Assembly (NCBI GenBank): GCA_022843585.1
Contig: JALHNJ010000011.1
Coordinates: 62,001 to 126,000 of the forward strand
Source of the DNA: Chitinophagaceae bacterium
GTDB taxonomy: Bacteria; Bacteroidota; Bacteroidia; Chitinophagales; Chitinophagaceae
Direction of reading: 5' to 3'
DNA: 64,000 bases
How positions within the stretch are numbered: position 1 is the first letter of the stretch; every line of letters starts with the position of its first letter. The notes beneath the pieces are model-generated. The model searched no databases. It saw only the letters and a program-made list of their open reading frames with translations, and was not told where the DNA came from. Positions 1-64,000 of this stretch are shown here, piece after piece. The position numbers were made by a program, and so were the translations under genes.

Positions 1-1242
1 ATTATAGCAATCATTCTCACAAGTCTTGTGTCCTTTACTTCCTGCGGCAGCAAGAGCACTGCCGAAGCAGCCAAACCTGAAGAAGAGCACACAGACGAAC
101 ATGAAAACAAGAACACCGCTACGCTGACAGAGGAACAGATTAAAAGCATCGGTGTTGAATTAGGTGTTATTGAAGACAAACAATTAACTGCGGCACTCAA
201 AACAAATGGAGTGTTGAAAGTGCCTAATCAAAATAAAGCCACTGTAAACTCTATTTACAGCGGAGTTATAAAATCTTTATTGGTGCAGCCAGGCAATACG
301 GTACGGAAAGGCCAGGTAATTGCCGCTATTGCCAATCCTGATTTTATACAGGCACAAAGCGAATACCTGAATATAAATGCCAAAATAGCACTCGCCGAGC
401 TGGAAGTAAAAAGGCAGAAAGACCTGAATGCAGGCAATGCAGGGGCATTGAAAAACTTACAGTCCGCAGAAACAGAATTAAGAACATTGCGTACATTAAA
501 ATCTACCTATGCCCAGCAAATTCAGTTAATGGGTATTAATCCAGCAAATCTTTCCAATGGCAAACTGATTTCTGTACTCGCCATTACAAGCCCTATCAGT
601 GGTGTGGTAAGTGATGTTATGGTGAAAATGGGCGGCTATGTGGATGTAAGTACCATCGTTGCAGAGATTGTAGATAATAGCCAACTGCACCTTGATTTGT
701 TTGTGTATGAAAAAGATTTGCCCAAACTAAAGAACAATCAACTTATACACTTTACATTGACCAATAATCCCGGCAAAGAATATGATGCACAGATTTATTC
801 GTTGGGTTCTTCTTTTGAGGGAGCAAGCAAAGCGGTTACGGTACATGCCAAAGTGCAGGGTGATAAAACAGGATTAATAGACGGAATGAGTATTACTGCC
901 GCTATAAGTTTGGAAAGAGCAACCGTATCCGCTGTACCTACCGAAGCAATTGTTACCATAGGAGGTCAGGATTTTATCTTTATGCTTACAGATAAACATG
1001 CAGAAGAGGAACACGGTGCAGACGGTAAAGACAGTATAAAACATGATGTGAAAGAAAAGCCCGGACATGAAAAAGAAAAAGGGTTGACTTTTGAAATAGT
1101 CCCTGTTGCCAAAGGCACAACAGATGTAGGCTACACAGAAATTACTTTGCTGAAAGAAATTCCGAAAGATGCAAAGATTGTAGTGAAAGGGGCATTCTTC
1201 GTATTGGCAAAAATGACAAATACAGGAGAACATGAACATTAA
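1..1242 (+). CDS. Efflux RND transporter periplasmic adaptor (CusB/HlyD family), 5' end outside window
   Basis: The reading frame is open from base 1, and its first residues (IIAIILTSLVSFTSCGS) form the end of a lipoprotein signal peptide with a TSC lipobox. The true start therefore lies left of the window, and the GTG at 28 is not the start. The lipoyl-like hairpin half-motif SGVIKSLLVQPGNTVRKGQV, a helical stretch (about 110-160), and a second half-motif around SPISGVVSDVMVKMGG are seen, as in membrane-fusion proteins that link an inner-membrane RND pump to an outer-membrane channel. His/Glu-rich stretches near the N- and C-termini suggest metal binding. With the P-type ATPase downstream this suggests Cu/Ag or Zn/Cd/Co efflux. 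The RND pump and outer-membrane channel should lie just upstream, beyond the window. Confidence 0.88.
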   Translation: MIAIILTSLVSFTSCGSKSTAEAAKPEEEHTDEHENKNTATLTEEQIKSIGVELGVIEDKQLTAALKTNGVLKVPNQNKATVNSIYSGVIKSLLVQPGNTVRKGQVIAAIANPDFIQAQSEYLNINAKIALAELEVKRQKDLNAGNAGALKNLQSAETELRTLRTLKSTYAQQIQLMGINPANLSNGKLISVLAITSPISGVVSDVMVKMGGYVDVSTIVAEIVDNSQLHLDLFVYEKDLPKLKNNQLIHFTLTNNPGKEYDAQIYSLGSSFEGASKAVTVHAKVQGDKTGLIDGMSITAAISLERATVSAVPTEAIVTIGGQDFIFMLTDKHAEEEHGADGKDSIKHDVKEKPGHEKEKGLTFEIVPVAKGTTDVGYTEITLLKEIPKDAKIVVKGAFFVLAKMTNTGEHEH

Positions 1243-1253
1243 AATATAGCGGT

Positions 1254-1625
1254 ATGAGATATTACACAGTAATGCCAAAAGAATTAAAACCGTTTTATAA
1301 AGGTGAACTGATAAAGGCACCAATTTTATTACAGGAAGGTAAATTACAGGAGTGCTGGCGACATTATGAAAGAGCCCACATATTAGGGCAACGATACCCA
1401 CTTCAGCATTCACATGTGCACTGGCAAATGCTGAAGTTTGGCATTAAAATAAAAAGTACGAAAGAAGTGCTGGGACAAATAACCCGGTTGGTTTTTGGTG
1501 GTATAAAATCCTTTGTGGGTACAGTGTCAATTGGTAATTCAGGTGGCGCAAATGTGCCCCCATTAAAGCGAATGGAAATACCGGAAGACCTGGCAACAAT
1601 AATTAACAATACTAAAGCTAAGTAG
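1254..1625 (+). CDS. DUF3703 family protein
   Basis: A soluble protein of about 120 residues, 11 bases after the adaptor gene. The central ERAHILGQRYPLQHSHVHWQ stretch and the later IGNSGGANV and PEDL patterns are the recognisable DUF3703 features. The family has no established function but recurs in metal-resistance clusters. The start may be the ATG at 1254 or the in-frame ATG at 1272 (MPKELKPF), which aligns better with the usual family beginning. Co-directional and closely spaced, so probably in the same transcript as the adaptor. Confidence 0.8.
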   Translation: MRYYTVMPKELKPFYKGELIKAPILLQEGKLQECWRHYERAHILGQRYPLQHSHVHWQMLKFGIKIKSTKEVLGQITRLVFGGIKSFVGTVSIGNSGGANVPPLKRMEIPEDLATIINNTKAK

Positions 1626-1657
1626 AATGTATTTTTACAACTATAAAACTGATAAAA

Positions 1658-1741
1658 ATGAAACTCAACAGAACATATTGCTGGAAATGCGTTGTGATGC
1701 TTGCATCCATTTTGGGAATGGCTGGGGCATTTATGGCTTAG
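1658..1741 (+). CDS. Possible 27-residue hydrophobic microprotein
   Basis: A very short ORF (starts MKLNRTYCWK, ends GMAGAFMA) with one hydrophobic stretch, lying between the DUF3703 gene and a strong terminator. It looks like a signal or single membrane segment. It could be a true tiny membrane protein of the metal cluster, the remnant of a secreted protein, or chance. Only composition and position support it. Confidence 0.3.
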   Translation: MKLNRTYCWKCVVMLASILGMAGAFMA

Positions 1742-1763
1742 ACAAATACACAGATTGAATTTG

Positions 1764-1797
1764 AAAGTTGCGGGGCGAATTGCTTCCGCAACTTTTT
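1764..1797 (+). terminator. Rho-independent terminator after the adaptor-DUF3703 genes
   Basis: A perfect 10-bp stem (AAAGTTGCGG / CCGCAACTTT) with an 11-nt loop, followed by a T run. It separates the adaptor/DUF3703 transcript from the downstream membrane-protein/ATPase pair, which presumably has its own promoter or relies on read-through. Confidence 0.8.
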
Positions 1798-1819
1798 TAT
1801 TTTATATATCACACTTACT

Positions 1820-2434
1820 ATGTACAGTATCATTATAGGTAGTCTCTTAATCAGTTTATTACATGCGGTGATTCCCAATCACTGGCTGCCTGTTTTGGCT
1901 ATTGGTAAAAAAGAAGGTTGGAGTCTGGCTGAAACAAGCCGTATTACTTTCATAGCAGGGATAGCCCATGTTATCAGTACTATCATAATTGGCTTACTGC
2001 TCGGCCTTATTGGAAGTGAGTTAACAGAGCACATTGAACACTTTACCCATATTATCGGCCCATCTGTTTTAATTCTGATGGGTCTGTATTTTATACGTCA
2101 ACATTATAAACACCATCATTTTCATCTGCAAAAGGGACTGATTGAAAAGAAAACTAAAAGGTCAATTATTCTGGCATTGGTTATTGCAATGTTCCTTTCT
2201 CCCTGCATGGAAATTGAAGCATATTTTCTCTTGGCAGGTGCCGAAGGATGGTATGTAATGGCTGGTATCGCCGCTATGTATTCCATTATAACCATTGCCG
2301 GTATGCTGATATGGATAAGGATTGTTTATAAAGGATTACTGAAACTGAACTGGCATAAATGGGAACATAACGCCGGTATCATTACCGGTTTGGTATTAAT
2401 CATTACCGGAATTATTTCATTTTTTATTAATTAA
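1820..2434 (+). CDS. Multi-pass membrane protein, NicO/RcnA-like (putative metal exporter)
   Basis: 204 residues with about five to six predicted membrane spans. The first span carries LLHAVIPNHWLPVLAIGK, which resembles the H-x-x-x-P-D/N-H motif of NicO/RcnA-type transporters. A His-rich loop (QHYKHHHFH) follows span three, and a Pro-Cys in MFLSPCMEIEAYF sits in a later span. It lies 5 bases before the P-type ATPase gene, so both are probably cotranscribed and act on the same metal at the inner membrane. Substrate and exact family are inferred, not proven. Confidence 0.7.
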   Translation: MYSIIIGSLLISLLHAVIPNHWLPVLAIGKKEGWSLAETSRITFIAGIAHVISTIIIGLLLGLIGSELTEHIEHFTHIIGPSVLILMGLYFIRQHYKHHHFHLQKGLIEKKTKRSIILALVIAMFLSPCMEIEAYFLLAGAEGWYVMAGIAAMYSIITIAGMLIWIRIVYKGLLKLNWHKWEHNAGIITGLVLIITGIISFFIN

Positions 2435-2439
2435 CGAAT

Positions 2440-4428
2440 ATGGAACACAAACACGACGAAAATTCAGCCGCAAATACTTCAAAAGAAGCAATTGTAAAAA
2501 AAATGGATAACACTACAAAGCCGCACAGTGACGATGATGGCCATAATCATGATGAAATAAGTGAAGAAAATAGTTCAGGCTGGAAGTCCCATTGGGATTT
2601 ATTGCTGGCATTGCTTATCCTGATTGTACTTCTCGTATTAGAGTATGGGTTCAAAATTGAGATACCAAAAATACCTTCCCTTGTAATAAATAGCATTGCT
2701 TACATACTGGCTGGCAGAAAAGTGTTAGACCTTGCTTTTCGCAAATCCAAGCGGGGCGATTTCTTCAATGAGTTTGTACTGATGAGTGTAGCTACTATTG
2801 GTGCATTCGTAATTGGTGAATATGAGGAAGGTGTTGCAGTAATGGTATTCTATCAAATTGGGGAATGGTTCCAGGATGCTGCCGTTAATAATGCAAAACG
2901 AAGTATTAAGGCCCTGCTCGATGTACGACCCGATGAAGTAACAGTAATTCGTAATAATTCGCCACTTGTTGCAGACCCTTCTATTATTGAGTTGGGAGAA
3001 ACCATACAAATAAAGCCGGGAGAAAAAGTAGCCTTGGATGGTGAACTGCTTTCTGAAACTGCTTCGTTTAACACAGCAGCATTAACTGGAGAAAGTAAAC
3101 CTGATACTAAATATAAAGGTGAAACAATCTTAGCCGGAATGATTAACCTTAACACAGTAGCGGAGGTTAAAGTAAAGGCTTTGTTTAAAGACAGTAAGCT
3201 GAGCAAGATTTTAGAAATGGTACAGGATGCTACTGCACGTAAATCACAAACACAATTATTCATAAGCCGGTTTGCCAAAATTTATACACCCATAGTCTTT
3301 TTCTTAGCTGTTGCAGTTTGTTTCGTTCCTTACTTCTTTATGGATGATTATAATTTTCAAACATGGTTTTACAGGTCGTTGGTATTTTTAGTTATCAGTT
3401 GTCCTTGTGCATTAGTTGTGTCTATTCCGTTAGGATACTTTGGCGGAATTGGCTTAGCATCAAGAAACGGCATTTTATTTAAAGGAGGAAATTTCCTTGA
3501 TGTAATGACTAAGGTAAATGTCATTGTGATGGATAAGACAGGAACAATGACTAAGGGAGTTTTTAAAGTACAGCAGGTTGTACCCGATAATATAGAGGAA
3601 AAGGAATTGGTGAAACTGACAGCCGCCCTTGAAAAAAATTCTACCCACCCCATTGCAAAAGCCGTTACTGAATATGCGGGCGATAGTAGCAACGATGTAA
3701 AGGTGGAGAATGTGGAGGAAATTTCCGGGCATGGATTGAAAGGAACTATTAATGGTAAAGAAATGCTGGCCGGAAATGTAAAGTTGCTAAAGAAATTCAA
3801 TATTTCTTTTCCGGCAGAAATTGAAAAAATAGTTGATACCATTGTTGTGGTAGCCATCAACAACCAGTATGCAGGGTATATCACTATGGGTGATGAAATT
3901 AAGGAGGATGCAGTGCAGGCCGTTAAAGATATGCACAGCCTGAATATTAAAACAGTCATGCTTTCAGGTGATAAACAATCTGTAGTGGATAAAGTAGCCA
4001 AACAAGTTGGCATTGATGACGCCTATGGCGATTTATTGCCGGAAGCAAAAGTGGAGAAGGTACAGCAATTAAAGAATGAAGGGAAACATATTGCTTTTGT
4101 TGGCGATGGTGTAAATGATGCTCCTGTTGTAGCATTGGCAGATGCAGGTATTGCTATGGGTGGATTGGGAAGTGACGCTACCATTGAAACGGCAGATGTT
4201 GTTATTCAAAACGACCAGCCTTCTAAAATCGTTTCGGCAATTAAGATCGGAAAAATAACCCGTAGCATTGTTTGGCAGAATATCATTCTTGCCATGGTGG
4301 TGAAAGTAATTGTTTTGATTTTGGGAGCGGGCGGTGTAGCTACATTATGGGAAGCCGTAATTGCAGATGTTGGTGTAGCATTATTAGCGATATTAAATGC
4401 AGTAAGGATTCAAAAAATGAAAGTGTAG
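2440..4428 (+). CDS. Heavy-metal P1B-type ATPase (Zn2+/Cd2+/Pb2+ class, ZntA/CadA-like)
   Basis: A 662-residue inner-membrane pump that exports divalent metal using ATP. Visible motifs are LTGES of the actuator domain (about 212), SCPCALVVS with the metal-binding CPC (about 320), phosphorylation loop DKTGTMT (about 364), nucleotide-domain HP in STHPIAKA, hinge GDGVNDAP (about 553), a Lys in the seventh span (VVKVIVLI) and IADVGVALLAILN in the last. The CPC plus K and D-x-G pattern is that of the P1B-2 (Zn/Cd/Pb) class. No HMA domain (GMxCxxC) is present. The N-terminus is instead a His/Asp-rich cytosolic tail (KPHSDDDGHNHDE) that may take the metal-delivery role. Confidence 0.93.
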   Translation: MEHKHDENSAANTSKEAIVKKMDNTTKPHSDDDGHNHDEISEENSSGWKSHWDLLLALLILIVLLVLEYGFKIEIPKIPSLVINSIAYILAGRKVLDLAFRKSKRGDFFNEFVLMSVATIGAFVIGEYEEGVAVMVFYQIGEWFQDAAVNNAKRSIKALLDVRPDEVTVIRNNSPLVADPSIIELGETIQIKPGEKVALDGELLSETASFNTAALTGESKPDTKYKGETILAGMINLNTVAEVKVKALFKDSKLSKILEMVQDATARKSQTQLFISRFAKIYTPIVFFLAVAVCFVPYFFMDDYNFQTWFYRSLVFLVISCPCALVVSIPLGYFGGIGLASRNGILFKGGNFLDVMTKVNVIVMDKTGTMTKGVFKVQQVVPDNIEEKELVKLTAALEKNSTHPIAKAVTEYAGDSSNDVKVENVEEISGHGLKGTINGKEMLAGNVKLLKKFNISFPAEIEKIVDTIVVVAINNQYAGYITMGDEIKEDAVQAVKDMHSLNIKTVMLSGDKQSVVDKVAKQVGIDDAYGDLLPEAKVEKVQQLKNEGKHIAFVGDGVNDAPVVALADAGIAMGGLGSDATIETADVVIQNDQPSKIVSAIKIGKITRSIVWQNIILAMVVKVIVLILGAGGVATLWEAVIADVGVALLAILNAVRIQKMKV

Positions 4429-4505
4429 ATTTTGCATTTAAAATCACAATCTAAATTGAAATAGAATAGATATCAGCCAAGCTTTAACACTATATAAAAA
4501 AGTCT

Positions 4506-4976
4506 TCACAACAGCCCTTCTTCAGCAAATGAATAATATCCTTCTGTAGTAACGATGATGTGATCCAGCACCGATATGTCATGATAGCTGGCCGCCATCT
4601 TTATTTTCTGTGTTAACTGTTCATCTGCCCTGCTTGGAGCAACACTCGAACTCGGGTGATTATGGCTTAGAATAATGGATGCAGCTCCAGCTTTCAATGC
4701 GGCCGCCAATATCAATCTTGGGTCTGCTACTGTTCCTGTAATGCCGCCTGTTGAGGCTTTGTAAACTCCTAGTACCCTGTTATTGCGGTTGAGTAGTAAA
4801 ACAATGAACTGTTCCTGTAGCTCTATCAGGTTCATGTCCCATATTGAAAGTAGCAGAGGATAAATGTCTTTCGAACCTGTAATCCTCGGACGGTTGGATG
4901 GCTTCACTTTAGTCTTGTAAACAATTTCGATTTCAGCTACCTGTGTCCAGTCTGTTTGTTGCAATGTCTTTTCCAT
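4506..4976 (-). CDS. radC: RadC-family JAB-domain protein
   Basis: 156 residues, essentially only the RadC/JAMM domain. The metal-site pattern is complete: Glu55, then His105-x-His107, Ser115 and Asp118 in LSHNHPSSSVAPSRADE. Chromosomal RadC is longer and has an N-terminal HhH region. Short forms like this are typical of plasmids, phages and Bacteroidota ICEs, where their role is unclear. It is transcribed alone and leftward toward the metal genes. Its presence suggests that mobile-element territory extends to the left part of the window. Confidence 0.88.
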   Translation of the reverse strand: MEKTLQQTDWTQVAEIEIVYKTKVKPSNRPRITGSKDIYPLLLSIWDMNLIELQEQFIVLLLNRNNRVLGVYKASTGGITGTVADPRLILAAALKAGAASIILSHNHPSSSVAPSRADEQLTQKIKMAASYHDISVLDHIIVTTEGYYSFAEEGLL

Positions 4977-5494
4977 AACTCATTGTTTTAATAGTTTAAA
5001 AAAATAATTATGGAACCATACCCGGTTATGGGTGCAATCTGCGCAAGGAGGAAGCGGAATAAATGAGAGCCATGTGCAGAAGACATTGTGTTTATGCCGA
5101 ACTCCTTGAAAGCTTATTGCCAACCAGGGCCGAGCTTTGTGTAATATGATTAATAAAAAACAATAACTGCATTTCGAATCCAGGTTTTCCGGTACACCAG
5201 ATTGCACCATACAGGTTAAATAAAGTATTGCAACAGCCGTTAAAAATTATGCAAGCAGTATTATTTGGGATAATACCATTGTATTCGCTAAGAGAAACCA
5301 CTGTAACCCTCTTCTCTAATTTTCTTTTATAACTGGCTTTCGTATTTTTATAATTCAGCGGTATATTTTGCCATTTTCTTTTATTTGGCAGAAATGCTAT
5401 TTTTGGTTCCGGAATGGTTACCGGAATTGAACCGATCAGCTGCACCGGTTAAATGGGCTCAGATTGTTGTTATTGACTGGACTAAAGCAAACCC
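4977..5494. other. Intergenic region of about 520 bases without a convincing gene
   Basis: It lies between the divergent radC and AraC-type genes. Minus-strand ORFs here show no recognisable protein pattern, and I reject them. The stretch contains GCATTTCGAATCCA at 5169-5182, which resembles the tRNA T-arm-like repeats near the integrase. The match is short and may be chance. No strong terminator or tandem repeat is evident. Confidence 0.4.
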
Positions 5495-6466
5495 ATGCCG
5501 ATTGACCTAACCTTATCAAACCAACCTCCGCTGGAATTCCAGCCAGGATTCCCCGCCCATTACCAGGGGCCGGTATTAAGGGGTGCTGCCGTCACCTATG
5601 CCAAAACGAATATTGCAGATCTGGTTATCCAGGAATTAGCCGGAGAAGACTATTCCATTCGGTTCATCCTTGGTAAATTTCTAACCCGTGTCACTGCTGC
5701 GGCTACAATCAGTCACAGGGGATTATACAGTTACTTTCTTCTAAAAAACTCCACCCGGAAGGAAATTAAAGGGATTGGCAAGCTTCATTTACGCACCAAT
5801 CATTATTGCTCCTTTTTTACAGAACCAACCAGTTGCACAGCAAGGTTTGAAAAGAATAATGAATTCCGGGCACTTGATATTTTTTATTCCCCAAAACTGT
5901 TGGAAGAGTTATTACCTTATTTCCCGGAGTTAAAAGTAGTGTTAGCGACAAATCCTTCGATTTTATTGCCAGCTAAACCCTGCTGGACATTGCCATCAAT
6001 GAAGGAAATAACTGCGCAAATTCTAAACTGCCCGTATGACGATAGTACACGGCAATTTTATTTTGATCTTAAAGTTCGTGAATTGGTTTACCAGCTATTA
6101 CAAAATGCTTTTAAAAGAAAGGCATCAGAACGTATGTACACACCCTGGGAATCTTCAAAGATTCATGAAGCAAAAGCCATCCTTGAAACCTATATTTCTA
6201 AAAAACCCCCTTCTATTAAATCATTATCCCGGCAGGTGGCATTGAATGAATTTAAATTAAAGGATGGATTTCGTAAAATTTTCGGCTCCGGCATATTTGA
6301 ATGGTTAATGGAGCAACGGATGCAACACGCCAAGCACCTGCTATTGACGACAAATAAACCGGTCAAAACTATCTGTGCATTGGTTGGCTATCCCCGTACT
6401 ACCAATTTCATCACTGCCTTCAAAAGAAGGTTTGGAATGACACCCGGCTCACTCCGTCGGCAATAA
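5495..6466 (+). CDS. AraC/XylS-family transcriptional regulator
   Basis: 323 residues. The C-terminal third (about 225-323) is a two-helix-turn-helix AraC domain: IKSLSRQVALNEFKLKDGFR for the first HTH, then VKTICALVGYPRTTNFITAF and the closing RRFGMTPGSLRRQ. The N-terminal part is a ligand/dimerisation domain without recognisable motif. It stands just upstream of, and co-directional with, the MauE-like and DUF6520 genes, so a local regulatory role is likely. ATG at 5495 is the first plausible start. Confidence 0.9.
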   Translation: MPIDLTLSNQPPLEFQPGFPAHYQGPVLRGAAVTYAKTNIADLVIQELAGEDYSIRFILGKFLTRVTAAATISHRGLYSYFLLKNSTRKEIKGIGKLHLRTNHYCSFFTEPTSCTARFEKNNEFRALDIFYSPKLLEELLPYFPELKVVLATNPSILLPAKPCWTLPSMKEITAQILNCPYDDSTRQFYFDLKVRELVYQLLQNAFKRKASERMYTPWESSKIHEAKAILETYISKKPPSIKSLSRQVALNEFKLKDGFRKIFGSGIFEWLMEQRMQHAKHLLLTTNKPVKTICALVGYPRTTNFITAFKRRFGMTPGSLRRQ

Positions 6467-6560
6467 TACTTTTTGCAAAACATATACAACACCTAACAAA
6501 TACAATCGATAAAATCACGTTGGTTCATGACTGAATTTTATAGTGCATTAGAACTGCATT

Positions 6561-7022
6561 ATGAAAGATTCAGGAATACATACATGGATTGTTGAAATAA
6601 TAGCTGCATTATTAATTCTACTTTTTGTTTATACAGGAATTACAAAACTTATTGATCAGGCTTCGTTTCGTGGAGTTATTTCAAGATCTCCGCTTATTGG
6701 CAGATGGTCAACTTTTCTTTCCTGGGCTTTACCGATTGTTGAATTATCAGCAGCACTACTTTTATTCTTTCCTAAAACAAAAAAGCAGGGGCTATGGATT
6801 TCGTTAGGCTTAATGATTCTGTTTACAGGATATATTGCCTACATGTTATTATTCAGTGACCATTTACCCTGCTCCTGTGGTGGTGTACTCCAGCAACTTA
6901 CCTGGCTTCAACATCTTGTATTCAATATCATTTTCACCTTCCTATCAGCATTAAGTATCTGGTTCTATACCAAACAACAACGATTTATTGCAATAAACAG
7001 GAATAGCCGAACACCCGTATAA
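6561..7022 (+). CDS. MauE/DoxX-like redox-associated membrane protein
   Basis: 153 residues with four predicted membrane spans. It begins WIVEIIAALLILLFVYTGITKL, cut by a charged turn, and carries the hallmark HLPCSCGG with Cys104-x-Cys106 between spans three and four. Proteins of this superfamily resemble MauE (needed for disulfide formation in methylamine dehydrogenase) and DoxX. It precedes a small secreted protein with two cysteines by 38 bases, so the two may form a membrane oxidoreductase/exported-substrate pair. That partnership is inference. Confidence 0.82.
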   Translation: MKDSGIHTWIVEIIAALLILLFVYTGITKLIDQASFRGVISRSPLIGRWSTFLSWALPIVELSAALLLFFPKTKKQGLWISLGLMILFTGYIAYMLLFSDHLPCSCGGVLQQLTWLQHLVFNIIFTFLSALSIWFYTKQQRFIAINRNSRTPV

Positions 7023-7060
7023 AAAAGTAGGCGCCAATTATTTAAATTAAAACTTTAATT

Positions 7061-7378
7061 ATGAAAAAGTATCTATTGGGAATTTTTGCCGTAGTACTCG
7101 CACTCGGCTTTAGCGCATTCACTTCTCCTAAAAAATCCGCAGCCGTGCTGACTGGAGAAAAATGGTTTCATTTTGTAGGCGACGCCACGGACGCTGGTGA
7201 CCTTGCTAATCCAAATATGTACGTATTGGATGGAACTGGCAGTACCAATACCATTTGTGAGGAGGATGATCTCGATTACCGCTGTGAAATATTGATTAAG
7301 CCACAGGCCGGTGGAACAAAACCTGATCTTGACAATTTTGATCCTATCGCCGAAGTAACCCGGAGCACACCGGAATAG
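7061..7378 (+). CDS. DUF6520 family small secreted protein
   Basis: 105 residues with a clear signal peptide (MKKYLLGIFAVVLALGFSAF) and a mature part of about 80 residues containing two cysteines (Cys66, Cys75) that could form one disulfide. The layout matches DUF6520 proteins, which are common in Bacteroidota next to MauE-like genes. Function unknown. It ends at a strong terminator shared with the convergent TlpA-like gene. Confidence 0.8.
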   Translation: MKKYLLGIFAVVLALGFSAFTSPKKSAAVLTGEKWFHFVGDATDAGDLANPNMYVLDGTGSTNTICEEDDLDYRCEILIKPQAGGTKPDLDNFDPIAEVTRSTPE

Positions 7379-7390
7379 CAATGGCTAAAC

Positions 7391-7427
7391 ATAAAACCAC
7401 TGGTCAATCAGTGGTTTTATGTTTTTT
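7391..7427. terminator. Terminator shared by convergent genes, overlapping the end of a CDS
   Basis: A perfect 12-bp stem (ATAAAACCACTG / CAGTGGTTTTAT) with a 6-nt loop, then GTTTTTTG on the plus strand. It ends the DUF6520 transcript. The minus-strand TlpA-like gene has its last codons and TGA stop (7404-7406) inside this hairpin. The T run is strong only for the plus-strand reading. Confidence 0.85.
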
Positions 7428-8720
7428 GTCACGAATTACGAGCATTAAAATTTCTTTATCCATTTCTACTAAATCTAGGCCATGCCTTATCAATTGCGCT
7501 CTAAATTCATCGACTGTCTTCAAATTTGATTTCATTACGATATCAATCCTCCCTCGATAATTCGTAGCATCAATAATAGGTAAGGTCAAAAAGGATAAAG
7601 AAGTCATAAGCGATTTTAATATGGCGTTTTTTATCGTCATATTTTTTATGGAAATATTCCTATTCTGATCTATTTTTCGAGAGGGTAAGATTGTACTATC
7701 CTCGGCCTTTAATTTATCAATTTCATCCGTTCGTACAAGCGCAAGACACTTAACCAATCTTTTTTCAAGACGAGCCTCGAAAGGTAAATATCTATTTAAG
7801 TCTTGTTGCATGTATTGATAGACCAAATCACTGTCGCTTGCGGGAACATTCAATTCATAACTCAATTTATTCACTTCCTCCCAAGCTGTCACTTCTGACA
7901 CTTCCGAAGGTCTTAAAAATTGATTAGGGTTGCTAGTTTCAAACACAATTCTGTTATTGCGCCTTAAATCAAAACTGCTTATCTCCATACCAAAAAGAGA
8001 ATAGTTATATGCAACATGATAAAGCACAGGAATAGTCGTATTTACCGTCGTTATGCCTGTACCGTCTTCTTGACTATTTCGTATTCTCACCATCTCACCT
8101 GTACTATAGCTAGTCATATTTCTAAAAAGCACTGAATGGTAATAAGATAATTGTAAAACCATTTTGTTTTGTTCGGATACTAACAACTGGCCAGGATCAA
8201 TAGTAGTATTATACCTGCGAGGAAGGTTTATGGGTTGCCCCATTAACGCATTTGCAACAGTGACATTATTAGTATTGTCGTGATTAGTTAATGCTGCCAA
8301 TTTCCCATCTCGATCTACCCACGCATGAAAGGGATCTCCAGTATGCGGAAACATCTTGTAGAGTATGGTGTCATTAATGATCATCGGAAGCCGTGGTATT
8401 GGGATAGCAATCTTATTAAACAATTTGTCTACTTCCAATGCTGAATTTTGAGTCACAAGAATGATCTGAATTTTGTCTCCGAAAATAGTTTGCAAAGAAT
8501 CGAGCCTTGGCATATCTACCATGCAAGCAGAACAGCGGACATTCCAAAAATCAAAAATTACAATTTTACCTTTTAGCTGTCCCAGCGACAAGACCCTTTT
8601 GGGAGTATGGAAAAATTCACCCAAGGAAATATCTGGAACCGTTTCACCCAATGAAATTTCTTGCGAATATGGCATAAGTGTGGTTGCTTGCATAGCTGCA
8701 AGTAGTAAAAAGCGTTTCAT
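7404..8720 (-). CDS. TlpA-like thioredoxin-fold protein with DUF3738-like C-terminus
   Basis: 438 residues with an N-terminal signal-like segment ending near PYSQ. The thioredoxin/TlpA domain (about 22-155) has the redox centre Cys63-Ser-Ala-Cys66 in FDFWNVRCSACMVDMPRLD. The rest (about 160-438) is not thioredoxin. Its last 75 residues (LTLPIIDATNYRGRIDIV, then GLDLVEMDKEILMLVI) resemble the DUF3738/TIGR03435 domain. It is the last gene of the sigma-FecR-SusC-SusD operon, 12 bases after susD. It probably acts in the periplasm in thiol reduction of, or near, the imported ligand. The ligand is unknown. Confidence 0.82.
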   Translation of the reverse strand: MKRFLLLAAMQATTLMPYSQEISLGETVPDISLGEFFHTPKRVLSLGQLKGKIVIFDFWNVRCSACMVDMPRLDSLQTIFGDKIQIILVTQNSALEVDKLFNKIAIPIPRLPMIINDTILYKMFPHTGDPFHAWVDRDGKLAALTNHDNTNNVTVANALMGQPINLPRRYNTTIDPGQLLVSEQNKMVLQLSYYHSVLFRNMTSYSTGEMVRIRNSQEDGTGITTVNTTIPVLYHVAYNYSLFGMEISSFDLRRNNRIVFETSNPNQFLRPSEVSEVTAWEEVNKLSYELNVPASDSDLVYQYMQQDLNRYLPFEARLEKRLVKCLALVRTDEIDKLKAEDSTILPSRKIDQNRNISIKNMTIKNAILKSLMTSLSFLTLPIIDATNYRGRIDIVMKSNLKTVDEFRAQLIRHGLDLVEMDKEILMLVIRDKKHKTTD

Positions 8721-8732
8721 AAGAGACTAGTT

Positions 8733-10106
8733 TTAGTATCCTGGATTCTGTATCAAGGATGGGTTAAGATTGATTTGAGTTTGGGGCAATGGCCACAGCA
8801 TATCTGTACTTTGCCATGTGCCGGGTTTCAGAAGCCCTAAGACAGCGTTAGCCCGATTTGTGCGCTTCAAATCGAACCATCTATGTCCCCATTCCGCAAG
8901 TAATTCAAATCGTCTTTCTTTTTCTATTGCCGATAGTATTTCATCCCTGGTCATGGCAAGGGAGGCGGGAAGGTTTGCTCTTGTCCGAATAACATTAAGA
9001 TCTGCAAGTGCATCCGATAATTTTGAGAGGTGGGCCCTTGCTTCAGCTCTTATCAGGTATGTCTCTGCTAATCGTAGGACCATATAATATTCAGTGATAG
9101 TTGCTCCTGTTCTTACTTTGTATTTAGTAGGGTAATAAAGTGTTTGCGATGAAAATACTCTGGACTTAGTCCAACTAATTTTTCGACGATCATTTGGCTC
9201 AAACGAATTAATAAGATTGTCGGTTAGAAGATAGGTAGGTGTGCTCGTTGTTGTGGAAGGAATAAAAGTGTTCCCTTCAAACGTGTTCCTAGATGGGTTT
9301 ACCGGACGGAGTTGCCAGATTGCTTCACTACTATTCACCAGAAAAACATTATCCAGATTGCTGACGAGGTTATATGATGTTGAAGAAAATACATTATTCG
9401 CTTCTGCCTCAGCTTTAGCATAGTCATTTTGATACAGATATATCCTCGCTAGTAATGCCTGGGCCGCATATTTATTGGGACGTACACGCTCAGCAGAAGG
9501 ATAGTTGGCTCCTAATAACTCTTTTGCATCTTTTAAGTCATTTACCATCTGAGTTATTACTGAAGCTGAGGATGTTCTAGGAATTCTTACATTGTTCAAG
9601 TAATCATTTGAAAGGATGAGTGGCACATCACCAAATAAATTAACAAGGTAGAAGTAACAGAAAGCTCTAATAAATTTGGCTTCGCCCAATATCATATTCT
9701 GAACACCCAACGATAAACCGGCAGATGCTGGTGCTTTTTTAATGATGGAATTGGCTGCATAAATATATCTATAACAAGCGTTCCAGAATGAGCTTTCGAG
9801 TGTTGAATGATTAAGTACAGATAATTCATTTGCAATAAATTCATCTCTAGAAGATCCGGGTGTATAATAGTAAAGTTCATCAGCAGACATTCCTGTATAA
9901 AAAGTCGTGTTTCCGGAAGAAAATTGAGTTGAACTATTCATCATTTCGCTGTATATACCCAAGACTGATTGAACTGCCGTACTATCATTATTGAAAACAA
10001 ATTCTGTCCCAAGCTGATCAACTGGCAAGGGAATATCTGCAAATTTTTTACAAGCACTTACAAAAATGGTAACTATAAAGGCTATAAAAAGAGATAACTT
10101 TTTCAT
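8733..10106 (-). CDS. RagB/SusD family outer-membrane lipoprotein
   Basis: 457 residues. The N-terminus is a lipoprotein signal (SLFIAFIVTIFVSACKKFAD) with Cys at position 19. TPR-like SusD helices follow, including GEAKFIRAFCYFYLVNLFGDVP and AQALLARIYLYQNDYAKAEA, and the late RRFELLAEWGHRWFDLKR motif, which is diagnostic for the family. It forms the lid on the SusC transporter encoded 9 bases upstream. The substrate is not apparent: no glycoside hydrolase or lyase sits nearby, and the neighbour is a TlpA-like protein, so peptide or another thiol-containing ligand is possible. Confidence 0.93.
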   Translation of the reverse strand: MKKLSLFIAFIVTIFVSACKKFADIPLPVDQLGTEFVFNNDSTAVQSVLGIYSEMMNSSTQFSSGNTTFYTGMSADELYYYTPGSSRDEFIANELSVLNHSTLESSFWNACYRYIYAANSIIKKAPASAGLSLGVQNMILGEAKFIRAFCYFYLVNLFGDVPLILSNDYLNNVRIPRTSSASVITQMVNDLKDAKELLGANYPSAERVRPNKYAAQALLARIYLYQNDYAKAEAEANNVFSSTSYNLVSNLDNVFLVNSSEAIWQLRPVNPSRNTFEGNTFIPSTTTSTPTYLLTDNLINSFEPNDRRKISWTKSRVFSSQTLYYPTKYKVRTGATITEYYMVLRLAETYLIRAEARAHLSKLSDALADLNVIRTRANLPASLAMTRDEILSAIEKERRFELLAEWGHRWFDLKRTNRANAVLGLLKPGTWQSTDMLWPLPQTQINLNPSLIQNPGY

Positions 10107-10115
10107 GTTGATAAT

Positions 10116-13100
10116 TTAAAAATTTAACTGGATACCGGTAACGAACATTTTCAACGGAGGTAATCTCAAAATACTCTGAGACTCGGGGTCTGCACCTTTA
10201 AATTTTGTAAGGACGAACAGATTCTGACCCTGAACATAAAGACGGCAGCGTTGCAGGTGAAATTTCTTCGCAAGCTTTGCAGACATTTTCCAAGACAATG
10301 CAACGTTTTTTAACCTGATGTAAGAAGCGTCTGTAATAGCTGCACTGGAGTTTAACATTTTTAAGTAAGCACTGCCAGCAGGAGATGTTAAACGCTGGGA
10401 GTATTTCTGGTAGGTAGCGATATCGCCAGGCTTTTGCCAACGATCAATCAAAGCTATCGACTGATTATTAGCGGAGCCTGGGAGTCCGGCACCCGTAAAA
10501 AATGGATTGCTTCCGTTTTGCTTTTTGAATTCAGTAAATATTTCAAGTTCCCAATTTTTATACTGAATATTATTACCTAAACCACCATAAAATTTAGGCA
10601 GGTTTGTTCCATTGTAAACAAGATCATTATCGTTTATCAAGTTATCGTTATTAATATCTGTGAATCTATATATTCCCGTTTGGGGATCAACACCAACATA
10701 TTGGTAGCCCTTATTTAAACTTAAAGGTCTTCCAATTTCATACTGTGTTGAATAGGTAGATGAGGCAAGCCCGGGAAACGCAACCAGCTTATTTTGTGGA
10801 ATCGTAAAATTAAAAGCTGTAGTCCAGGTGAATTTATCATTTTTAATAGTTATTGAATTCAGCGATATTTCGAACCCCTTATTTTGAACAACTCCGGGAA
10901 AGTTTGTAAGCACATTTCCAAAGCCTGTCTGACCCGGCAATGAGTAGTAAATTATCTGGTTATCACTTCTGTTCCGGTACCAGTTGCCTACAAACTGAAT
11001 ACGATCCTTAACAAATCCCAGTTCGATCGCCAATTCTACTTTTCGGATCTGTTCCCAACTGTAATCTGGATTAAAGAGACGAGACGGAAAAAGTGCGGTT
11101 TGCCCTTGATAAGGATATTGGGTAGCAGTGTAAGTGTCAAGATATTGGTAATCTTGTATCAAATCGTTCCCTGTGATGCCATAGCTAGCTCTCAGTTTTC
11201 CATAGCTAACAAAAGGCAGATGCGCCTTGATAAATTTTTCGTCACTAAAGATCCAACCCGAGCCAACGGCTCCAAATAAAGCAGTTCTCTTACCCGGCCC
11301 AAAACGGGAAGAAACATCTCTTCTTCCAGTAAGGTTAATCAGGTATTTTGATTTGAAATTATACTCTGCCCGCCCATAAATTGATCCATAGTGATAGAGA
11401 GTGTATTGGTTGGAGGAAACTGTAGTTTGTGCCGCTGAAATAGAGTTGATCAAATTGTCATTCGTATAACCATCGGCAACTATTCCCGTTTTAGTAATCA
11501 CCGTTTCCTGCCAGGTAGCGCCAATCATTACCTGCAATTTGTGAGTTGAGCTTTTTTGCCAAATATATTCAAGCTGAGGTTCAATTATCCATCCTTTAGT
11601 TTGGTTGGTTCCAAAAAACGCAGAACCCTTTGGAAGATTAGCAGGATCAAGGGCTGCTATTGGACTCAACAGCTTCTCATCGGTTCTTACAAGATTAGCT
11701 CCAAGGCTTAGTTTTAATTTTAACGATGGAATGATTTTATATCCTGCCAGCACATTAGATGTTAATCTGTCTGTAGTAACTGTATAAGTCTTCAACGTCC
11801 CGGCAAGTGGATTTACAAACGATACTCCTCCTTTACTCCAGGTAAGCTTTCCCAACGAGTCATATAAATCCGGGATATTTGGCGGTAAATTAAGATACTG
11901 TGTCAGGTCATCCGGTTGCAATGCATTTTTACCGTTACCAAAACTAGTATTGAAATTGATATCGAATTTATTATTCTCTGAACGATGAATAACATTGAGA
12001 CTGGCAGCAATCCGTTCGAACTTACGGTCACCAGGAAAAACAGTCGATTCTTTATAATAGTTCCCACCGAAAGTAAATCTCGTCCAGCTATTTCCGCCTG
12101 ACAAACGAATATTGGCGTTAAGGCTATTTGAAGTGTTGCCGATAAATTCTTTTTTCAGATCGGTATATTTCAGCGTATCGTAAAGGAGTAAATCTTTGGC
12201 ACCGGGCAACGTTGGAATAACACCATCGTTTGCAAAAGCTTCACGTCGCATTTGAACGTATTGCCTGGTATTCATGAAATCTATTGTCCGTGTGACTTTA
12301 CCCCAGCCTGAATATACATTGACATCCATCGACGTTTTCCCAGACTTATTACTCTTAGTTGTAATCAAAATAACCCCATTTGCTCCACGGCTTCCATATA
12401 TTGCTGTAGCATCCGCATCCTTCAGGACTTCAATACTCTCAATATCCGCAGGGTTCAAGGTATTAAATGGGCTATTCGCTTGTACACCACTTCCTCTTTG
12501 GGTTACGATGTCTGCATCGTTTAAAAAGGGCATTCCATCGATAACATACAGCGGGCTGATGCCATTCTGAATAGAATTCTGACCTCGTATTACTACATTG
12601 AATCCTGATCCGGGCAAGCCATTTTGTTGGGTCACTTCCAACCCAGGAATTCGTCCTTGCAAAGTAGCCAGAGGATTTGACACTGGTTGGTTGCCGATAT
12701 CCTTACTTGTTATTTTACCTACTGAACCTGTGTTTAAACGTTTGGAAGTTGTGTAATAACCTTTTACAATTGTTTCATCAAGCGTGCCTACTTTGTCCTT
12801 TGTCGTTATAATAAGCCGGGTTTGCTCGTTGATAGGTATTTCCAAATTGTCAATTTCCGCACCACTCAACACGAGCACATCGTTATTGTGAACCCTCTTA
12901 ATAGCAAATTCTCCATTCCCATCCGTCACGGTTATTTTCCGTGAGCCCCGGACTGAAATAGTCACTCCAACCACAGGTTCATTTTTATCATTAACGACTT
13001 TCCCAGTTATATCTATAAAGTCGGCTACGACAGTTACTATTTCTTTGGGCTGTCCTTTACCTGTGATTAGGATATATTTATTTTCAATAGTATAAGAAAT

Positions 13101-13415
13101 TGATTGTTGATTAAAACAATGATCGAGTACTTTCAACAGAGTTGCCTCATGCAAATCAATTGTCACCAGTGAGGAATTAACCAATTGCTCTTTTGTATAC
13201 ACAAACCGGTAATGGCTTTGCCGTTCCACCTCTTTAAAGACTTTTTCCAGGGGCGCATTTTTGAGGGAGATAGTGATGTTTTGCGCAAGACCATTTGCGC
13301 CCGCAACCATGCAGGAAAGGAAAAGGATAAAGGTTGTCATTTTCATAAGCAGGAAGGTTTTTCTGGTCAATGGCAGCCGCCAACGGCAGCCTTTGCAATA
13401 AGCAATTAGTTGCAT
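10116..13415 (-). CDS. SusC/RagA TonB-linked outer-membrane protein with STN signalling domain
   Basis: 1099 residues. It has an extended signal sequence (about 1-45), an STN domain (about 50-118; NAPLEKVFKEVERQSHYRFV) that contacts FecR, and a carboxypeptidase-D-like domain (about 135-210). A plug follows, with NPLATLQGRIPGLEV and the SusC hallmark VLKDADATAIYGSRGANGVI, then a 22-strand-type barrel ending in an aromatic C-terminal strand (FVTGIQLNF). The STN domain together with the adjacent FecR and ECF sigma makes this a transducer-type receptor: ligand binding should switch on its own operon. The long N-terminus is usual for Chitinophagaceae SusC proteins, so I keep the first ATG. Confidence 0.94.
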   Translation of the reverse strand: MQLIAYCKGCRWRLPLTRKTFLLMKMTTFILFLSCMVAGANGLAQNITISLKNAPLEKVFKEVERQSHYRFVYTKEQLVNSSLVTIDLHEATLLKVLDHCFNQQSISYTIENKYILITGKGQPKEIVTVVADFIDITGKVVNDKNEPVVGVTISVRGSRKITVTDGNGEFAIKRVHNNDVLVLSGAEIDNLEIPINEQTRLIITTKDKVGTLDETIVKGYYTTSKRLNTGSVGKITSKDIGNQPVSNPLATLQGRIPGLEVTQQNGLPGSGFNVVIRGQNSIQNGISPLYVIDGMPFLNDADIVTQRGSGVQANSPFNTLNPADIESIEVLKDADATAIYGSRGANGVILITTKSNKSGKTSMDVNVYSGWGKVTRTIDFMNTRQYVQMRREAFANDGVIPTLPGAKDLLLYDTLKYTDLKKEFIGNTSNSLNANIRLSGGNSWTRFTFGGNYYKESTVFPGDRKFERIAASLNVIHRSENNKFDINFNTSFGNGKNALQPDDLTQYLNLPPNIPDLYDSLGKLTWSKGGVSFVNPLAGTLKTYTVTTDRLTSNVLAGYKIIPSLKLKLSLGANLVRTDEKLLSPIAALDPANLPKGSAFFGTNQTKGWIIEPQLEYIWQKSSTHKLQVMIGATWQETVITKTGIVADGYTNDNLINSISAAQTTVSSNQYTLYHYGSIYGRAEYNFKSKYLINLTGRRDVSSRFGPGKRTALFGAVGSGWIFSDEKFIKAHLPFVSYGKLRASYGITGNDLIQDYQYLDTYTATQYPYQGQTALFPSRLFNPDYSWEQIRKVELAIELGFVKDRIQFVGNWYRNRSDNQIIYYSLPGQTGFGNVLTNFPGVVQNKGFEISLNSITIKNDKFTWTTAFNFTIPQNKLVAFPGLASSTYSTQYEIGRPLSLNKGYQYVGVDPQTGIYRFTDINNDNLINDNDLVYNGTNLPKFYGGLGNNIQYKNWELEIFTEFKKQNGSNPFFTGAGLPGSANNQSIALIDRWQKPGDIATYQKYSQRLTSPAGSAYLKMLNSSAAITDASYIRLKNVALSWKMSAKLAKKFHLQRCRLYVQGQNLFVLTKFKGADPESQSILRLPPLKMFVTGIQLNF

Positions 13416-13537
13416 AGCTTTGATTTGTTTGGGTTAAACAATGAGAGTTTACACGACTTGAAAAATGGGTAGCCCAGGCACCGGCCGGTAGTGTTCTAGC
13501 ATTACTGGCCAATTTTTTTATTGGGCATACCCATTGG

Positions 13538-14728
13538 TTACTTCATAACAATAATTTTTTTGTTGTCTAATTTAAAATGTACCTGCCCTGTTCCTTGCAG
13601 GTAGTGTAATAATTTATCAATCGGTTCTGTTCTGTCAACTGTTGCATTAAAATGATGGGTCACTTTATCCTGATAAATAATTTCAGCACCATACCATCGC
13701 TTTACCTGCCGCATAATATTTTCAATCGGTGCATCTGTAAATTTAAATTCGTGATTTTTCCAGGCTACTATATTAATGGTATCTACGTTCGATATTCTGA
13801 TGTCAGCCCCAATAACGGCGGATTGCTGACCGGGAACAAGCATTTTGAAATCACTGCCTTTTGAAACCTTCACCGAACCTTCCAGCAATGTTGTAGTTAA
13901 AGACGGCTCATCGCTGTAGGCATTAATATTAAAGTGTGTTCCCACTACTTCTACATTGACATCAGCCGCTATAACCCGAAAGGGTTTACTGCTATTTTTC
14001 GCCACTTCAAAATATCCTTCCCCACTCAATTCCACTATTCGATCATTTCCAGTAAAACGTGAAGGATATTTCAACATGCTCGATGCATTCAGCCAAACCC
14101 TTGTACCATCCGGCAGTGTAACCTGATATTGTCCCCCCACCGGTGTTGTGAGTGTATGCATAACCGAAGCAGTTTGTACTTCCGTATCATCTTCATACAC
14201 CATCCTGCCATCCTGTGTTTTAATAACCGATATACCACTATCAGCATTCAATAAACCATTCTTAGCAGATGACAGATCAATCACGGTACCATTTTCCAGT
14301 GTCAGCGTTGCTTTATTGCCACCCGGCTGAAGGGTTGATCCTTCCGCAATCAATGGATCTTTTGTTTTCATACTTTTTGTGACATACTGATAAATAAAAA
14401 AGATACCGACTACTAAAATCACTGATGCCGCAGCCATCCACACAGTATTTATCTTAAATCTTTTTACAGGCTTTTTAAATTTCCCATCAGCCAATAATTT
14501 TTCATACGATTGTTCGGCATTCACTTTATCCATCCATGCAAGGTTCTGTTCCAGGTTGTCTTCATCGGTCAGTTCTTCAAACAACTGCATATTACGATCA
14601 CTCTCGTTCACCCAATTATCCAGTTCATCATGATCTTTTTCTGTGATAGTTCCACGTATATAGCCTGCTATCAGGAAGGCAATGCGATAGGCACCTTTAT
14701 CCATATTTGCGTAAGGATTTTCTTTCAT
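13538..14728 (-). CDS. FecR-family anti-sigma factor
   Basis: 396 residues. A cytosolic N-terminal anti-sigma domain (about 12-60, with LIAGYIRG, ELDNWVNES and NMQLFEEL) is followed by one membrane span (about 88-108, WMAAASVILVVGIFFIYQYV). The periplasmic FecR domain (about 170-270; LPDGTRVWLNASSMLKYPSRF and GEGYFEVAKNSSKPFRV) and a C-terminal DUF4974-like domain complete it. It holds the adjacent ECF sigma factor until signalled by the SusC STN domain. It lies 55 bases after the sigma gene and 122 before susC. Confidence 0.93.
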   Translation of the reverse strand: MKENPYANMDKGAYRIAFLIAGYIRGTITEKDHDELDNWVNESDRNMQLFEELTDEDNLEQNLAWMDKVNAEQSYEKLLADGKFKKPVKRFKINTVWMAAASVILVVGIFFIYQYVTKSMKTKDPLIAEGSTLQPGGNKATLTLENGTVIDLSSAKNGLLNADSGISVIKTQDGRMVYEDDTEVQTASVMHTLTTPVGGQYQVTLPDGTRVWLNASSMLKYPSRFTGNDRIVELSGEGYFEVAKNSSKPFRVIAADVNVEVVGTHFNINAYSDEPSLTTTLLEGSVKVSKGSDFKMLVPGQQSAVIGADIRISNVDTINIVAWKNHEFKFTDAPIENIMRQVKRWYGAEIIYQDKVTHHFNATVDRTEPIDKLLHYLQGTGQVHFKLDNKKIIVMK

Positions 14729-14783
14729 GCTATTAAGTTACTACATGATGATAATAAGAGAAGGGAAGTCACCCAAAAAAATA

Positions 14784-15380
14784 CTACAAAGGTTGGAAGA
14801 AATTTTGCAAAATCAGATAAAGGAAAACCACCACCGGTTTCAGGAGCCGTTTGCGCAAGGCTTCGAGTCCCCTTACTTTCTGTGTATTAACTGTATTGGG
14901 AGAAAGATGTAATTCACGGGCAATTTCACCCGTTGATTTGCCTTCCAGATAGTGCATTCTTAATACCTTTTGGTTGCCGGGCGACAAATCCCTGAGAGCG
15001 GTATGAATTAGCCGGTACACTTCGCTCCGGACTGTATGGTCAAATGGAGTATCATTTGTAACTTCACGGGGATTCGATTTTTGGTGGGTTTCGTTCCTTT
15101 TTTGCTCCCTTTTGAAGGCATGGATACTGTCCCGGCGAACGGTTTTGTAGAGGTAGGCCCGGATGGCTGGATAGCTGTTAAGCTTAACATGCATTTTCCA
15201 TGTTTTTATAAGGGCATCTGAGGCAATTTCCTCTGCAATAGGGCGGCTAACCCACCGGAAGGCATAGAGAGCCAGGGCGGGCTGAAATTCCCGGTAAAAG
15301 AAAGCCAAAGCCGATTCCTCTCCTTGCTGAAAAGCGAATGCCTGAGCCTCCCTGGACAGGATATGATCCCCAGTTTTCAT
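14784..15380 (-). CDS. ECF RNA polymerase sigma-70 factor (Bacteroidota FecI-like)
   Basis: 198 residues. Region 2 covers about 25-90, with IAEEIASDALIKTWKMH and IRAYLYKTVRRDSIHAF. Region 4 covers about 130-185: LSPGNQKVLRMHYLEGKST, then the HTH IARELHLSPNTVNTQKVRGL. It is partnered with the FecR gene downstream and presumably activates the susC-susD-tlpA genes. The hydrophobic tail VVVFLYLILQNFF after region 4 is common in this subfamily. It is divergent from the XRE operon with a gap of about 100 bases. Confidence 0.93.
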   Translation of the reverse strand: MKTGDHILSREAQAFAFQQGEESALAFFYREFQPALALYAFRWVSRPIAEEIASDALIKTWKMHVKLNSYPAIRAYLYKTVRRDSIHAFKREQKRNETHQKSNPREVTNDTPFDHTVRSEVYRLIHTALRDLSPGNQKVLRMHYLEGKSTGEIARELHLSPNTVNTQKVRGLEALRKRLLKPVVVFLYLILQNFFQPL

Positions 15381-15418
15381 GCAGGACAGAAAACTAAAGA
15401 TTCGGCTAATAAAATCGG

Positions 15419-15449
15419 TTGGATATGAGTTGACTTATACTTAAATTTG
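15419..15449 (+). promoter_or_regulatory. Putative Bacteroidota-type promoter of the XRE-ATPase operon
   Basis: TTG at 15419-15421 and TAAATTTG at 15442-15449, 20 bases apart, match the Bacteroidota -33 (TTG) and -7 (TAnnTTTG) elements at the usual spacing. The first gene of the operon starts 35 bases after the -7 box. Seen by eye only. Confidence 0.45.
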
Positions 15450-15484
15450 GTTGACCTTTACTATTTTTACAAAAAATATCCTTT

Positions 15485-15895
15485 ATGGCAACAGATACAA
15501 TAGAAAAGCCGGTTAAGAAACATGTAGGCCAAAATTTGCAGCGAATGCGGATTTACTTTGGCATTAAACAGGATGCTTTGGCAAAGGACTTAGGAATGAG
15601 CCAGCAAGCCGTTTCAAAAATTGAGCAACAACCGGAAATTGAAAGTGATTTATTGAAAAAGATAAGTGAAGTCATTGGTGTCTCACCGGAAATGATTGAG
15701 AATTTTGATGAAGAAAAGGCAATTTACAACATCAATAATACTCACTTTAGAGATAACACCTTTGAACAAGGTTCAACAGCTGCACCAATTGGGCAACAAT
15801 TTAATCCGCTTGAAAAAGTTGTTGAGCTTTATGAGAGACTATTAAAAAGTGAAAGGGAAAAAATAGAAATCTTATTGAACGCTAAACAATCATAG
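15485..15895 (+). CDS. XRE-family HTH transcriptional regulator (first of a tandem pair)
   Basis: 136 residues. An N-terminal Cro/C1-type HTH (about 14-70; IKQDALAKDLGMSQQAVSKI) is followed by a linker with INNTHFRDNTF and an acidic/basic C-terminal helix (FNPLEKVVELYERLLKSERE), probably for dimerisation. This architecture is widespread in Bacteroidota. It heads a four-gene operon with a paralogous XRE gene, an ATPase and a Toprim-like gene, spaced 27 bases, 24-27 bases and a 1-base overlap, so it probably autoregulates that operon. Confidence 0.9.
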   Translation: MATDTIEKPVKKHVGQNLQRMRIYFGIKQDALAKDLGMSQQAVSKIEQQPEIESDLLKKISEVIGVSPEMIENFDEEKAIYNINNTHFRDNTFEQGSTAAPIGQQFNPLEKVVELYERLLKSEREKIEILLNAKQS

Positions 15896-15922
15896 AAATT
15901 CTATTTAAAAAATTGAAATATT

Positions 15923-16330
15923 ATGGAAACAAAAGATTATACAAATATGCTCCACATTGGCAGAAAGGTTGAAAGAATACGAAGGCTTAGGGGAATGACG
16001 CAAACTGAATTAGGCGAAGCATTAGGCATCACAAAACAAGCTGTATCCAAAATGGAACAAACAGAGCAGCTTGATGATGAAAGATTGAAAGTTGTAGCAG
16101 AAGCATTAGGCGTTACAGAAGATGGCTTAAAAAAGTTCAATGAGGAAACTGTCTTATATAATACTATTAATTTCTATGAAAATTGCGGTGTCAGTTCTGC
16201 ATCTATAAATGCACATTCAGAAATAGAAACTCTTAATAACTTTCCGATTGAAAAGACTATTGAAATGTTTGAAAAGTTATTAGAGAAAGAAAGACAGAAG
16301 TTTGAAAAAGTAAAAGGCGCAAAAAAATAA
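15923..16330 (+). CDS. XRE-family HTH transcriptional regulator (second of a tandem pair)
   Basis: 135 residues with the same layout as its neighbour: a Cro/C1-type HTH (about 12-66; MTQTELGEALGITKQAVSKM), a linker with LYNTINFYENCGVS and the final helix FPIEKTIEMFEKLLEKERQK. Recognition-helix residues (TKQAVSKM against SQQAVSKI in the first copy) are close but not identical, so the two may bind related sites or form a heterodimer. The pair probably arose by duplication. Confidence 0.9.
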   Translation: METKDYTNMLHIGRKVERIRRLRGMTQTELGEALGITKQAVSKMEQTEQLDDERLKVVAEALGVTEDGLKKFNEETVLYNTINFYENCGVSSASINAHSEIETLNNFPIEKTIEMFEKLLEKERQKFEKVKGAKK

Positions 16331-16357
16331 TTACAGAAATAGGTTAATATTGTATTG

Positions 16358-17344
16358 ATGTCAAATTTCCTCCGCCATATCCATATAGAGAATTTCAAAT
16401 CAGTCAAGGATATTGAGATTGATAGTTTTAGTCGGATTAATCTTTTTATCGGGCGGCCCAATGTTGGCAAATCAAATATTATTGAAGCGTTGTCATTATT
16501 TTCCATCCCGTTTTTAAAAGAAAATATTTCTAAAAAACTTTCCAATCTTATCAGGCTTGAGAATGAAACTGAATTATTTCATAATGGAAATACAGAAAGA
16601 GACGCCAAAATAAAAACTAACGAAGGCGAATGCAGGTTAGGATATAATCCAAAAGAAGGATTAAAAATTGATATCAACTTCTATAGTAACTCCTTTATCT
16701 ATAAGGTAGATGATAAGCTAAATGTTAAGGGCAGTTTCAGAAATGAGTCTTTTGAGCCTCCAGTCAAAAAATATATGTTTAAGCCGGATGTAAAATACCG
16801 GAAGTCCCACTCAAAATATCTGATACCCCCCTTTGGTTTTAACTTGTTAAGCATCATTGAAAATTATGACGACCTCAAGCAGCAGGTTATCCGGTTGTTC
16901 AGAGAATACAACCTGGAGATAGCCTTTGATAAAGGCAGTCAAACTATCAAGGTTATTCAGTCCGATAAAGAAGACGGCATCTTTCTTATACCTTATAATT
17001 CGATTGCGGACACCTTACAACGAATTATCTTTTACAAAGCAGCGATAGCTTCCAACAATAACAGCATTCTTCTTTTTGAAGAGCCGGAAGCTCATTCTTT
17101 TCCACCTTATATGACCCATCTCACACAAGAGATGATCTATAAAAGGGATAACCAGTACTTCATAGCGACCCATAGTCCTTTTATATTAAACGATTTACTT
17201 GAAAACAGCCGATCCGAGCTTTCCGTTTTTGTAGTTCATTATGAACAGCATGAAACAAAAGTGAGAAGGCTGAGTGAAGATGAGATGCATGATGTATTCC
17301 AGAACGGAGTGGACTTATTTACCAATAATGAAAGCTTCGTTTAA
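16358..17344 (+). CDS. OLD/SMC-like AAA ATPase (single-domain)
   Basis: 328 residues from the ATG at 16358. The TTG at 16355 is directly upstream, but ATG is preferred. It begins like OLD/RecF proteins (HIENFKSVKDIEID), with a Walker A in FIGRPNVGKSNIIEAL (about 31-46), a Walker B in ILLFEEPEAHSFPP (about 240) and an H-loop ATHSPF (about 268). No nuclease or Toprim domain is fused, unlike OLD or GajA. The next gene, overlapping by one base (TAATG), supplies a Toprim-like protein. The organisation recalls two-gene ATPase/Toprim defence systems (PARIS-like, split OLD-like), but the proteins are smaller. The role is inferred. Confidence 0.88.
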   Translation: MSNFLRHIHIENFKSVKDIEIDSFSRINLFIGRPNVGKSNIIEALSLFSIPFLKENISKKLSNLIRLENETELFHNGNTERDAKIKTNEGECRLGYNPKEGLKIDINFYSNSFIYKVDDKLNVKGSFRNESFEPPVKKYMFKPDVKYRKSHSKYLIPPFGFNLLSIIENYDDLKQQVIRLFREYNLEIAFDKGSQTIKVIQSDKEDGIFLIPYNSIADTLQRIIFYKAAIASNNNSILLFEEPEAHSFPPYMTHLTQEMIYKRDNQYFIATHSPFILNDLLENSRSELSVFVVHYEQHETKVRRLSEDEMHDVFQNGVDLFTNNESFV

Positions 17345-17877
17345 TGGATCTGGCAATTATCCCTGAATGCTACGTGGACACAAACCTTGTGGAGACATTG
17401 GTTCCCCCTAAAAAACAATATAATCATCAAAAAGGATGTGGCACAGTTACCAAAGTCATGAAGGAAAAGTTTACTAATGGCTTTGCTGTCGGTATTATTG
17501 ATAAAGACAAGAAGGAAGTTGATTACCTGAAAGAGTTTAATGAGCTTAGCAAAACTGATGGGTTAATTCTGCATAAACATAAAACAAGACCACACTATAT
17601 TATCCAGATAGTTCCAGGTATGGAGCGTTTTATTTTCAAGTGCCTGGCAGATAGCCACCTCTCGCCGGTAGATTTTGAACTTCCAGAAGATTTAGAATTA
17701 TTCCGGAAAGAATCAAAAACTGTAAACAGCAAAGATGATGACCGGTTCAGAAGATTATTTAAAGCCTTAAGAAAGGCAGGCTCTGGAGAAATTCTACGAT
17801 TGGCTGATTTGGTCAATTATCTTAAGGAAAAGAATTACAAGGCAGATGAAAATGAGCTAAAGAATATGATGAATTAG
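17344..17877 (+). CDS. Small Toprim-like protein coupled to the ATPase
   Basis: 177 residues, translationally coupled to the ATPase by the TAATG overlap. The N-terminus reads AIIPECYVDTNLVETLV, with Glu8 followed by Asp12, and then AVGIIDKDKKE, with Asp53-x-Asp55. This is the order and spacing expected for Toprim motifs (an acidic Glu after a beta strand, then DxD). The remainder is mostly helical and charged, without a recognised domain. It could be the nuclease/effector of a two-component ATPase-Toprim system. The family is not recognised by name, and the Toprim assignment is by motif only. Confidence 0.8.
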   Translation: MDLAIIPECYVDTNLVETLVPPKKQYNHQKGCGTVTKVMKEKFTNGFAVGIIDKDKKEVDYLKEFNELSKTDGLILHKHKTRPHYIIQIVPGMERFIFKCLADSHLSPVDFELPEDLELFRKESKTVNSKDDDRFRRLFKALRKAGSGEILRLADLVNYLKEKNYKADENELKNMMN

Positions 17878-17922
17878 TATTCCAAGTCATTAGCGGTTTT
17901 TTGAATCAATAGATAATTGTGG

Positions 17923-17938
17923 GTAGAGTGCACACTAC
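17923..17938. repeat. 16-bp near-perfect palindrome
   Basis: GTAGAGTGCACACTAC differs from its reverse complement only at the fifth position and its partner, and has a GTGCAC core. It is 46 bases after the Toprim-like stop codon. Size and symmetry suit an operator for a dimeric HTH protein, but no promoter is evident beside it. Confidence 0.3.
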
Positions 17939-18112
17939 CACTATTGAATCATTTTCGGATATTTTCGTATCAAATCGTATCATTTGCCTGAATTAAGGCC
18001 AGCAGTTGAACCCAGACAATAAGGAAGAAAGGTATAATGAGTCCTGAAATGTTGGTTTACTAATGCTAATAGATTGTTTGTTGGATGCTATGATTGAAAA
18101 GACAAACACATA

Positions 18113-18138
18113 AAAATCCCCGCTACGGCGGGGATTTT
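18113..18138 (+). terminator. Rho-independent terminator
   Basis: An AAAATCCCCGC stem pairs exactly with GCGGGGATTTT-type sequence around a TACG tetraloop (11 bp), continuing into T's. It lies 236 bases after the Toprim-like gene and probably ends that transcript, or acts as an attenuator for the leader ORFs that follow. Confidence 0.8.
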
Positions 18139-18194
18139 CTTACTAATCAAAAACCATTAACCATTAAACCTTATCCTATGAAAATTCAAATCTA

Positions 18195-18314
18195 ATGTAT
18201 GAATTTTACTCCAATTCTCCAATGCAACGTTTCTATGGTGCTGTCAAGGCAATGGCAAATTCAGAAGTGCTTTTAAAATCACACCAACTTCTATTCTTCC
18301 GTATTCCATCATAA
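18195..18314 (+). CDS. Possible 39-residue leader ORF
   Basis: It starts MYEFYSNSPM and ends LLFFRIPS. The ATG overlaps the stop of a 5-codon ORF (MKIQI, from ATG 18178) in a TAATG junction, suggesting translational coupling. Its position between a terminator and the RteC-like gene is reminiscent of leader peptides that control Bacteroides conjugative elements. Not recognised as a protein family. Confidence 0.3.
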   Translation: MYEFYSNSPMQRFYGAVKAMANSEVLLKSHQLLFFRIPS

Positions 18315-18370
18315 GTCTTTTCACTTATTTTATCCTGTTTTTTTCTCTATGATTCAGACAAAATCCCGTT

Positions 18371-18402
18371 CGCAAAACTTTATAGTAGTCCCGCAAAACT
18401 TT
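18371..18402. repeat. Two direct repeats of CGCAAAACTTT, 21-bp period
   Basis: Copies at 18371-18381 and 18392-18402 are exact 11-mers spaced 21 bp start to start, i.e. two helical turns on the same DNA face. They lie 57 bases before the RteC-like gene. The likely role is tandem operator sites, or a small part of an iteron-type recognition region. Confidence 0.5.
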
Positions 18403-18458
18403 GTTTTGCCATTTGGTCTTAAAATTTCGTTACTACAGTAACCGTAATAAAATCCAAT

Positions 18459-19616
18459 ATGGCCTACACCTTAGAACCCTGGGATATCCTTATCAGTACC
18501 ACTATTCATCCTGACAAACTTTATCGTTTTCATGATACTAAAGATTGGCAACAGGCTTTAATTCAAGAGTCAGAAGCTGAGATGGAAAAGCTTCGCACCT
18601 TACTGGTTAAGGATTTTGTTGATGGTGCCAAACAAAAGAAAATGGAGTTCCTCGTACAGTTCAACCAGGGGATACTAATAAGGCTGCTTGATAAGCTGCA
18701 CCAATATAGAAGTTCTTCAGCCGTAACTGAGAAAGCTATCTTGCTGTACGAAAGCATAAGCAGCCACGTTAGTTACATTCTGGATTTTATTGAAGAATAT
18801 TTTACCAAGTACTTTGACCGCAGTGAAAAAGTACCCACCAGCTATTTAATCCAGTCCAAAGAAGAAATCATACGGCAACTGGAACATTTACAACAGTTGT
18901 TCGAAATTAATAAGGTAACAGATACTTTACTGACAGATATTGTACTCTCAAATTTTATTAATTTTTGTAATGACGGCAAAACTACTGTCAAGTATAATGA
19001 ACTGATCTATCAGAAGGAATTGCTTAAAGAATTACTTGCCCTGCATAAGCTCAGCAAAGACAAAGGTTTTCAAAAAGCACTTGAAGAAAAACTTATTTAC
19101 ATGAATTTTAATTCTCCCCTGTTTGTGGACTATTTATCAAACCAAATAAACAAACAGGTTGAGCAGGCAAAAACAGATAAAAGTAAAATTTCAATTCTCA
19201 CTACCTTCCAACGACAAATTGCATTGATCCATCCCCGGCCCGCTCTGTCCTTGTCCACTGAATCTCCCGGCGTAAAAGAAAGCATACTCAACATTGCAGA
19301 TAAAGCATTGAGGTATCTGCAACCTGTTCCAGAAAATAATTCCACACCAGCTTCCACCGAAAAAGCATTAGTCCATGTACAATTCAAGGGAACTGAAATA
19401 TATCTCTTCCATAAAGCATTTATAGATGCAGGTGGCGCTCCGGGGGAAACGTACAAAAGTATACTGGAAAAAACAGCCGCTTATTTATCGAACAAAACAA
19501 AAAAAGGTTTCAGCGTAGAAAGCCTTCAAAAAAACAGCGACAAAGTGGACTATGAATCGAAGGAAAACCTGAAACGATTTTTAACTAAGATGATAAGGAA
19601 TATTGAGAGTTACTGA
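18459..19616 (+). CDS. Hypothetical protein, possibly RteC-like
   Basis: 385 mostly helical residues with no signal peptide or membrane span. The first half is a charged helical region. The C-terminal block (about 300-385; VQFKGTEIYLFHKAFIDAG, then FLTKMIRNIESY) has the general plan of the C-terminal part of RteC (a lone helical/beta unit followed by paired basic helices), the regulator of excision and transfer in CTnDOT-type elements. Its position between regulators and the tra operon fits. The similarity is weak and by eye, and the protein is longer than classical RteC. Confidence 0.6.
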   Translation: MAYTLEPWDILISTTIHPDKLYRFHDTKDWQQALIQESEAEMEKLRTLLVKDFVDGAKQKKMEFLVQFNQGILIRLLDKLHQYRSSSAVTEKAILLYESISSHVSYILDFIEEYFTKYFDRSEKVPTSYLIQSKEEIIRQLEHLQQLFEINKVTDTLLTDIVLSNFINFCNDGKTTVKYNELIYQKELLKELLALHKLSKDKGFQKALEEKLIYMNFNSPLFVDYLSNQINKQVEQAKTDKSKISILTTFQRQIALIHPRPALSLSTESPGVKESILNIADKALRYLQPVPENNSTPASTEKALVHVQFKGTEIYLFHKAFIDAGGAPGETYKSILEKTAAYLSNKTKKGFSVESLQKNSDKVDYESKENLKRFLTKMIRNIESY

Positions 19617-19728
19617 TGTTGCAATGAGATTGCTGGTAAATAAAATGACAGTTTATCTGAACTAAATTATTGCCTGGTTAAACAATAAAAAACAAAAAGT
19701 TCATTTTGCTTTTAACCTAGTTTATATT

Positions 19729-19743
19729 AGAGGCAGCGCCTCT
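19729..19743. terminator. Small perfect hairpin beyond the convergent gene ends
   Basis: AGAGGC and GCCTCT flank a 3-nt loop in the short space between the RteC-like gene and the convergent nuclease-like gene. The stem is short and no clear T run follows on either strand, so terminator activity is uncertain. Confidence 0.3.
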
Positions 19744-19748
19744 CGTTA

Positions 19749-20633
19749 TTAACTTATTGATTGCAATGTTTGATTTTCAATTGTCAACCACGTAGGATGC
19801 GAATTAAAGGTTGATATTACTTTATAAGCCTGCTTGTAAAGTGAGTCATTAATTTCTCTCCTGTCAGGTCGGAAACAAAATACAGAATTAGTTGTCCTCA
19901 CAAGTCTTAGTCCATTATCGTTAATTAAAATGAAGTATGTTGAAGTAGTGTATAGTCCTAAAATCCTAGTAGCACGGGCTAAATTGTCCCTAAATAACCC
20001 CTCCAAAATTGGTTCACTTCCAGCCAATTTATTCTTTAAGTAAATTTCGAAATCATTGTTGTCGGTAAAAATAATTCGTTCAGCATAATTTAAGCAGTCG
20101 TCAACAGCTAATCCAAATACACCATATCTATTATTTTGATTTAGTCTAGCTGTAAAGTCTCTGATATTATTTTCTACTTGGTTCAAAGTGTTTGGGTGTT
20201 TGCATTGAATGTCAATATCGGCAAACTGAAGGTCTTCTCCTGCTGTGTGTTGAGGCAAATCGATTGGAATTTGGTTTTTTATTAACTGGCTTGCCGAAAA
20301 TATTTCAAACTCAAAGTCTTTAAAAAAGTGTTGTAGGTTTGGGTCAGCATTTCCGTATTCGTACTGTCCAGTATTCATTGCCCGTAATTGAATTGTGAAG
20401 TCAATATCAGACAGCCATAACTTTTTCAATGAGTTAACTAGCATGTATAGAACTGTAATTGGTTTAATTTCTACCTGTCTGACCTGCTGAAGTCCTAAAT
20501 AATGCTCGCAGTCATCAATAAGTTTTTGTAGTCCTGTATTAGCAATTAGTTGAACTTGATTTTTTTTAATTGTGTATTTTAAAAAAGTCAAGTCACCCCT
20601 TATTTGTGTTGCACTGTAAACTTGTTCAAACAT
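19749..20633 (-). CDS. Hypothetical protein with PD-(D/E)XK-like nuclease motif
   Basis: 294 residues using the ATG at 20633 (MFEQVYSATQ). The longer frame to 20714 adds a hydrophobic stretch that looks spurious. The middle has the layout of restriction-endonuclease-like domains: acidic Glu108/Glu110 in FEFEIFSASQLI, then Asp139/Asp141 and Gln143-x-Lys145 in FADIDIQCKHP, then a helix with QVENNIRDFTARL and a hydrophobic strand YGVFGLAVDD. This matches an E...D...(Q/E)xK nuclease core. It runs leftward, downstream of a DUF3800-like gene. Likely a defence or accessory gene; the precise family is not recognised. Confidence 0.7.
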   Translation of the reverse strand: MFEQVYSATQIRGDLTFLKYTIKKNQVQLIANTGLQKLIDDCEHYLGLQQVRQVEIKPITVLYMLVNSLKKLWLSDIDFTIQLRAMNTGQYEYGNADPNLQHFFKDFEFEIFSASQLIKNQIPIDLPQHTAGEDLQFADIDIQCKHPNTLNQVENNIRDFTARLNQNNRYGVFGLAVDDCLNYAERIIFTDNNDFEIYLKNKLAGSEPILEGLFRDNLARATRILGLYTTSTYFILINDNGLRLVRTTNSVFCFRPDRREINDSLYKQAYKVISTFNSHPTWLTIENQTLQSIS

Positions 20634-20823
20634 AATTTGGTTTGTCTTTAGTATTGCCAATAACAAGCAGGTGTTGCCAATGGTGAAGAATTTAATATTC
20701 CTCCGCCCGGACACACTACCTGGCTTATTAACAAAGTTAAATATTGAGAGCTAAAGATGGCCTTTATTCGTCAAGCTTCAAACCGCAACACAACAGCTAT
20801 TAGCACTATTAATTTTTTCTATG

Positions 20824-21651
20824 TCAAGCCTCACTATTAGCACTACCAATTTTAGAAGAAGTGGTATCCAACTTGAACATCTGTTGCATAATCTTTGCTT
20901 CGTCTTCAATGTTCATGAAATGAAAAAGCTTTGCTTCAGCCATCTTTACTAAGGACGAATAGCAATTGATAGATAGTTTTGAAGTTTCAGTATTTTTTTC
21001 ATTCTGATCGCTTTTATTCTTACTGATTTTAGCTTTTCGAAATAAATAGCCGAAAAAATCAGGTAATGCCAGTAAACTAATTTGAGATTTCTCACTAAAT
21101 GTCATTCTTTTAATTACAAATCTTTCATCAGGAAAAGTAAATCCCTCAACCTCAACTTTGCCATAAACATTTCTGTCAAAGTACATTAGAAATTTTAAGC
21201 CAAAATTCAATTGTGGATTGTCACGAAGGTTTGTATTTAAAAAAATAAGAAAATAGAATAGTGCTTGGAATTCCTGATTCTTAAAATCGAGGATATCGTT
21301 ATTAAATGAATTCAGTATTTGGCTTGTCCCGAATAACTCCGTTTTAGAATATTTGTAACAGAAACAATGTAGTTTATATTTTAAGAATAACTCAGCAATA
21401 TCATTCATTAGGGAGAGCCTTGGCCTCTTTTCTTTAAATATAATTGTAGAATGAAATATCTTTCCTTGATATTTGTGAGTATTCAAAATTTCGGTTAAAT
21501 CCGTATCAATTGCAGCAATATTATTCTTATTCACTGCTATTCCAAAATAGAATATGGCGTCTTCTAAATCGCCATTATTTATACTAAATTTCGTCTCGTC
21601 CGCAAACAAGATTGTGTCTACCTCATCTATGAGTTTATTTGAATTTTCCAA
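20824..21651 (-). CDS. DUF3800-like protein
   Basis: 275 residues. The N-terminal TILFADETKF carries the adjacent Asp18-Glu19 typical of DUF3800 (RNase H-like fold). MYFDRNVYG (about 157-165) and the late SQISLLALPDFFGYLFRKA (about 189-207), with an Asp in an otherwise hydrophobic helix, match the other family landmarks. DUF3800 proteins are frequent on mobile elements and in defence islands and are thought to be nucleases, although activity is rarely shown. The gene is upstream of the PD-(D/E)XK-like gene by about 190 bases, in the same direction. Confidence 0.7.
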   Translation of the reverse strand: MENSNKLIDEVDTILFADETKFSINNGDLEDAIFYFGIAVNKNNIAAIDTDLTEILNTHKYQGKIFHSTIIFKEKRPRLSLMNDIAELFLKYKLHCFCYKYSKTELFGTSQILNSFNNDILDFKNQEFQALFYFLIFLNTNLRDNPQLNFGLKFLMYFDRNVYGKVEVEGFTFPDERFVIKRMTFSEKSQISLLALPDFFGYLFRKAKISKNKSDQNEKNTETSKLSINCYSSLVKMAEAKLFHFMNIEDEAKIMQQMFKLDTTSSKIGSANSEA

Positions 21652-21901
21652 TCAATAGATTTGTTAGAAGTTTAAGATTGAATTTTCGCTACCTTTTTCG
21701 TTGGCTTAAGTTATAAGTAAGCTTTTATGGGCATCCCATTCCCGCATCATTTCCGAATATTCTCTGATTGACCCCATTACGACTATTCCTTAGTTTGTAC
21801 TAATACTAAAACATATTTCACTCACAGAAATTTACTTCACTTAAAGATACTTAAACATATCAAAGGAGGTGGCCCTTAATTTGCCCATATAAATACCTAC
21901 T
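21652..21901. other. Gap of 250 bases with one tiny minus-strand ORF
   Basis: The only coding signal is a 23-codon minus-strand ORF at 21706-21777 (MGSIREYSEMMREWDAHK...), preceded by AAGGAA at a suitable distance. It is too short to call and may be a remnant. No repeat or hairpin of note. Confidence 0.3.
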
Positions 21902-22072
21902 TTAAGGTAGAAGTGTTTCTTCCAGGCATTCCTCAAAAGCCTTCATATTAATTTCCGCTTTACAAATCCAGTCATCCAGTAACTCGTTACCCTCTTCCGA
22001 GTTGTTTCGCATGAAGAATCCGATTAACAGTTTAACTATTGATACTGGTATGGGATGGTCTTCTGGTAGCAT
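21902..22072 (-). CDS. 56-residue FecR-N-terminal-like (anti-sigma domain) microprotein
   Basis: Complete ORF from ATG (22072) to TAA (21902). Residues VKLLIGFFMRNNSEEGNELL, then DDWICKAEINMKAFEE, align without gaps in kind with the cytosolic anti-sigma domain of the FecR protein encoded at 13538-14728 (LIAGYIRG..., ELDNWVNES, NMQLFEEL). The ORF stops where that domain ends: there is no membrane span or periplasmic part. It could be a free anti-sigma domain or a fragment kept by chance. The open frame, start and conservation of core residues favour a real small gene. Confidence 0.6.
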   Translation of the reverse strand: MLPEDHPIPVSIVKLLIGFFMRNNSEEGNELLDDWICKAEINMKAFEECLEETLLP

Positions 22073-22094
22073 AATACAATTTTTTTAAAGTTAC

Positions 22095-22277
22095 ATGCCT
22101 GCACTCAAAGAAGTTTTGTTAAACGGGAGTACCTATATCGCAAACGGGATTTTATTTATTATTTCAGTATCCTACCAGATTCTATCCATCACCAAATTCA
22201 CCCTCAGTTCACCCGACTTCACCCTAATCGCCTTTTTCGGCCAGTATGTTTGTGTTGTATTACAGCAACTGATATAA
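22095..22277 (+). CDS. Possible 60-residue membrane microprotein
   Basis: A hydrophobic ORF (IANGILFIISVSYQILSI, then LIAFFGQYVCVVL) capable of one or two membrane spans, 31 bases before the first tra-operon gene and co-directional. No family recognised. It may equally be leader DNA of the tra operon. Confidence 0.25.
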   Translation: MPALKEVLLNGSTYIANGILFIISVSYQILSITKFTLSSPDFTLIAFFGQYVCVVLQQLI

Positions 22278-22308
22278 ACAGCATTGTGAACCCGAAAAAT
22301 TAGAACTC

Positions 22309-22737
22309 ATGTTTTCATCTATATCCTGGGAAAGTTATATTTCAACGCTTGCCATATTACTTGTTATCTATTATTCCTTTGTCCTGTATTTGTACTATAG
22401 AAAAGATATTGTTCAATTCTTAACCACGGGCCGGAATAACGGTGAAAACAGACTTCAAAATATGCATACTGATAATACCGGGGCAGAAGAACATGCGGCA
22501 GCAGATAACTATGTGGATGAAGTTAAAGCATTGATTCACCAGGCAGGCTATAGCCGCTTATCCAAAGACGAACTAATTACTTCATTGCAGCAGCTCCTTG
22601 GCTCCGACAGGTTTGAAGCAGTGAAAACACCTGTCGTTAAAGAAAGGATCAATAAGATTATTACCTATGAATGCCGAACAAATTGCTCCATGCACTTAGA
22701 CGAGGAAGACCTGGAACGGGTATGGGTTGGTATGTGA
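22309..22737 (+). CDS. Hypothetical tra-operon membrane protein
   Basis: 142 residues with one N-terminal membrane span (about 10-28, TLAILLVIYYSFVLYLYY) and a soluble helical tail with LSKDELITSLQQLL and a Cys pair (ECRTNCSMH). It is the first convincing gene of the rightward conjugation operon and precedes traE by about 50 bases. A gene of this size and plan in front of TraE is common in Bacteroidota ICEs. No function is established. Confidence 0.75.
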   Translation: MFSSISWESYISTLAILLVIYYSFVLYLYYRKDIVQFLTTGRNNGENRLQNMHTDNTGAEEHAAADNYVDEVKALIHQAGYSRLSKDELITSLQQLLGSDRFEAVKTPVVKERINKIITYECRTNCSMHLDEEDLERVWVGM

Positions 22738-22786
22738 TGATTGAAAGTGCATGGAGCATCTTATAACTATTAATCAAGAATACAGT

Positions 22787-23098
22787 ATGAAAGCAAAAAA
22801 TAATCTGACTAAAATTTTTGTAACGATTACCCTTTTGTTAGTGAGTGCCATACTCTACGCACAAGATGGTAATGCCGGTATCAATGAAGCCAATACAAAA
22901 GTGCGAAGCTATTTTGCAGCAGGGACCAACCTTATGTATGCAGTCGGTGCTGTACTGGGTCTGATTGGTGCAGTAAAAGTGTATAGCAAATGGAATAGCG
23001 GCGATCCTGATACCGGCAAGGTTGCAGCAGCATGGTTTGGTTCCTGTGTATTCCTGGTTGTAGTAGCAACAGTAATCAGATCCTTCTTCGGTGTATAA
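22787..23098 (+). CDS. traE: TraE (DUF4134), conjugative pilin-like membrane protein
   Basis: 103 residues from ATG 22787. The in-frame ATG at 22751 adds 12 residues before the signal sequence and is less likely. A signal peptide (to about LYAQ) is followed by GINEANTKVRSYFAAGTNLM and two membrane spans containing GAVLGLIGAVKVYSKW and AWFGSCVFLVVVATVIRSFF, diagnostic for DUF4134. It probably corresponds to the VirB2/VirB3-type component of the mating channel in Bacteroidota type IV secretion. Confidence 0.93.
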   Translation: MKAKNNLTKIFVTITLLLVSAILYAQDGNAGINEANTKVRSYFAAGTNLMYAVGAVLGLIGAVKVYSKWNSGDPDTGKVAAAWFGSCVFLVVVATVIRSFFGV

Positions 23099-23122
23099 TT
23101 TTAAATCATTAAATCAAGACTC

Positions 23123-24337
23123 ATGAAAACTTTATTTTTTACTTTACTATTGTTTATTTCCTACAATTGTTTTTCACAATACATCGGTGTAAAAGCGAGG
23201 TACACTGAAACAAGACTTGTTGATGATTCTCCCAACCCTCCGAAACGGGAAAACCGTTTGATCCTTTCCTTTTTTGAAGTAACTGGTTCTGGTAATTATA
23301 TACCAATTACTTTATCCAATTATGATATCTGGGTTTATAAGGTGGGTTTGCAATACGGTAGCTTAATGGGAGGAGTACTTGATTCAAGCGGTAATAATTA
23401 TCCGGGTTATGCCTGGCCTGCGCCAAAAGCTGTTGCCTATTTTAATTCTTACTATCCTAATTATATAGACTGCGATCCTAATGCTGCTACAAGATATACT
23501 GTTAATGGCCATGACCTCGATTGCGGCTTTATCACCGTCTCCTATTGGGATATTGATTATGGAACCGGTAACCCCTTTGAGGCTTTTCCTGCACCCAATG
23601 TTTGTCTACCTTATTATCTATGGCCGCATCCTTATGCTTTCTCTCCAGGGAATGCAAATTTCAGCTGGCCGGTTCCGGCAACCGCTCCATATAACTGGTA
23701 TTCCTTTGCGTGTGCCGGGAGTACACAGCAAGTCGTAATAAGAGGTGTGCTTCAACAAGATTCAGCAACCACCATTGTTATATTGCCAGTCAATTTTGCT
23801 AATGTAAAAGGAGAAATTGATCCTTCAAATAAGGCTACTATCTCCTGGTCTAATTTAACTGAGTCGGACATTTTACAATATGACGTTGAGCGATCTATTG
23901 ACGGAACAACCTTCCACTCTATAGGAATGATTGTACCAACCGGAAATAATGGCGGCAGGGCTGATTATAAATTTATATCAGTGCAGCCGGATTTCAGAAA
24001 TTACTACAGAGTAAAAGCAATCGAAACAAGTGGTGGTATTCTTTATAGCTCGATTATATATCTTACGAAAACGACTAAGCCACAATTATTCACTGTCAAC
24101 CCCAACCCGGTAACCAATGGCCAGTTTACTTTTCGATTGACGAATGCGGAACAAGGCCGCTATGTTTTTTCTATGATCAACTCACAAGGGCAGCAAATAA
24201 AACAACAGTTAATCACTCATAGTAGTGGCGACATCAACAGGCAAGTTGATATAACGGGACTTCCCCCTGGCGTATATCAGTTAGTGCTCTGGTCAGCTAC
24301 TGAACGGTTTTCCCAAAAGATTATCACTGTATACTAA
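23123..24337 (+). CDS. T9SS-secreted surface protein inside the tra operon
   Basis: 404 residues: signal peptide (MKTLFFTLLLFISYNCFSQ), an unrecognised aromatic-rich domain (about 20-225), a fibronectin-like segment (about 230-320; DILQYDVERSIDGTTFHSIG), and a C-terminal type 9 sorting domain (FTVNPNPVTNGQFTFRL to QKIITVY). It is predicted to be exported by the host T9SS and attached outside the cell. Located between traE and the DUF1896 gene with gaps of 24 and 20 bases, so cotranscribed with transfer genes. It may act in mating-pair contact or be cargo. Confidence 0.82.
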   Translation: MKTLFFTLLLFISYNCFSQYIGVKARYTETRLVDDSPNPPKRENRLILSFFEVTGSGNYIPITLSNYDIWVYKVGLQYGSLMGGVLDSSGNNYPGYAWPAPKAVAYFNSYYPNYIDCDPNAATRYTVNGHDLDCGFITVSYWDIDYGTGNPFEAFPAPNVCLPYYLWPHPYAFSPGNANFSWPVPATAPYNWYSFACAGSTQQVVIRGVLQQDSATTIVILPVNFANVKGEIDPSNKATISWSNLTESDILQYDVERSIDGTTFHSIGMIVPTGNNGGRADYKFISVQPDFRNYYRVKAIETSGGILYSSIIYLTKTTKPQLFTVNPNPVTNGQFTFRLTNAEQGRYVFSMINSQGQQIKQQLITHSSGDINRQVDITGLPPGVYQLVLWSATERFSQKIITVY

Positions 24338-24357
24338 TCATTAAATAAACAGCCGGT

Positions 24358-24798
24358 ATGCAAGAAATGCTGATAAGGAAGTTACATGAATATATACGGG
24401 ATAATAATCCTGACCTGTTGCTGACGCTGGAAGAGGAAAACAGGGTATCAGATTACCTGCAAGAGAACGTGGCTTCCATTGACAGCCTGATCAATCAATT
24501 GCTGGCTGATAATAATCCAGCATCGGATATCGAAGAACGCTGCATGGAGGAAATGACCCGACAGCTAAAACCCTCCCGGTATAATTATCTCAAAGAAATA
24601 CTGGAGCATGAATTCCCCGGCGAATTTGAAAGGTTTAATCATACGGGCATACTGCAAACAGAAATCATCAACCTGATTACTATTTGCGATCCTGTTTTTT
24701 ATGAGCTGAATTTCTCTGAAGAAAATGATAATGATCGGTATCTGCGCTATGCAGTAACAGGAGCGGTGCATGAATATTTTAAAGTGAGTGGCGAATAG
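24358..24798 (+). CDS. DUF1896 family protein
   Basis: 146 residues, soluble and acidic. The [20 protein letters not shown] start, [20 protein letters not shown] centre and [20 protein letters not shown] end match DUF1896, a family found almost only on Bacteroidota conjugative elements next to large methylase/helicase genes, exactly as here. The stop overlaps the GTG of the next frame by one base. Function unknown, probably a partner of the downstream DNA-processing protein. Confidence 0.85.
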
Positions 24799-24803
24799 TG
24801 AGT

Positions 24804-27800
24804 ATGGCTTATAATCCTTTACATAAACTGAACGATAATATTGCGGCAATACGCATTGCACTGGATGGTTATACTCCATCGGCAAATGAATTGGTTCAGT
24901 TACAACGTTTTAGCGGCTTTGGAGGAATTAAAGCTATCCTGTATCCAGCAGGATCAAAGGAAGAATGGATAAAGCAGGGAGCAACTAAAGAAGATCTGCG
25001 GTTATACAAAAGTGTACAAGAACTACATGCATTATTAAAAGATAGATTCAGTGATGCAGAATATAAACAAGTAATTCAGTCCCTGAAGAACAGTGTACTC
25101 ACGGCATTTTATACCCCGCCTGTTGTTCCACAGACTTTATATAAAGTATTACAGGAACATAATATAGCAGTTAAATGTTTATATGAACCCAGCGCCGGGG
25201 CAGGCGTTTTTATCAGTGAAGCTGTTTCAGCCTTCAATGAGTTAAAAAAAATAACAGTAGTTGAAAAAGATATACTGACCGGAAAAGTGTTGCAAGCTGT
25301 ATGCAGTGCATTGCCGGTTCAATCAACTACTCATATCAGCGGCTTTGAAGAAACACCGGACAGAGAGAACAGTAAATTTGATCTTGTTGTCAGTAATATT
25401 CCTTTTGGAAATTTCCCGGTACATGATGCTGATTTTCCTGATCTCGGCATATCCGGAAAAATACATAACTACTTTTTTGCAAAGGGATTGGACAAACTCT
25501 CTGATGGCGGCATCATGGCCTATATCACTACAGATGCCTTTTTAAACAGTCCATCTAATAAAGTAGCACGGGAATATCTTTTTTCTAATTCGGATTTTAT
25601 CAGCCTGGCTGTAATGCCCGATAATTTGATGAAAGATACCGGCAATACGGAGGCGCCGAATCATCTGCTTATTGTTCAAAAGAATTCTGCTAAAAATAGC
25701 TTATCGGATGTCGAACAATTATTGCTCGATACAACTGAACTGGAAAATAAGTTTGGAAAATACTATCTCAATCAATATCTCGAAAATCATCCTGAAATAA
25801 TCTGTGCTGATGAAATAAAAGCAGGGAAGAATCAGTATGGGAATGCGCACCTGGAAGTTTGGCAGAAAGATGTTAATGGTATTGCTGAAAAACTTGCTGC
25901 AATAATTAATGGGGGCTTTTCAGCAAGATTTAACAGGGATCATTATCAAGGCATACAACTAAATCAAGCAATTAAAGAAGGAAAGAAACTGACCTTTCTT
26001 TCTCTTCCAGAAGATAAACCAGACAACGAAGGAGTGCAACTCGCTTTATTTGATACAGGTGCTACAGAGAACATTAACCGGGCAATGGCATATATTAAGG
26101 CCGAAGATCATTCGGTTGTTCAAAAGCAATCAACCCGTATTGCGGCAATTGTAAAAACAACCGAAAGACCCGAACATGAAAGCGTTGTTTTACTGACTGC
26201 TAAAGCAAAAAACAGTCCTTTCTATATCTATAAGCTGCAATCCAACCTGAAAGAAATTATTGTCAGCGGCAATTGGATGAATGGGTCTTCATTAGCTACT
26301 ACATTGCTTCGCCTATCGGATGAATTAAAAGAGTACCGTTATGATTTCAGATACGATGGGGAAAAACATTTTGAATCATCTTTTGGATTATCCCACCAAA
26401 CAGAATTCTTTACCGGATTAAAACCCCATTACCGGGAGGGCACATTAGTGGTGCATAACGGAACTGCCGGAACTATTCACAACATTGATACTGATCATGG
26501 CCAGGCTGAATTCAAAGCATTTTCACTAAATGGTAAAAACTCCCCTTTCTACCAGCAATATGTACACGTAAGGGATCTGTATTTTATATTGGTAGATAAA
26601 GAAAATGCGGCAGGTACAGAAAATAATCCACTCCGAGAGGAATTAAATGTTGCTTACCAAAAATTCCAGGTACAGCATGGCCTGCTCAATCAAAGTTCTA
26701 ACAGAAAATATATACTTGATGATTCGTTAGGATTTATTACCCTGTCTTCACTTGAAAGAAAAGAAGGTGAGCAATTTATTAAGGCAGATATTTTCTTTCA
26801 GCCATTATTTAAAAATCAGGAAACATTTACCACAGATGATCCTGCTGAAGCTTTAGCCCATTGTCTGAATGAAAGAGGAAGAGTAGATATTGATTTTATT
26901 GCAAAGACTACCGGTAACACGGAATATGAAACCATTGCAGCCTTAGAGCAACATATATATTTAAATCCATCTTCCAACGAATGGGAAACGGCTGACCAAT
27001 ATTTGAGCGGTAATGTGGTAGTTAAGCTGCATGTTGCGAAGGAAGCGGATGTAAATGATAAACAGCTGCAACGAAGTTTCGAAGCTATTACCAAAGTACA
27101 ACCGGAAAAAATCCCATTCGAGTTACTGGATTTTAATATGGGTGAACGCTGGATGCCAATTGATTACTACCAGCGCTTTGCCAGCCAGTTGTTTGAAACG
27201 GATACAAGGGTCAATTATCTTTCTTCCGTTGACAGCTTTAAAGTAATTCCCGGTCATATCAATGCGAAGGTGAATGAAGAATTTGCTGTTACACCAAAAA
27301 GCGGCAAAACCATGTATGGCTATGTCACTATGGAACATGCACTGGAAAATACAGCACCATTCTTTACGTATGAAGTGGGTTCGGGTGACAATAAAGTCAG
27401 GAAGCCAGATAACGAAGCAACACAATTAGCCCATCAGAAGATTGAATCCATCCGGCAGAAATTCGTGGAATGGCTGAATGAGCTACCGGACAGGGATAAG
27501 AAATCTATTGAACAACTATACAACGATACTTTTAATTGTTATGTACTACGAGAATACAACGGCCATCATTTGAGTTTTCCGGGACTTGACCGTAATGCAT
27601 TGGGTATTGCTGATCTCTATGACTCACAGAAAAACGCTGCCTGGCGTATCCTACAAAACAGAGGTGCGTTGATAGATCATGAAGTAGGACTTGGCAAGAC
27701 ACTTACGATGGTCGTTGCCGCTCATGAAATGAAAAGGTTTGGTATTGTACACAAGCCAATGATCATTGCGCTAAAAGCCAATGTATCGCAAATTGCTGAT

Positions 27801-30299
27801 GCGTACCGGAAAGCCTATCCCTCCGCTAAAATTCTTTACCCCGGTGAAAACGATTTTACACCAGCGAAGAGACAAAGATTATTTCATGCTATTAAAAATA
27901 ATAACTGGGATTGCATCATACTTACACATGACCAGTTTGGCAAAGTTCCGCAGTCACCGGAAATACAAAAACAAATTCTCGAAGCAGAACTGGAAAACGT
28001 GGAACAGGATCTGCAAACACTAAAAGAGCTTGGCGGCAGTATTTCCAAGAAAATGCTGAAAGGACTGGAAATAAGGAAAAACAACCTGAATATTAATTTA
28101 CAAGTCGTTCTTCATAAAATTGAAAGTAAAAAAGATACCGATATTAATTTTAAAGAACTCGGTATTGATCACCTGTTCGTGGATGAATCCCATAAGTTTA
28201 AGAACCTCACCTTTACTACCAGGCACAACCGGGTTGCCGGGCTTGGCAATATGGAAGGAAGCCAGAAGGCACTCAATATGCTCTTCGCTGTTCGGGAACT
28301 GCAATCAAAATTCAATTCAGACCTATGTGTCACTTTCTTATCCGGCACTCCTATATCCAACAGCCTGACTGAAATGTACCTGCTGTTCAAGTATCTCCGT
28401 CCTGAAGAAATGAAAAGGCAACGCATAGAAAACTTTGACGGATGGGCAGCTGTGTTTGCAAAGAAAACCACCGATTTTGAGTTCTCTGTCACCAATGAAA
28501 TTATTGCCAAAGAAAGGTTTCGCCATTTTATCAAAGTACCGGAACTGGCTTTATTCTATAACGAGATCACTGATTACAAAACAGCCAAACATATACGGCT
28601 GGATAAGCCGCAGCTAAGGGAAGAGCTTATCAATATCAAACCAAGCGAAGAGCAACAGGAGTTTATAAAAAACCTGATGGCATTTGCCAAGACAGGTGAT
28701 GCCACGTTAATCGGAAGAAGGCCTCTTACTGAAGACGAAGATAAAGGCCGTATGCTGATCGCTACCAATTATGCTAAAAAGATGGCGGCGGATATGCGGC
28801 TGATTGATCCTTATAAATATGATGACCATCCCAGTAACAAAGTTAGTGTCTGCGCAAAAAAGGCTAGTGAGATTTATGCGGCTACTACTGAACATAAGGG
28901 AACGCAGATCATTTTTTCTGACATCGGCACTCCCAAACCCGATGCTTTCAACCTGTATGATGCACTAAAGGAAAAATTAGTCAGCGAGTATAATATTCCC
29001 GCCCACGAAATTACTTTCATCCATGACTGGACTGATCATAAAAAGCCGGAACTGTTCCGCAAGATGAATAACGGACAAATCAGAATCTTGATTGGCAGTA
29101 CAGATAAAGCCGGAACAGGGCTCAATGTGCAGCAACGGGTGGTAGGCATGCATCACCTGGATATTCCCTGGAAACCCTCCGAACTGGAACAACGTAACGG
29201 ACGGGGTGCAAGACAAGGAAACCAGATTTCTAAAGAATATTATAATAACGAAGTTAAAAATTACATATACGCTGTTGAGCAATCGCTTGATAACTACAAA
29301 TTCAATTTGCTGAAAAATAAACAAACTTTCATCAGCCAGATGAAAAACTGCGAACTAAATGTGCGCAGTATTGACGAAGGAGCAATGGATGAAAAAAGCG
29401 GGATGAATTTTTCTGAATATATCGCTATTCTCTCCGGTGATACCACGTTACTGGAAAAATCGAAATTAGAAAAGAAGGTGGCTGTACTGGAAAGCCTTCG
29501 CTCTGTCCATTTCAAGGAAGTGGCCCGGTCAAGGTTTCGATTAGAAAGACTGGAGGCCGATCATTCGCTGGTAGAGAATCTTCTTTCTCAACTTACAAGA
29601 GATGAAAAACTGTATACTTCCCAACTCACTTACGATAAAGAAGGAAGCAAAGTAAATCCTATTCAATTAAATGGACTTACCAGCATTGACGGCGAACAAA
29701 TCGGTAATTATATCATCAATCTCTATAAAAACTGGAAACCAACAGACATGCATACGACCGATCATAAGATAGGCAACCTCTATGGTTTTGACTGTTATAT
29801 CCGCCAGCAACAGGAAAGTTACCAGGAAAAAGGCGGGTATGTATATCGTATGCAAAACGCATTTTATGTACAGCATAAAGATGGTGGTATTAAATACACC
29901 TTTAACCAGGGTCATCCGACTGCGGATAATCCAAAACTCGCAGCCCGACATTTTATAAATGCGGTAGATCGTGTTTCAAAAATAAAAGACCAGTATTTAA
30001 AAGAATTGCAGGAACTGAATATCAATATGCCGGTACTGCGCAGCCTGATCGAAAAACCTTTTGAGAAAGAGGAAGTACTTAAAGCGATGAAGCAGGATCT
30101 GTCAAGACTTGAAAGAGAGATAACTCTGACAATACAGGAAAACAAATTAAAACAGGAGCAGGAACATAAGGATAAGGAAACACCTGAGTTAGTGGAAGCA
30201 GAAGAACACAAAGAAACGAAGGTGATCAAAATGGAACCGGTCACCAAAAAACAGGAACCGGTTTTACGGGTAAGAAAGAGCCGGGGAATAAAATTATAA
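24804..30299 (+). CDS. Giant N6-adenine methylase-like / SNF2-type helicase fusion protein
   Basis: About 1831 residues from ATG 24804 (an in-frame GTG at 24798 overlaps the previous stop). The N-terminal Rossmann methylase has motif I in [10 protein letters not shown] (about 128) and a motif IV variant SNIPFG (about 195; DPPY/NPPF type). The centre is unassigned. The SNF2/DEAD-like helicase has motif [13 protein letters not shown] (about 958), DESHKFKN (about 1125), LSGTPISNS (about 1178), and the final helicase motifs GTGLNVQQ and [15 protein letters not shown] coiled-coil, charged tail follows. This is the family carried by Bacteroidota ICEs, BREX/DISARM-like in layout. Its role may be protection or modification of the element's DNA. 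Confidence 0.9.
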
Positions 30300-30310
30300 A
30301 TAGGGAAGTT

Positions 30311-30637
30311 ATGGCAACAAGTGTATATACAATCAATAAGGGAATCAATAAGCCCATAGAATTTAAGGGACTCAAAGCTCAATACATCTGGTGGCTGGGT
30401 GGCGGATTGTTAGCACTACTTATCATTTTTGCCATACTCTATATCTGTGGTGTCAACACTTTTATTTGCCTTGCAATAATTGTTGGCAGTGCCACCGTCT
30501 TATTCATGCATGTCTACAAACTAAGCAGAAAATATGGTGAACACGGCATGATGAAAAGTTTGGCGAAACGAAGTATTCCAACTGTCGTAAAAAGTTATTC
30601 AAGAAAAGTATTTACCGGCTTATGCAAAAAGAATTAA
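30311..30637 (+). CDS. traF: TraF (DUF4133), conjugation membrane protein
   Basis: 108 residues. YTINKGINKPIEFKGLKAQY and two adjacent membrane spans (WWLGGGLLALLIIFAILYI, FICLAIIVGSATVLF), then a basic cytosolic end, match DUF4133 (TraF of CTnDOT-like elements, VirB3-like). It overlaps the start of traG by 16 bases, as usual for this pair. Confidence 0.93.
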   Translation: MATSVYTINKGINKPIEFKGLKAQYIWWLGGGLLALLIIFAILYICGVNTFICLAIIVGSATVLFMHVYKLSRKYGEHGMMKSLAKRSIPTVVKSYSRKVFTGLCKKN

Positions 30638-33087
30638 AAGATATATTACCCATTTTCGGTGTAGAGCATGATTGCATCCTTTCCAAGCAGGGTGATTTAA
30701 CTATTGCCTATGAAGTCACACTGCCCGAACTATTTACCTTATCCGATCAGGAATATGAAGCCCTGCACCAGGCACTCATTAAAGCTATCAAGATATTACC
30801 CCGTCATACCATTTTTCATAAACAGGACTGGTTCACAGAAAATAAATATGCTGCAGATTTTACCAAAGACGATAAAAGCTTTTTATCAAGAAGCAGTGAA
30901 CGGTTCTTTAATGAACGTCCCTACCTGGAACATCAGTGCTATATTATGCTGACAAAGAAACCAGCCGGAAGAAAATTAGGGAGTTCTCTTTTTTCAAATC
31001 TATTGCGTCGTTCCATTGTTCCTGATGAAACATTAAAGCCACAACTATTACAGGACTTTTTGGATTCTTCCGGGCAATTTGAAAGAATACTAAAAGATAG
31101 TGGTTTTCTCCAATTGAAAAGACTGACCAATGATGAACTAACCGGAAATGGTCAGTACTGCGGGTTGGTTGAACGCTATATGAATCTTCAGCCCAATGAA
31201 CATTCATTTCTTTTACATGACATCAGTTTTAACGATGGTATACAGGTTGGCAATAATCATTGCCAGTTATTTACGCTGTCAGATGCAGCTGATCTGCCAG
31301 CCTACTGTGGCTCAAGAATTAATTACGATAAATATTCTACTGATAAAACAAAATTCAGTATCGGCTTTGCTTCACCGCTTGGACAACTGCTTCCCTGTAA
31401 CCATATTTTCAACCAATACATTTTTATCGACGATCAGCAGAAGGCTATACAAAAACTGGAAAGTAAGAGACTGCGTTTACAATCACTGAGTGCCTATTCC
31501 AGAGAGAATACCATCAGCCGTGATGCCACCAATGAATTTTTAAACGAAGCAATTGCGCAGCAACGCCTGCCCGTGAAAGCACACTTCAATGTACTGGTAT
31601 GGACAGATAATAAAGATGTGTTAAAGGAAACAAGAAATATGGTATCGTCAGCCCTGTCCCAGATGGATGCGGTTCCGAAGCAGGAGTTGTCCGGTGCTCC
31701 GCAGATATTCTGGGCGGGGATACCGGGTAATGAAGCAGACTTTCCTATGAACGATAGTTTTGACACATTTGCCGAACAGGCTTGTTGCTTTTTGAATTTA
31801 GAAACTAATTACCACTCTTCCATATCGCCGGTCGGTATACGGTTGGGAGATCGCCTTTCCGGTAAACCGGTTCATGTGGATATATCAGATGAACCAATGC
31901 AGAAAGGCATCGTCACCAACCGCAATAAATTCATCCTTGGTCCTTCGGGTAGTGGTAAATCATTTTTTACCAATCACATGGTGCGTTCGTATTACGAACA
32001 GGGAACACATATTGTTTTAGTTGATGTGGGCCATAGTTATAAAGGGCTTTGCCAGATGGTCAATGGATATTATTTCACCTATGATGAAAAGAATCCCATC
32101 CGCTTTAACCCCTTTTACATTGGCCTGGGTGATGTACTGGATACCGAAAAGAAAGAAAGTATCAAGACCTTGCTACTTGCCCTCTGGAAAAAAGACAATG
32201 AAACTTTTAACCGGTCTGAGTATGTGGCTTTATCCAATGCCCTGCAACTCTATTATGAAAAGCTGGAAAATGATCCTTCACTGTTTGCCTGTTTTGATAC
32301 GTTCTACGAGTTTCTGCAACAGGATTTTGTTAAGGTGTTATTAGGCGATAAGGTAAAGGAAAAAGATTTTGATGTGTCAAACTTTCTGTATGTGCTGCGG
32401 CCTTATTACAAGGGTGGCGAGTTTGATTACCTGTTAAATGCCACCAAAGATTTAGAGATGCTACAGGAAAGATTTATTGTTTTTGAACTCGACAATATTA
32501 AAGATCACCCGATTTTATTTCCTGTAGTTACTATTATCATCATGGAAGTATTTATTTCCAAGATGCGTAAGCTGAAAGGAATCCGCAAAATGATTTTAAT
32601 CGAAGAAGCCTGGAAGGCAATTGCCAAGGAAGGAATGGCCGAATACATAAAATATTTATTCAAGACAGTACGGAAGTTTTTTGGTGAAGCAATCGTGGTA
32701 ACACAGGAGGTGGAAGATATTATTTCATCTCCTGTTGTTAAACAGGCTATCATTAATAACAGCGATTGTAAAATTCTTCTTGACCAAAGTAAATATCAGA
32801 ACAAGTTTGATCAAATACAGGAATTGCTTGGTCTTACGGAAAAGGAAAAGGCTCTCGTACTATCCATCAACAAAGCAAACGATTCTACAAAAAAATATAA
32901 AGAAGTTTTTATTTCTCTTGGTGGTATGTTATCGAAAGTGTACCGGACGGAAGTTTCGCTGGAAGAGTACCTGGCTTATACAACTGAGGAAACAGAAAAA
33001 GTAAAGTTGATGCAGTACGCTGCGTCCTTTGATGGCGATATGCAGAAAGCGATTGCTGCGATGGCTAATGAAATGCAAAACAAGTAA
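30622..33087 (+). CDS. traG: TraG-family conjugation ATPase (VirB4-like)
   Basis: 821 residues. The N-terminal domain (about 1-400) is typical of Bacteroidota TraG. The P-loop ATPase domain has Walker A LGPSGSGKSFF (about 438) and Walker B KMILIEEAWKAI (about 655), followed by VVTQEVEDI and the C-terminal LLGLTEKEKALVLSIN. It powers assembly of the mating channel at the inner membrane. It follows traF directly. No separate VirD4-type coupling ATPase is visible in this operon. Confidence 0.94.
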   Translation: MQKELKDILPIFGVEHDCILSKQGDLTIAYEVTLPELFTLSDQEYEALHQALIKAIKILPRHTIFHKQDWFTENKYAADFTKDDKSFLSRSSERFFNERPYLEHQCYIMLTKKPAGRKLGSSLFSNLLRRSIVPDETLKPQLLQDFLDSSGQFERILKDSGFLQLKRLTNDELTGNGQYCGLVERYMNLQPNEHSFLLHDISFNDGIQVGNNHCQLFTLSDAADLPAYCGSRINYDKYSTDKTKFSIGFASPLGQLLPCNHIFNQYIFIDDQQKAIQKLESKRLRLQSLSAYSRENTISRDATNEFLNEAIAQQRLPVKAHFNVLVWTDNKDVLKETRNMVSSALSQMDAVPKQELSGAPQIFWAGIPGNEADFPMNDSFDTFAEQACCFLNLETNYHSSISPVGIRLGDRLSGKPVHVDISDEPMQKGIVTNRNKFILGPSGSGKSFFTNHMVRSYYEQGTHIVLVDVGHSYKGLCQMVNGYYFTYDEKNPIRFNPFYIGLGDVLDTEKKESIKTLLLALWKKDNETFNRSEYVALSNALQLYYEKLENDPSLFACFDTFYEFLQQDFVKVLLGDKVKEKDFDVSNFLYVLRPYYKGGEFDYLLNATKDLEMLQERFIVFELDNIKDHPILFPVVTIIIMEVFISKMRKLKGIRKMILIEEAWKAIAKEGMAEYIKYLFKTVRKFFGEAIVVTQEVEDIISSPVVKQAIINNSDCKILLDQSKYQNKFDQIQELLGLTEKEKALVLSINKANDSTKKYKEVFISLGGMLSKVYRTEVSLEEYLAYTTEETEKVKLMQYAASFDGDMQKAIAAMANEMQNK

Positions 33088-33116
33088 AAGTATTTTTAAA
33101 CAATAAAACAACAATT

Positions 33117-33839
33117 ATGAAAACAACCGTGATGAGTGCTTTGTGTGCGATTATTTTATTCGTGGCCTGCAATAAAAAGGAGCCGCAGGCTACTGAGAAA
33201 AATGTAAGTGCTGCTAAAACTGCATTACCTGTAGAATGTAGCAAAGAAATTATTGCTGTTAAACCTGTGAAAGTTGGCGAAACAGGTATCCTGTTACCGG
33301 CAGGAACTAAAATTTGCCTGGCTAAAGATAATTCGGAAATACGGGTTGAATTACCTGCCGACTATTCATTTGCTATGGATGGCGTTGCTTCCCGTCCCCT
33401 TCCCATTGGATATGCTACTTACCATTGTATTTGCAGTGGCGGCGGTGCCTGCCAGGTTACCTTCATCGACGAATTAGGATTTGGCTGTATGCATAGCAAC
33501 TGTTCTGGTGGCTGTACGGGAACCTTTACCTACAAGGGCTACGAGGTAAACAGGGTTATCAATTTAGGAGAAGGGAAAGAAACGTTTTTTGCCGACCCCG
33601 GCATACAAAATGAAATAGCCAGTCAATATGCTGCTACTACAGATAAGTATGTCCGGCAAAGTATTTACGGGGTTAGTTATTTCTTCCAGCTTCCAGGTAA
33701 AGCCAGCTGCGACTGCGAAGGCACCAAGGCCTGCACGTTAAAGACACTCGGAATAGCTATGGAGAAAACTGCCGGACAGTCCTTCAAAATATATTATTGC
33801 GATGGCCCCTGCAATGGATGCGAGTTAACGGTTAACTGA
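33117..33839 (+). CDS. Cysteine-rich lipoprotein of unknown function
   Basis: 240 residues with a lipoprotein signal (SALCAIILFVACNKKE). The mature protein has many cysteines in short clusters (YHCICSGGGACQVTF, GCMHSNCSGGCTGTF, CDCEGTKACTL, CDGPCNGCE), suggesting several disulfides or a metal site. It sits in the tra operon between traG and a second small lipoprotein, overlapping that one by one base. Not recognised as a named family. Confidence 0.78.
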   Translation: MKTTVMSALCAIILFVACNKKEPQATEKNVSAAKTALPVECSKEIIAVKPVKVGETGILLPAGTKICLAKDNSEIRVELPADYSFAMDGVASRPLPIGYATYHCICSGGGACQVTFIDELGFGCMHSNCSGGCTGTFTYKGYEVNRVINLGEGKETFFADPGIQNEIASQYAATTDKYVRQSIYGVSYFFQLPGKASCDCEGTKACTLKTLGIAMEKTAGQSFKIYYCDGPCNGCELTVN

Positions 33840-34207
33840 TGAAGTGGCTTTTCATTATACATCTCTGTTTGGTTGCGGCAATATACGGTTGCCGGGATGC
33901 GAAACCTGTGATGATCCAGGAATTTATTCCCGGCACCTATATCCGATTCTCTTCACACGAATTCGGAAAAGAGTATGATACGCTTGCTATCACACTGCTG
34001 AATGCAACTGCCAATGAATATAATATTACCCGGAGATGGAGATATGAAAGGACGGATTTACCATCTAACTACCAGTTGATCATTACCGCAGGAATCTATT
34101 ACCCGAAGGATAACATTTTAGAGGATATGGAATCCGGCGATTTGCTAACATTCGATCCCAATCAAAACTGCTTATTCATAGGAACTCTTAAATATCAAAA
34201 GCTATGA
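33839..34207 (+). CDS. Small lipoprotein of unknown function
   Basis: 122 residues with a lipoprotein signal ending in YGCRDAK (Cys18). The mature part resembles a small beta-rich domain (FIPGTYIRFSSHEFGKEYDT, then NITRRWRYER). Overlaps the previous and next genes by 1 and 4 bases, so tightly coupled in the operon. It may have the role of an immunity/entry-exclusion or channel lipoprotein; no direct evidence. Confidence 0.78.
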   Translation: MKWLFIIHLCLVAAIYGCRDAKPVMIQEFIPGTYIRFSSHEFGKEYDTLAITLLNATANEYNITRRWRYERTDLPSNYQLIITAGIYYPKDNILEDMESGDLLTFDPNQNCLFIGTLKYQKL

Positions 34208-34860
34208 AAAAGATAATTGTTGTACTTGCCTTATTGATAAGTGTGAATAGTAATGCACAAATTCCCATTCTTGAAATCATTAAGGCAGGTATTAAAAAGG
34301 TAATTGTAGCGGTTGACTTAAAGATTCAACGCTTACAGAATAAAACGGTCTGGTTACAAAATGCACAGAAGACATTAGAGAATGCGATGTCAAAAGCGAA
34401 ACTGACGGAGATAAGTGACTGGGTGGAAAAACAGCGAAAGTTGTACGATGACTATTTTAAAGAACTGTGGAAAATAAAATCTGCACTTGCTTACTATCAC
34501 CGTGTCAGAGATATTATCGAAAACCAGGTGGCGATGGTGAATGAATATAAATCTGCTTGGGCGGTCTTTCGCCAGGATAAAAACTTTACAACAGAAGAAC
34601 TTGAATACATGTTTACGGTTTATACCGGTATGATGGATGAAAGTTTAAAATCGCTTGACCAGTTGTTCCTCGTGGTCAATGCATTCGCCACACAGATGAG
34701 CGATGCAAAGAGGCTTGAAATTATTAATACTGCTGCCGACAATATCGAACAGGGTTTTATGGATCTGAAGGATTTCAATAACCAGAATAAAACCCTTTCT
34801 ATCCAGCGTTCGGTGGAGAAAGGTGAAATTGATTACGTGAAAAAACTATATGGGCTATGA
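34204..34860 (+). CDS. TraI-like periplasmic helical protein (DUF4141-like)
   Basis: 218 residues with a signal peptide (MKKIIVVLALLISVNSNAQ) and an all-helical, coiled-coil-like mature part (LKIQRLQNKTVWLQNAQKTL and onward). The size, position before traJ and composition fit TraI of Bacteroidota conjugative elements (VirB5-like). The next two genes encode proteins of the same length and style, overlapping by 4 bases each. Confidence 0.8.
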   Translation: MKKIIVVLALLISVNSNAQIPILEIIKAGIKKVIVAVDLKIQRLQNKTVWLQNAQKTLENAMSKAKLTEISDWVEKQRKLYDDYFKELWKIKSALAYYHRVRDIIENQVAMVNEYKSAWAVFRQDKNFTTEELEYMFTVYTGMMDESLKSLDQLFLVVNAFATQMSDAKRLEIINTAADNIEQGFMDLKDFNNQNKTLSIQRSVEKGEIDYVKKLYGL

Positions 34861-35492
34861 AAATATTATTATTCATGTTACTGCTATTTAGTAAAAGTGT
34901 TGTTGGTCAGAACAGCGAAGAATGGCTGAACCAAAAGAAGACACAGGAAAAATACCTGAAGCAACAGATTGCTGCCTTGCAGGTATATATCGGCTATGCC
35001 AAAACCGGCTATAAGATCGTCAACAAAGGTCTAACGACGGTACAAAACATTAAAAAAGGCGATTTCAGATTACACCGTGATTTTATTTCATCGTTTAAGA
35101 ATGTCAATCCAAAGGTGAAAGGTTATTCAAAGGTGGCTGATATCATTGCCTACCAACTGCGAATTATCAAGCAGACAAAAGAAATGCTGAAAGGTGCACG
35201 GGAAGCCGGGCAGTTTACTTCGAATGAAATGGATTTTTGCTCAATGGTAATTGACAACTTGCTCGAATCATCACTGGATAATATTGAAGAACTGATAACC
35301 ATTATTACCAGTGGTGAATTATCTATGAAAGATGATGAACGGATCAAACGGATTGATGTGCTGTATGCAGACATGCAGGACAAGTATTCATTTGTCTCTT
35401 CTTTCAGTGAAGAAATGGGACTTCTGACCGTTCAGCGAATGAGGGAATTACATGATGTAGATATTTCTAAAAAGTTAAACGGATTACAATGA
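34857..35492 (+). CDS. Conjugation-associated helical periplasmic protein (TerB-like label), copy 1
   Basis: 211 residues with a short signal peptide (ILLFMLLLFSKSVVGQ). The mature helices include KGDFRLHRDFISSFKNVNP, YSKVADIIAYQLRIIKQTKE and LSMKDDERIKRIDVLYADMQ, shared residue by residue in large part with the next gene product. Such proteins are often labelled TerB-like in Bacteroidota, but no tellurite role is implied. It starts 4 bases inside the previous gene and ends 4 bases into the next. Confidence 0.8.
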   Translation: MKILLFMLLLFSKSVVGQNSEEWLNQKKTQEKYLKQQIAALQVYIGYAKTGYKIVNKGLTTVQNIKKGDFRLHRDFISSFKNVNPKVKGYSKVADIIAYQLRIIKQTKEMLKGAREAGQFTSNEMDFCSMVIDNLLESSLDNIEELITIITSGELSMKDDERIKRIDVLYADMQDKYSFVSSFSEEMGLLTVQRMRELHDVDISKKLNGLQ

Positions 35493-36109
35493 AAAAGCAC
35501 CTGATAATTATATTGCTACTATTCAGCAATGCTTGTTTTTCCCAAACTGATGAGGCAAAACAGTTACTGCTGAATGTTGAAAAACTTACGCAATTCAAAA
35601 CCATTCTGAAAAATATGAAGGATGGCTACCAGCTATTACATAAGGGCTATACGGCCATTAAAGATATTTCAGAAGGAAATTTTAGTTTGCATAAAACATT
35701 TTTAGATGGACTCATGGAAGTAAGCCCGGTCGTAAGGAAATATAAGCGGGTGGCAGATATTATCAACTATCAGCTAAGGATCGTTAAGGAATACAAATCC
35801 GCATTCCGTCAATTCAAAGAAAATAAGCGGTTTACGGTAACTGAAATAGAATACCTCGGAAAGGTGTACGCCAACCTGTTTGATCAGAGTGTTAAGAATA
35901 TTGATGATCTCGCAATGATCATAACTCCTGGCAAATTAAGGATGAGTGATGATGAGCGGCTGCAAGCCATTGATAAATTATATGAAGAGATCGTGGATCA
36001 GTATTCGTTTCTAAATGAGTTCAACAACAGTGCGGCAATACTTGCTGTGCAACGGGAGAAAGATCAAATGGATATTGACCTGATGAGAAAGGTGCATGGG
36101 TTGAAGTAA
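35489..36109 (+). CDS. Conjugation-associated helical periplasmic protein (TerB-like label), copy 2
   Basis: 206 residues, a paralogue of the preceding protein: signal peptide IIILLLFSNACFSQ, then EGNFSLHKTFLDGLMEVSP, YKRVADIINYQLRIVKEYKS and LRMSDDERLQAIDKLYEEIV. Together with the TraI-like gene it forms a three-gene tandem of helical periplasmic proteins leading into traJ. Possible channel-associated components working as a hetero-oligomer (inference). Confidence 0.8.
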   Translation: MKKHLIIILLLFSNACFSQTDEAKQLLLNVEKLTQFKTILKNMKDGYQLLHKGYTAIKDISEGNFSLHKTFLDGLMEVSPVVRKYKRVADIINYQLRIVKEYKSAFRQFKENKRFTVTEIEYLGKVYANLFDQSVKNIDDLAMIITPGKLRMSDDERLQAIDKLYEEIVDQYSFLNEFNNSAAILAVQREKDQMDIDLMRKVHGLK

Positions 36110-36138
36110 GTAGATTGTTGACTATAAAATTGTGATGT

Positions 36139-37299
36139 ATGAAAATGTGTGTAAGGATATTTTTAATAGGAATAGTTTGCCTGCTCATGCCCGGAGTTGC
36201 AGATGCCCAAATTGTTAACCGCATCCGAAGCTTGCATGAGGTTTTGGAAACATTATACGATGACATGATGCCACTCTGCAGCCGTTTGATCGGTGTGGGT
36301 CGTGGTATCGCCGGTTTTGCTGCTACCTGGTATATTGCTGCTAAAGTATGGGGACATATTGCCAGAGCCGAAGCGATAGATTTTTACCCGCTGTTCCGTC
36401 CCTTTGTACTCGGCTTTGCTATAATAATTTTCCCATCGGTTATCCAGCTTATCAATCAACTGATGAAGCCTACTGTTACCGGTACGGCGCAAATGGTGAA
36501 AGATTCTGATGCGGCAGTGGCGCAGTTGCTAAAGATGAAAGAAGATGCGATCAAAACCACCGCTTACTGGCAGATGTATGTTGGTGAAGATGGTAATGGA
36601 GACCGCAAGAAATGGTATAAGTATAATTATGGTGACAAAAGAGAGGGATGGCTAAAAAGTATTGGTCATGATATACGTTTTGCTTTTGCGAAGTTTGGTT
36701 ACAATCTCCGAAACTCGATCAAGCAATGGATGTCGGAAGTATTGAAGGTGTTATTTGAAGCGGCGGCATTATGTATTGATACGATCCGAACGTTCTATTT
36801 AATTGTTCTTGCTATACTTGGGCCATTAGTATTTGGCATTGCCGTCTTTGATGGTTTTCAGCACACTCTCACCGTATGGATTGCCCGCTACCTGAATATT
36901 TTTTTATGGCTTCCGGTCGCCAACATCTTTGGTGGCATAATGGGAAAGATACAGGAGAATATGCTAAAAGAAGACCTGCACCAGATCGCTACCAATGGCG
37001 ATACTTTTTTCTCTACTACTGATACAGCCTATCTGATTTTCATGGTGATCGGCATCATCGGCTATTTCACAGTACCGAGTGTTGCCAATTATATTATTAA
37101 TGCGGGTGGTGGTAATGCATTACTGCAAAAGGTTACAAATATCACAAGCATGTCTGTCCGCAATACAACCAGCGGATCAGTATCTATGACTAGGGATGCC
37201 CTGGGTGGTGCTTATAATAAGGTAACCAACAGCATGGCGGATGCTTCGGCTTCGGGAGGTTACTTTAAAGATAAAATTGAGGGAAAGAAAAATAGTTAA
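36139..37299 (+). CDS. traJ: TraJ, multi-pass conjugation protein (VirB6/TrbL-like)
   Basis: 386 residues with a signal/first span (FLIGIVCLLMPGVADAQ), then GVGRGIAGFAATWYIAAKVW and at least four more spans (FVLGFAIIIFPSV, FYLIVLAILGPLVFGIAVF, YLIFMVIGIIGYFTVPSVA). It ends in a Gly/Ser/Thr-rich cytosolic tail. This is the diagnostic plan of TraJ in Bacteroidota ICEs. It probably forms the inner-membrane channel. Confidence 0.92.
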   Translation: MKMCVRIFLIGIVCLLMPGVADAQIVNRIRSLHEVLETLYDDMMPLCSRLIGVGRGIAGFAATWYIAAKVWGHIARAEAIDFYPLFRPFVLGFAIIIFPSVIQLINQLMKPTVTGTAQMVKDSDAAVAQLLKMKEDAIKTTAYWQMYVGEDGNGDRKKWYKYNYGDKREGWLKSIGHDIRFAFAKFGYNLRNSIKQWMSEVLKVLFEAAALCIDTIRTFYLIVLAILGPLVFGIAVFDGFQHTLTVWIARYLNIFLWLPVANIFGGIMGKIQENMLKEDLHQIATNGDTFFSTTDTAYLIFMVIGIIGYFTVPSVANYIINAGGGNALLQKVTNITSMSVRNTTSGSVSMTRDALGGAYNKVTNSMADASASGGYFKDKIEGKKNS

Positions 37300-37302
37300 C
37301 GC

Positions 37303-37923
37303 ATGTTTCAGAAAATGAAAAATATTGATACCGCTTTCAAACAAGTAAGATTATTTTCTTTGGCTGTGATAATCGTATGCCTCACCCTGACATTATTTAT
37401 TTCCTATAAAAGTTACCAGTTAGCAACCAGGTCCCAGCAAAAGATTTTCATATTAGCCAATGGTAAAGCCCTGGAAGCATACTCCGCTGACCGGAAAGAT
37501 AATGTACCGGTGGAAGCCCGTGATCATGTAAAAATGTTTCATCACTATTTCTTTACAATGGACCCGGATGATAAAGTGATTCAATCCAATATCACTAAGG
37601 CACTCTACCTCGCTGACGGTACGGCGAAACAGCAATATGACAACCTGAAAGAGAACGGATATTATACCAATTTAATCTCTGGCAATATCAGCCAGGAAAT
37701 GCAGTCAGACAGTATTATTATTAATACCAATGATTATCCCTATTATTTCCGCTACAAAGGACAGCAGAAAATCATACGACCTACTACTATTGTTACCCGA
37801 AGCTTAGTTACTGAAGGGTACTTACGGAATGTTTCCCGTTCTGATAATAATGCACACGGGTTTTTAATTGAACGATGGAAGACTCTGGAGAATAAAGATT
37901 TAAAAATTGAAAACCGGCAATAA
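37303..37923 (+). CDS. traK: TraK, conjugation protein (VirB8-like)
   Basis: 206 residues. KNIDTAFKQVRLFSLAVIIV at the N-terminus and one span (about 17-35), then a periplasmic NTF2-like domain (VKMFHHYFFTMDPDDKVI, then LVTEGYLRNVSRSDNNAHGF and LIERW near the end), characteristic of TraK. The in-frame ATG at 37315 (MKNIDTAF) is an equally likely start. It overlaps the next gene by one base. Confidence 0.92.
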   Translation: MFQKMKNIDTAFKQVRLFSLAVIIVCLTLTLFISYKSYQLATRSQQKIFILANGKALEAYSADRKDNVPVEARDHVKMFHHYFFTMDPDDKVIQSNITKALYLADGTAKQQYDNLKENGYYTNLISGNISQEMQSDSIIINTNDYPYYFRYKGQQKIIRPTTIVTRSLVTEGYLRNVSRSDNNAHGFLIERWKTLENKDLKIENRQ

Positions 37924-38363
37924 TGTTTTGGAAACGTAAAAAGAAAGAACCAAAAGAAACTCCGTTACAGGATAAAGTGGCTGGCAAAATTGCCGGTGGC
38001 CTTATCAAAGTACAAACAAAGTTCAGTGATGGTATGAATAAACTTGTATCAACTATGACTACCAAAAAAGTGAAAATGTGGCTGGCAGTATTCTGCATTG
38101 TCAGCGGAGGGTTAAGTGTTTACTTTTTTGTAAATGCCCTTGTCACGAAACCGAAACCGGTATTTAAAATTGATAATGTCCTCGTTCCGGAACATTTTGA
38201 TAAATCGGGAGATGAAATAATGGAGAACCCTGTACCAGATGAAATGTACCAGAACATACAGGAATATAAAAGGTATATGGATAGCCTGGGAGAGCCGATA
38301 AGGCCGTCTCTGCTGGACAGCATCAAAATCCTCGAAGAAATTTATTCACAACAAAAAAAATAA
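37923..38363 (+). CDS. TraL-position membrane protein
   Basis: 146 residues. A basic cytosolic N-terminus (FWKRKKKEPKE), one membrane span (about 57-78, WLAVFCIVSGGLSVYFFVNA) and a short periplasmic tail with helix-forming DEMYQNIQEYKRYMDSLGE. It occupies the traL place between traK and traM. Sequence similarity to TraL is not obvious, so the label is positional. Confidence 0.75.
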   Translation: MFWKRKKKEPKETPLQDKVAGKIAGGLIKVQTKFSDGMNKLVSTMTTKKVKMWLAVFCIVSGGLSVYFFVNALVTKPKPVFKIDNVLVPEHFDKSGDEIMENPVPDEMYQNIQEYKRYMDSLGEPIRPSLLDSIKILEEIYSQQKK

Positions 38364-38369
38364 AAGTGT

Positions 38370-39578
38370 ATGAAAAAAGTGAAGGAACGAAAAATGTTAC
38401 TGGTGTTACCCTTGCTGGTAATACCTTTTTTAACTATGGCCTTCTGGGCCCTGGGTGGGCGGCAGAAGAAACCTGAATCCAGTGTTACCCTAAGAGGACT
38501 CAACCTGGATTTGCCTGATGCCAATTTAAAGGATGACAAAGGGATGGACAAACTGGGCTTTTATGATAAGGCTGATAAGGATTCACTCAAAATGGAAGAG
38601 TGGATGCGAAGCGACCCCTATTTCAAAAAAGATACAGTTCCTGAACCGCTTGTTCCGGATGAACTACAGGAACTGACAACTGCAACTGCTTCGAAGTACA
38701 ATCAACAATTGAATACTTCGCCGTATGAAAAACGTGGAAACAATCCCGAAGAAAAGATTATGCAGAAACTGAAGTTGCTGGAAAAGGAAATGAATGCCGC
38801 TACGGCTGCAACCCACCAGAATCCCATTGAGCAACAATCTTCGTCCTCGCAAGAGTTCTCTTCAGAAGTAGACAGGCTTGAACAAATGCTCAAAGTAAAC
38901 AACACGGGCACTACCGAAGATCCGGAAATGAAGCAACTGGAAGGGACACTGGATAAAATTCTTGACATTCAGCATCCGCAACGGGTTAAAGACAGAATCA
39001 AAGAATATTCTCTTTTAAACAAGGAAGCTGTTTATGCAGTAAGCAAACGCTCTGGCAGTGATACAATTGTCAAAGGTTTCTATAGTCTTTCCGATGAAAC
39101 CGAAGTCGTTGATCAAAATGCCATTGAGGCCGTTGTCCACGAAAGCCAGGTATTAGTTAACGGGGCAGTGGTTAAATTCAGGTTGTCTTCTGCGATATAC
39201 ATCAATGGGTCACTAATCCCCAAAGACAATTTTGTTTTCGGTATTGCATCACTGAATAATGAAAGATTAGAAATCGAAATCAATTCAATCAGGTGCAATA
39301 ATAATTTGTACCCCGTTAAACTGGAAGTGTACGATATGGATGGGTTACCCGGTATATACATCCCTGGTGCCATTAGCCGTGACGTTGCGAAGCAGTCTGC
39401 TGATAACAGTTTATCATTGATGGAAATGTCTTCCGGTGATCCTTCCCTCAAAGCTCAAGCTACAGTGGCGGGGATCGGTGCTGCCAAAAGCTTACTATCT
39501 AAAAAAGTGAAGCTTGTTAAAGTACTGGTGAAAGCCGGATACAAAGTATTATTAAAAGATAAAAACATAAACCAATGA
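38370..39578 (+). CDS. traM: TraM, conjugation protein (VirB10-like)
   Basis: 402 residues. One N-terminal span (about 9-27, LLVLPLLVIPFLTMAFWAL), then GLNLDLPDANLKDDKGMDKL (strongly typical of TraM), a Gln/Glu-rich coiled linker, and a C-terminal beta domain with VKGFYSLSDE, LSSAIYINGSLIPKDNFVFG, YDMDGLPGIYIPGA. The protein spans the periplasm to the outer-membrane ring with TraN. It overlaps traN by 4 bases. Confidence 0.92.
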   Translation: MKKVKERKMLLVLPLLVIPFLTMAFWALGGRQKKPESSVTLRGLNLDLPDANLKDDKGMDKLGFYDKADKDSLKMEEWMRSDPYFKKDTVPEPLVPDELQELTTATASKYNQQLNTSPYEKRGNNPEEKIMQKLKLLEKEMNAATAATHQNPIEQQSSSSQEFSSEVDRLEQMLKVNNTGTTEDPEMKQLEGTLDKILDIQHPQRVKDRIKEYSLLNKEAVYAVSKRSGSDTIVKGFYSLSDETEVVDQNAIEAVVHESQVLVNGAVVKFRLSSAIYINGSLIPKDNFVFGIASLNNERLEIEINSIRCNNNLYPVKLEVYDMDGLPGIYIPGAISRDVAKQSADNSLSLMEMSSGDPSLKAQATVAGIGAAKSLLSKKVKLVKVLVKAGYKVLLKDKNINQ

Positions 39579-40333
39579 AAACAATCATTATTCTATTTTT
39601 AGCAATCTGCAATGTTGCCCTGGCGCAACAACCTTTATCAATCACAACTGATAAAACAACTTCACTAATCTTTCCTTTTCCAATTAAGCATGTTGACAGG
39701 GGAACAAAAGATGTGCTGGTGCAACCGGTAAAGGAAAATGAAAAGATACTGCTTGTAAAAGCGGCTGTAAAGCAATTCTCCGAAACCAATTTAAGTGTTG
39801 TTACCAGTGATGGCAATGTGTATTTATTTATTGTGACTTATAAAGAACAACCAGGTATGTTAGTTTATGAATTACCTGTGAACACAAAAGCCAGCATTTC
39901 TACGTATGCTAATGGCATTTTGGATAATAAAGAAAAAGTAAAAGGTATCAGGGATAAAAGCTGGGCAGTGGAGGCGTCCATTATCGGCATTTACATTAAA
40001 GACAATGTTATCTATTATCAATTGCTTTTATGCAATCATTCTCCGATTGATTATGACATTGACGTATTACGTTTTTATATCCGGGATAAGAAAAAAGGGA
40101 AACGTACAGCAGTACAGGAAAATGATTGCATACCTCTCTACGTCTCAGGTAATAGCAAACAAGTAAAAGCATATAGTTTCTCAGTTGTCGTTACGGCACT
40201 TGAAAAATTTACTATCCCTGATGCAAAACTGTTGCGTGTGCAGATCATGGAAAAAAATGGAGGACGGCATTTTCAACTAAAAATTACCAATTCAAAAATT
40301 GTGAAGGCAGTGGTATTGCCTGACCTGCATTAA
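39575..40333 (+). CDS. traN: TraN (DUF4138), conjugation outer-ring protein (VirB9-like)
   Basis: 252 residues: signal peptide (IILFLAICNVALAQ), then TTSLIFPFPIKHVDRGTKDV, FLFIVTY-type strand and YYQLLLCNHSPIDYDIDVLR, all hallmarks of DUF4138/TraN. Slightly shorter than many TraN proteins (about 280-330). Partner of TraM in the outer-membrane core. Last recognisable channel gene; TraO, TraP and TraQ equivalents are not seen. Confidence 0.9.
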   Translation: MKTIIILFLAICNVALAQQPLSITTDKTTSLIFPFPIKHVDRGTKDVLVQPVKENEKILLVKAAVKQFSETNLSVVTSDGNVYLFIVTYKEQPGMLVYELPVNTKASISTYANGILDNKEKVKGIRDKSWAVEASIIGIYIKDNVIYYQLLLCNHSPIDYDIDVLRFYIRDKKKGKRTAVQENDCIPLYVSGNSKQVKAYSFSVVVTALEKFTIPDAKLLRVQIMEKNGGRHFQLKITNSKIVKAVVLPDLH

Positions 40334-40334
40334 T

Positions 40335-41969
40335 ATGACGGAAATAAATGTAATACGGTTAAAAGAACAACTAAGGCAGCTGGGCATGGCCGATGCTGTT
40401 AGCTGGTTAGATACTTACAAGAATAGTACTGAGCGGCAATTTTCAATCCATCAGTACAGGGAAAAAGGAAAAGATCAGTTGATGTTCTCCCTTCACTATG
40501 ACACCAGTACAGTAGGTTCGGTCGGGTTAAAGGCTTACGAATTGACTGTCCGTTCAATTCCTATTCCTGAAAAATTAGTTCAACTGGATGGCCGGATGCA
40601 AGAAGCAAATAAAATATATGACAGCTACCTGAACGGAGGTCACGTTGATAAAGCAGATGAATTTCTCAGCAATATACAGGCCGATTTAGAAAGGCTTGGT
40701 TCTTCTGATAAAGCGGCAGCTGATTTACTCCGGTTCAAACACATGCCGGAAACAGAATACCGAAAGCATATTACGGACGACTATATACTTAAACAGCAAT
40801 ATGAAAAGACATTAATTGTAGCGGCATCGGATGACAAGTTGCTAACCGCCAGAGAAGCTTATAAACAAGTAAAAGAAATGCAAAGGGAACACGTAATAGA
40901 CGATCAATTATTGGATATCGCTAGCAAAGAAATTTCCAAAGGGAATATGTATATCGCCTACAATACCATTACCTATTTCCTTGACAAACCGGACATGGAA
41001 TTCTTTAAAACTAAAGACGATGCAAATGAATATGCCGATAACAATATCAGTGAATATGATAATTACCGGGTCATCCGTGCAGAATCCGTTGATGAACTGC
41101 TAAAACAAATTCCTTATGGGCAAGTACTGGAACAACAATTATCTAACTATACAAATTTGTCAATCATGAATGAAAAAAATTACGATTACCTGAGTAATCA
41201 ATTAAAGTACACAGGATTTGGTGAAGATCTACAGCAGCAACTTAAAGAGAAATTGCAAAAGCAAGAGCCGGAGTTTACGCTTAGCTTTCAAAAAGACTAC
41301 GGAAAAGATGAAACCGCCGCAACGCTTCATTTCAGAAAATCAGATGAAAGCGATATTTATTTCTTTAACCGGTATAACCTTATGCTGAAAAACGATCAGC
41401 ATCCGGATGCCATCAAGCAAGCTTTCTATATAAATAATAAGGAAGATAATATCACACTGAAGGAAGCTTACAACCTGATGAGTGGCCGGGCCATTTTTAA
41501 AGAAAAAATAAACAAGGAGGGAGAAAAGTATAATGCCTGGCAGCAACTGAATTTTAAGGAAACAGATGCACACGGCAACTTTAAGCTCCGGCCGTTTAAT
41601 GAAAACTATGGCTTTGACCTGAAGGTTGTTTTGCAAAATCATCCCATTAAAGAATTGCAGAACGAAACGGACAGTCAGCGGCTTATTGAATCCCTGGAGA
41701 GAGGGAACAGGCAATCCGTTACGCTAACCATACAAGGGAAAGAGCAAAAGGTATTCATCGAAGCGGCACCCCAATTCAAGTCTCTCAATTTTTATGAAGC
41801 CTCCGGGCAGCGAATCCGTACTGATAAATTGTATGAAAGTAATTCAGCGGAGCAATCAGTGAAGCAGGATGATCAAAAAAAAAGCCTGAAGCAGAATCCG
41901 GGCGAGGATGAAGGCGGTCCACCGAACGCTAAAAAAAAATCAAATCGTAAACGACAAGGAATAAATTAA
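40335..41969 (+). CDS. DUF3945-like protein of conjugative elements
   Basis: 544 residues, soluble and charged, starting 1 base after traN. The C-terminal part has AYNLMSGRAIFKEKINKEGE, NGHF-like DAHGNFKLRPFNENYGFDL and VFIEAAPQFKSLNFYEASGQRI, which resembles DUF3945/DUF4099-type proteins of Bacteroidota mobile elements. The tail is Lys/Gln-rich and low complexity (KKKSNRKRQGIN), suggesting nucleic-acid contact. Function unknown. It could accompany DNA processing or entry. Confidence 0.72.
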   Translation: MTEINVIRLKEQLRQLGMADAVSWLDTYKNSTERQFSIHQYREKGKDQLMFSLHYDTSTVGSVGLKAYELTVRSIPIPEKLVQLDGRMQEANKIYDSYLNGGHVDKADEFLSNIQADLERLGSSDKAAADLLRFKHMPETEYRKHITDDYILKQQYEKTLIVAASDDKLLTAREAYKQVKEMQREHVIDDQLLDIASKEISKGNMYIAYNTITYFLDKPDMEFFKTKDDANEYADNNISEYDNYRVIRAESVDELLKQIPYGQVLEQQLSNYTNLSIMNEKNYDYLSNQLKYTGFGEDLQQQLKEKLQKQEPEFTLSFQKDYGKDETAATLHFRKSDESDIYFFNRYNLMLKNDQHPDAIKQAFYINNKEDNITLKEAYNLMSGRAIFKEKINKEGEKYNAWQQLNFKETDAHGNFKLRPFNENYGFDLKVVLQNHPIKELQNETDSQRLIESLERGNRQSVTLTIQGKEQKVFIEAAPQFKSLNFYEASGQRIRTDKLYESNSAEQSVKQDDQKKSLKQNPGEDEGGPPNAKKKSNRKRQGIN

Positions 41970-42266
41970 ATGGATCCACTTTATCATTTTCTAACGATGG
42001 TGGAAGCCGATCCCCGTATTTCGGCTGCACATATCAGCCTGTATGCTGCTTTATGGAAAAAATGGAAGGATAGCGGTCAAGATGGTCCGCTATCCTTTTT
42101 CAGGCAGGACATCATTAATTTATGCAAAATATCCGGCGGGAATACCTATCATAAAGTCTTACGGCAATTGCATGAGTACGGATATGTAAAATATATTCCC
42201 TCTTATAACCATTTCCTGGGAAGCATGGTATCTTTTACTTCTCTGAAAGCCACTTTGAAAACCTGA
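41970..42266 (+). CDS. Small winged-helix-type regulator
   Basis: 98 residues. ISLYAALWKKWKDSGQDGPL, FRQDIINLCKISGGNTYHKV and LRQLHEYGYVKYIPSYNHFL have the pattern of a replication-initiator/DnaD-like winged helix (an LY..L...W start, then a helix with SGGNTYHKVLRQL as recognition helix). It abuts the previous gene. Possibly controls the element's transfer or replication. Named family not certain. Confidence 0.75.
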   Translation: MDPLYHFLTMVEADPRISAAHISLYAALWKKWKDSGQDGPLSFFRQDIINLCKISGGNTYHKVLRQLHEYGYVKYIPSYNHFLGSMVSFTSLKATLKT

Positions 42267-42270
42267 CACA

Positions 42271-42540
42271 ATGCCGGCGGAAGTTTTGACCAAAGAAGAC
42301 CTTGAGTTATTCCGGGTGCAACTTTTACAGGATATTAAAAATATTGTTACTGGTGTGATCAAGCCAGTCGCAGAAAAGCCGGAAGGATACAAAACGGCCG
42401 ATGTAAGAAAGATGCTGGGTTGTTCTGTCAATAAGCTGGTTGCTCTACGTATCAGTAGGAAACTTCGAACAAAAAAAATAGGCGGAACTATTTATTATAA
42501 TAAGGAGGATATTAAGAAATTGTTGGAGGAGGAATACTGA
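42271..42540 (+). CDS. Helix-turn-helix (excisionase-like) protein
   Basis: 89 residues. YKTADVRKMLGCSVNKLVAL and the winged end GGTIYYNKEDIKKLLEEEY match MerR/Xis-type HTH_17 proteins of Bacteroidota ICEs. It lies next to and converges on the integrase gene, 60 bases away, so it is a good candidate for the excisionase/recombination directionality factor of this element. Confidence 0.82.
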   Translation: MPAEVLTKEDLELFRVQLLQDIKNIVTGVIKPVAEKPEGYKTADVRKMLGCSVNKLVALRISRKLRTKKIGGTIYYNKEDIKKLLEEEY

Positions 42541-42547
42541 AATGGTA

Positions 42548-42567
42548 AAGCCCGCAAGTGCGGGCTT
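42548..42567. terminator. Terminator at the end of the tra operon
   Basis: A 9-bp palindromic stem (AAGCCCGCA / TGCGGGCTT) between the convergent Xis-like and integrase genes. The T run is broken (CGTTATTATTG), so efficiency is uncertain, but the position is right for both directions. Confidence 0.6.
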
Positions 42568-42600
42568 CGTTATTATTGTAAAAACCAAAATTGATTGATC

Positions 42601-43872
42601 TTAAGCAGATGCAACAATTTCCCTTCGGTGATTCAGAACGATTTCTCTCTTCCTGTCGAGTTTATCACCTAAACCATTCATATCGTTAATGATTTTTTCT
42701 TCATCCACATCGGCATAGATCTGGGTAGTGGAAATCTTCGTGTGCCCGATCAGCATCTGTATAGTTTCCAGCGGTATTCCATTCTTTAAAGCTACTGTCT
42801 TGGCAAATGTATGCCTGGCAACGTGGAAGGTAAGCGGTATATCGATCTCACAAATTTCCTGCATCATCTTCAGCCGCCTGTTGACATACTGGTTAGTGAC
42901 TTCCGGAAAGATAGTATCGCTTCCTATTACATCAGGGTGATCTTTGTAGGCATTTATGATTGTAGCGGCGTCTTTTAATAAGGGTACCGGAGATAATACA
43001 TCTGATTTCTGACGATAAACTTTACACCAGACAATATCATTGGTATCCCATTCAAAATGATTCTTACGAAGTTGCATTACATCGGCAAAAGCAAAACCGG
43101 TATAGCAACTAAAAAGAAACAAATCTTTCACAAACTGTAAAGCAGGATCGTTGTAGAGTTTTTGTTCCAACGTGACCAGTTGCTGGATATCGAGTTTTTT
43201 TCTCTTGCTCTTTTTTACGGGGCAACTATATTTACTAAAAGGGTTTGATTTTATCCATCCCAGTTCAACAGCCCAGTTCATCATGCGTTTGACACGTTGA
43301 ATATGTTTGGCGACACCATTACCCAGACAGGGATCATGATCCTTGATAGAATGATGACGTATGTAATATTCAAATTCTGTTACAAATTCTGTGTTAAGTT
43401 GGGACAGATAAATATCTTTTGAAGGATATTTGATCTCCAGGAACATTTTTAAATAGGCTATCGTAGTTTTATAATTTTTAAAACTTCCGTTGCTTAATTT
43501 GCCTTCCCATATTTTTCTGTAATACTCTAGTAAAGCAAAAAGCTTATGACCCTTTTGCAGAATACATATTCCCAGATAGGCATCCCTGACTGATTCTGCA
43601 GTCACAAGTTCGCCTGCATCAACCAGCTTCCTGTATTTATCTCTGATACCAAAGCGGATATTATCCAAGTGATCATTGACGGATTTGACGGCAATACTAT
43701 TTCCCTTGACGATCCCCTTTTCGCCATTCCAGGCACTCAGATCAATCTGCTCTTTGACGGAGATTTCTTTCTCTTCTCCGTCAACGGTAATACGTACATA
43801 AATGTCTGCTCTTTTTTTATCGGCCTTGGTCTTTCTGATCAGGAAGCAAATACCGAAGGATTGTTTTTCCAT
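42601..43872 (-). CDS. int: Tyrosine recombinase/integrase of the ICE
   Basis: 423 residues from the ATG at 43872 (MEKQSFGICF; a GTG at 43911 gives a 13-residue longer form). An N-terminal arm-binding domain (about 1-85), SAM-like core-binding domain (about 105-200) and catalytic domain follow. Visible catalytic residues are His350-x-x-Arg353 in FHVARHTFAK, His377 in LIGHTKISTTQIYADV and Tyr386. The first Arg of the usual TGLR motif is replaced by Ala261 (SCYTGFAFADV), as in some Bacteroides ICE integrases that also lack Arg I. It points away from the tRNA-Pro side, at the right end of the element. Confidence 0.93.
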   Translation of the reverse strand: MEKQSFGICFLIRKTKADKKRADIYVRITVDGEEKEISVKEQIDLSAWNGEKGIVKGNSIAVKSVNDHLDNIRFGIRDKYRKLVDAGELVTAESVRDAYLGICILQKGHKLFALLEYYRKIWEGKLSNGSFKNYKTTIAYLKMFLEIKYPSKDIYLSQLNTEFVTEFEYYIRHHSIKDHDPCLGNGVAKHIQRVKRMMNWAVELGWIKSNPFSKYSCPVKKSKRKKLDIQQLVTLEQKLYNDPALQFVKDLFLFSCYTGFAFADVMQLRKNHFEWDTNDIVWCKVYRQKSDVLSPVPLLKDAATIINAYKDHPDVIGSDTIFPEVTNQYVNRRLKMMQEICEIDIPLTFHVARHTFAKTVALKNGIPLETIQMLIGHTKISTTQIYADVDEEKIINDMNGLGDKLDRKREIVLNHRREIVASA

Positions 43873-43946
43873 GCGTTTTGTTTTGAATGTTTTGAAATGA
43901 ATTGATTCCACTCTTCACTTTGTCAGTTCGCACTTTCGGAACCATA

Positions 43947-43988
43947 GGCCGCAGGTTCGAATCCACATTGGCCGCAGGTTCGAATCCA
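43947..43988 (+). repeat. Tandem tRNA T-arm-like repeat (possible attR)
   Basis: The 19-mer GGCCGCAGGTTCGAATCCA occurs exactly twice (43947-43965 and 43970-43988), period 23. CGCAGGTTCGAATCC is a tRNA T-arm core and is identical to the T-arm of the tRNA-Pro in inverted orientation 230 bases away. It lies directly upstream of the integrase start, the usual place of an attachment site. A tRNA 3'-end fragment left by integration is plausible, though no full acceptor stem follows. Confidence 0.6.
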
Positions 43989-44007
43989 TTTCAAATCCAA
44001 TCAAAAA

Positions 44008-44026
44008 GTGTCAAAAAAAATGACAC
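44008..44026. repeat. Inverted repeat near the integrase
   Basis: GTGTCA, seven A's, TGACAC. A 6-bp symmetric arm pair with an A-tract in the middle, 20 bases after the tandem repeats. Possibly an integrase or excisionase binding site, or a small hairpin. By eye only. Confidence 0.4.
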
Positions 44027-44153
44027 AACTAAATGGATTACAATGAATTGTAAGCTATTGGGTGAGTATCAAAGGTTATGCCTGAATTTACTCACTGAAT
44101 GGCTCACCTGAATTTTGATATTTTCTGATTTAAATTGATGGAGAAAAAAAACA

Positions 44154-44187
44154 AAAGCCTGTAAATCAATATGAATTTACAGGCTTT
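44154..44187 (-). terminator. Terminator of the tRNA-Pro transcript
   Basis: A perfect 13-bp stem (AAAGCCTGTAAAT / ATTTACAGGCTTT) with an 8-nt loop. In the minus reading it is followed by a T-rich stretch (TGTTTTTTTTCTCC). It lies 23 bases beyond the 3' end of the tRNA and ends its transcript before the ICE right end. Confidence 0.85.
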
Positions 44188-44210
44188 GATAGCATTTGAC
44201 ATGCTTTAAG

Positions 44211-44284
44211 TCGGGAAGACAGGATTCGAACCTGCGACCCCCTGGTCCCAAACCAGGTGCGCTACCGGCCTGCGCTACTTCCCG
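44211..44284 (-). tRNA. tRNA-Pro (anticodon UGG)
   Basis: A 74-nt cloverleaf on the minus strand. The acceptor stem is CGGGAAG/CTTCCCG with A as the discriminator. The D arm has GCGC pairs. The anticodon stem CCTGG/CCAGG carries loop TTTGGGA (anticodon TGG). The T arm GCAGG-TTCGAAT-CCTGT is complete. CCA is not encoded. Intact, so not disrupted by integration. Its 3' end faces the ICE. Confidence 0.97.
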
Positions 44285-44300
44285 AACACTTTTGGGAGTG

Positions 44301-44308
44301 CAAATATA
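44301..44308 (-). promoter_or_regulatory. -7 box of the tRNA-Pro promoter
   Basis: The minus-strand reading is TATATTTG, an exact match to the Bacteroidota -7 consensus TAnnTTTG, 16 bases before the tRNA 5' end. No clear TTG at -33 was found, so only the -7 part is supported. Confidence 0.45.
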
Positions 44309-44368
44309 GCGGGTAATCTCTTATTTGCACGGTTTTTTTCCTGTTTCGAAGCCTTATTTTTTAAAAAT

Positions 44369-44384
44369 CAGCTCATCTTAGCTG
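44369..44384 (-). terminator. Weak terminator after kduD
   Basis: In the minus reading, CAGCT-AAGATG-AGCTG is followed by ATTTTTAA. The 5-bp stem is short, but the T run and position, 25 bases after the kduD stop, fit the end of the LacI-PL6-kduI-kduD operon. Confidence 0.4.
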
Positions 44385-44409
44385 GAAATATCTTGTTCTT
44401 TTAATGCAT

Positions 44410-45168
44410 TTATCTACCCATCCAGCCACCATCAACAGTTACAATTGTTCCATTCATATAGTCAGATGCAGGAGAGGAGAGAAAAACAAATGCACCGGTC
44501 ATATCTTCTGGGGTTCCCCAGCGATTAGCTGGTATTCTTGATAAGATGGCTGCATTTCTTTCCGCATCTGCTCTAAGCAATGCAGTATTATCTGTTGCAA
44601 TATAGCCGGGAGCAACTCCATTAACTGTTACTCCAAATTTGGCCCATTCATTTGCAAATGCTTTTAAAAGCGATGATATAGCACCTTTGCTGGCCGCATA
44701 ACCCGGAACATTTATACCACCTTGGAAAGATAATAGCGAAGCAGTGAAAACTATTTTACCATAACCTTGCTCAATCATTCGTTTACCAATTTCTCTTGTT
44801 AAAATAAACTGTGCATTCAAATTAATATTAATAATTGTATCCCAGTAAATATCTGAGTGTTCTGCAACAGGTTGGCGAAGAATGTGCCCGGCATTATTTA
44901 TTAGGATGTCAATTGTTGGATGATCGGCTTTTACTTTTTCAATAAAATCATATAAAGAATCCCGGTCAGTTAAATCGCATTGATATGAATAAAATTTCTT
45001 ACCTGCTTTAACAATAGCTTTTTCAACATCACTACCTGCTTCTGGTTTTGAACTAACACCAATAATATCTGCACCAGATTCTGCCAATGCAATAGCGATC
45101 GCCATTCCAATGCCACGGCTGCTACCGGTTACCAATGCCAGTTTTCCATCAACCCTAAAATTTACCAT
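44410..45168 (-). CDS. kduD: KduD, 2-dehydro-3-deoxy-D-gluconate 5-dehydrogenase
   Basis: 252 residues, SDR fold: cofactor loop TGSSRGIG (about 15-22), NNAG, catalytic Ser in TASLLSFQG, Tyr-x-x-x-Lys in YAASKGA. KduD-type signatures are GYIATDNTALLRAD, RIPANRWGTPEDMTGAFVFL and the closing VDGGWMGR. It reduces 2,5-diketo-3-deoxygluconate to 2-keto-3-deoxygluconate (KDG) in the cytosol. Last gene of the minus-strand alginate operon, 14 bases after kduI. Confidence 0.92.
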   Translation of the reverse strand: MVNFRVDGKLALVTGSSRGIGMAIAIALAESGADIIGVSSKPEAGSDVEKAIVKAGKKFYSYQCDLTDRDSLYDFIEKVKADHPTIDILINNAGHILRQPVAEHSDIYWDTIININLNAQFILTREIGKRMIEQGYGKIVFTASLLSFQGGINVPGYAASKGAISSLLKAFANEWAKFGVTVNGVAPGYIATDNTALLRADAERNAAILSRIPANRWGTPEDMTGAFVFLSSPASDYMNGTIVTVDGGWMGR

Positions 45169-45182
45169 GTATTAAAATTTTT

Positions 45183-46013
45183 TTATTGTAATGTTTGAAC
45201 CGGAACCGGATCCATATCAGTGAATGCCATATTTTCTCCAGCCATTGCCCATATAAAAGAATAGCTGGCCGTTGCACAACCACTATGAATACTCCAGGCT
45301 GGGGAAAGAATGGCTTGCTCATTATTGAGGAACATATGCCTTGTTTCATGGGGCTCACCCATAAAATGAATTACACGTTGTCCTTCCGGCAAGTCGAAAT
45401 AGAAATATGATTCCATTCGTCTGTCGTGTAAATGTGGTGGCATGGTATTCCAGATGCTTCCTTTTTTAAAATTGGTTACACCTAATACTAGCTGGCAACT
45501 TTTAATGCCATCAAGATGAATATATTTATTAATTACACGATGGTTATTATTATCAAGACTACCCATTTCTGCCGGCAATGCTTCTGCTGGTTTCATTAAA
45601 CGTGTAGGATATTCCATATGAGCAGGGCAGGAGAAGAAGATGAATTTAGCAGGAGCAGTTTTATCAACACTGCTGAATACAATTTTTTGCTTGCCTTTGC
45701 CTACATACAAACAATCCTGCTTTTCTAAATCAAATTTTTCTCCATCAACGGTGATGGAACCATTGCCGCCAATATTAACTATGCCAATCTCTCTTCTGCT
45801 TAGAAAGTAATCAGATTTTAGTTGATCATAGGTTCCTAATTCTAACGATTGACTTACAGGGTTCGCTGCTCCTACGATCATTCTGTCGTAATGACTATAT
45901 GTACATTCAACTTTATCGGCCTGTACCAGGCCTTCCAGGAGAAAGCGGTCTCTTATTTGTTGTGTGTTGTACTTTGCAAAATCTTCTGGGTGTACTTGAT
46001 GAACGATTTTCAT
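45183..46013 (-). CDS. kduI: KduI, 5-keto-4-deoxyuronate isomerase
   Basis: 276 residues, a cupin-like enzyme. The C-terminal metal site is present: His-x-His in TMPPHLHDRRMESYFYF followed by Glu, and a later His in SPAWSIHSGCATASYSFIW. It isomerises 5-keto-4-deoxyuronate (from unsaturated uronate sugars) to 2,5-diketo-3-deoxygluconate, the substrate of KduD. Full-length against the family. Spaced 32 bases after the PL6 lyase gene. Confidence 0.94.
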   Translation of the reverse strand: MKIVHQVHPEDFAKYNTQQIRDRFLLEGLVQADKVECTYSHYDRMIVGAANPVSQSLELGTYDQLKSDYFLSRREIGIVNIGGNGSITVDGEKFDLEKQDCLYVGKGKQKIVFSSVDKTAPAKFIFFSCPAHMEYPTRLMKPAEALPAEMGSLDNNNHRVINKYIHLDGIKSCQLVLGVTNFKKGSIWNTMPPHLHDRRMESYFYFDLPEGQRVIHFMGEPHETRHMFLNNEQAILSPAWSIHSGCATASYSFIWAMAGENMAFTDMDPVPVQTLQ

Positions 46014-46045
46014 GATTGTATTATTATAAGTTAATGTTGGATGTT

Positions 46046-48232
46046 TTATTTTTCTGTAACGAATTGATTTTTTTCTATAGTGCCGGATTGTTCAATTTTA
46101 TTTTTTGAAAAAATATGATTGGCTCTTACGATGTCTTTATATAAAATAACAGTACCATCAGGATTACATTTAATGAAGCTATTAAATGAAATATTGCTTT
46201 GCTGTACACCCGTTAAAGTAATTAGCGGAGATTTACTTTTTGAAACGCAGTCGGTTATTTTATTGTTGCTGAACAGCAAATTTGGCCCAAGTGTACTTTC
46301 GTCATTACCACCACGATACAGATTTAGCAATGTTCCAGTAATAGATGAAAATTGATTTTGCGAGATAATAATTTTCTCCGCTGCATAATATCCTTTGTTG
46401 TCAGTTTCGGAATCCATGGTAAAGATCTTACCCTGAATATTGGTAAAGGAATTATTGCGAAAAACAATACTATCGGCTATCATCGATTTATAAGCAAAGA
46501 ATATATCCTGGAAACCTATTTCATTAGTAAAGCCTTCAAATTTGCAATTACGAACAGCTAAATTGTAATGGTTGCTTTGCCCATTGCTATCATTAGAGAT
46601 AAATGCACTTGCTTTTATATTACTGCCATCAATACTCAGATTGCTCAAACTTAGGTCCCCATTACCGGCAATAGCAAATGCACTCAACTGGTTATAGGTA
46701 TTGAAACGTAACACTGTTTTTGGATCGCCAATAATCTGTACTGGCTTTGAAATTAGAAAAGGCTTAGTTAATGAATACTCTTTTCCGGTAAGACGAATAG
46801 TAACAGCTTCTTTTCTTTCTAATTGCTTATAAATGTCGTCAGCAGTTGCACAGGCAACAGTTAATGCAACCGTTTTTTTAGCAGTTTCAGTTTTGGGAAA
46901 CCATGCTGCTCCTGTAGAAGTAGTTGCTTCTTTCAGCACAACCGGTATCATATTGATAGATGCAAAAATCGGATCCCCTACTGTTTTAGTAGTTGCAGGG
47001 TTTTTTGCAGACAGAATTACTTTTTCAAACCCGCTATTTAGTTTTTGCTTTACAGCAGTACTTACTTTATTGTTTTCAAAGCGTATTCCGCTAATCGCAT
47101 CTGAAGTAGTGTAAACAATGCTATCCCTTGTGTTATAGAAGTTATTATTACTGAAAACTACATTGTCAGGAGGTAAACTTCTTTCCGCATCACTTCCTTC
47201 ACCAAAACTTAGCGGACTGCATTCGTAAAAAATATTATTTTTTATTTCCGCATCCGTTACTTGTACATAACGATGCGCTGGTGAATTTGGAATGCCATTC
47301 ATTACTGCCAATGGTGCTTTAAAATTGGTACCTCTGCATTTATAGAAAACATTATTGCGAACTACTTGTCCTTTATTAATTACACGAACACCGCCTGTAG
47401 CCACTTTGTCGTTACCAAGAAATAAATTTCCGAGAACGATATTGTTGTCACCATGTCTTAATACCAATGAGCCCTGGCTTTCTTTAAAAATATTATCTTG
47501 AATAATGTTGCTGCAAGATTTTATAGAAACGATCTCAGTTTCACCATCGCAGAATTCAAAAAAATTGTTATTGATTTTTGTGTTAGAATTGAATTGGCAA
47601 TGTTGTGAAACACCTACCCGGATAATTTCACCGCCATTAGAACCAAGAACAGGTCTTCTCCCAAAGTAGTTATAGTCGATGGAGTGGTAATTTTCCCGAC
47701 TTCTTTCATCGTCTAAAATTACAGCCAGTAAAACACCCATATTTTTTTTGTCTTTAAAGCTGCAATGATCAAGGCGATTATTTTTGCCATAGAATGTTAC
47801 CCAGTTATTGTCATCCATTCTTTTGGGATTATTGAAATCGTTGATAACACAATTGGTAACCCGGCAATTAGTTGCAAGCTGGTCTTTGCCGGATCTAAAT
47901 GTGATCACTGGTTCTCCGCCGGAATAGCCATTAGTAAAATATAAGCCGTCAACAATAATATAATCTCCACCAATTTTCAAACTTGATTTGCCGCTAATAG
48001 TTACTTTCCCTGCTGTTTCTGCTTTGAAAGTGATCGGATTTTCTTTGGTGCCTTTGCAATTGAGTTTTATACTGATGTTTTCCCAATTACCATTTTGAAG
48101 AATGACAATATCTCCCGGCGCTGCGTTTTTGTTTGCAGCAGCCAACTCATCGCCGTTCTTTACGATAATAGTTTTTGAAAACCCTGAGAGACAGATTGCA
48201 AAACAAAAGTTGAGTAATACTAATCGAAGCAT
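46046..48232 (-). CDS. PL6-family alginate lyase (two-domain beta-helix)
   Basis: 728 residues with signal peptide (LRLVLLNFCFAICLSGFS). The N-terminal right-handed beta-helix has NGGEIIRVGVS, TEIVSIKSCSNIIQDNIF (catalytic Lys candidate in SIKS) and GSLVLRHGDNNIVLGN (catalytic Arg candidate in LRHG), as in chondroitinase-B-like PL6 enzymes. A second beta-helix domain (about 450-728) gives the two-domain length seen in AlyGC-type PL6 members. Predicted to cleave polyguluronate or alginate in the periplasm or at the surface. It starts 6 bases after the LacI gene ends. Confidence 0.9.
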   Translation of the reverse strand: MLRLVLLNFCFAICLSGFSKTIIVKNGDELAAANKNAAPGDIVILQNGNWENISIKLNCKGTKENPITFKAETAGKVTISGKSSLKIGGDYIIVDGLYFTNGYSGGEPVITFRSGKDQLATNCRVTNCVINDFNNPKRMDDNNWVTFYGKNNRLDHCSFKDKKNMGVLLAVILDDERSRENYHSIDYNYFGRRPVLGSNGGEIIRVGVSQHCQFNSNTKINNNFFEFCDGETEIVSIKSCSNIIQDNIFKESQGSLVLRHGDNNIVLGNLFLGNDKVATGGVRVINKGQVVRNNVFYKCRGTNFKAPLAVMNGIPNSPAHRYVQVTDAEIKNNIFYECSPLSFGEGSDAERSLPPDNVVFSNNNFYNTRDSIVYTTSDAISGIRFENNKVSTAVKQKLNSGFEKVILSAKNPATTKTVGDPIFASINMIPVVLKEATTSTGAAWFPKTETAKKTVALTVACATADDIYKQLERKEAVTIRLTGKEYSLTKPFLISKPVQIIGDPKTVLRFNTYNQLSAFAIAGNGDLSLSNLSIDGSNIKASAFISNDSNGQSNHYNLAVRNCKFEGFTNEIGFQDIFFAYKSMIADSIVFRNNSFTNIQGKIFTMDSETDNKGYYAAEKIIISQNQFSSITGTLLNLYRGGNDESTLGPNLLFSNNKITDCVSKSKSPLITLTGVQQSNISFNSFIKCNPDGTVILYKDIVRANHIFSKNKIEQSGTIEKNQFVTEK

Positions 48233-48238
48233 AGCTAA

Positions 48239-49276
48239 TTATTTTGTACGTACATTTTTAGGTGCTATTCGTTGTGATGATTCCCGGATGATGAGTTTTG
48301 GCTTTAACACCTCTTCAATATGGTTCATATCTTCATCATGGTGCATTGCTTCAATAAAAAGTTTAGCGGCCACTTTTCCTAATTCAAAAGCAGGTTGATC
48401 AACACTGGAAATAGTTGGTGTTACCAAGCTGGTTACTGGTTCATTATTAAATCCTACCAAACCAATATCCTGTGGCATTCTCAATCCTTTTTCTTTTATG
48501 GCCAGCATGGCACCAATCGCCATTCTATCGCTGATGGTAAAAATGGCATCTGGTCTTTTCTTCATAGCTAATAATTCTTTGGTCGCTACATAAGCATAGT
48601 CCTGGTTGAAATCGCAATAGATGATAAGATCATTGTCTGGCTTTATTTTATATTTCTTTAAAGCTTTTAAATAACCATCCAGCCGTTGATTACTGATGCC
48701 CAGATTTTTTGGTCCGGCTAAAATGGCGATGCGTTTATATCCTTGTTCAATTAAGTGTTCTGTGGCCTGGAAACCACCATCTTCATTGTCAATTTTTACA
48801 CCGGGAGCTTGTAGAAAGGGTGTAACACGGTCAAACACTACCATCGGCATATTTTTCGCCTGTATCTTTTTAAAATGGTCGAACACTTTTGTTTCGCTGG
48901 AAACAGAAATGATAAAACCATCAACTAAACTATCTAATAGTCGTCGGGTGTTTACAATTTCTCGGCCGAATGATTCATTGCTCTGGCATACCATTACAGT
49001 GTAACCTGCTTCCAAGGCGACTTCATCTATTCCTTTTACCATGGTCGATAAAACATAATCCAGGTTAGGAACAATTACGCCGATATTATGTGTTTGTTTT
49101 TGCTTAAGACTTAGTGCAAGTTTGTTAGGCTGATAATTTAATTCTTCCGACAAAGCCATTACGGCTCTTTTAGTATCAGCATTTACATCTGGCGCATTCC
49201 GCATGGCTCTCGATACGGTGGAGATAGAAATATTCAGTTGTTTCGCAATGTCTTTTATAGTGGCGGGCTTATTCAT
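48239..49276 (-). CDS. LacI-family transcriptional regulator of the alginate locus
   Basis: 345 residues from ATG 49276 (MNKPATIKDI; three codons upstream another ATG exists). HTH IKDIAKQLNISISTVSRAMR (about 6-25), then hinge PNKLALSL, periplasmic-binding-like domain with NIGVIVPNLDY to SSVDQPAFELGK, and an unstructured tail. The first gene of the leftward operon and divergent from the SDR/PL17 operon, so likely represses or activates both on binding a sugar or uronate signal. Autoregulation is likely given the operator-like palindrome upstream. Confidence 0.93.
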   Translation of the reverse strand: MNKPATIKDIAKQLNISISTVSRAMRNAPDVNADTKRAVMALSEELNYQPNKLALSLKQKQTHNIGVIVPNLDYVLSTMVKGIDEVALEAGYTVMVCQSNESFGREIVNTRRLLDSLVDGFIISVSSETKVFDHFKKIQAKNMPMVVFDRVTPFLQAPGVKIDNEDGGFQATEHLIEQGYKRIAILAGPKNLGISNQRLDGYLKALKKYKIKPDNDLIIYCDFNQDYAYVATKELLAMKKRPDAIFTISDRMAIGAMLAIKEKGLRMPQDIGLVGFNNEPVTSLVTPTISSVDQPAFELGKVAAKLFIEAMHHDEDMNHIEEVLKPKLIIRESSQRIAPKNVRTK

Positions 49277-49324
49277 GGTTTGCAATCATCAGAGGCTAAA
49301 GCTATGAATAAGAAGGTTACGGAA

Positions 49325-49346
49325 ATACCGGTAGCGTTGCCGGTAT
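49325..49346. promoter_or_regulatory. Candidate LacI-type operator
   Basis: ATACCGG, an 8-nt spacer TAGCGTTG, CCGGTAT: 7-bp arms with a CG-containing centre as in LacI-family sites. It sits 49 bases upstream of the LacI start, inside the divergent promoter region. No second exact copy was noticed elsewhere in the locus. Confidence 0.4.
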
Positions 49347-49492
49347 CGTTCTCGGAAGCTTATTTTTAGATTATTTTCAAATTTTGTAAATTATACCACA
49401 GTAATTGTGAAATATCGCCCCATTAATAGAAATCTTCTAATCAACAAAAAAAATCGCCATTCACATTTCCACCTAATATTACAACGGAAAGC

Positions 49493-49521
49493 TTGCCAAA
49501 GGTGAAAACATGATACATTCG
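49493..49521 (+). promoter_or_regulatory. Possible promoter of the SDR-PL17 operon
   Basis: TTG at 49493-49495, 18 bases, then TACATTCG at 49514-49521, one mismatch from TAnnTTTG. The SDR start codon is 112 bases downstream, giving a long leader. Weak support. Confidence 0.3.
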
Positions 49522-49632
49522 CAACCCTGATTGGTTGTAGAATTAAAATTTACAAATCTCTTCTGGCAATTACTTCCGCCTTATCCTCCTGCAGTTCGCA
49601 AACAAGTTTTTTTACGCATTGAATGTATAGAT

Positions 49633-50388
49633 ATGTATTCATTAAAAGGAAAAGTAGCAATTGTAACAGGTGGAGCCAGGGATATTGGCCGGCAGGCATC
49701 ACTAAAGCTAGCAGCAGCCGGAGCAAAAGTTTGCATTAATTATTTTGGTAATAAAAATTTAGCTGATGAAACACTGCAACTGATCAACGATGCAGGTGGA
49801 GAAGCCATCGCTATACAAGGTGATATGACAAAAGCTGCTGATGTAAAAAAAGTTGTGGATGGATGTGTTGCTGCTTTTGGCAATGTCATTCACATATTAG
49901 TTAATGTGGCGGGCGGGTTGTTGGGAAGAAAACCATTAGCAGATTTAGACGAAGAATTTTGGGATGCAGTAATTGCAGTTAACCTGAAATCTGCTTACCT
50001 CGTTACAAGAGCAGTTGTTCCGCATATTACAGAAGGTGGCGCTATCGTTAATTTCTCCTCACAAGCAGCCAGAGATGGTGGTGGTGGTGGTGCTTTAGCA
50101 TATGCTGCTGCAAAAGGCGGAGTGTTGACTATGACTAGAGGGCTTGCAAAAGAACTTGGTCCAAAAGGAATAAGAGTTAACTGTGTTTCTCCGGGTATGA
50201 TCAACACAACATTTCATAACACATTTACCAAGCCCGAAATAAGAACAAATGTTGCTGCAGGAACTCCTTTGCGCAGAGAAGGTGAGGCAAGAGAGATAGG
50301 TGACCTGGTATTATATCTTGCAAGTGATGCTTCTTCTTTTATTAATGGCGAAAGTGTAGAGATAAATGGCGGAACATATTTCGCTTAG
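49633..50388 (+). CDS. SDR-family uronate reductase (DEH reductase-like)
   Basis: 251 residues from ATG 49633 (MYSLKGKVAIVTGG). The longer frame from 49531 adds 34 residues without SDR character. TGGARDIG cofactor loop, NVAGG, Ser in NFSSQAARDG, Tyr-x-x-x-Lys in YAAAKGG. The first gene of the rightward alginate operon. The likely role is reducing 4-deoxy-L-erythro-5-hexoseulose uronate (DEH), the end product of alginate lyases, to KDG. Specificity is inferred from context; the fold is certain. Confidence 0.85.
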   Translation: MYSLKGKVAIVTGGARDIGRQASLKLAAAGAKVCINYFGNKNLADETLQLINDAGGEAIAIQGDMTKAADVKKVVDGCVAAFGNVIHILVNVAGGLLGRKPLADLDEEFWDAVIAVNLKSAYLVTRAVVPHITEGGAIVNFSSQAARDGGGGGALAYAAAKGGVLTMTRGLAKELGPKGIRVNCVSPGMINTTFHNTFTKPEIRTNVAAGTPLRREGEAREIGDLVLYLASDASSFINGESVEINGGTYFA

Positions 50389-50430
50389 TAGTTAGATTAT
50401 TTTTTGGTTACAGGTTAATACAATATAAAA

Positions 50431-52611
50431 ATGCGATTGCTCAAAACGATTTGCTTGCTGGTGATACCAGTGTTGCTTCAGGCACAACATCCACTTACTT
50501 TTTTTACCCGCACAGAAGCTGCGGCAGTAAAAAAAGATATTAACCGTTATCCCTTACTCACCCGTTCCTACATTGAAATTAAAAGCGATGTAGATGTATG
50601 GCTGGGTAAAGATGTAGATGTTCCATTTCCAAAAGATCCTGCAGGTGGTTACACACACGATAAGCATAAGTCTAATTATATGCTTATGTTCAACAGTGGT
50701 GTATTATATAATCTAACCGGCGATGCGAAATATGCATTGCTGGTGAAGAAGATGTTTCTGAAATATGCCGTACTGAATCCTACATTAAAAAATCATCCGC
50801 AGGCAACCAGCAGTTCCCCTGGAAGGATTTTTTGGCAGGCACTAAACGATGCTAACTGGTTAGTGTATGCTGGCATGGCATATGATCTTATTTATAATTC
50901 ATTGACTGCTGCAGAAAGAAAAACAATTGAAGACGGCGCATTCAAACCCGAAGTAGATTTTATTACAAAAGATCTGGAACCCTGGTTTAATTTAATTCAT
51001 AATCATGCTGTGTGGGCTTGTGCAGGTGTGGGTATTGTTGGTATTGCCACCAATAATAAAGAGTATGTCGACATGGCATTGTATGGTTCAAAGAAAGATG
51101 GCAAAACAGGCTTTATCGCATTGATGGACGGACTGTTTGCTCCTGATGGTTATTATGCGGAAGGACCATATTATGTTCGTTATGCAATTCTTCCTTATTA
51201 TTTGTTTGCTTCCTCATTAAATAATGCAAGACCGCAATTAAAAATATTTGAACATCGTAACCGTATTCTGCAAAAAGCATTGATGGCTGGCTTGCAGCAA
51301 ACAAATATCGATGGAACTTTTTTTGCCTTGAATGATGCATTAAAAGAAAAAGATTACACCACCAATGAATTGGTGACAGCCATTAGTGTGGCCTCGAATG
51401 TGTATGGGAAGGATAATGGTTTATTGTTCATTGCAAAAAAGCAGGATAGAGTATTGTTGAATAAAGGCGGTGTAACAATTGCTGCTGAAATCGCCAGTGG
51501 AAAAAATATTCCCGCACACTATCCCTATCGTTCTTTTGAATATACGGATGGTGCAAAAGGTGATGAAGGCGGAGCAAGTTTTTTAAGAAACGGAACAGGA
51601 AATGATTTAACTACATTGATCAGCAAGTACACTTCGCATGGACTTTCACATGGTCACTATGATAAGTTGAATTATAATTTGTATGATAAAGGCAATGAAA
51701 TTTTAACCGACTATGGTGCTGTTCGTTTCATAGGAGTGGAACAAAAATATGGCGGACGTTATTTGCCCGAAACAAAAGGCTATGCGCAGCAAACAATTGC
51801 TCACAATACATTGGTGGTAGATGAAAAAAGTCATTATGATGGAAAAGAAGCTATAGCAGAAAAGCATCATGCAGAAAAATTGTTCAGCAGCATTACAAAT
51901 CCGGCGGTGCAGGTAGTGGCAGCTAAAGAAGAAAATGCTTATAAAGGAGTAAAGATGCAGCGTACCGTTTATTTGCTGCAATTACCCGGAGGAAAGAAAA
52001 TGATGTTGGATATCTTCAATGCAAATTCAAAGGATAATCATCAGTACGATCTGCCTTTTCATTTCGATGGAACGCTGATCAATACGTCATTCAAGTATGA
52101 GTCATACACCGATAAGCTTGAGCCACTCGGAAAAAAGAATGGCTACCAGTATTTGTGGAAAGAAGCAGAAGCAACAGCAAAGGATACAGTAGCGCAACTT
52201 ACTTTTTTAAACGACAGAACTTATTATACAATCTCTTCTCTGGTTCAGGATAAAGCCACATTATTCTTGGCAAGAAAGGGTGCTAATGATCCCAATTTTA
52301 ATTTGAGACATGAGCCGGCATTTATTATTCGTAAAAAAGGAGAGAACCAATCTTTTGTAAGTGTGCTGGAGATGCATGGCAAGTTTGACCCGATCAACGA
52401 ATTCTCCAGCAATGCTTATCCGTCTGTGCAACAAATGAAATTGATACAGAACGATGAGCAATTTTCTATTGTGGAAATTATAGTGGCAGGAAAGAAACTA
52501 TTAATAGCACAAAGTAATAACGACTTTACTAATAAATCAATTCATACTGCTGGTGGCGTTAGCTGGACTGGGCCATTTGCTACCTGGTATGACGGAAAAC
52601 AAATTAATTAA
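50431..52611 (+). CDS. PL17-family oligoalginate lyase
   Basis: 726 residues. Signal peptide (LLKTICLLVIPVLLQAQ), then the alpha/alpha toroid with FNLIHNHAVWACAGVGIV (catalytic His/Asn region) and YYVRYAILPYYLFA (catalytic Tyr). The heparinase II/III-like beta domain has LSHGHYDKLNYNLYDKGNEI and TDYGAVRFIG. This is the Alg17-type architecture. It exolytically releases unsaturated monouronates from alginate oligosaccharides in the periplasm. 42 bases after the SDR gene and 15 before kdgF. Confidence 0.94.
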   Translation: MRLLKTICLLVIPVLLQAQHPLTFFTRTEAAAVKKDINRYPLLTRSYIEIKSDVDVWLGKDVDVPFPKDPAGGYTHDKHKSNYMLMFNSGVLYNLTGDAKYALLVKKMFLKYAVLNPTLKNHPQATSSSPGRIFWQALNDANWLVYAGMAYDLIYNSLTAAERKTIEDGAFKPEVDFITKDLEPWFNLIHNHAVWACAGVGIVGIATNNKEYVDMALYGSKKDGKTGFIALMDGLFAPDGYYAEGPYYVRYAILPYYLFASSLNNARPQLKIFEHRNRILQKALMAGLQQTNIDGTFFALNDALKEKDYTTNELVTAISVASNVYGKDNGLLFIAKKQDRVLLNKGGVTIAAEIASGKNIPAHYPYRSFEYTDGAKGDEGGASFLRNGTGNDLTTLISKYTSHGLSHGHYDKLNYNLYDKGNEILTDYGAVRFIGVEQKYGGRYLPETKGYAQQTIAHNTLVVDEKSHYDGKEAIAEKHHAEKLFSSITNPAVQVVAAKEENAYKGVKMQRTVYLLQLPGGKKMMLDIFNANSKDNHQYDLPFHFDGTLINTSFKYESYTDKLEPLGKKNGYQYLWKEAEATAKDTVAQLTFLNDRTYYTISSLVQDKATLFLARKGANDPNFNLRHEPAFIIRKKGENQSFVSVLEMHGKFDPINEFSSNAYPSVQQMKLIQNDEQFSIVEIIVAGKKLLIAQSNNDFTNKSIHTAGGVSWTGPFATWYDGKQIN

Positions 52612-52626
52612 AACAACAAGCAGTTT

Positions 52627-52977
52627 ATGGCAACAACAGAAACGGTAAAAGTATTTATAGCAGATAATGAATTGCCCTGGGAAGAAACCGCTCCGGGTAT
52701 GAAAAGAAAAATCATGTCGTATGATGAAAGGCTGATGGTAGTAAAAGTCTCTTTCGAAAAAGGAGCGGTAGGTGTATTGCACCAGCATCATCATACACAA
52801 ATTAGTCATGTAGAAAGTGGTGCATTTGAAGTAGAGATAGCTGGCGAAAAGAAAGTTTTGAAAGCAGGTGATGCCTTTTACATACCACCGAATGTAATGC
52901 ATGGAGCTGTGTGTTTGGAACCCGGAATTTTAATTGACGTATTTAGCCCAATGCGGGAAGATTTTGTAGGACAATAA
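52627..52977 (+). CDS. kdgF: KdgF-type cupin
   Basis: 116 residues, one cupin domain. Metal-binding His pattern in LHQHHHTQISHVESG and a later His in PPNVMHGAVCLE. KdgF speeds the ring opening of unsaturated monouronates from lyases to the linear keto form (DEH). Placed between the PL17 and the beta-helix gene, fully consistent with the pathway. Cytosolic (no signal peptide). Confidence 0.92.
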   Translation: MATTETVKVFIADNELPWEETAPGMKRKIMSYDERLMVVKVSFEKGAVGVLHQHHHTQISHVESGAFEVEIAGEKKVLKAGDAFYIPPNVMHGAVCLEPGILIDVFSPMREDFVGQ

Positions 52978-52984
52978 TTGTTTT

Positions 52985-54010
52985 ATGCAGATGTTAATCG
53001 CCATACAAATTATTTGCTTCGCAGTTATTGCTGGTTGTAGTAAAAAAAGTACATCGGTACCACCACCTGTAGTTCCGCCTGTTGTTACAACTAATATCAT
53101 TAATGTATCTACAGCGGCACAGCTAAAAGATGCGTTGCTAAAAGCAAAACCGTTAGATGAAATTGTAATGGCCGATGGTGTGTACAAGGGAAAATTTGTA
53201 ATTGATGCAACGGCTGATGGTTCTGCAACAAAGCCTATCATTTTAAGAGGAAGCCGCAATGTGATACTGGACGCTGAGAATATCAATACTGGTTATGTAT
53301 TACACCTGCAGGCTGATTATTGGATCATTAAAGGCTTTACCATCACCAATGGATTAAAAGGGTTGATGACAGATGGCGCAAATCGAAATATCATTGATGG
53401 AATTAAAGTGTACAATATTGGCGAGGAAGCAATTCATCTTCGCAGGTTTAGCAGTTTCAACACTATTCAAAATGTAGAGATAACTGATGTAGGATTAAAA
53501 ACACCTGACTACGGCGAAGGAATTTATATCGGCTCTGCAAAAAGCAACTGGGCTACTTATACCAATGGTAATCCTGATCTCTGCGACTCCAACAAAATTT
53601 TAAATAATAAGATCGGCCCGAATATTACAGCAGAGTGTATTGATGTGAAGGAAGGAACAACGGCAGGCATTATTCGTGGAAACATATTCGATGCAACAGG
53701 AATTACCGGTGCTAACAGTGGTGATAGTTGGATAGATGTAAAAGGAAATAATTATTTAATTGAGAATAATACCGGCACAAATCCGGGTGGAAGCATTTTT
53801 AAAGATGGATACCAGGTGCATGTGGCATTGCAGGGATGGGGAAATAACAATCATTTTAAAAATAATACTTGCACAGTAAATGCAACAGGTTATGGATTTA
53901 ATATTCAGTTGAGTGGCAGCAATGGCACTACAACAGGCAACAAAGTGTACAACAACAATACTGTAACTGGCGCAACGAGCGGCGTAGCAAATATTCCGCT
54001 TTCTAATTAA
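52985..54010 (+). CDS. Right-handed beta-helix lipoprotein, candidate polyuronate lyase
   Basis: 341 residues with a lipoprotein signal (CFAVIAGCSKKS; Cys19). AQLKDALLKAKPLDEIVMAD and GVYKGKFVIDA start a pectate-lyase-like right-handed beta-helix whose rungs (YWIIKGFTITNGLKGLM, RNIIDGIKVYNIGEEAIHLR, DSWIDVKGNNYLIENNTG) fill the protein. Acidic and basic residues (ECIDVKEGT) could be a catalytic face. No PL family was matched. 7 bases after kdgF and 5 before the MFS gene, so within the operon. Probably an outer-surface enzyme or binding protein. Confidence 0.82.
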   Translation: MQMLIAIQIICFAVIAGCSKKSTSVPPPVVPPVVTTNIINVSTAAQLKDALLKAKPLDEIVMADGVYKGKFVIDATADGSATKPIILRGSRNVILDAENINTGYVLHLQADYWIIKGFTITNGLKGLMTDGANRNIIDGIKVYNIGEEAIHLRRFSSFNTIQNVEITDVGLKTPDYGEGIYIGSAKSNWATYTNGNPDLCDSNKILNNKIGPNITAECIDVKEGTTAGIIRGNIFDATGITGANSGDSWIDVKGNNYLIENNTGTNPGGSIFKDGYQVHVALQGWGNNNHFKNNTCTVNATGYGFNIQLSGSNGTTTGNKVYNNNTVTGATSGVANIPLSN

Positions 54011-54015
54011 GAGCT

Positions 54016-55302
54016 ATGAAAGTAAAAGGACTTAGGTGGTGGATCATCGGTTTGATAGGGGTAGCAACTATCATCAATTATATTGATAGAAGTGCCATCA
54101 ATATTATGTGGCCTTTTATATATAAAGAGTTTGGTATTGCGGATGAGGATAACAAGCAAGCCCTGGCTCTGATCACCAATATATTTTTAGTGGCCTATGC
54201 TATCGGGCAAACAGTAACCGGAAAAATGATGGATGCCATTGGAACCAGGCTAGGAATGGTTATTTCCATCATTAGCTGGAGTATCTCCATCGGATTACAT
54301 TCCATAGCAAGATCGCTGGCCTCATTCAGCATTTTCAGAGCAATGCTCGGTGTAAGTGAAGCAGGCAACTGGCCCGGAGCTACCAAGAGTAATGCCGAAT
54401 GGTTTCCTGCAAGAGAGAGAGCAATTGCACAAGGAATTTTTGGTGCCAGTGCATCAATGGGTTCCGTAATTGCATTACCAGTTATAGCATGGTCTTATGC
54501 AATGACGGGCTGGCAAATGACATTTTTATTCATTGCATTTCTTGGAATATTATGGATCATTCCATGGCTTGTAATAAATAAGAATACACCCGACAAGCAT
54601 CCGTGGATCACAAAAGAAGAACAAGATCATATTCTTGACACGGAGAATAGAAAAACATCAACAACAGAAGTAAAAGTTTATTCGTGGAAACAATTGTTGA
54701 ATTTCAGAAACACCTGGGGCATCATCAGTTCCCGTTTCTTTATTGATCCTATCTGGTGGATGTTCGTTACCTGGCTACCCACATTTTTAAAAGAACAATT
54801 TGCGTTCGACATCAAACAGGTTGGAGCTTTTGGATGGGTGCCTTATATGTTCGCTGCCATAGGTGGCATAACAGGTGGTTTGTATTCATCATCATTAGTA
54901 AGAAAAGGAATGTCTCCCGCAAAAGCAAGAAAAAATGCGATCACCATCGGCTGTGTCATCATGTTGCTTTCATTAGGTGCCATTGCTTTCTATTTAAACG
55001 AATTAAAAGAACATGTAAATATTGCAATTGCCTTAATAAGTGCCGCATTATTTGGTTTCCAGTTCCTGATCAATAACCTGCAAACATTACCAGCAGATTA
55101 TTTCAACGGAAAAAATGTAGGAACTGTATCTGGTATGGGCGGCACTGCTGCCGTTGCTGGTACCATCATTCTTACTTTTTTAGTACCGTCATTAACAAAA
55201 ACAAGTTATACAACACTCTTTGTACTGGCTGCATTAATGGTGCCCATATCCTGGATGTGTATCACTTTTATTACATCTAAACGAAAAATTGCTAGTAACT
55301 AA
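54016..55302 (+). CDS. MFS hexuronate transporter (ExuT-like)
   Basis: 428 residues, 12 predicted membrane spans. N-terminal IINYIDRSAINIMWPFIYKE and FRAMLGVSEAGNWPGATKSN are typical of the anion:cation symporter (ExuT/GarP) family, as is QVGAFGWVPYMFAAIGGITG. Inner-membrane uptake of unsaturated monouronate or KDG-type sugar acids released by PL17 is likely. Confidence 0.9.
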   Translation: MKVKGLRWWIIGLIGVATIINYIDRSAINIMWPFIYKEFGIADEDNKQALALITNIFLVAYAIGQTVTGKMMDAIGTRLGMVISIISWSISIGLHSIARSLASFSIFRAMLGVSEAGNWPGATKSNAEWFPARERAIAQGIFGASASMGSVIALPVIAWSYAMTGWQMTFLFIAFLGILWIIPWLVINKNTPDKHPWITKEEQDHILDTENRKTSTTEVKVYSWKQLLNFRNTWGIISSRFFIDPIWWMFVTWLPTFLKEQFAFDIKQVGAFGWVPYMFAAIGGITGGLYSSSLVRKGMSPAKARKNAITIGCVIMLLSLGAIAFYLNELKEHVNIAIALISAALFGFQFLINNLQTLPADYFNGKNVGTVSGMGGTAAVAGTIILTFLVPSLTKTSYTTLFVLAALMVPISWMCITFITSKRKIASN

Positions 55303-55322
55303 TTCAATTTAAAAGCTGCTAT

Positions 55323-58300
55323 ATGAAAAGAATTCTATTTGCCATTTTACTACTAATTAGCGTAAGTGCCGCTAATAGTCAAACAACTTATTATTGGGTT
55401 GGTGGTACTAATCCGGCAACAAGTATTACAATCGGTACAAACTGGAATACTGTTTTGAATGGATCGGGGTCGTCCCGTCCTTCATCTTCTGGTGCAACAG
55501 ATATTTTGGTGTTTGATGGTAGTAATGTGGGTGGAGCTGCTCCGGCAACCGGAACTGTAACTGTTTTGGCCAATGGAAGCATTACTTGTGGACAGATGAA
55601 ATTTGTGAACAATGCTTCAATTAATTTTATTCGGGCCACCAGTGGAACAAGCACTATTACGTTGAGCGGTGGCGATGGCGAGGATTTTACCATTGATGCA
55701 GGCTCTTCATTATCTGTTGTGCCTGCTACATCAGGTAGTTTACGCTTTGCAATGTCAGCAACGAATACGGGCAGAGTGAGTGGATCGTTAAGTATGATAA
55801 CCGGACAGCAGTGCAGATTTGATAATACAACATCAGGTACTCCCGGTTCTTTTGTTTTTACGAGTGGTTCTAGCTTTACCTCTAACATAACATCGTCTTC
55901 ATCATCTTATGCTTTTGGAAGCAATTCCCAGTCTGCGGAAAGATGGGTAGTGTTTGAAGATGGTGCTCATTTATATTATCTCGGAGGTTACAGTCCTATG
56001 GGAAGTAACTCTACCTATTCCCCAATTGATTTTAAACCAGGAAGCACATGGCATCATCGTGCGGCAAACGGGGGTGGTTCTTTTTTCAACCGAAAAAGTT
56101 TTGGAAACATCAGTGTAGAAAATAATGTTGCGTTAACTGCAGATGGTCCTATTTTCAGGATTAATAATCTTACAGTAAATGCCGGTTGTTCATTTACTAC
56201 TCACAGTAGTGGCCAAACTGCTATTATGGGTAATATAGTTGTTGATGGAGCCTTGAGCGGACAAGCTGCCTCTTTCAATGAAGTTATTTTGTCTGGCAAT
56301 AATTTGCAAACAATTTCAGGAGCTGGAACAATAGCAGTTAATAGCCTGACTGTAGCAAATAATGCGACTGTATTATTAAGTAGCAGCGTTGCTGTAGAAA
56401 ATGCAATAAATGTTTTTGGTAAATTAAATTTTGCTTCAAATCAATTAACCGGCGCTGCTGCATTTACTGCAGCAGGCACTATACCTGTAGGTGCAGGTAC
56501 TGGTAATCTTACAGCAGGTTCTTATATTATCACAGGAAACACCGGCGTACTTGCAAGTACAAGGGGACAAAGCATTTCTGGAGCAGGAATAGCTGCGAAT
56601 ACAACAATAGTATCACTATCTATAACCGGCGATTCAATTTATATTTCAAACCCGATTGTTTCAGCAGGTACGGGAGTGGCATTGTCAGTTAGTACTGATG
56701 GGGCAACTTTAGAAACAGCAAATACGAATGGATTTACACCTTTAACAGGTTCTGTAGCTGTGACTGGTACGCTTACATACGACAACAATATTAATTATAT
56801 AATTAACGGTGCAACTACATGGCCGTTTGGTGTAACTACCAGTTCATCTGCAACACCTATTGATGCCGAATTTATTGAAGTGAATGCACCCGTAACGGTG
56901 AACAGAGCTTTTACGGTATCTGATCATTTAAAAGTTGACGGCAAGATTACACTTCGTCCACTGGATGTTGTTAGAATTGTTGCCGGTGCTGTTATTAATG
57001 GAACACCCAATACTTCCAATTATATCGCCACGGATTATAACAGTGTAAGCGGTGAACAAAGTTCATTAAGCTATGATGGTGTTTCAGCAGCAACTTTGTT
57101 GCCAATAGGAACAGTGAATGCTTATCTGCCAGTAACCATTACGCCAGTTTCTGTTTCAGATTTTTCTGTATCTGTTTTTCAGGGAATTACTACCAACGGT
57201 ACAATTACAGGAACAGCATTTACTCCAACACAAAAGCAAACTGTAGTTGATGCAGTATGGAATATTAATCGCATTACTGGCAGTGGCGATGCTAATCTTC
57301 AATTAGGATGGGATGCTGCATTAGAAGGGTCTACGTTTGCAACATTACCCAATACAGATATTGGATTGATCACAAACAATGGTGCTATATGGGAAGCACC
57401 AATTGGTACTGGTGATAATACTACCAACAACGTGACTGCAACAGTTAGCAGCTTTGGTGCTTTTGGGGCCGGAGCAGTTGCACAGGTAGATCCGTTTGTA
57501 TTTAATGCAATACCAACAAAAACATATGGTGATGCAGACTTTAATGGTGGTGCAACAAGTTTAAATACCACTCAACCTATTATTTATTCCAGCAACAATC
57601 CTTTAGTTGCAACTATCAATGGAACTGATATACATATTGTAGGAGCTGGTACTTCTGATATCACAGCTTCTCAGGCAAGTGATGGATTTTATCCTGCAGC
57701 AAGTGTTACAAGAACATTGACAGTTGATAAAGCAAATCTTACTATTAATGCAGATGATAAAACAAGATTTGAAGGATTAGCTAATCCGCCATTGACAGCA
57801 ACGTATACAGGATTTGTATTGAGCGAAACTCCGGCTGTTTTGTTAACACCCGCAGTACTTGCTACTACAGCCGTGCAGGCATCAGCCCCCGGTACCTATC
57901 CAATTACTGTTATAGGAGCAACTTCGGATAATTATAATATCACTATGGTGAATGGAGTGTTAACAGTTCAGGCTAAACAAAATCAAACGATCACATTTAA
58001 TACGCCTGCAACTAAAACTTATGGTAATGCTAATTTTTCTGCTGCGGCGAGCAGTACTAATAATACTATTCCGCTAACTTATTCAAGCAGTAATACAAGT
58101 GTCGCAAATATTAGTAGTACGGGCATTATTAGTATCACTGGTGCTGGTACCACCAACATCACTGTGTCTCAAGCTGGAAATGATGGTTATTTCCCTGCAC
58201 CAAGTGTTACAAGAACATTGACCGTAAATAAGGTAAACCTTACTGTCCGAGTTCGAGATACTACTAAAGTATATGGAGATCCTAATCCGTCGTATACTAT

Positions 58301-58736
58301 TACATATACCGGATTTGTTTTGGGAGAAACAGCAGCTAATTTGACAACAGCTCCAACCGTTACAACAACAGCAACTACTCTTTCTGCACCTGGTTATTAT
58401 GCATTAACATTAGGGGGAGGAGTATCACAGAATTATAATTTCGTTTATACTAACGGAAGACTTACAATTCTGCCTGTTAGTGGAACTACACAGCAATACA
58501 TGAACGCTTTTATGAGCAACAGTTCTACTCTAACTGTTCGTGTTTTTTCACCTACACCAGCGTTGGGCGATGTGGTGATTTTTGATATGAGTGGAAAGCA
58601 ATTGATACGAAAAAATTTATTCATGCCTGCTGGTTTTATCAATATGGATATCCCGGTATATCAACTTCCTTCTGGTATTTATATTGTAACAGTGAAAGGC
58701 GAGGGTATTGATCTGAAGAAAACTATTTTCAAATAA
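55323..58736 (+). CDS. Large MBG-domain T9SS surface protein
   Basis: 1137 residues. Signal peptide (MKRILFAILLLISVSAANSQ), then a beta-rich N-terminal region (YYWVGGTNPATSITIGTN), long repeated beta segments, two MBG-type Ig-like repeats (TKTYGDADFNGGATSLNTTQ and TKTYGNANFSAAAS, with DKANLTINADDKTRFEG and NKVNLTVRVRDTTKVYGDPN), and a type 9 sorting C-terminus. The two MBG repeats are near copies. It looks like a cell-surface adhesin or carbohydrate-binding scaffold. The gene is in the alginate operon, 20 bases after the MFS gene, but its role in alginate use is unproven. Confidence 0.85.
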   Translation: MKRILFAILLLISVSAANSQTTYYWVGGTNPATSITIGTNWNTVLNGSGSSRPSSSGATDILVFDGSNVGGAAPATGTVTVLANGSITCGQMKFVNNASINFIRATSGTSTITLSGGDGEDFTIDAGSSLSVVPATSGSLRFAMSATNTGRVSGSLSMITGQQCRFDNTTSGTPGSFVFTSGSSFTSNITSSSSSYAFGSNSQSAERWVVFEDGAHLYYLGGYSPMGSNSTYSPIDFKPGSTWHHRAANGGGSFFNRKSFGNISVENNVALTADGPIFRINNLTVNAGCSFTTHSSGQTAIMGNIVVDGALSGQAASFNEVILSGNNLQTISGAGTIAVNSLTVANNATVLLSSSVAVENAINVFGKLNFASNQLTGAAAFTAAGTIPVGAGTGNLTAGSYIITGNTGVLASTRGQSISGAGIAANTTIVSLSITGDSIYISNPIVSAGTGVALSVSTDGATLETANTNGFTPLTGSVAVTGTLTYDNNINYIINGATTWPFGVTTSSSATPIDAEFIEVNAPVTVNRAFTVSDHLKVDGKITLRPLDVVRIVAGAVINGTPNTSNYIATDYNSVSGEQSSLSYDGVSAATLLPIGTVNAYLPVTITPVSVSDFSVSVFQGITTNGTITGTAFTPTQKQTVVDAVWNINRITGSGDANLQLGWDAALEGSTFATLPNTDIGLITNNGAIWEAPIGTGDNTTNNVTATVSSFGAFGAGAVAQVDPFVFNAIPTKTYGDADFNGGATSLNTTQPIIYSSNNPLVATINGTDIHIVGAGTSDITASQASDGFYPAASVTRTLTVDKANLTINADDKTRFEGLANPPLTATYTGFVLSETPAVLLTPAVLATTAVQASAPGTYPITVIGATSDNYNITMVNGVLTVQAKQNQTITFNTPATKTYGNANFSAAASSTNNTIPLTYSSSNTSVANISSTGIISITGAGTTNITVSQAGNDGYFPAPSVTRTLTVNKVNLTVRVRDTTKVYGDPNPSYTITYTGFVLGETAANLTTAPTVTTTATTLSAPGYYALTLGGGVSQNYNFVYTNGRLTILPVSGTTQQYMNAFMSNSSTLTVRVFSPTPALGDVVIFDMSGKQLIRKNLFMPAGFINMDIPVYQLPSGIYIVTVKGEGIDLKKTIFK

Positions 58737-58742
58737 AAGTAC

Positions 58743-59948
58743 ATGAAGAAAATATTTTTAATAGTCAGTTGGTTGTCGTTTATAGGTTGTGCAGGTATTA
58801 AGGCCCGGCAACAGCCCGGTAAACCTGTGGTGTATACATTGAACCTTGCTGTGTTGGAAAAAAACAAGAAAGCAATCAATTCAAATAGTCCCGATTTGAT
58901 GCCAGCTTATAAAATGTTGTTGAAGGATGCAAAAGCAGCACTTGAGTTTGCGCCGGTTAGTGTAATGGAGAAGAAGAATGTTCCTCCAAGTGGCAATAAG
59001 CATGATTATATGAGTCTTGCCCCTTATCACTGGCCCGATCCAAATAAGGCTGACGGACTTCCATATATAAGAAAAGATGGACAAACAAATCCAGAAGTAA
59101 AAGAGTATAAGGATAAAGAATATATGCCGGCCTTATGCGGTCATGTAAATACGTTGGCTCTTGCCTATTATTTTTCGGGTGATAAAATGTATGCAGAGCA
59201 TGCAGCAAAACTACTACGTGTTTGGTTCTTAGATACAGCAACAAGGATGAACCCAAATTTGAATTTTGCACAGGCAATTAAGGGAGTAAATACAGGAAGA
59301 GGGGCTGGGTTAATTGATACAAGACATTTTGTAAAAGTGATTGATGCTATTGGCTTATTACAGGGTTCTAAGTCCTGGACAAACGACGATCAAAAAGGAA
59401 TGCAGCAATGGTTTACTGAATTTCTTAGTTGGATGGAGACAAGCAAGAATGGCATTGATGAAATGAAAACAAAAAATAATCATGGTGCCTGGTATGATGC
59501 ACAACGATTAGCAATGGCTTTGTATATAGGAAATAATGAGGCTGCAAGAAAAATAGTATTGAATGCGTCAGACAGGTTGGATAAACAAATGGACGATGCT
59601 GGCAAGTTTCCTGAAGAAATGGTAAGAACGATTTCATTGCATTATTCCACATTTGTGATGCATGCTTTTTTTGCCATTGCACAAATGAGTGATAAGATCG
59701 GAGTTGATTTTTGGAATTTAGTTACACCAGGCGGAAAGTCACTCAAGAAAGCCTTTGATGCGTTACATCCATACCTCGCTAAACAAAAAGCATGGGAAGG
59801 TCCGCAAATAAAGCCATTTGATTTTGAAGACGGAACTCCTTTATTGATGGAAGCGGCTACCCGTTTTAATTGTAAGAACTGTACTCAGGAGATCAAAGAT
59901 GTAGTAGGTGATAAAGCGGAACGATTAAGAATTAATTTATTATACTAA
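58743..59948 (+). CDS. PF05426-type alginate lyase (PL38/PL5-like)
   Basis: 401 residues with signal peptide/lipobox-like start (FLIVSWLSFIGCAG). An all-helical (alpha/alpha) protein: HDYMSLAPYHWPDPNKADG, YWF-like TLALAYYFSGDKMYAEHAAK, NFAQAIKGVNTGRGAGLIDT, and NNHGAWYDAQRLAMALY with a catalytic-like Asn-His and Tyr. The NNHGxWYDxQ pattern fits PL38 better than classical AlgL (PL5). Predicted endo-acting on mannuronate- or glucuronate-rich chains; the exact substrate is inferred. Confidence 0.85.
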   Translation: MKKIFLIVSWLSFIGCAGIKARQQPGKPVVYTLNLAVLEKNKKAINSNSPDLMPAYKMLLKDAKAALEFAPVSVMEKKNVPPSGNKHDYMSLAPYHWPDPNKADGLPYIRKDGQTNPEVKEYKDKEYMPALCGHVNTLALAYYFSGDKMYAEHAAKLLRVWFLDTATRMNPNLNFAQAIKGVNTGRGAGLIDTRHFVKVIDAIGLLQGSKSWTNDDQKGMQQWFTEFLSWMETSKNGIDEMKTKNNHGAWYDAQRLAMALYIGNNEAARKIVLNASDRLDKQMDDAGKFPEEMVRTISLHYSTFVMHAFFAIAQMSDKIGVDFWNLVTPGGKSLKKAFDALHPYLAKQKAWEGPQIKPFDFEDGTPLLMEAATRFNCKNCTQEIKDVVGDKAERLRINLLY

Positions 59949-60077
59949 TAACGACTTTATAAATATTTAAACTGCTATTATGAAATGAACCATAAAAATT
60001 ATTGAGCAAATTATTTAATGCGATGATAATTTTATGGCGAATAACATGTGGCAAATTCAAAAGCTAAAACTGAACAC

Positions 60078-63000
60078 ATGAAAAAAATCAAGTGCTTGCT
60101 TTTTACATTGCTGATGCTGGGCAGTGTTGCTATTGCACAAAAGAAAACAATTACAGGTAAGATAACGAACCAGTCAACAGGGGAGCCGTTGCAGGGTGTG
60201 AATGTTCTTGCAGAAAAGCAAAAGGGTGGTGTATCCACAAAGGTGGATGGTACTTATTCTATTTCCGTTGATAAGACTTCAACCACACTTATTTTCTCTT
60301 ATGTGGGGTTTACTACTCAAACTATAATAATTGGAGATAAGACTTCCATTGACATTGCTTTAGTAGAAGCAATAGTAACCAGCGAAGAAGTGGTAGTAAT
60401 CGGATACGGTACGCAAAAAAAATCTCATCTTACCGGTTCTGTATCTAAATACCAGAATGAACGATTGGATGAAACTCCTGTATCAAGATTAGACCAGGCA
60501 TTGCAAGGAAAGATTGCAGGGGTACAAATACAAAATCTTACATCTGAAGCTGGGGCAGATCCTAAAATAAGAATCCGTGGTGTTAATTCTTTCAGTGCAG
60601 GTGCTGATCCATTAGTTGTTGTGGATGGTCATCCTGTACCTGATGGTCTTGCTTTTGTAAACATGGCCGATGTACAATCGGTTGAAGTGTTGAAAGATGC
60701 GGCTTCTGCTGCTATTTACGGATCAAGAGGTGCCAGTGGTGTTATTTTAATTACTACTAAAAGTGGTAAAGCAGAAAAGCCAAAATATGCGGTAAAATTT
60801 TCTACGGGATCTAAAACGCAGTATCAGCTTTATCCGATGATGACGGTTACAGAATACACGAACATGTTATTTTATGAAGCCGCATTAAAACTAAAAGATC
60901 CGAGTATTACGCCTCCCACTGCTTCACAAATTGCGAGCAATAATGAAAGAGCAGCTTATGTGTTAGAAAATCAAATATTAGGTGTAGCTACAGATTGGCA
61001 ACAGGAAGCATTACGAAATGCAACGGTAAGAAACCTACAGGCGAATGTTTCAGGAGGCTCAAGAACATTAAAATATTTCATCTCTGGTGCGTATCAAAAG
61101 GATCAGGGAATGATGTTTCATAGTGAGTACGATCGTTTCAGCTTGCGTACTAAATTAGATGCAGAGCTTACTAAGAAAGTAAAACTTAGCTTTAACCTTA
61201 ATCCTTCTTATATCAAAAGAGAAAGGCCTTCTGTAAATTTTATAGATTTTGTTCGCTTCCAATCTTACTTGCCGGTTTATCATAATGAAATTTCTGCAGC
61301 ATTCGTAAACCAGGATCCATTATGGGTTAATATTCGCCCAGGCGATTATGCACAGGCGAGACATTTTAACGGCCGTGTATATAGTGGTTTAATGCCCGAT
61401 GGAAATTTATGGACAACTAATTCAGCTTCCAGTCCATTTAATACAGCTAATAACACACCAAAATCGGTGATGGATACCAGAACAATCAATACAAACGACT
61501 ATAGATTACAATCTTCAGGCGATGTAACTGTTAATATCATTCCGGGTCTTGACTTTAAAGCATTGGGTAGTATTTATGTAAACTATTCAACCGGGCTTGA
61601 TTTCGCAAAAAGAAATTCAAACCGGGATGGTGATGTGAACAGAGGTGTTTATACCAACCAGTTTTCAACGGATGTGTTGTCAGAGAATACATTGAATTAT
61701 ACAAAGAAAATCAAGAAACATTCTATAGGAGTTTTAGCAGGTTTTACAGCACAGCAAACAAAAGTAAAACTTGACAGACAAGTTGGATTGGATTTTCCGA
61801 GTGATAATATCCCTTCTTTTAATACAGCATTGCAGATTGAGCAACCATCTGTTGATGCTAATGGAAATTTATTAGGAACATATACATTTAGCTATAGAGA
61901 AGGATTGTTATCATATTTAGGCCGTGTGCTATACAGTTTTGATAATAAGTATTTATTCTCCGCCAGTTTCCGGAGAGATGGAAGCTCAAAGTTTGCAACA
62001 GGTAATAAATGGGGTAACTTCCCCTCTGTATCTGTAGGTTGGGTATTGACACAGGAAAAATTTATGCAGAATGTGGGTTGGTTATCTAATTTAAAATTAA
62101 GAGCCAGTTATGGAATTTCTGGAAATAATCGAATTCCGAATTATTTGTTTGAAGACTTATTGTATGGAGCTAATTATCCTTTAGGTGGCGGAACAGGTGT
62201 TGTGTTTACTGGCCAGGTGCCTTCCGGAAACGTCGCTTCTAATCCTGATATTTCCTGGGAAACAACGAAGCAATACAACTTCGGTCTTGATCTTTCCGTT
62301 TTAAAAAATGCAATCAGTCTCTCGGTAGATGTATACCGTTCAAAATCAAGTGACCTTTTATTACAACAACCCACAATGGCCACTACCGGTGCATTATCTT
62401 TTATTAATAATATTGGAGAGTTGCAGAACAACGGTATCGAGTTTGAACTTACTACAAATAATATCCGCACTAAAAACTTAAAATGGACTACTGCTGCTAA
62501 CCTTTCACAAAATAAAAACTCTCTGTTAGGGTATGGCGGGGTGCCTGAATTTTTTAGCTATGGCGAAAGATCAGAAGTTTATCTAAGCAGGGTAGGAGGC
62601 CCGTTGGTGCAGTACTTTGGATACAAAACCGATGGAGTGTGGTTGTCACAACAACAGATCAATGATGCTATTGCGGGTGGCTTAACTACCAACTTGAGTA
62701 ATGTATTTGTACCAGGAGGTTTAAAGTTGGTTGATGTAAATGGTGACAATAGGTTGAATGAGGATGATCGGGTTATCACCGGTTCTCCATATCCTGATTT
62801 TACCTGGAGTATTAGTAACAATTTTACATACAAAGATTTTGATCTGAGCTTTATGATACAAGGTGTGCAGGGTGGTCAATTAGTGAATGGTGATCCTAAC
62901 TATAATGAAACAAAACGATACAATAAAACTTACAATGCCAATCGCTGGATAAGCCCGATGTTTCCTGGTGATGGTAAAACACCTTACTCAACTGTTGGGT

Positions 63001-63296
63001 TTAACTGGATGCTGACTGATTATGTAGTGGAGGATGCATCATACTATGCCCTGCGAGAAGTAGTAGTGGGATACACACTACCAGAGAAATTGGGAAAAAA
63101 TCTTGGCCTTAACTCAATGCGTATTTATTTCTCTGGTCAAAATATGTTTTTCAGTAGTGCAGCAAGTTACAGAGGAATAAATACAGAAGCCCGTTTTAAC
63201 TCCGGCCCCTATGCAACCCCTCTTGCTGATGGATATCAACGGGGAAGTTTTCCAACGCCAAAAACATTTTTATTCGGTATCGATGTAAATTTTTAA
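60078..63296 (+). CDS. SusC/RagA TonB-dependent outer-membrane transporter (alginate locus)
   Basis: 1072 residues from ATG 60078 (MKKIKCLLFTLLM; the GTG-led extension is not credible). Signal peptide, carboxypeptidase-D-like domain (KTITGKITNQSTGEPLQGVN), TonB box region (EEVVVIGYGTQKK), plug with VEVLKDAASAAIYGSRGASG, and barrel ending in FLFGIDVNF. No STN domain, unlike the first SusC, so control by the LacI regulator or another factor is more likely. Preceded by 129 bases, enough for its own promoter. Confidence 0.94.
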   Translation: MKKIKCLLFTLLMLGSVAIAQKKTITGKITNQSTGEPLQGVNVLAEKQKGGVSTKVDGTYSISVDKTSTTLIFSYVGFTTQTIIIGDKTSIDIALVEAIVTSEEVVVIGYGTQKKSHLTGSVSKYQNERLDETPVSRLDQALQGKIAGVQIQNLTSEAGADPKIRIRGVNSFSAGADPLVVVDGHPVPDGLAFVNMADVQSVEVLKDAASAAIYGSRGASGVILITTKSGKAEKPKYAVKFSTGSKTQYQLYPMMTVTEYTNMLFYEAALKLKDPSITPPTASQIASNNERAAYVLENQILGVATDWQQEALRNATVRNLQANVSGGSRTLKYFISGAYQKDQGMMFHSEYDRFSLRTKLDAELTKKVKLSFNLNPSYIKRERPSVNFIDFVRFQSYLPVYHNEISAAFVNQDPLWVNIRPGDYAQARHFNGRVYSGLMPDGNLWTTNSASSPFNTANNTPKSVMDTRTINTNDYRLQSSGDVTVNIIPGLDFKALGSIYVNYSTGLDFAKRNSNRDGDVNRGVYTNQFSTDVLSENTLNYTKKIKKHSIGVLAGFTAQQTKVKLDRQVGLDFPSDNIPSFNTALQIEQPSVDANGNLLGTYTFSYREGLLSYLGRVLYSFDNKYLFSASFRRDGSSKFATGNKWGNFPSVSVGWVLTQEKFMQNVGWLSNLKLRASYGISGNNRIPNYLFEDLLYGANYPLGGGTGVVFTGQVPSGNVASNPDISWETTKQYNFGLDLSVLKNAISLSVDVYRSKSSDLLLQQPTMATTGALSFINNIGELQNNGIEFELTTNNIRTKNLKWTTAANLSQNKNSLLGYGGVPEFFSYGERSEVYLSRVGGPLVQYFGYKTDGVWLSQQQINDAIAGGLTTNLSNVFVPGGLKLVDVNGDNRLNEDDRVITGSPYPDFTWSISNNFTYKDFDLSFMIQGVQGGQLVNGDPNYNETKRYNKTYNANRWISPMFPGDGKTPYSTVGFNWMLTDYVVEDASYYALREVVVGYTLPEKLGKNLGLNSMRIYFSGQNMFFSSAASYRGINTEARFNSGPYATPLADGYQRGSFPTPKTFLFGIDVNF

Positions 63297-63315
63297 CCAC
63301 TTAAAGTAAATTATT

Positions 63316-64000
63316 ATGAAACTCAAACACTATATCATTCTACTTTGTTGCGGTGGTTTATTCTCATGCAATAAAATTATTGACCTGAATTCAGAATCAA
63401 ATCTTAACACAAGCACTTATTATTCCAATACTGCCGAAGTAAAATCGGCATTAACAGGCTGCTATAATGGTTTGCAGTCTGCTTTGTATAATGAGTGGCG
63501 TTTCACCGAGTTGCGCAGCGATAATTCCAAAATGGGAGTTACAGGAAGTACCAGTAATATCAACCGTGAGTTAAGCGATTTGGATATGTTTATTCCCAGC
63601 CCTTCAATGGTTGATATTTTTAATTATTGGAGAGCTAATTATAATAATATCCGTAACTGTAATATCATTTTACAAAAGTTAGGTGTGGTCTATAATCCTG
63701 CTAATGGAACTATTGCATTTAATGCGATTGATATTCCGATTGCTGAAGTTGACCGTAAGCAACTAGCAGGAGAGGCAATGTTTATCAGGGCCTATCATTA
63801 TTTTAATTTGGTTCGTTTATTCGGAGGAGTGTTTTTAATTCATCAACCAATTGCACCTACCGAAGCTCCGGGTATTGATCGTTCAACCGTGCAGGATATT
63901 TACAAATTGATAGAGGCGGATTTAACTAATGCTGCTTCTTCAATGAACAGTCTCAGGTTTTCACAAATACCAACGGTTGATCTTGGCCGTGCCACAAGGT
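63316..64000 (+). CDS. RagB/SusD family lipoprotein, 3' end outside window
   Basis: Starts MKLKHYIILLCCGGLFSCNK (lipobox Cys18). The visible 228 codons show SusD features: STYYSNTAEVKSALTGCYNG, NIRNCNIILQKL and GEAMFIRAYHYFNLVRLFG. Partner lid of the adjacent SusC, 19 bases downstream of it. Truncated by the end of the window, so the sugar-specific part cannot be judged. Confidence 0.93.
   Translation, partial: MKLKHYIILLCCGGLFSCNKIIDLNSESNLNTSTYYSNTAEVKSALTGCYNGLQSALYNEWRFTELRSDNSKMGVTGSTSNINRELSDLDMFIPSPSMVDIFNYWRANYNNIRNCNIILQKLGVVYNPANGTIAFNAIDIPIAEVDRKQLAGEAMFIRAYHYFNLVRLFGGVFLIHQPIAPTEAPGIDRSTVQDIYKLIEADLTNAASSMNSLRFSQIPTVDLGRATR

Follow-up and report, generated by a model that had tools for sequence, protein, structure and literature searches.

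An OLD-type ABC ATPase gene paired with a Toprim-like gene on a conjugative element of Bacteroidota: a candidate two-gene defense module

INTRODUCTION

PARIS is triggered by Ocr-like phage proteins and cleaves tRNA. The Toprim fold carries a conserved Glu after strand 1 and an Asp-x-Asp after a later strand. Pairs made of a separate ATPase and a Toprim protein are already described for AbiL and PARIS in excerpts of three papers (PMC10440598, PMC12409363, and PMC10568477), and the idea of such a separate pair is not new. In an excerpt of one of them, AriA is the sensor and AriB a tRNase (PMC12409363); in an excerpt of another, TOPRIM_OLD toxins, including those of the AbiLi/AbiLii kind, are neutralized by AAA partners in Escherichia coli (PMC10440598). 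The AbiL analogy is itself loose, because an excerpt of PMC3985639 reports that AbiLii of L. lactis was without toxicity in E. coli and that AbiLi of F. nucleatum failed to neutralize its own toxic AbiLii.

Here, we describe a locus in a window of 64,000 nucleotides (the whole stretch of Chitinophagaceae DNA that was analyzed) that probably holds a two-gene defense module, of the kind with an OLD-ABC ATPase and a separate Toprim-like protein, on a conjugative element. An earlier note on this DNA had proposed a four-gene operon of two XRE regulators, an ATPase, and a Toprim-like protein as an undescribed defense system; its observations are confirmed in part, and its interpretation is partly supported.

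RESULTS

Four open reading frames follow one another at distances of 27, 27, and -1 bases, all on the + strand, so the co-directional layout described earlier is borne out by the coordinates. The listed start of the ATPase frame is a TTG at 16355, and its 328 residues are counted from the ATG at 16358. The features are as follows.

15429..15440, + strand: direct repeat, first copy, GTTGACTTATAC, a putative operator for the XRE genes
15450..15461, + strand: direct repeat, second copy, GTTGACCTTTAC, 21 bp beyond the first
15485..15895, + strand: XRE-family regulator 1, 136 aa, accessory, stays with the element (HTH_3, 2.6e-09)
15923..16330, + strand: XRE-family regulator 2, 135 aa, resembles regulator 1 (HTH_3, 3.6e-11)
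16358..17344, + strand: OLD-type ABC ATPase, 328 aa, presumed sensor and controller (AAA_15, 9.4e-15)
16451..16477, + strand: ATPase residues 32-40, which we take to be the Walker A region (conservation in 29 rows)
16508..16987, + strand: center of the ATPase (residues 51-210), exchanged in the nuo clade (identity comparisons)
17344..17877, + strand: Toprim-like or RloB-like protein, 177 aa, presumed nuclease effector (invariant residues, weak RloB link)
17500..17508, + strand: codons of Asp53-Lys-Asp55 (invariant aspartates)
18112..18139, no strand: hairpin with a G+C-rich 12-bp stem, possibly a bidirectional terminator, about 235 bases past the last gene
30622-33087, 36139-37299, and 38370-39578, within 30622..43911, no strand given: conjugation genes TraG, TraJ, and TraM of the carrying element
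42601-43911, - strand: tyrosine integrase of the carrying element

Two direct repeats of 12 bp stand ahead of the XRE genes at a spacing of 21 bp and are kept in four copies of the element. The pattern GTTGACNTNTAC, itself drawn from the repeat site, has only two matches in the window (shuffle mean, 0.11; two reached in 1 of 100 shuffles). The promoter-like element reported in front of the operon is less well supported, since sigma-70-like promoters show no excess (15 observed and 12.2 expected in shuffles), in a search whose model leaves out Bacteroidota promoters. As for the terminator placed behind the genes, the best hairpin is present but lies about 235 bases downstream, and the number of such hairpins (3 seen, 2.5 expected) is not above that in shuffles.

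At 32 of the 33 places where a relative of the 177-aa gene was found, the gene immediately before it encodes the ATPase, the exception being a decayed copy; the pair thus occurs together elsewhere, as a gene-neighborhood check had been meant to establish. Decayed or interrupted copies make up 4 of the 33. The two regulators are real, both small proteins being HTH_3 proteins, and regulator 1 occupies the same slot in the related elements G091, G467, and G673. XRE genes are nevertheless present at only 4 of the 33 places (about 1.5 kb upstream at one of these, L049) and were not found at the other 29, of which 4 are cut short with <900 bases upstream. Because of this, and because the XRE pair of G673 precedes a different ATPase pair, the PADLOC candidate PDC-M29, a four-gene unit is not supported and the XRE genes are rejected as core parts. 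The core of the module is the ATPase and 177-aa gene pair, and the XRE pair is part of the element's cargo slot. Occurrence is sparse (9 of 395 genomes of the phylum and 21 of 294 of the family), with the pair scattered through Bacteroidota and carried either by a mobile element or within a cluster of respiration genes. Plasmid and phage collections held no homologue of the 177-aa protein, and a scan of viral contigs gave 13 pattern matches, none confirmed.

Besides AAA_15, the ATPase is matched by AAA_21 (1.2e-09). Its best PADLOC match is AbiLi (PDLC02336, 2.3e-22, 78 bits), which aligns residues 4-321 of 328 with positions 1-340 of the 340 in the model. The best PADLOC matches are defense ATPases (AbiLi, PDC-M38A, ATPase-Toprim_I-B, GajA, and AriA at 3.4e-16), although PADLOC gives no cut-off and the ATPase matches 105 families, hence without specificity. 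Foldseek matched its structure model (pLDDT, 88.3) to PtuA, OLD, GajA, and retron Eco8 and also to Rad50 and SMC, in agreement with the earlier description of a compact OLD/SMC-like ATPase without a fused nuclease. In the presumed Walker A region, G32, P34, N35, and G37 are invariant and K38 and S39 are conserved in at least 90% of 29 rows. The center of the protein is only mildly variable in the window's own clade.

The Glu8 and Asp53-x-Asp55 noted earlier in the 177-aa protein are present, and E8, C9, D12, D53, and D55 are invariant in an alignment of 28 rows (A3) with identity down to 21%. In a second alignment of 29 rows (A1), Asp55 is nearly invariant; the one row with Asn, L039, was left out of A3 owing to a run of unknown bases. 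In the predicted model (pLDDT, 95.5), E8 follows strand 5-7 and D53/D55 end strand 48-53, which agrees with the residue placement of Toprim. The Toprim fold itself is putative. Foldseek searches of the PDB and BFVD with the model gave nothing at E <= 0.001, so no solved Toprim match, and searches of PDB sequences with the protein and its profile gave nothing below E 0.01. No Pfam or NCBIfam family exceeded its cut-off in the 28 members; the best Pfam match, in 3 of 28, was an unrelated OB domain (OB_RNR_1st, E 0.00086, 19.9 bits, cut-off 28). PADLOC models gave no match to the window's protein and nothing better than E 0.01 among the 28 members (HEC-01B and Cas3 alone, at E >= 0.01), in line with the earlier label of a candidate undescribed system; AbiLii was without a match as well, and PADLOC may not hold such a model.

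Of the profile links, only a weak one to RloB beat shuffling. Its score of 23.9, at an HHalign probability of 5%, was reached by none of 200 column shuffles, and the alignment pairs the DxD and P-x-x-E-x-(W/F) motifs, while RloB (PF13707) is absent from the 24 Pfam families matched at E <= 1 by the 28 members. The DUF4276 link is weak (9 of 200 shuffles scored as high), and a literature search found no paper on DUF4276; for the OLD Toprim profile, 93 of 200 shuffles scored as high. DUF4435 (PF14491), which the earlier note had suggested checking, was not among the Pfam matches of the 28 members, and a genome search for it gave 0 of 61 phylum genomes, the window's own included, with a signal in 2 of 14 controls. 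MADS4 matched 1 of the 28 A3 members (E 0.013); its genome search (0 of 228) also gave 0 of 14 controls and is uninformative. We presume that the protein is a Toprim-like or RloB-like nuclease effector.

The mobile, defense-type setting proposed for the locus held up. Along with TraG, TraJ, TraM, and the integrase in the window, the transfer genes are collinear in G091, G554, and G600, and the same cargo stretch of relatives holds PDC-M29A/B (596 and 220 bits), Xre/RES, AbiEi/AbiEii, DRT8 (521 bits), and BilC/BilD-like genes (55 and 75 bits).

In a second clade, unexpectedly, the pair lies inside the complex I operon in 12 genomes, adjoined by nuoG in 12 and nuoF in 11. Here the ATPase center has been exchanged among close relatives and the partner is near-constant. 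In three of these genomes, which are congeners, identity measured segment by segment is 86-99% in the flanking DNA and drops to 23-64% in the ATPase center, and trees of the center and of the partner gene disagree. The exchange looks like the swapping of a recognition module. In a survey of other nuoF-nuoG junctions (the 30 best-scoring of 128 matching genomes, 137 searched, with the pair-bearing G474 set aside to leave 29), the gap exceeded 150 bp in 14, of which 13 hold other open frames of at least 30 aa. The nuo site alone therefore says little, and a specific guarding of complex I by the pair becomes less likely. Among the open-access literature matches listed for nuo-operon defense genes, hypervariable ABC ATPase sensors, and AriA diversity, the arrangement is unreported.

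DISCUSSION

A defense role is favored by the near-constant pairing, the defense ATPases among the best PADLOC and Foldseek matches, the invariant catalytic-type acids together with an RloB link above 200 shuffles, the defense genes in relatives' cargo, and the exchange of the ATPase center beside a near-constant partner. It is weakened by the 177-aa model having no Foldseek match and an unrelated OB domain as best Pfam match; by the weak or absent DUF4276 and OLD Toprim links and the 5% for RloB; by the lack of homologues in the plasmid and phage collections and of confirmed ones in viral contigs; by a nuo-operon site of 12 copies, atypical of a defense island; and by the loose AbiL analogy and the mild variation of the ATPase center in the window's own clade.

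The pair could instead be a toxin-antitoxin or addiction module, with the 177-aa protein as toxin, the ATPase or XRE proteins as antitoxin, and element stability rather than phage defense as the benefit. The one-base overlap of a bicistronic pair, its conjugative carrier, the RES/Xre or AbiE modules adjoining in relatives, the 4 decayed or interrupted copies, and the neutralization of TOPRIM_OLD toxins by AAA partners in an excerpt of PMC10440598 all suit this alternative. We consider it unlikely, given the 29 places at which XRE genes were not found (4 of them short upstream) and an exchange of ATPase centers, next to a near-constant partner, that suits recognition better than pure addiction. 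It is similarly improbable that the 177-aa protein, rather than being a nuclease, has a Rossmann-like fold and serves as a regulatory partner or a scaffold: it has neither a fold match nor a family over cut-off, but its Glu and Asp-x-Asp are invariant over divergent rows and the latter aligns with the RloB DxD motif. That the pair has a housekeeping role or assists DNA repair, with the ATPase resembling RecF and its Toprim partner RecR, or that it forms a stress module linked to complex I, is very improbable. RecF structures match the ATPase at E 0.0004 to 0.0007 and nuoG adjoins at 12 places, but the RecF model TIGR00611 (2e-07) scores 30.5 bits, far under its cut-off of 172, the distribution is sparse, the carrier is a conjugative element, and nuoF-nuoG junctions are also widened in 14 of 29 other loci.

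For the defense module, the mode would probably be abortive infection. The ATPase may act as sensor, its conserved head, formed by an N-terminal Walker A part and a C-terminal Walker B/H-loop part, binding ATP and its central region recognizing an infection cue. At rest it would keep the 177-aa partner inactive; upon recognition, the partner may be set free or switched on and, as a metal-dependent nuclease acting through Glu8 and Asp53/Asp55, cut nucleic acid, possibly the tRNA of the host like AriB, so that the cell halts before phage production. The tandem repeats probably serve the XRE pair as the site through which it represses its own operon.

More tentatively, and with slightly less than even confidence, we suggest an undescribed immune family of OLD-ABC ATPases with RloB/Toprim-like partners that changes specificity by exchanging the central recognition module of the ATPase while the ATP-binding ends and the effector stay constant, in conjugative-cargo and nuo lineages; type I restriction systems swap their target-recognition domains in a comparable way. 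As part of the same suggestion, one lineage may move, at least in part, in the cargo slots of conjugative elements; in the nuo lineage, settled within the complex I operon, the swaps could use the well-conserved core genes as homologous arms. ATPase plus Toprim modules occur in many defense systems, and phage recognition by their ATPases is known for few. The closely related alleles L057, L058, and L059 are set apart mainly by the presumed sensor region, so that specificity could be mapped directly. The locus would also exemplify a defense-type module within the operon of a main respiratory enzyme, and a conjugative element in which the regulator pair stays and the module following it is replaced.

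Compared with described systems, the ATPase shares the OLD-ABC fold of Gabija and of class 1-3 OLD. Unlike Gabija, in which GajA is fused to Toprim and GajB, a helicase, is adjacent, the 328-aa ATPase stands alone without a fused nuclease, and the scan found no helicase or reverse transcriptase family in the genes next to the pair. PDC-M29 of G673 likewise combines an AAA ATPase with a partner, here of 167 aa, and occupies the corresponding slot of the element, preceded by the same XRE pair; however, genes 3 and 4 of the window both miss PDC-M29 by tblastn at 1e-8, and PDC-M29A is not among the 25 PADLOC matches listed for gene 3. As in PARIS (AriA plus AriB, a proposed class 4 OLD), an OLD-ABC ATPase accompanies a separate putative Toprim-type gene, but AriA is not the best match and AriB has no PADLOC match in the 28 members. 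With AbiL, the locus shares two adjacent genes for an OLD/AAA ATPase, matched best by AbiLi, and a small Toprim-like protein whose motifs align with RloB, whereas AbiLii is an RloB-type TOPRIM_OLD and the RloB model matches 0 of 28 partners. The pair is best read as a new variant of the OLD-ABC and Toprim-like dyads that AbiL and PARIS represent.

The ATPase gene and its partner form a recurrent pair

The four co-directional genes described in the earlier note, two of them regulators, are present at the positions it gave, with gaps of 27, 27, and -1 bases:

15485-15895, + strand, gene 1 (XRE1)
15923-16330, + strand, gene 2 (XRE2)
16358-17344, + strand, gene 3, ATPase of 328 residues
17344-17877, + strand, gene 4, Toprim-like partner of 177 residues

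Genes 1 and 2 both match HTH_3, and gene 3 matches AAA_15/AAA_21 in a family-model search. No family model scored above its cut-off for gene 4, for which the top Pfam match was OB_RNR_1st (E = 0.00086; 19.9 bits versus a cut-off of 28), a match that recurs in 3 of 28 relatives.

Relatives of gene 4 were found in 9 of 395 phylum genomes (10 by profile search), in 21 of the 294 genomes of the family (both counts include the window's own genome), and on four named contigs. With L001/G554 and L003/G467 (locus/genome) each counted once, there are 33 distinct places. The ATPase gene lies directly upstream of gene 4 at 32 of them; the neighborhood search proposed earlier does find the pair elsewhere. 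The exception is G091 (locus L037), where gene 4 survives as a decayed end. Decay or interruption affects four places: G091, G507 (gene 4 contains one stop), and G467 and G528 (broken ATPase frame). At L051, a contig edge truncates the ATPase gene. Across 28 aligned gene-4 proteins, E8, C9, D12, V35, D53, and D55 are invariant; in the 29-row alignment, L039 breaks D55. Among 29 ATPases, the residues of the nucleotide site (G32/P34/N35/G37, K38/S39, D218/T219/R222, E242/P243, and H272) are invariant or nearly so.

The ATPase model (pLDDT 88.3) matches PtuA, Rad50, SMC, OLD, GajA, and retron Eco8 in Foldseek, in keeping with its earlier description as OLD/SMC-like. For gene 4, model confidence is high (pLDDT 95.5); the Foldseek check suggested for it found nothing at E ≤ 0.001 in either PDB or BFVD, and its top matches had E values of 0.12 and 0.076 and TM-scores of <0.3. 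Toprim topology places a Glu after the first strand and an Asp pair where a later strand ends; in the gene-4 model, E8 directly follows the first strand and D53/D55 close a later one. In HHalign comparisons with alignments built in this analysis, the gene-4 family scored 23.9 against RloB (probability 5%), 15.4 against DUF4276, and 11.8 against OLD Toprim, versus 14.1 against its own, unrelated ATPase family as a yardstick. Column shuffles of the 28-row alignment reached the real score in 0/200, 9/200, and 93/200 cases for RloB, DUF4276, and OLD Toprim, respectively, and the RloB alignment pairs Asp-x-Asp and P-x-x-E-x-W/F motifs with the gene-4 family. Because the references reach probabilities of 88% (RloB/DUF4276), 42% (RloB/OLD), and 27% (DUF4276/OLD), the gene-4 family lies farther out than these three do from one another. 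The Toprim-like label given earlier holds for the Glu8, Asp53, and Asp55 motif; we regard gene 4 as Toprim-like by motif, with Toprim as a candidate fold.

Regulators and cargo of the conjugative element

Placement on a conjugative element, as had been proposed, is borne out by TraG, TraJ, TraM, and a tyrosine integrase downstream of the operon. On the other side lies the following block:

5495-15380, opposite strand, upstream block: ECF-type sigma factor, FecR, SusD, and redoxin-like gene, with an AraC-type regulator beyond

The block recurs in G091, G467, G554, and G673. Transfer genes come after it in G091 and G554; homologues of at least 22751-23098, 30311-30637, and a portion of TraG follow in G467 up to the end of the stretch compared; and homologues of 22309-30299 come next in G673, with no transfer gene within the stretch compared. 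In G600, a comparable block has the pair on its opposite side, and transfer genes are close by. G507, G468, and the YR627 contig show weak block similarity, and the stretches compared contain no transfer gene.

Variable cargo sits between the upstream block and the transfer side: the XRE pair (genes 1 and 2) and the ATPase pair in the window; the same two pairs in G467, with DRT8 (521 bits), BilC/BilD-like (55 and 75 bits), and AbiEi/AbiEii (220 and 296 bits) proteins farther along, among 10 hand-picked proteins of which 5 had no match at 1e-6; a different, 93-residue HTH_26 protein (9.6e-07), the pair, and DUF6088/AbiEii in G554; the XRE pair, PDC-M29A/B (596 and 220 bits), and Xre/MbcA/ParS and RES in G673; and the XRE pair with a decayed copy of the pair in G091. 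Because the cargo differs among these five, the regulators are the constant part and the module behind them changes. At L151:9250-13146, the window's upstream block and XRE pair recur, followed by PDC-M29A/B and an Xre-RES pair.

Of the 294 family genomes, 70 contain an XRE2 relative (E ≤ 1e-10), and tandem XRE genes stand without the pair in the stretches read from G673, G568, G452, and G586. The XRE pair is upstream of the pair at 4 of the 33 places (the window, G467, G091, and G507, in the last at ~1.5 kb); 4 of the remaining 29 have <900 bases of upstream sequence. A promoter-like element and a terminator, also claimed earlier, gained little support, counts of such signals being at shuffle level; the best terminator-like hairpin (18112-18139) is ~235 bases downstream of the operon. 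Direct repeats GTTGACNTNTAC, spaced 21 bp, precede XRE1, and their pattern matches nowhere else in the window (mean of 0.11 matches per shuffle; two matches in 1 of 100 shuffles, a generous test, since the pattern was derived from the same site). They are kept in four element copies. Looser copies, sought with up to two substitutions and no shuffle control, lie near the XRE1 start in L049, L152, and L154 (spacing, 21 bp) and in L153 (~20 bp). We infer a putative operator, at which the XRE proteins may repress.

Two other proteins were seen nearby. The 385-residue product of 18459-19616 has a weak HamA/DUF1837 match (PADLOC, 8.1e-05), with no helicase partner among the scanned neighbors and no solved relative below E = 0.01. 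Inside the element, 24798-30299 encodes a 1,833-residue protein that combines Eco57I-type methylase with SNF2/helicase domains and is 62 to 64% identical to counterparts in G091, G554, and G673. The window's genome also holds two further OLD-like Toprim proteins of ~620 residues (G000:C2:174585 and G000:C14:1571).

A second clade between nuoF and nuoG and probable exchange of the ATPase center

At 12 places, all in the complex I operon (L050-L061; 12 genomes, 7 genera), nuoG comes after gene 4, and nuoF precedes the ATPase at 11 of them, L051 being cut before that point. At L053, the contig carries only the nuoF end; at L052 and L056, ~400 bases separate nuoF from the ATPase. An example is L058:5943-9978. 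In a midpoint-rooted, 29-row ATPase tree, the 11 usable nuo rows all lie to the same side of a branch (100/99), and a separate eight-row clade contains the window (100/99); three of those eight rows (the window, L001 of G554, and L047 of G600) are near transfer genes. Both pair types occur together in G600 and in G564.

In the genome of the window itself, ~42 bases separate nuoF from nuoG (L198). Among 29 other nuoG loci, a best-scoring and nonrandom set, the gap is ≤150 bases in 15 and longer in 14, of which 13 have other open frames; the junction thus accepts inserts generally. Junctions L184-L208, from the window's family, are a possible insertion hot spot; by eye, some inserts are presumably four-helix-bundle and GxxExxY-type proteins. 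At L056, several short genes lie among the nuo genes ~2.7 to 5.5 kb past the ATPase start in gene direction, which by eye we take to resemble MNT/HEPN-type toxin-antitoxin pairs.

L057, L058, and L059 belong to three congeneric genomes; a fourth congener (G644, 79% complete) gave no match. Pairwise DNA identity among the three loci in 150-base windows is 92 to 99% over nuoF and the 5' part of the ATPase gene, 23 to 64% (gaps counted) in five windows of its middle, 75 to 82% in the next, and 86 to 99% from the end of the ATPase gene through gene 4 and nuoG. ATPase residues 1 to 43 are identical, the next ~200 share little, and similarity resumes right before the Walker B segment. The replaced central region covers residues of about 44 to 245. 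Mean ATPase identity over residues 1 to 50, 51 to 210, and 211 to 328 is 77, 24, and 63% within the nuo clade (55 pairs) and 68, 59, and 75% within the window's clade (28 pairs); extreme divergence of the center is a nuo-clade trait, weakly visible in the window's clade.

The gene-4 tree unites the three loci in a single tight clade (100/99). The tree for the ATPase middle has several long branches; there, L058 groups with L055 from a different genus (95/95), L059 groups with L060 from a third (97/98), and the placement of L057 is unresolved. From these sequences, recombination of the central region would explain the conflict between the trees, which accelerated point change does not easily do. 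Assembly error is unlikely to have recurred in three genomes with open frames.

Comparison with known systems

No description of the pair was found in PADLOC-DB 2.0.0, Pfam, NCBIfam, or the open-access papers searched; defense, sensing, and nuclease activity are roles that we infer for it. In the excerpts cited here, the ABC ATPase AriA acts as a sensor, keeping the Toprim tRNase AriB sequestered until phage cues bring about its release, and the ATPase-Toprim associations named are OLD, Gabija, retrons, AbiL, and MADS (PMC12409363); PARIS is assigned to class 4 OLD (PMC10568477); OLD-ABC dyads carry TOPRIM or other nucleases (PMC12839542); and AbiLii is linked to RloB, with AAA partners neutralizing TOPRIM_OLD toxins (PMC10440598). 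An excerpt of PMC3985639 states that Lactococcus lactis AbiLii did not inhibit Escherichia coli growth and that Fusobacterium nucleatum AbiLii did, without being neutralized by its own AbiLi. Unlike AbiL, the window pair has a gene 4 that fails the RloB sequence test, and unlike PARIS, one that fails the AriB sequence test. Because of these two results, we file the pair as a new variant, neither AbiL nor PARIS, that resembles both in anatomy, an ATPase gene with a separate partner gene.
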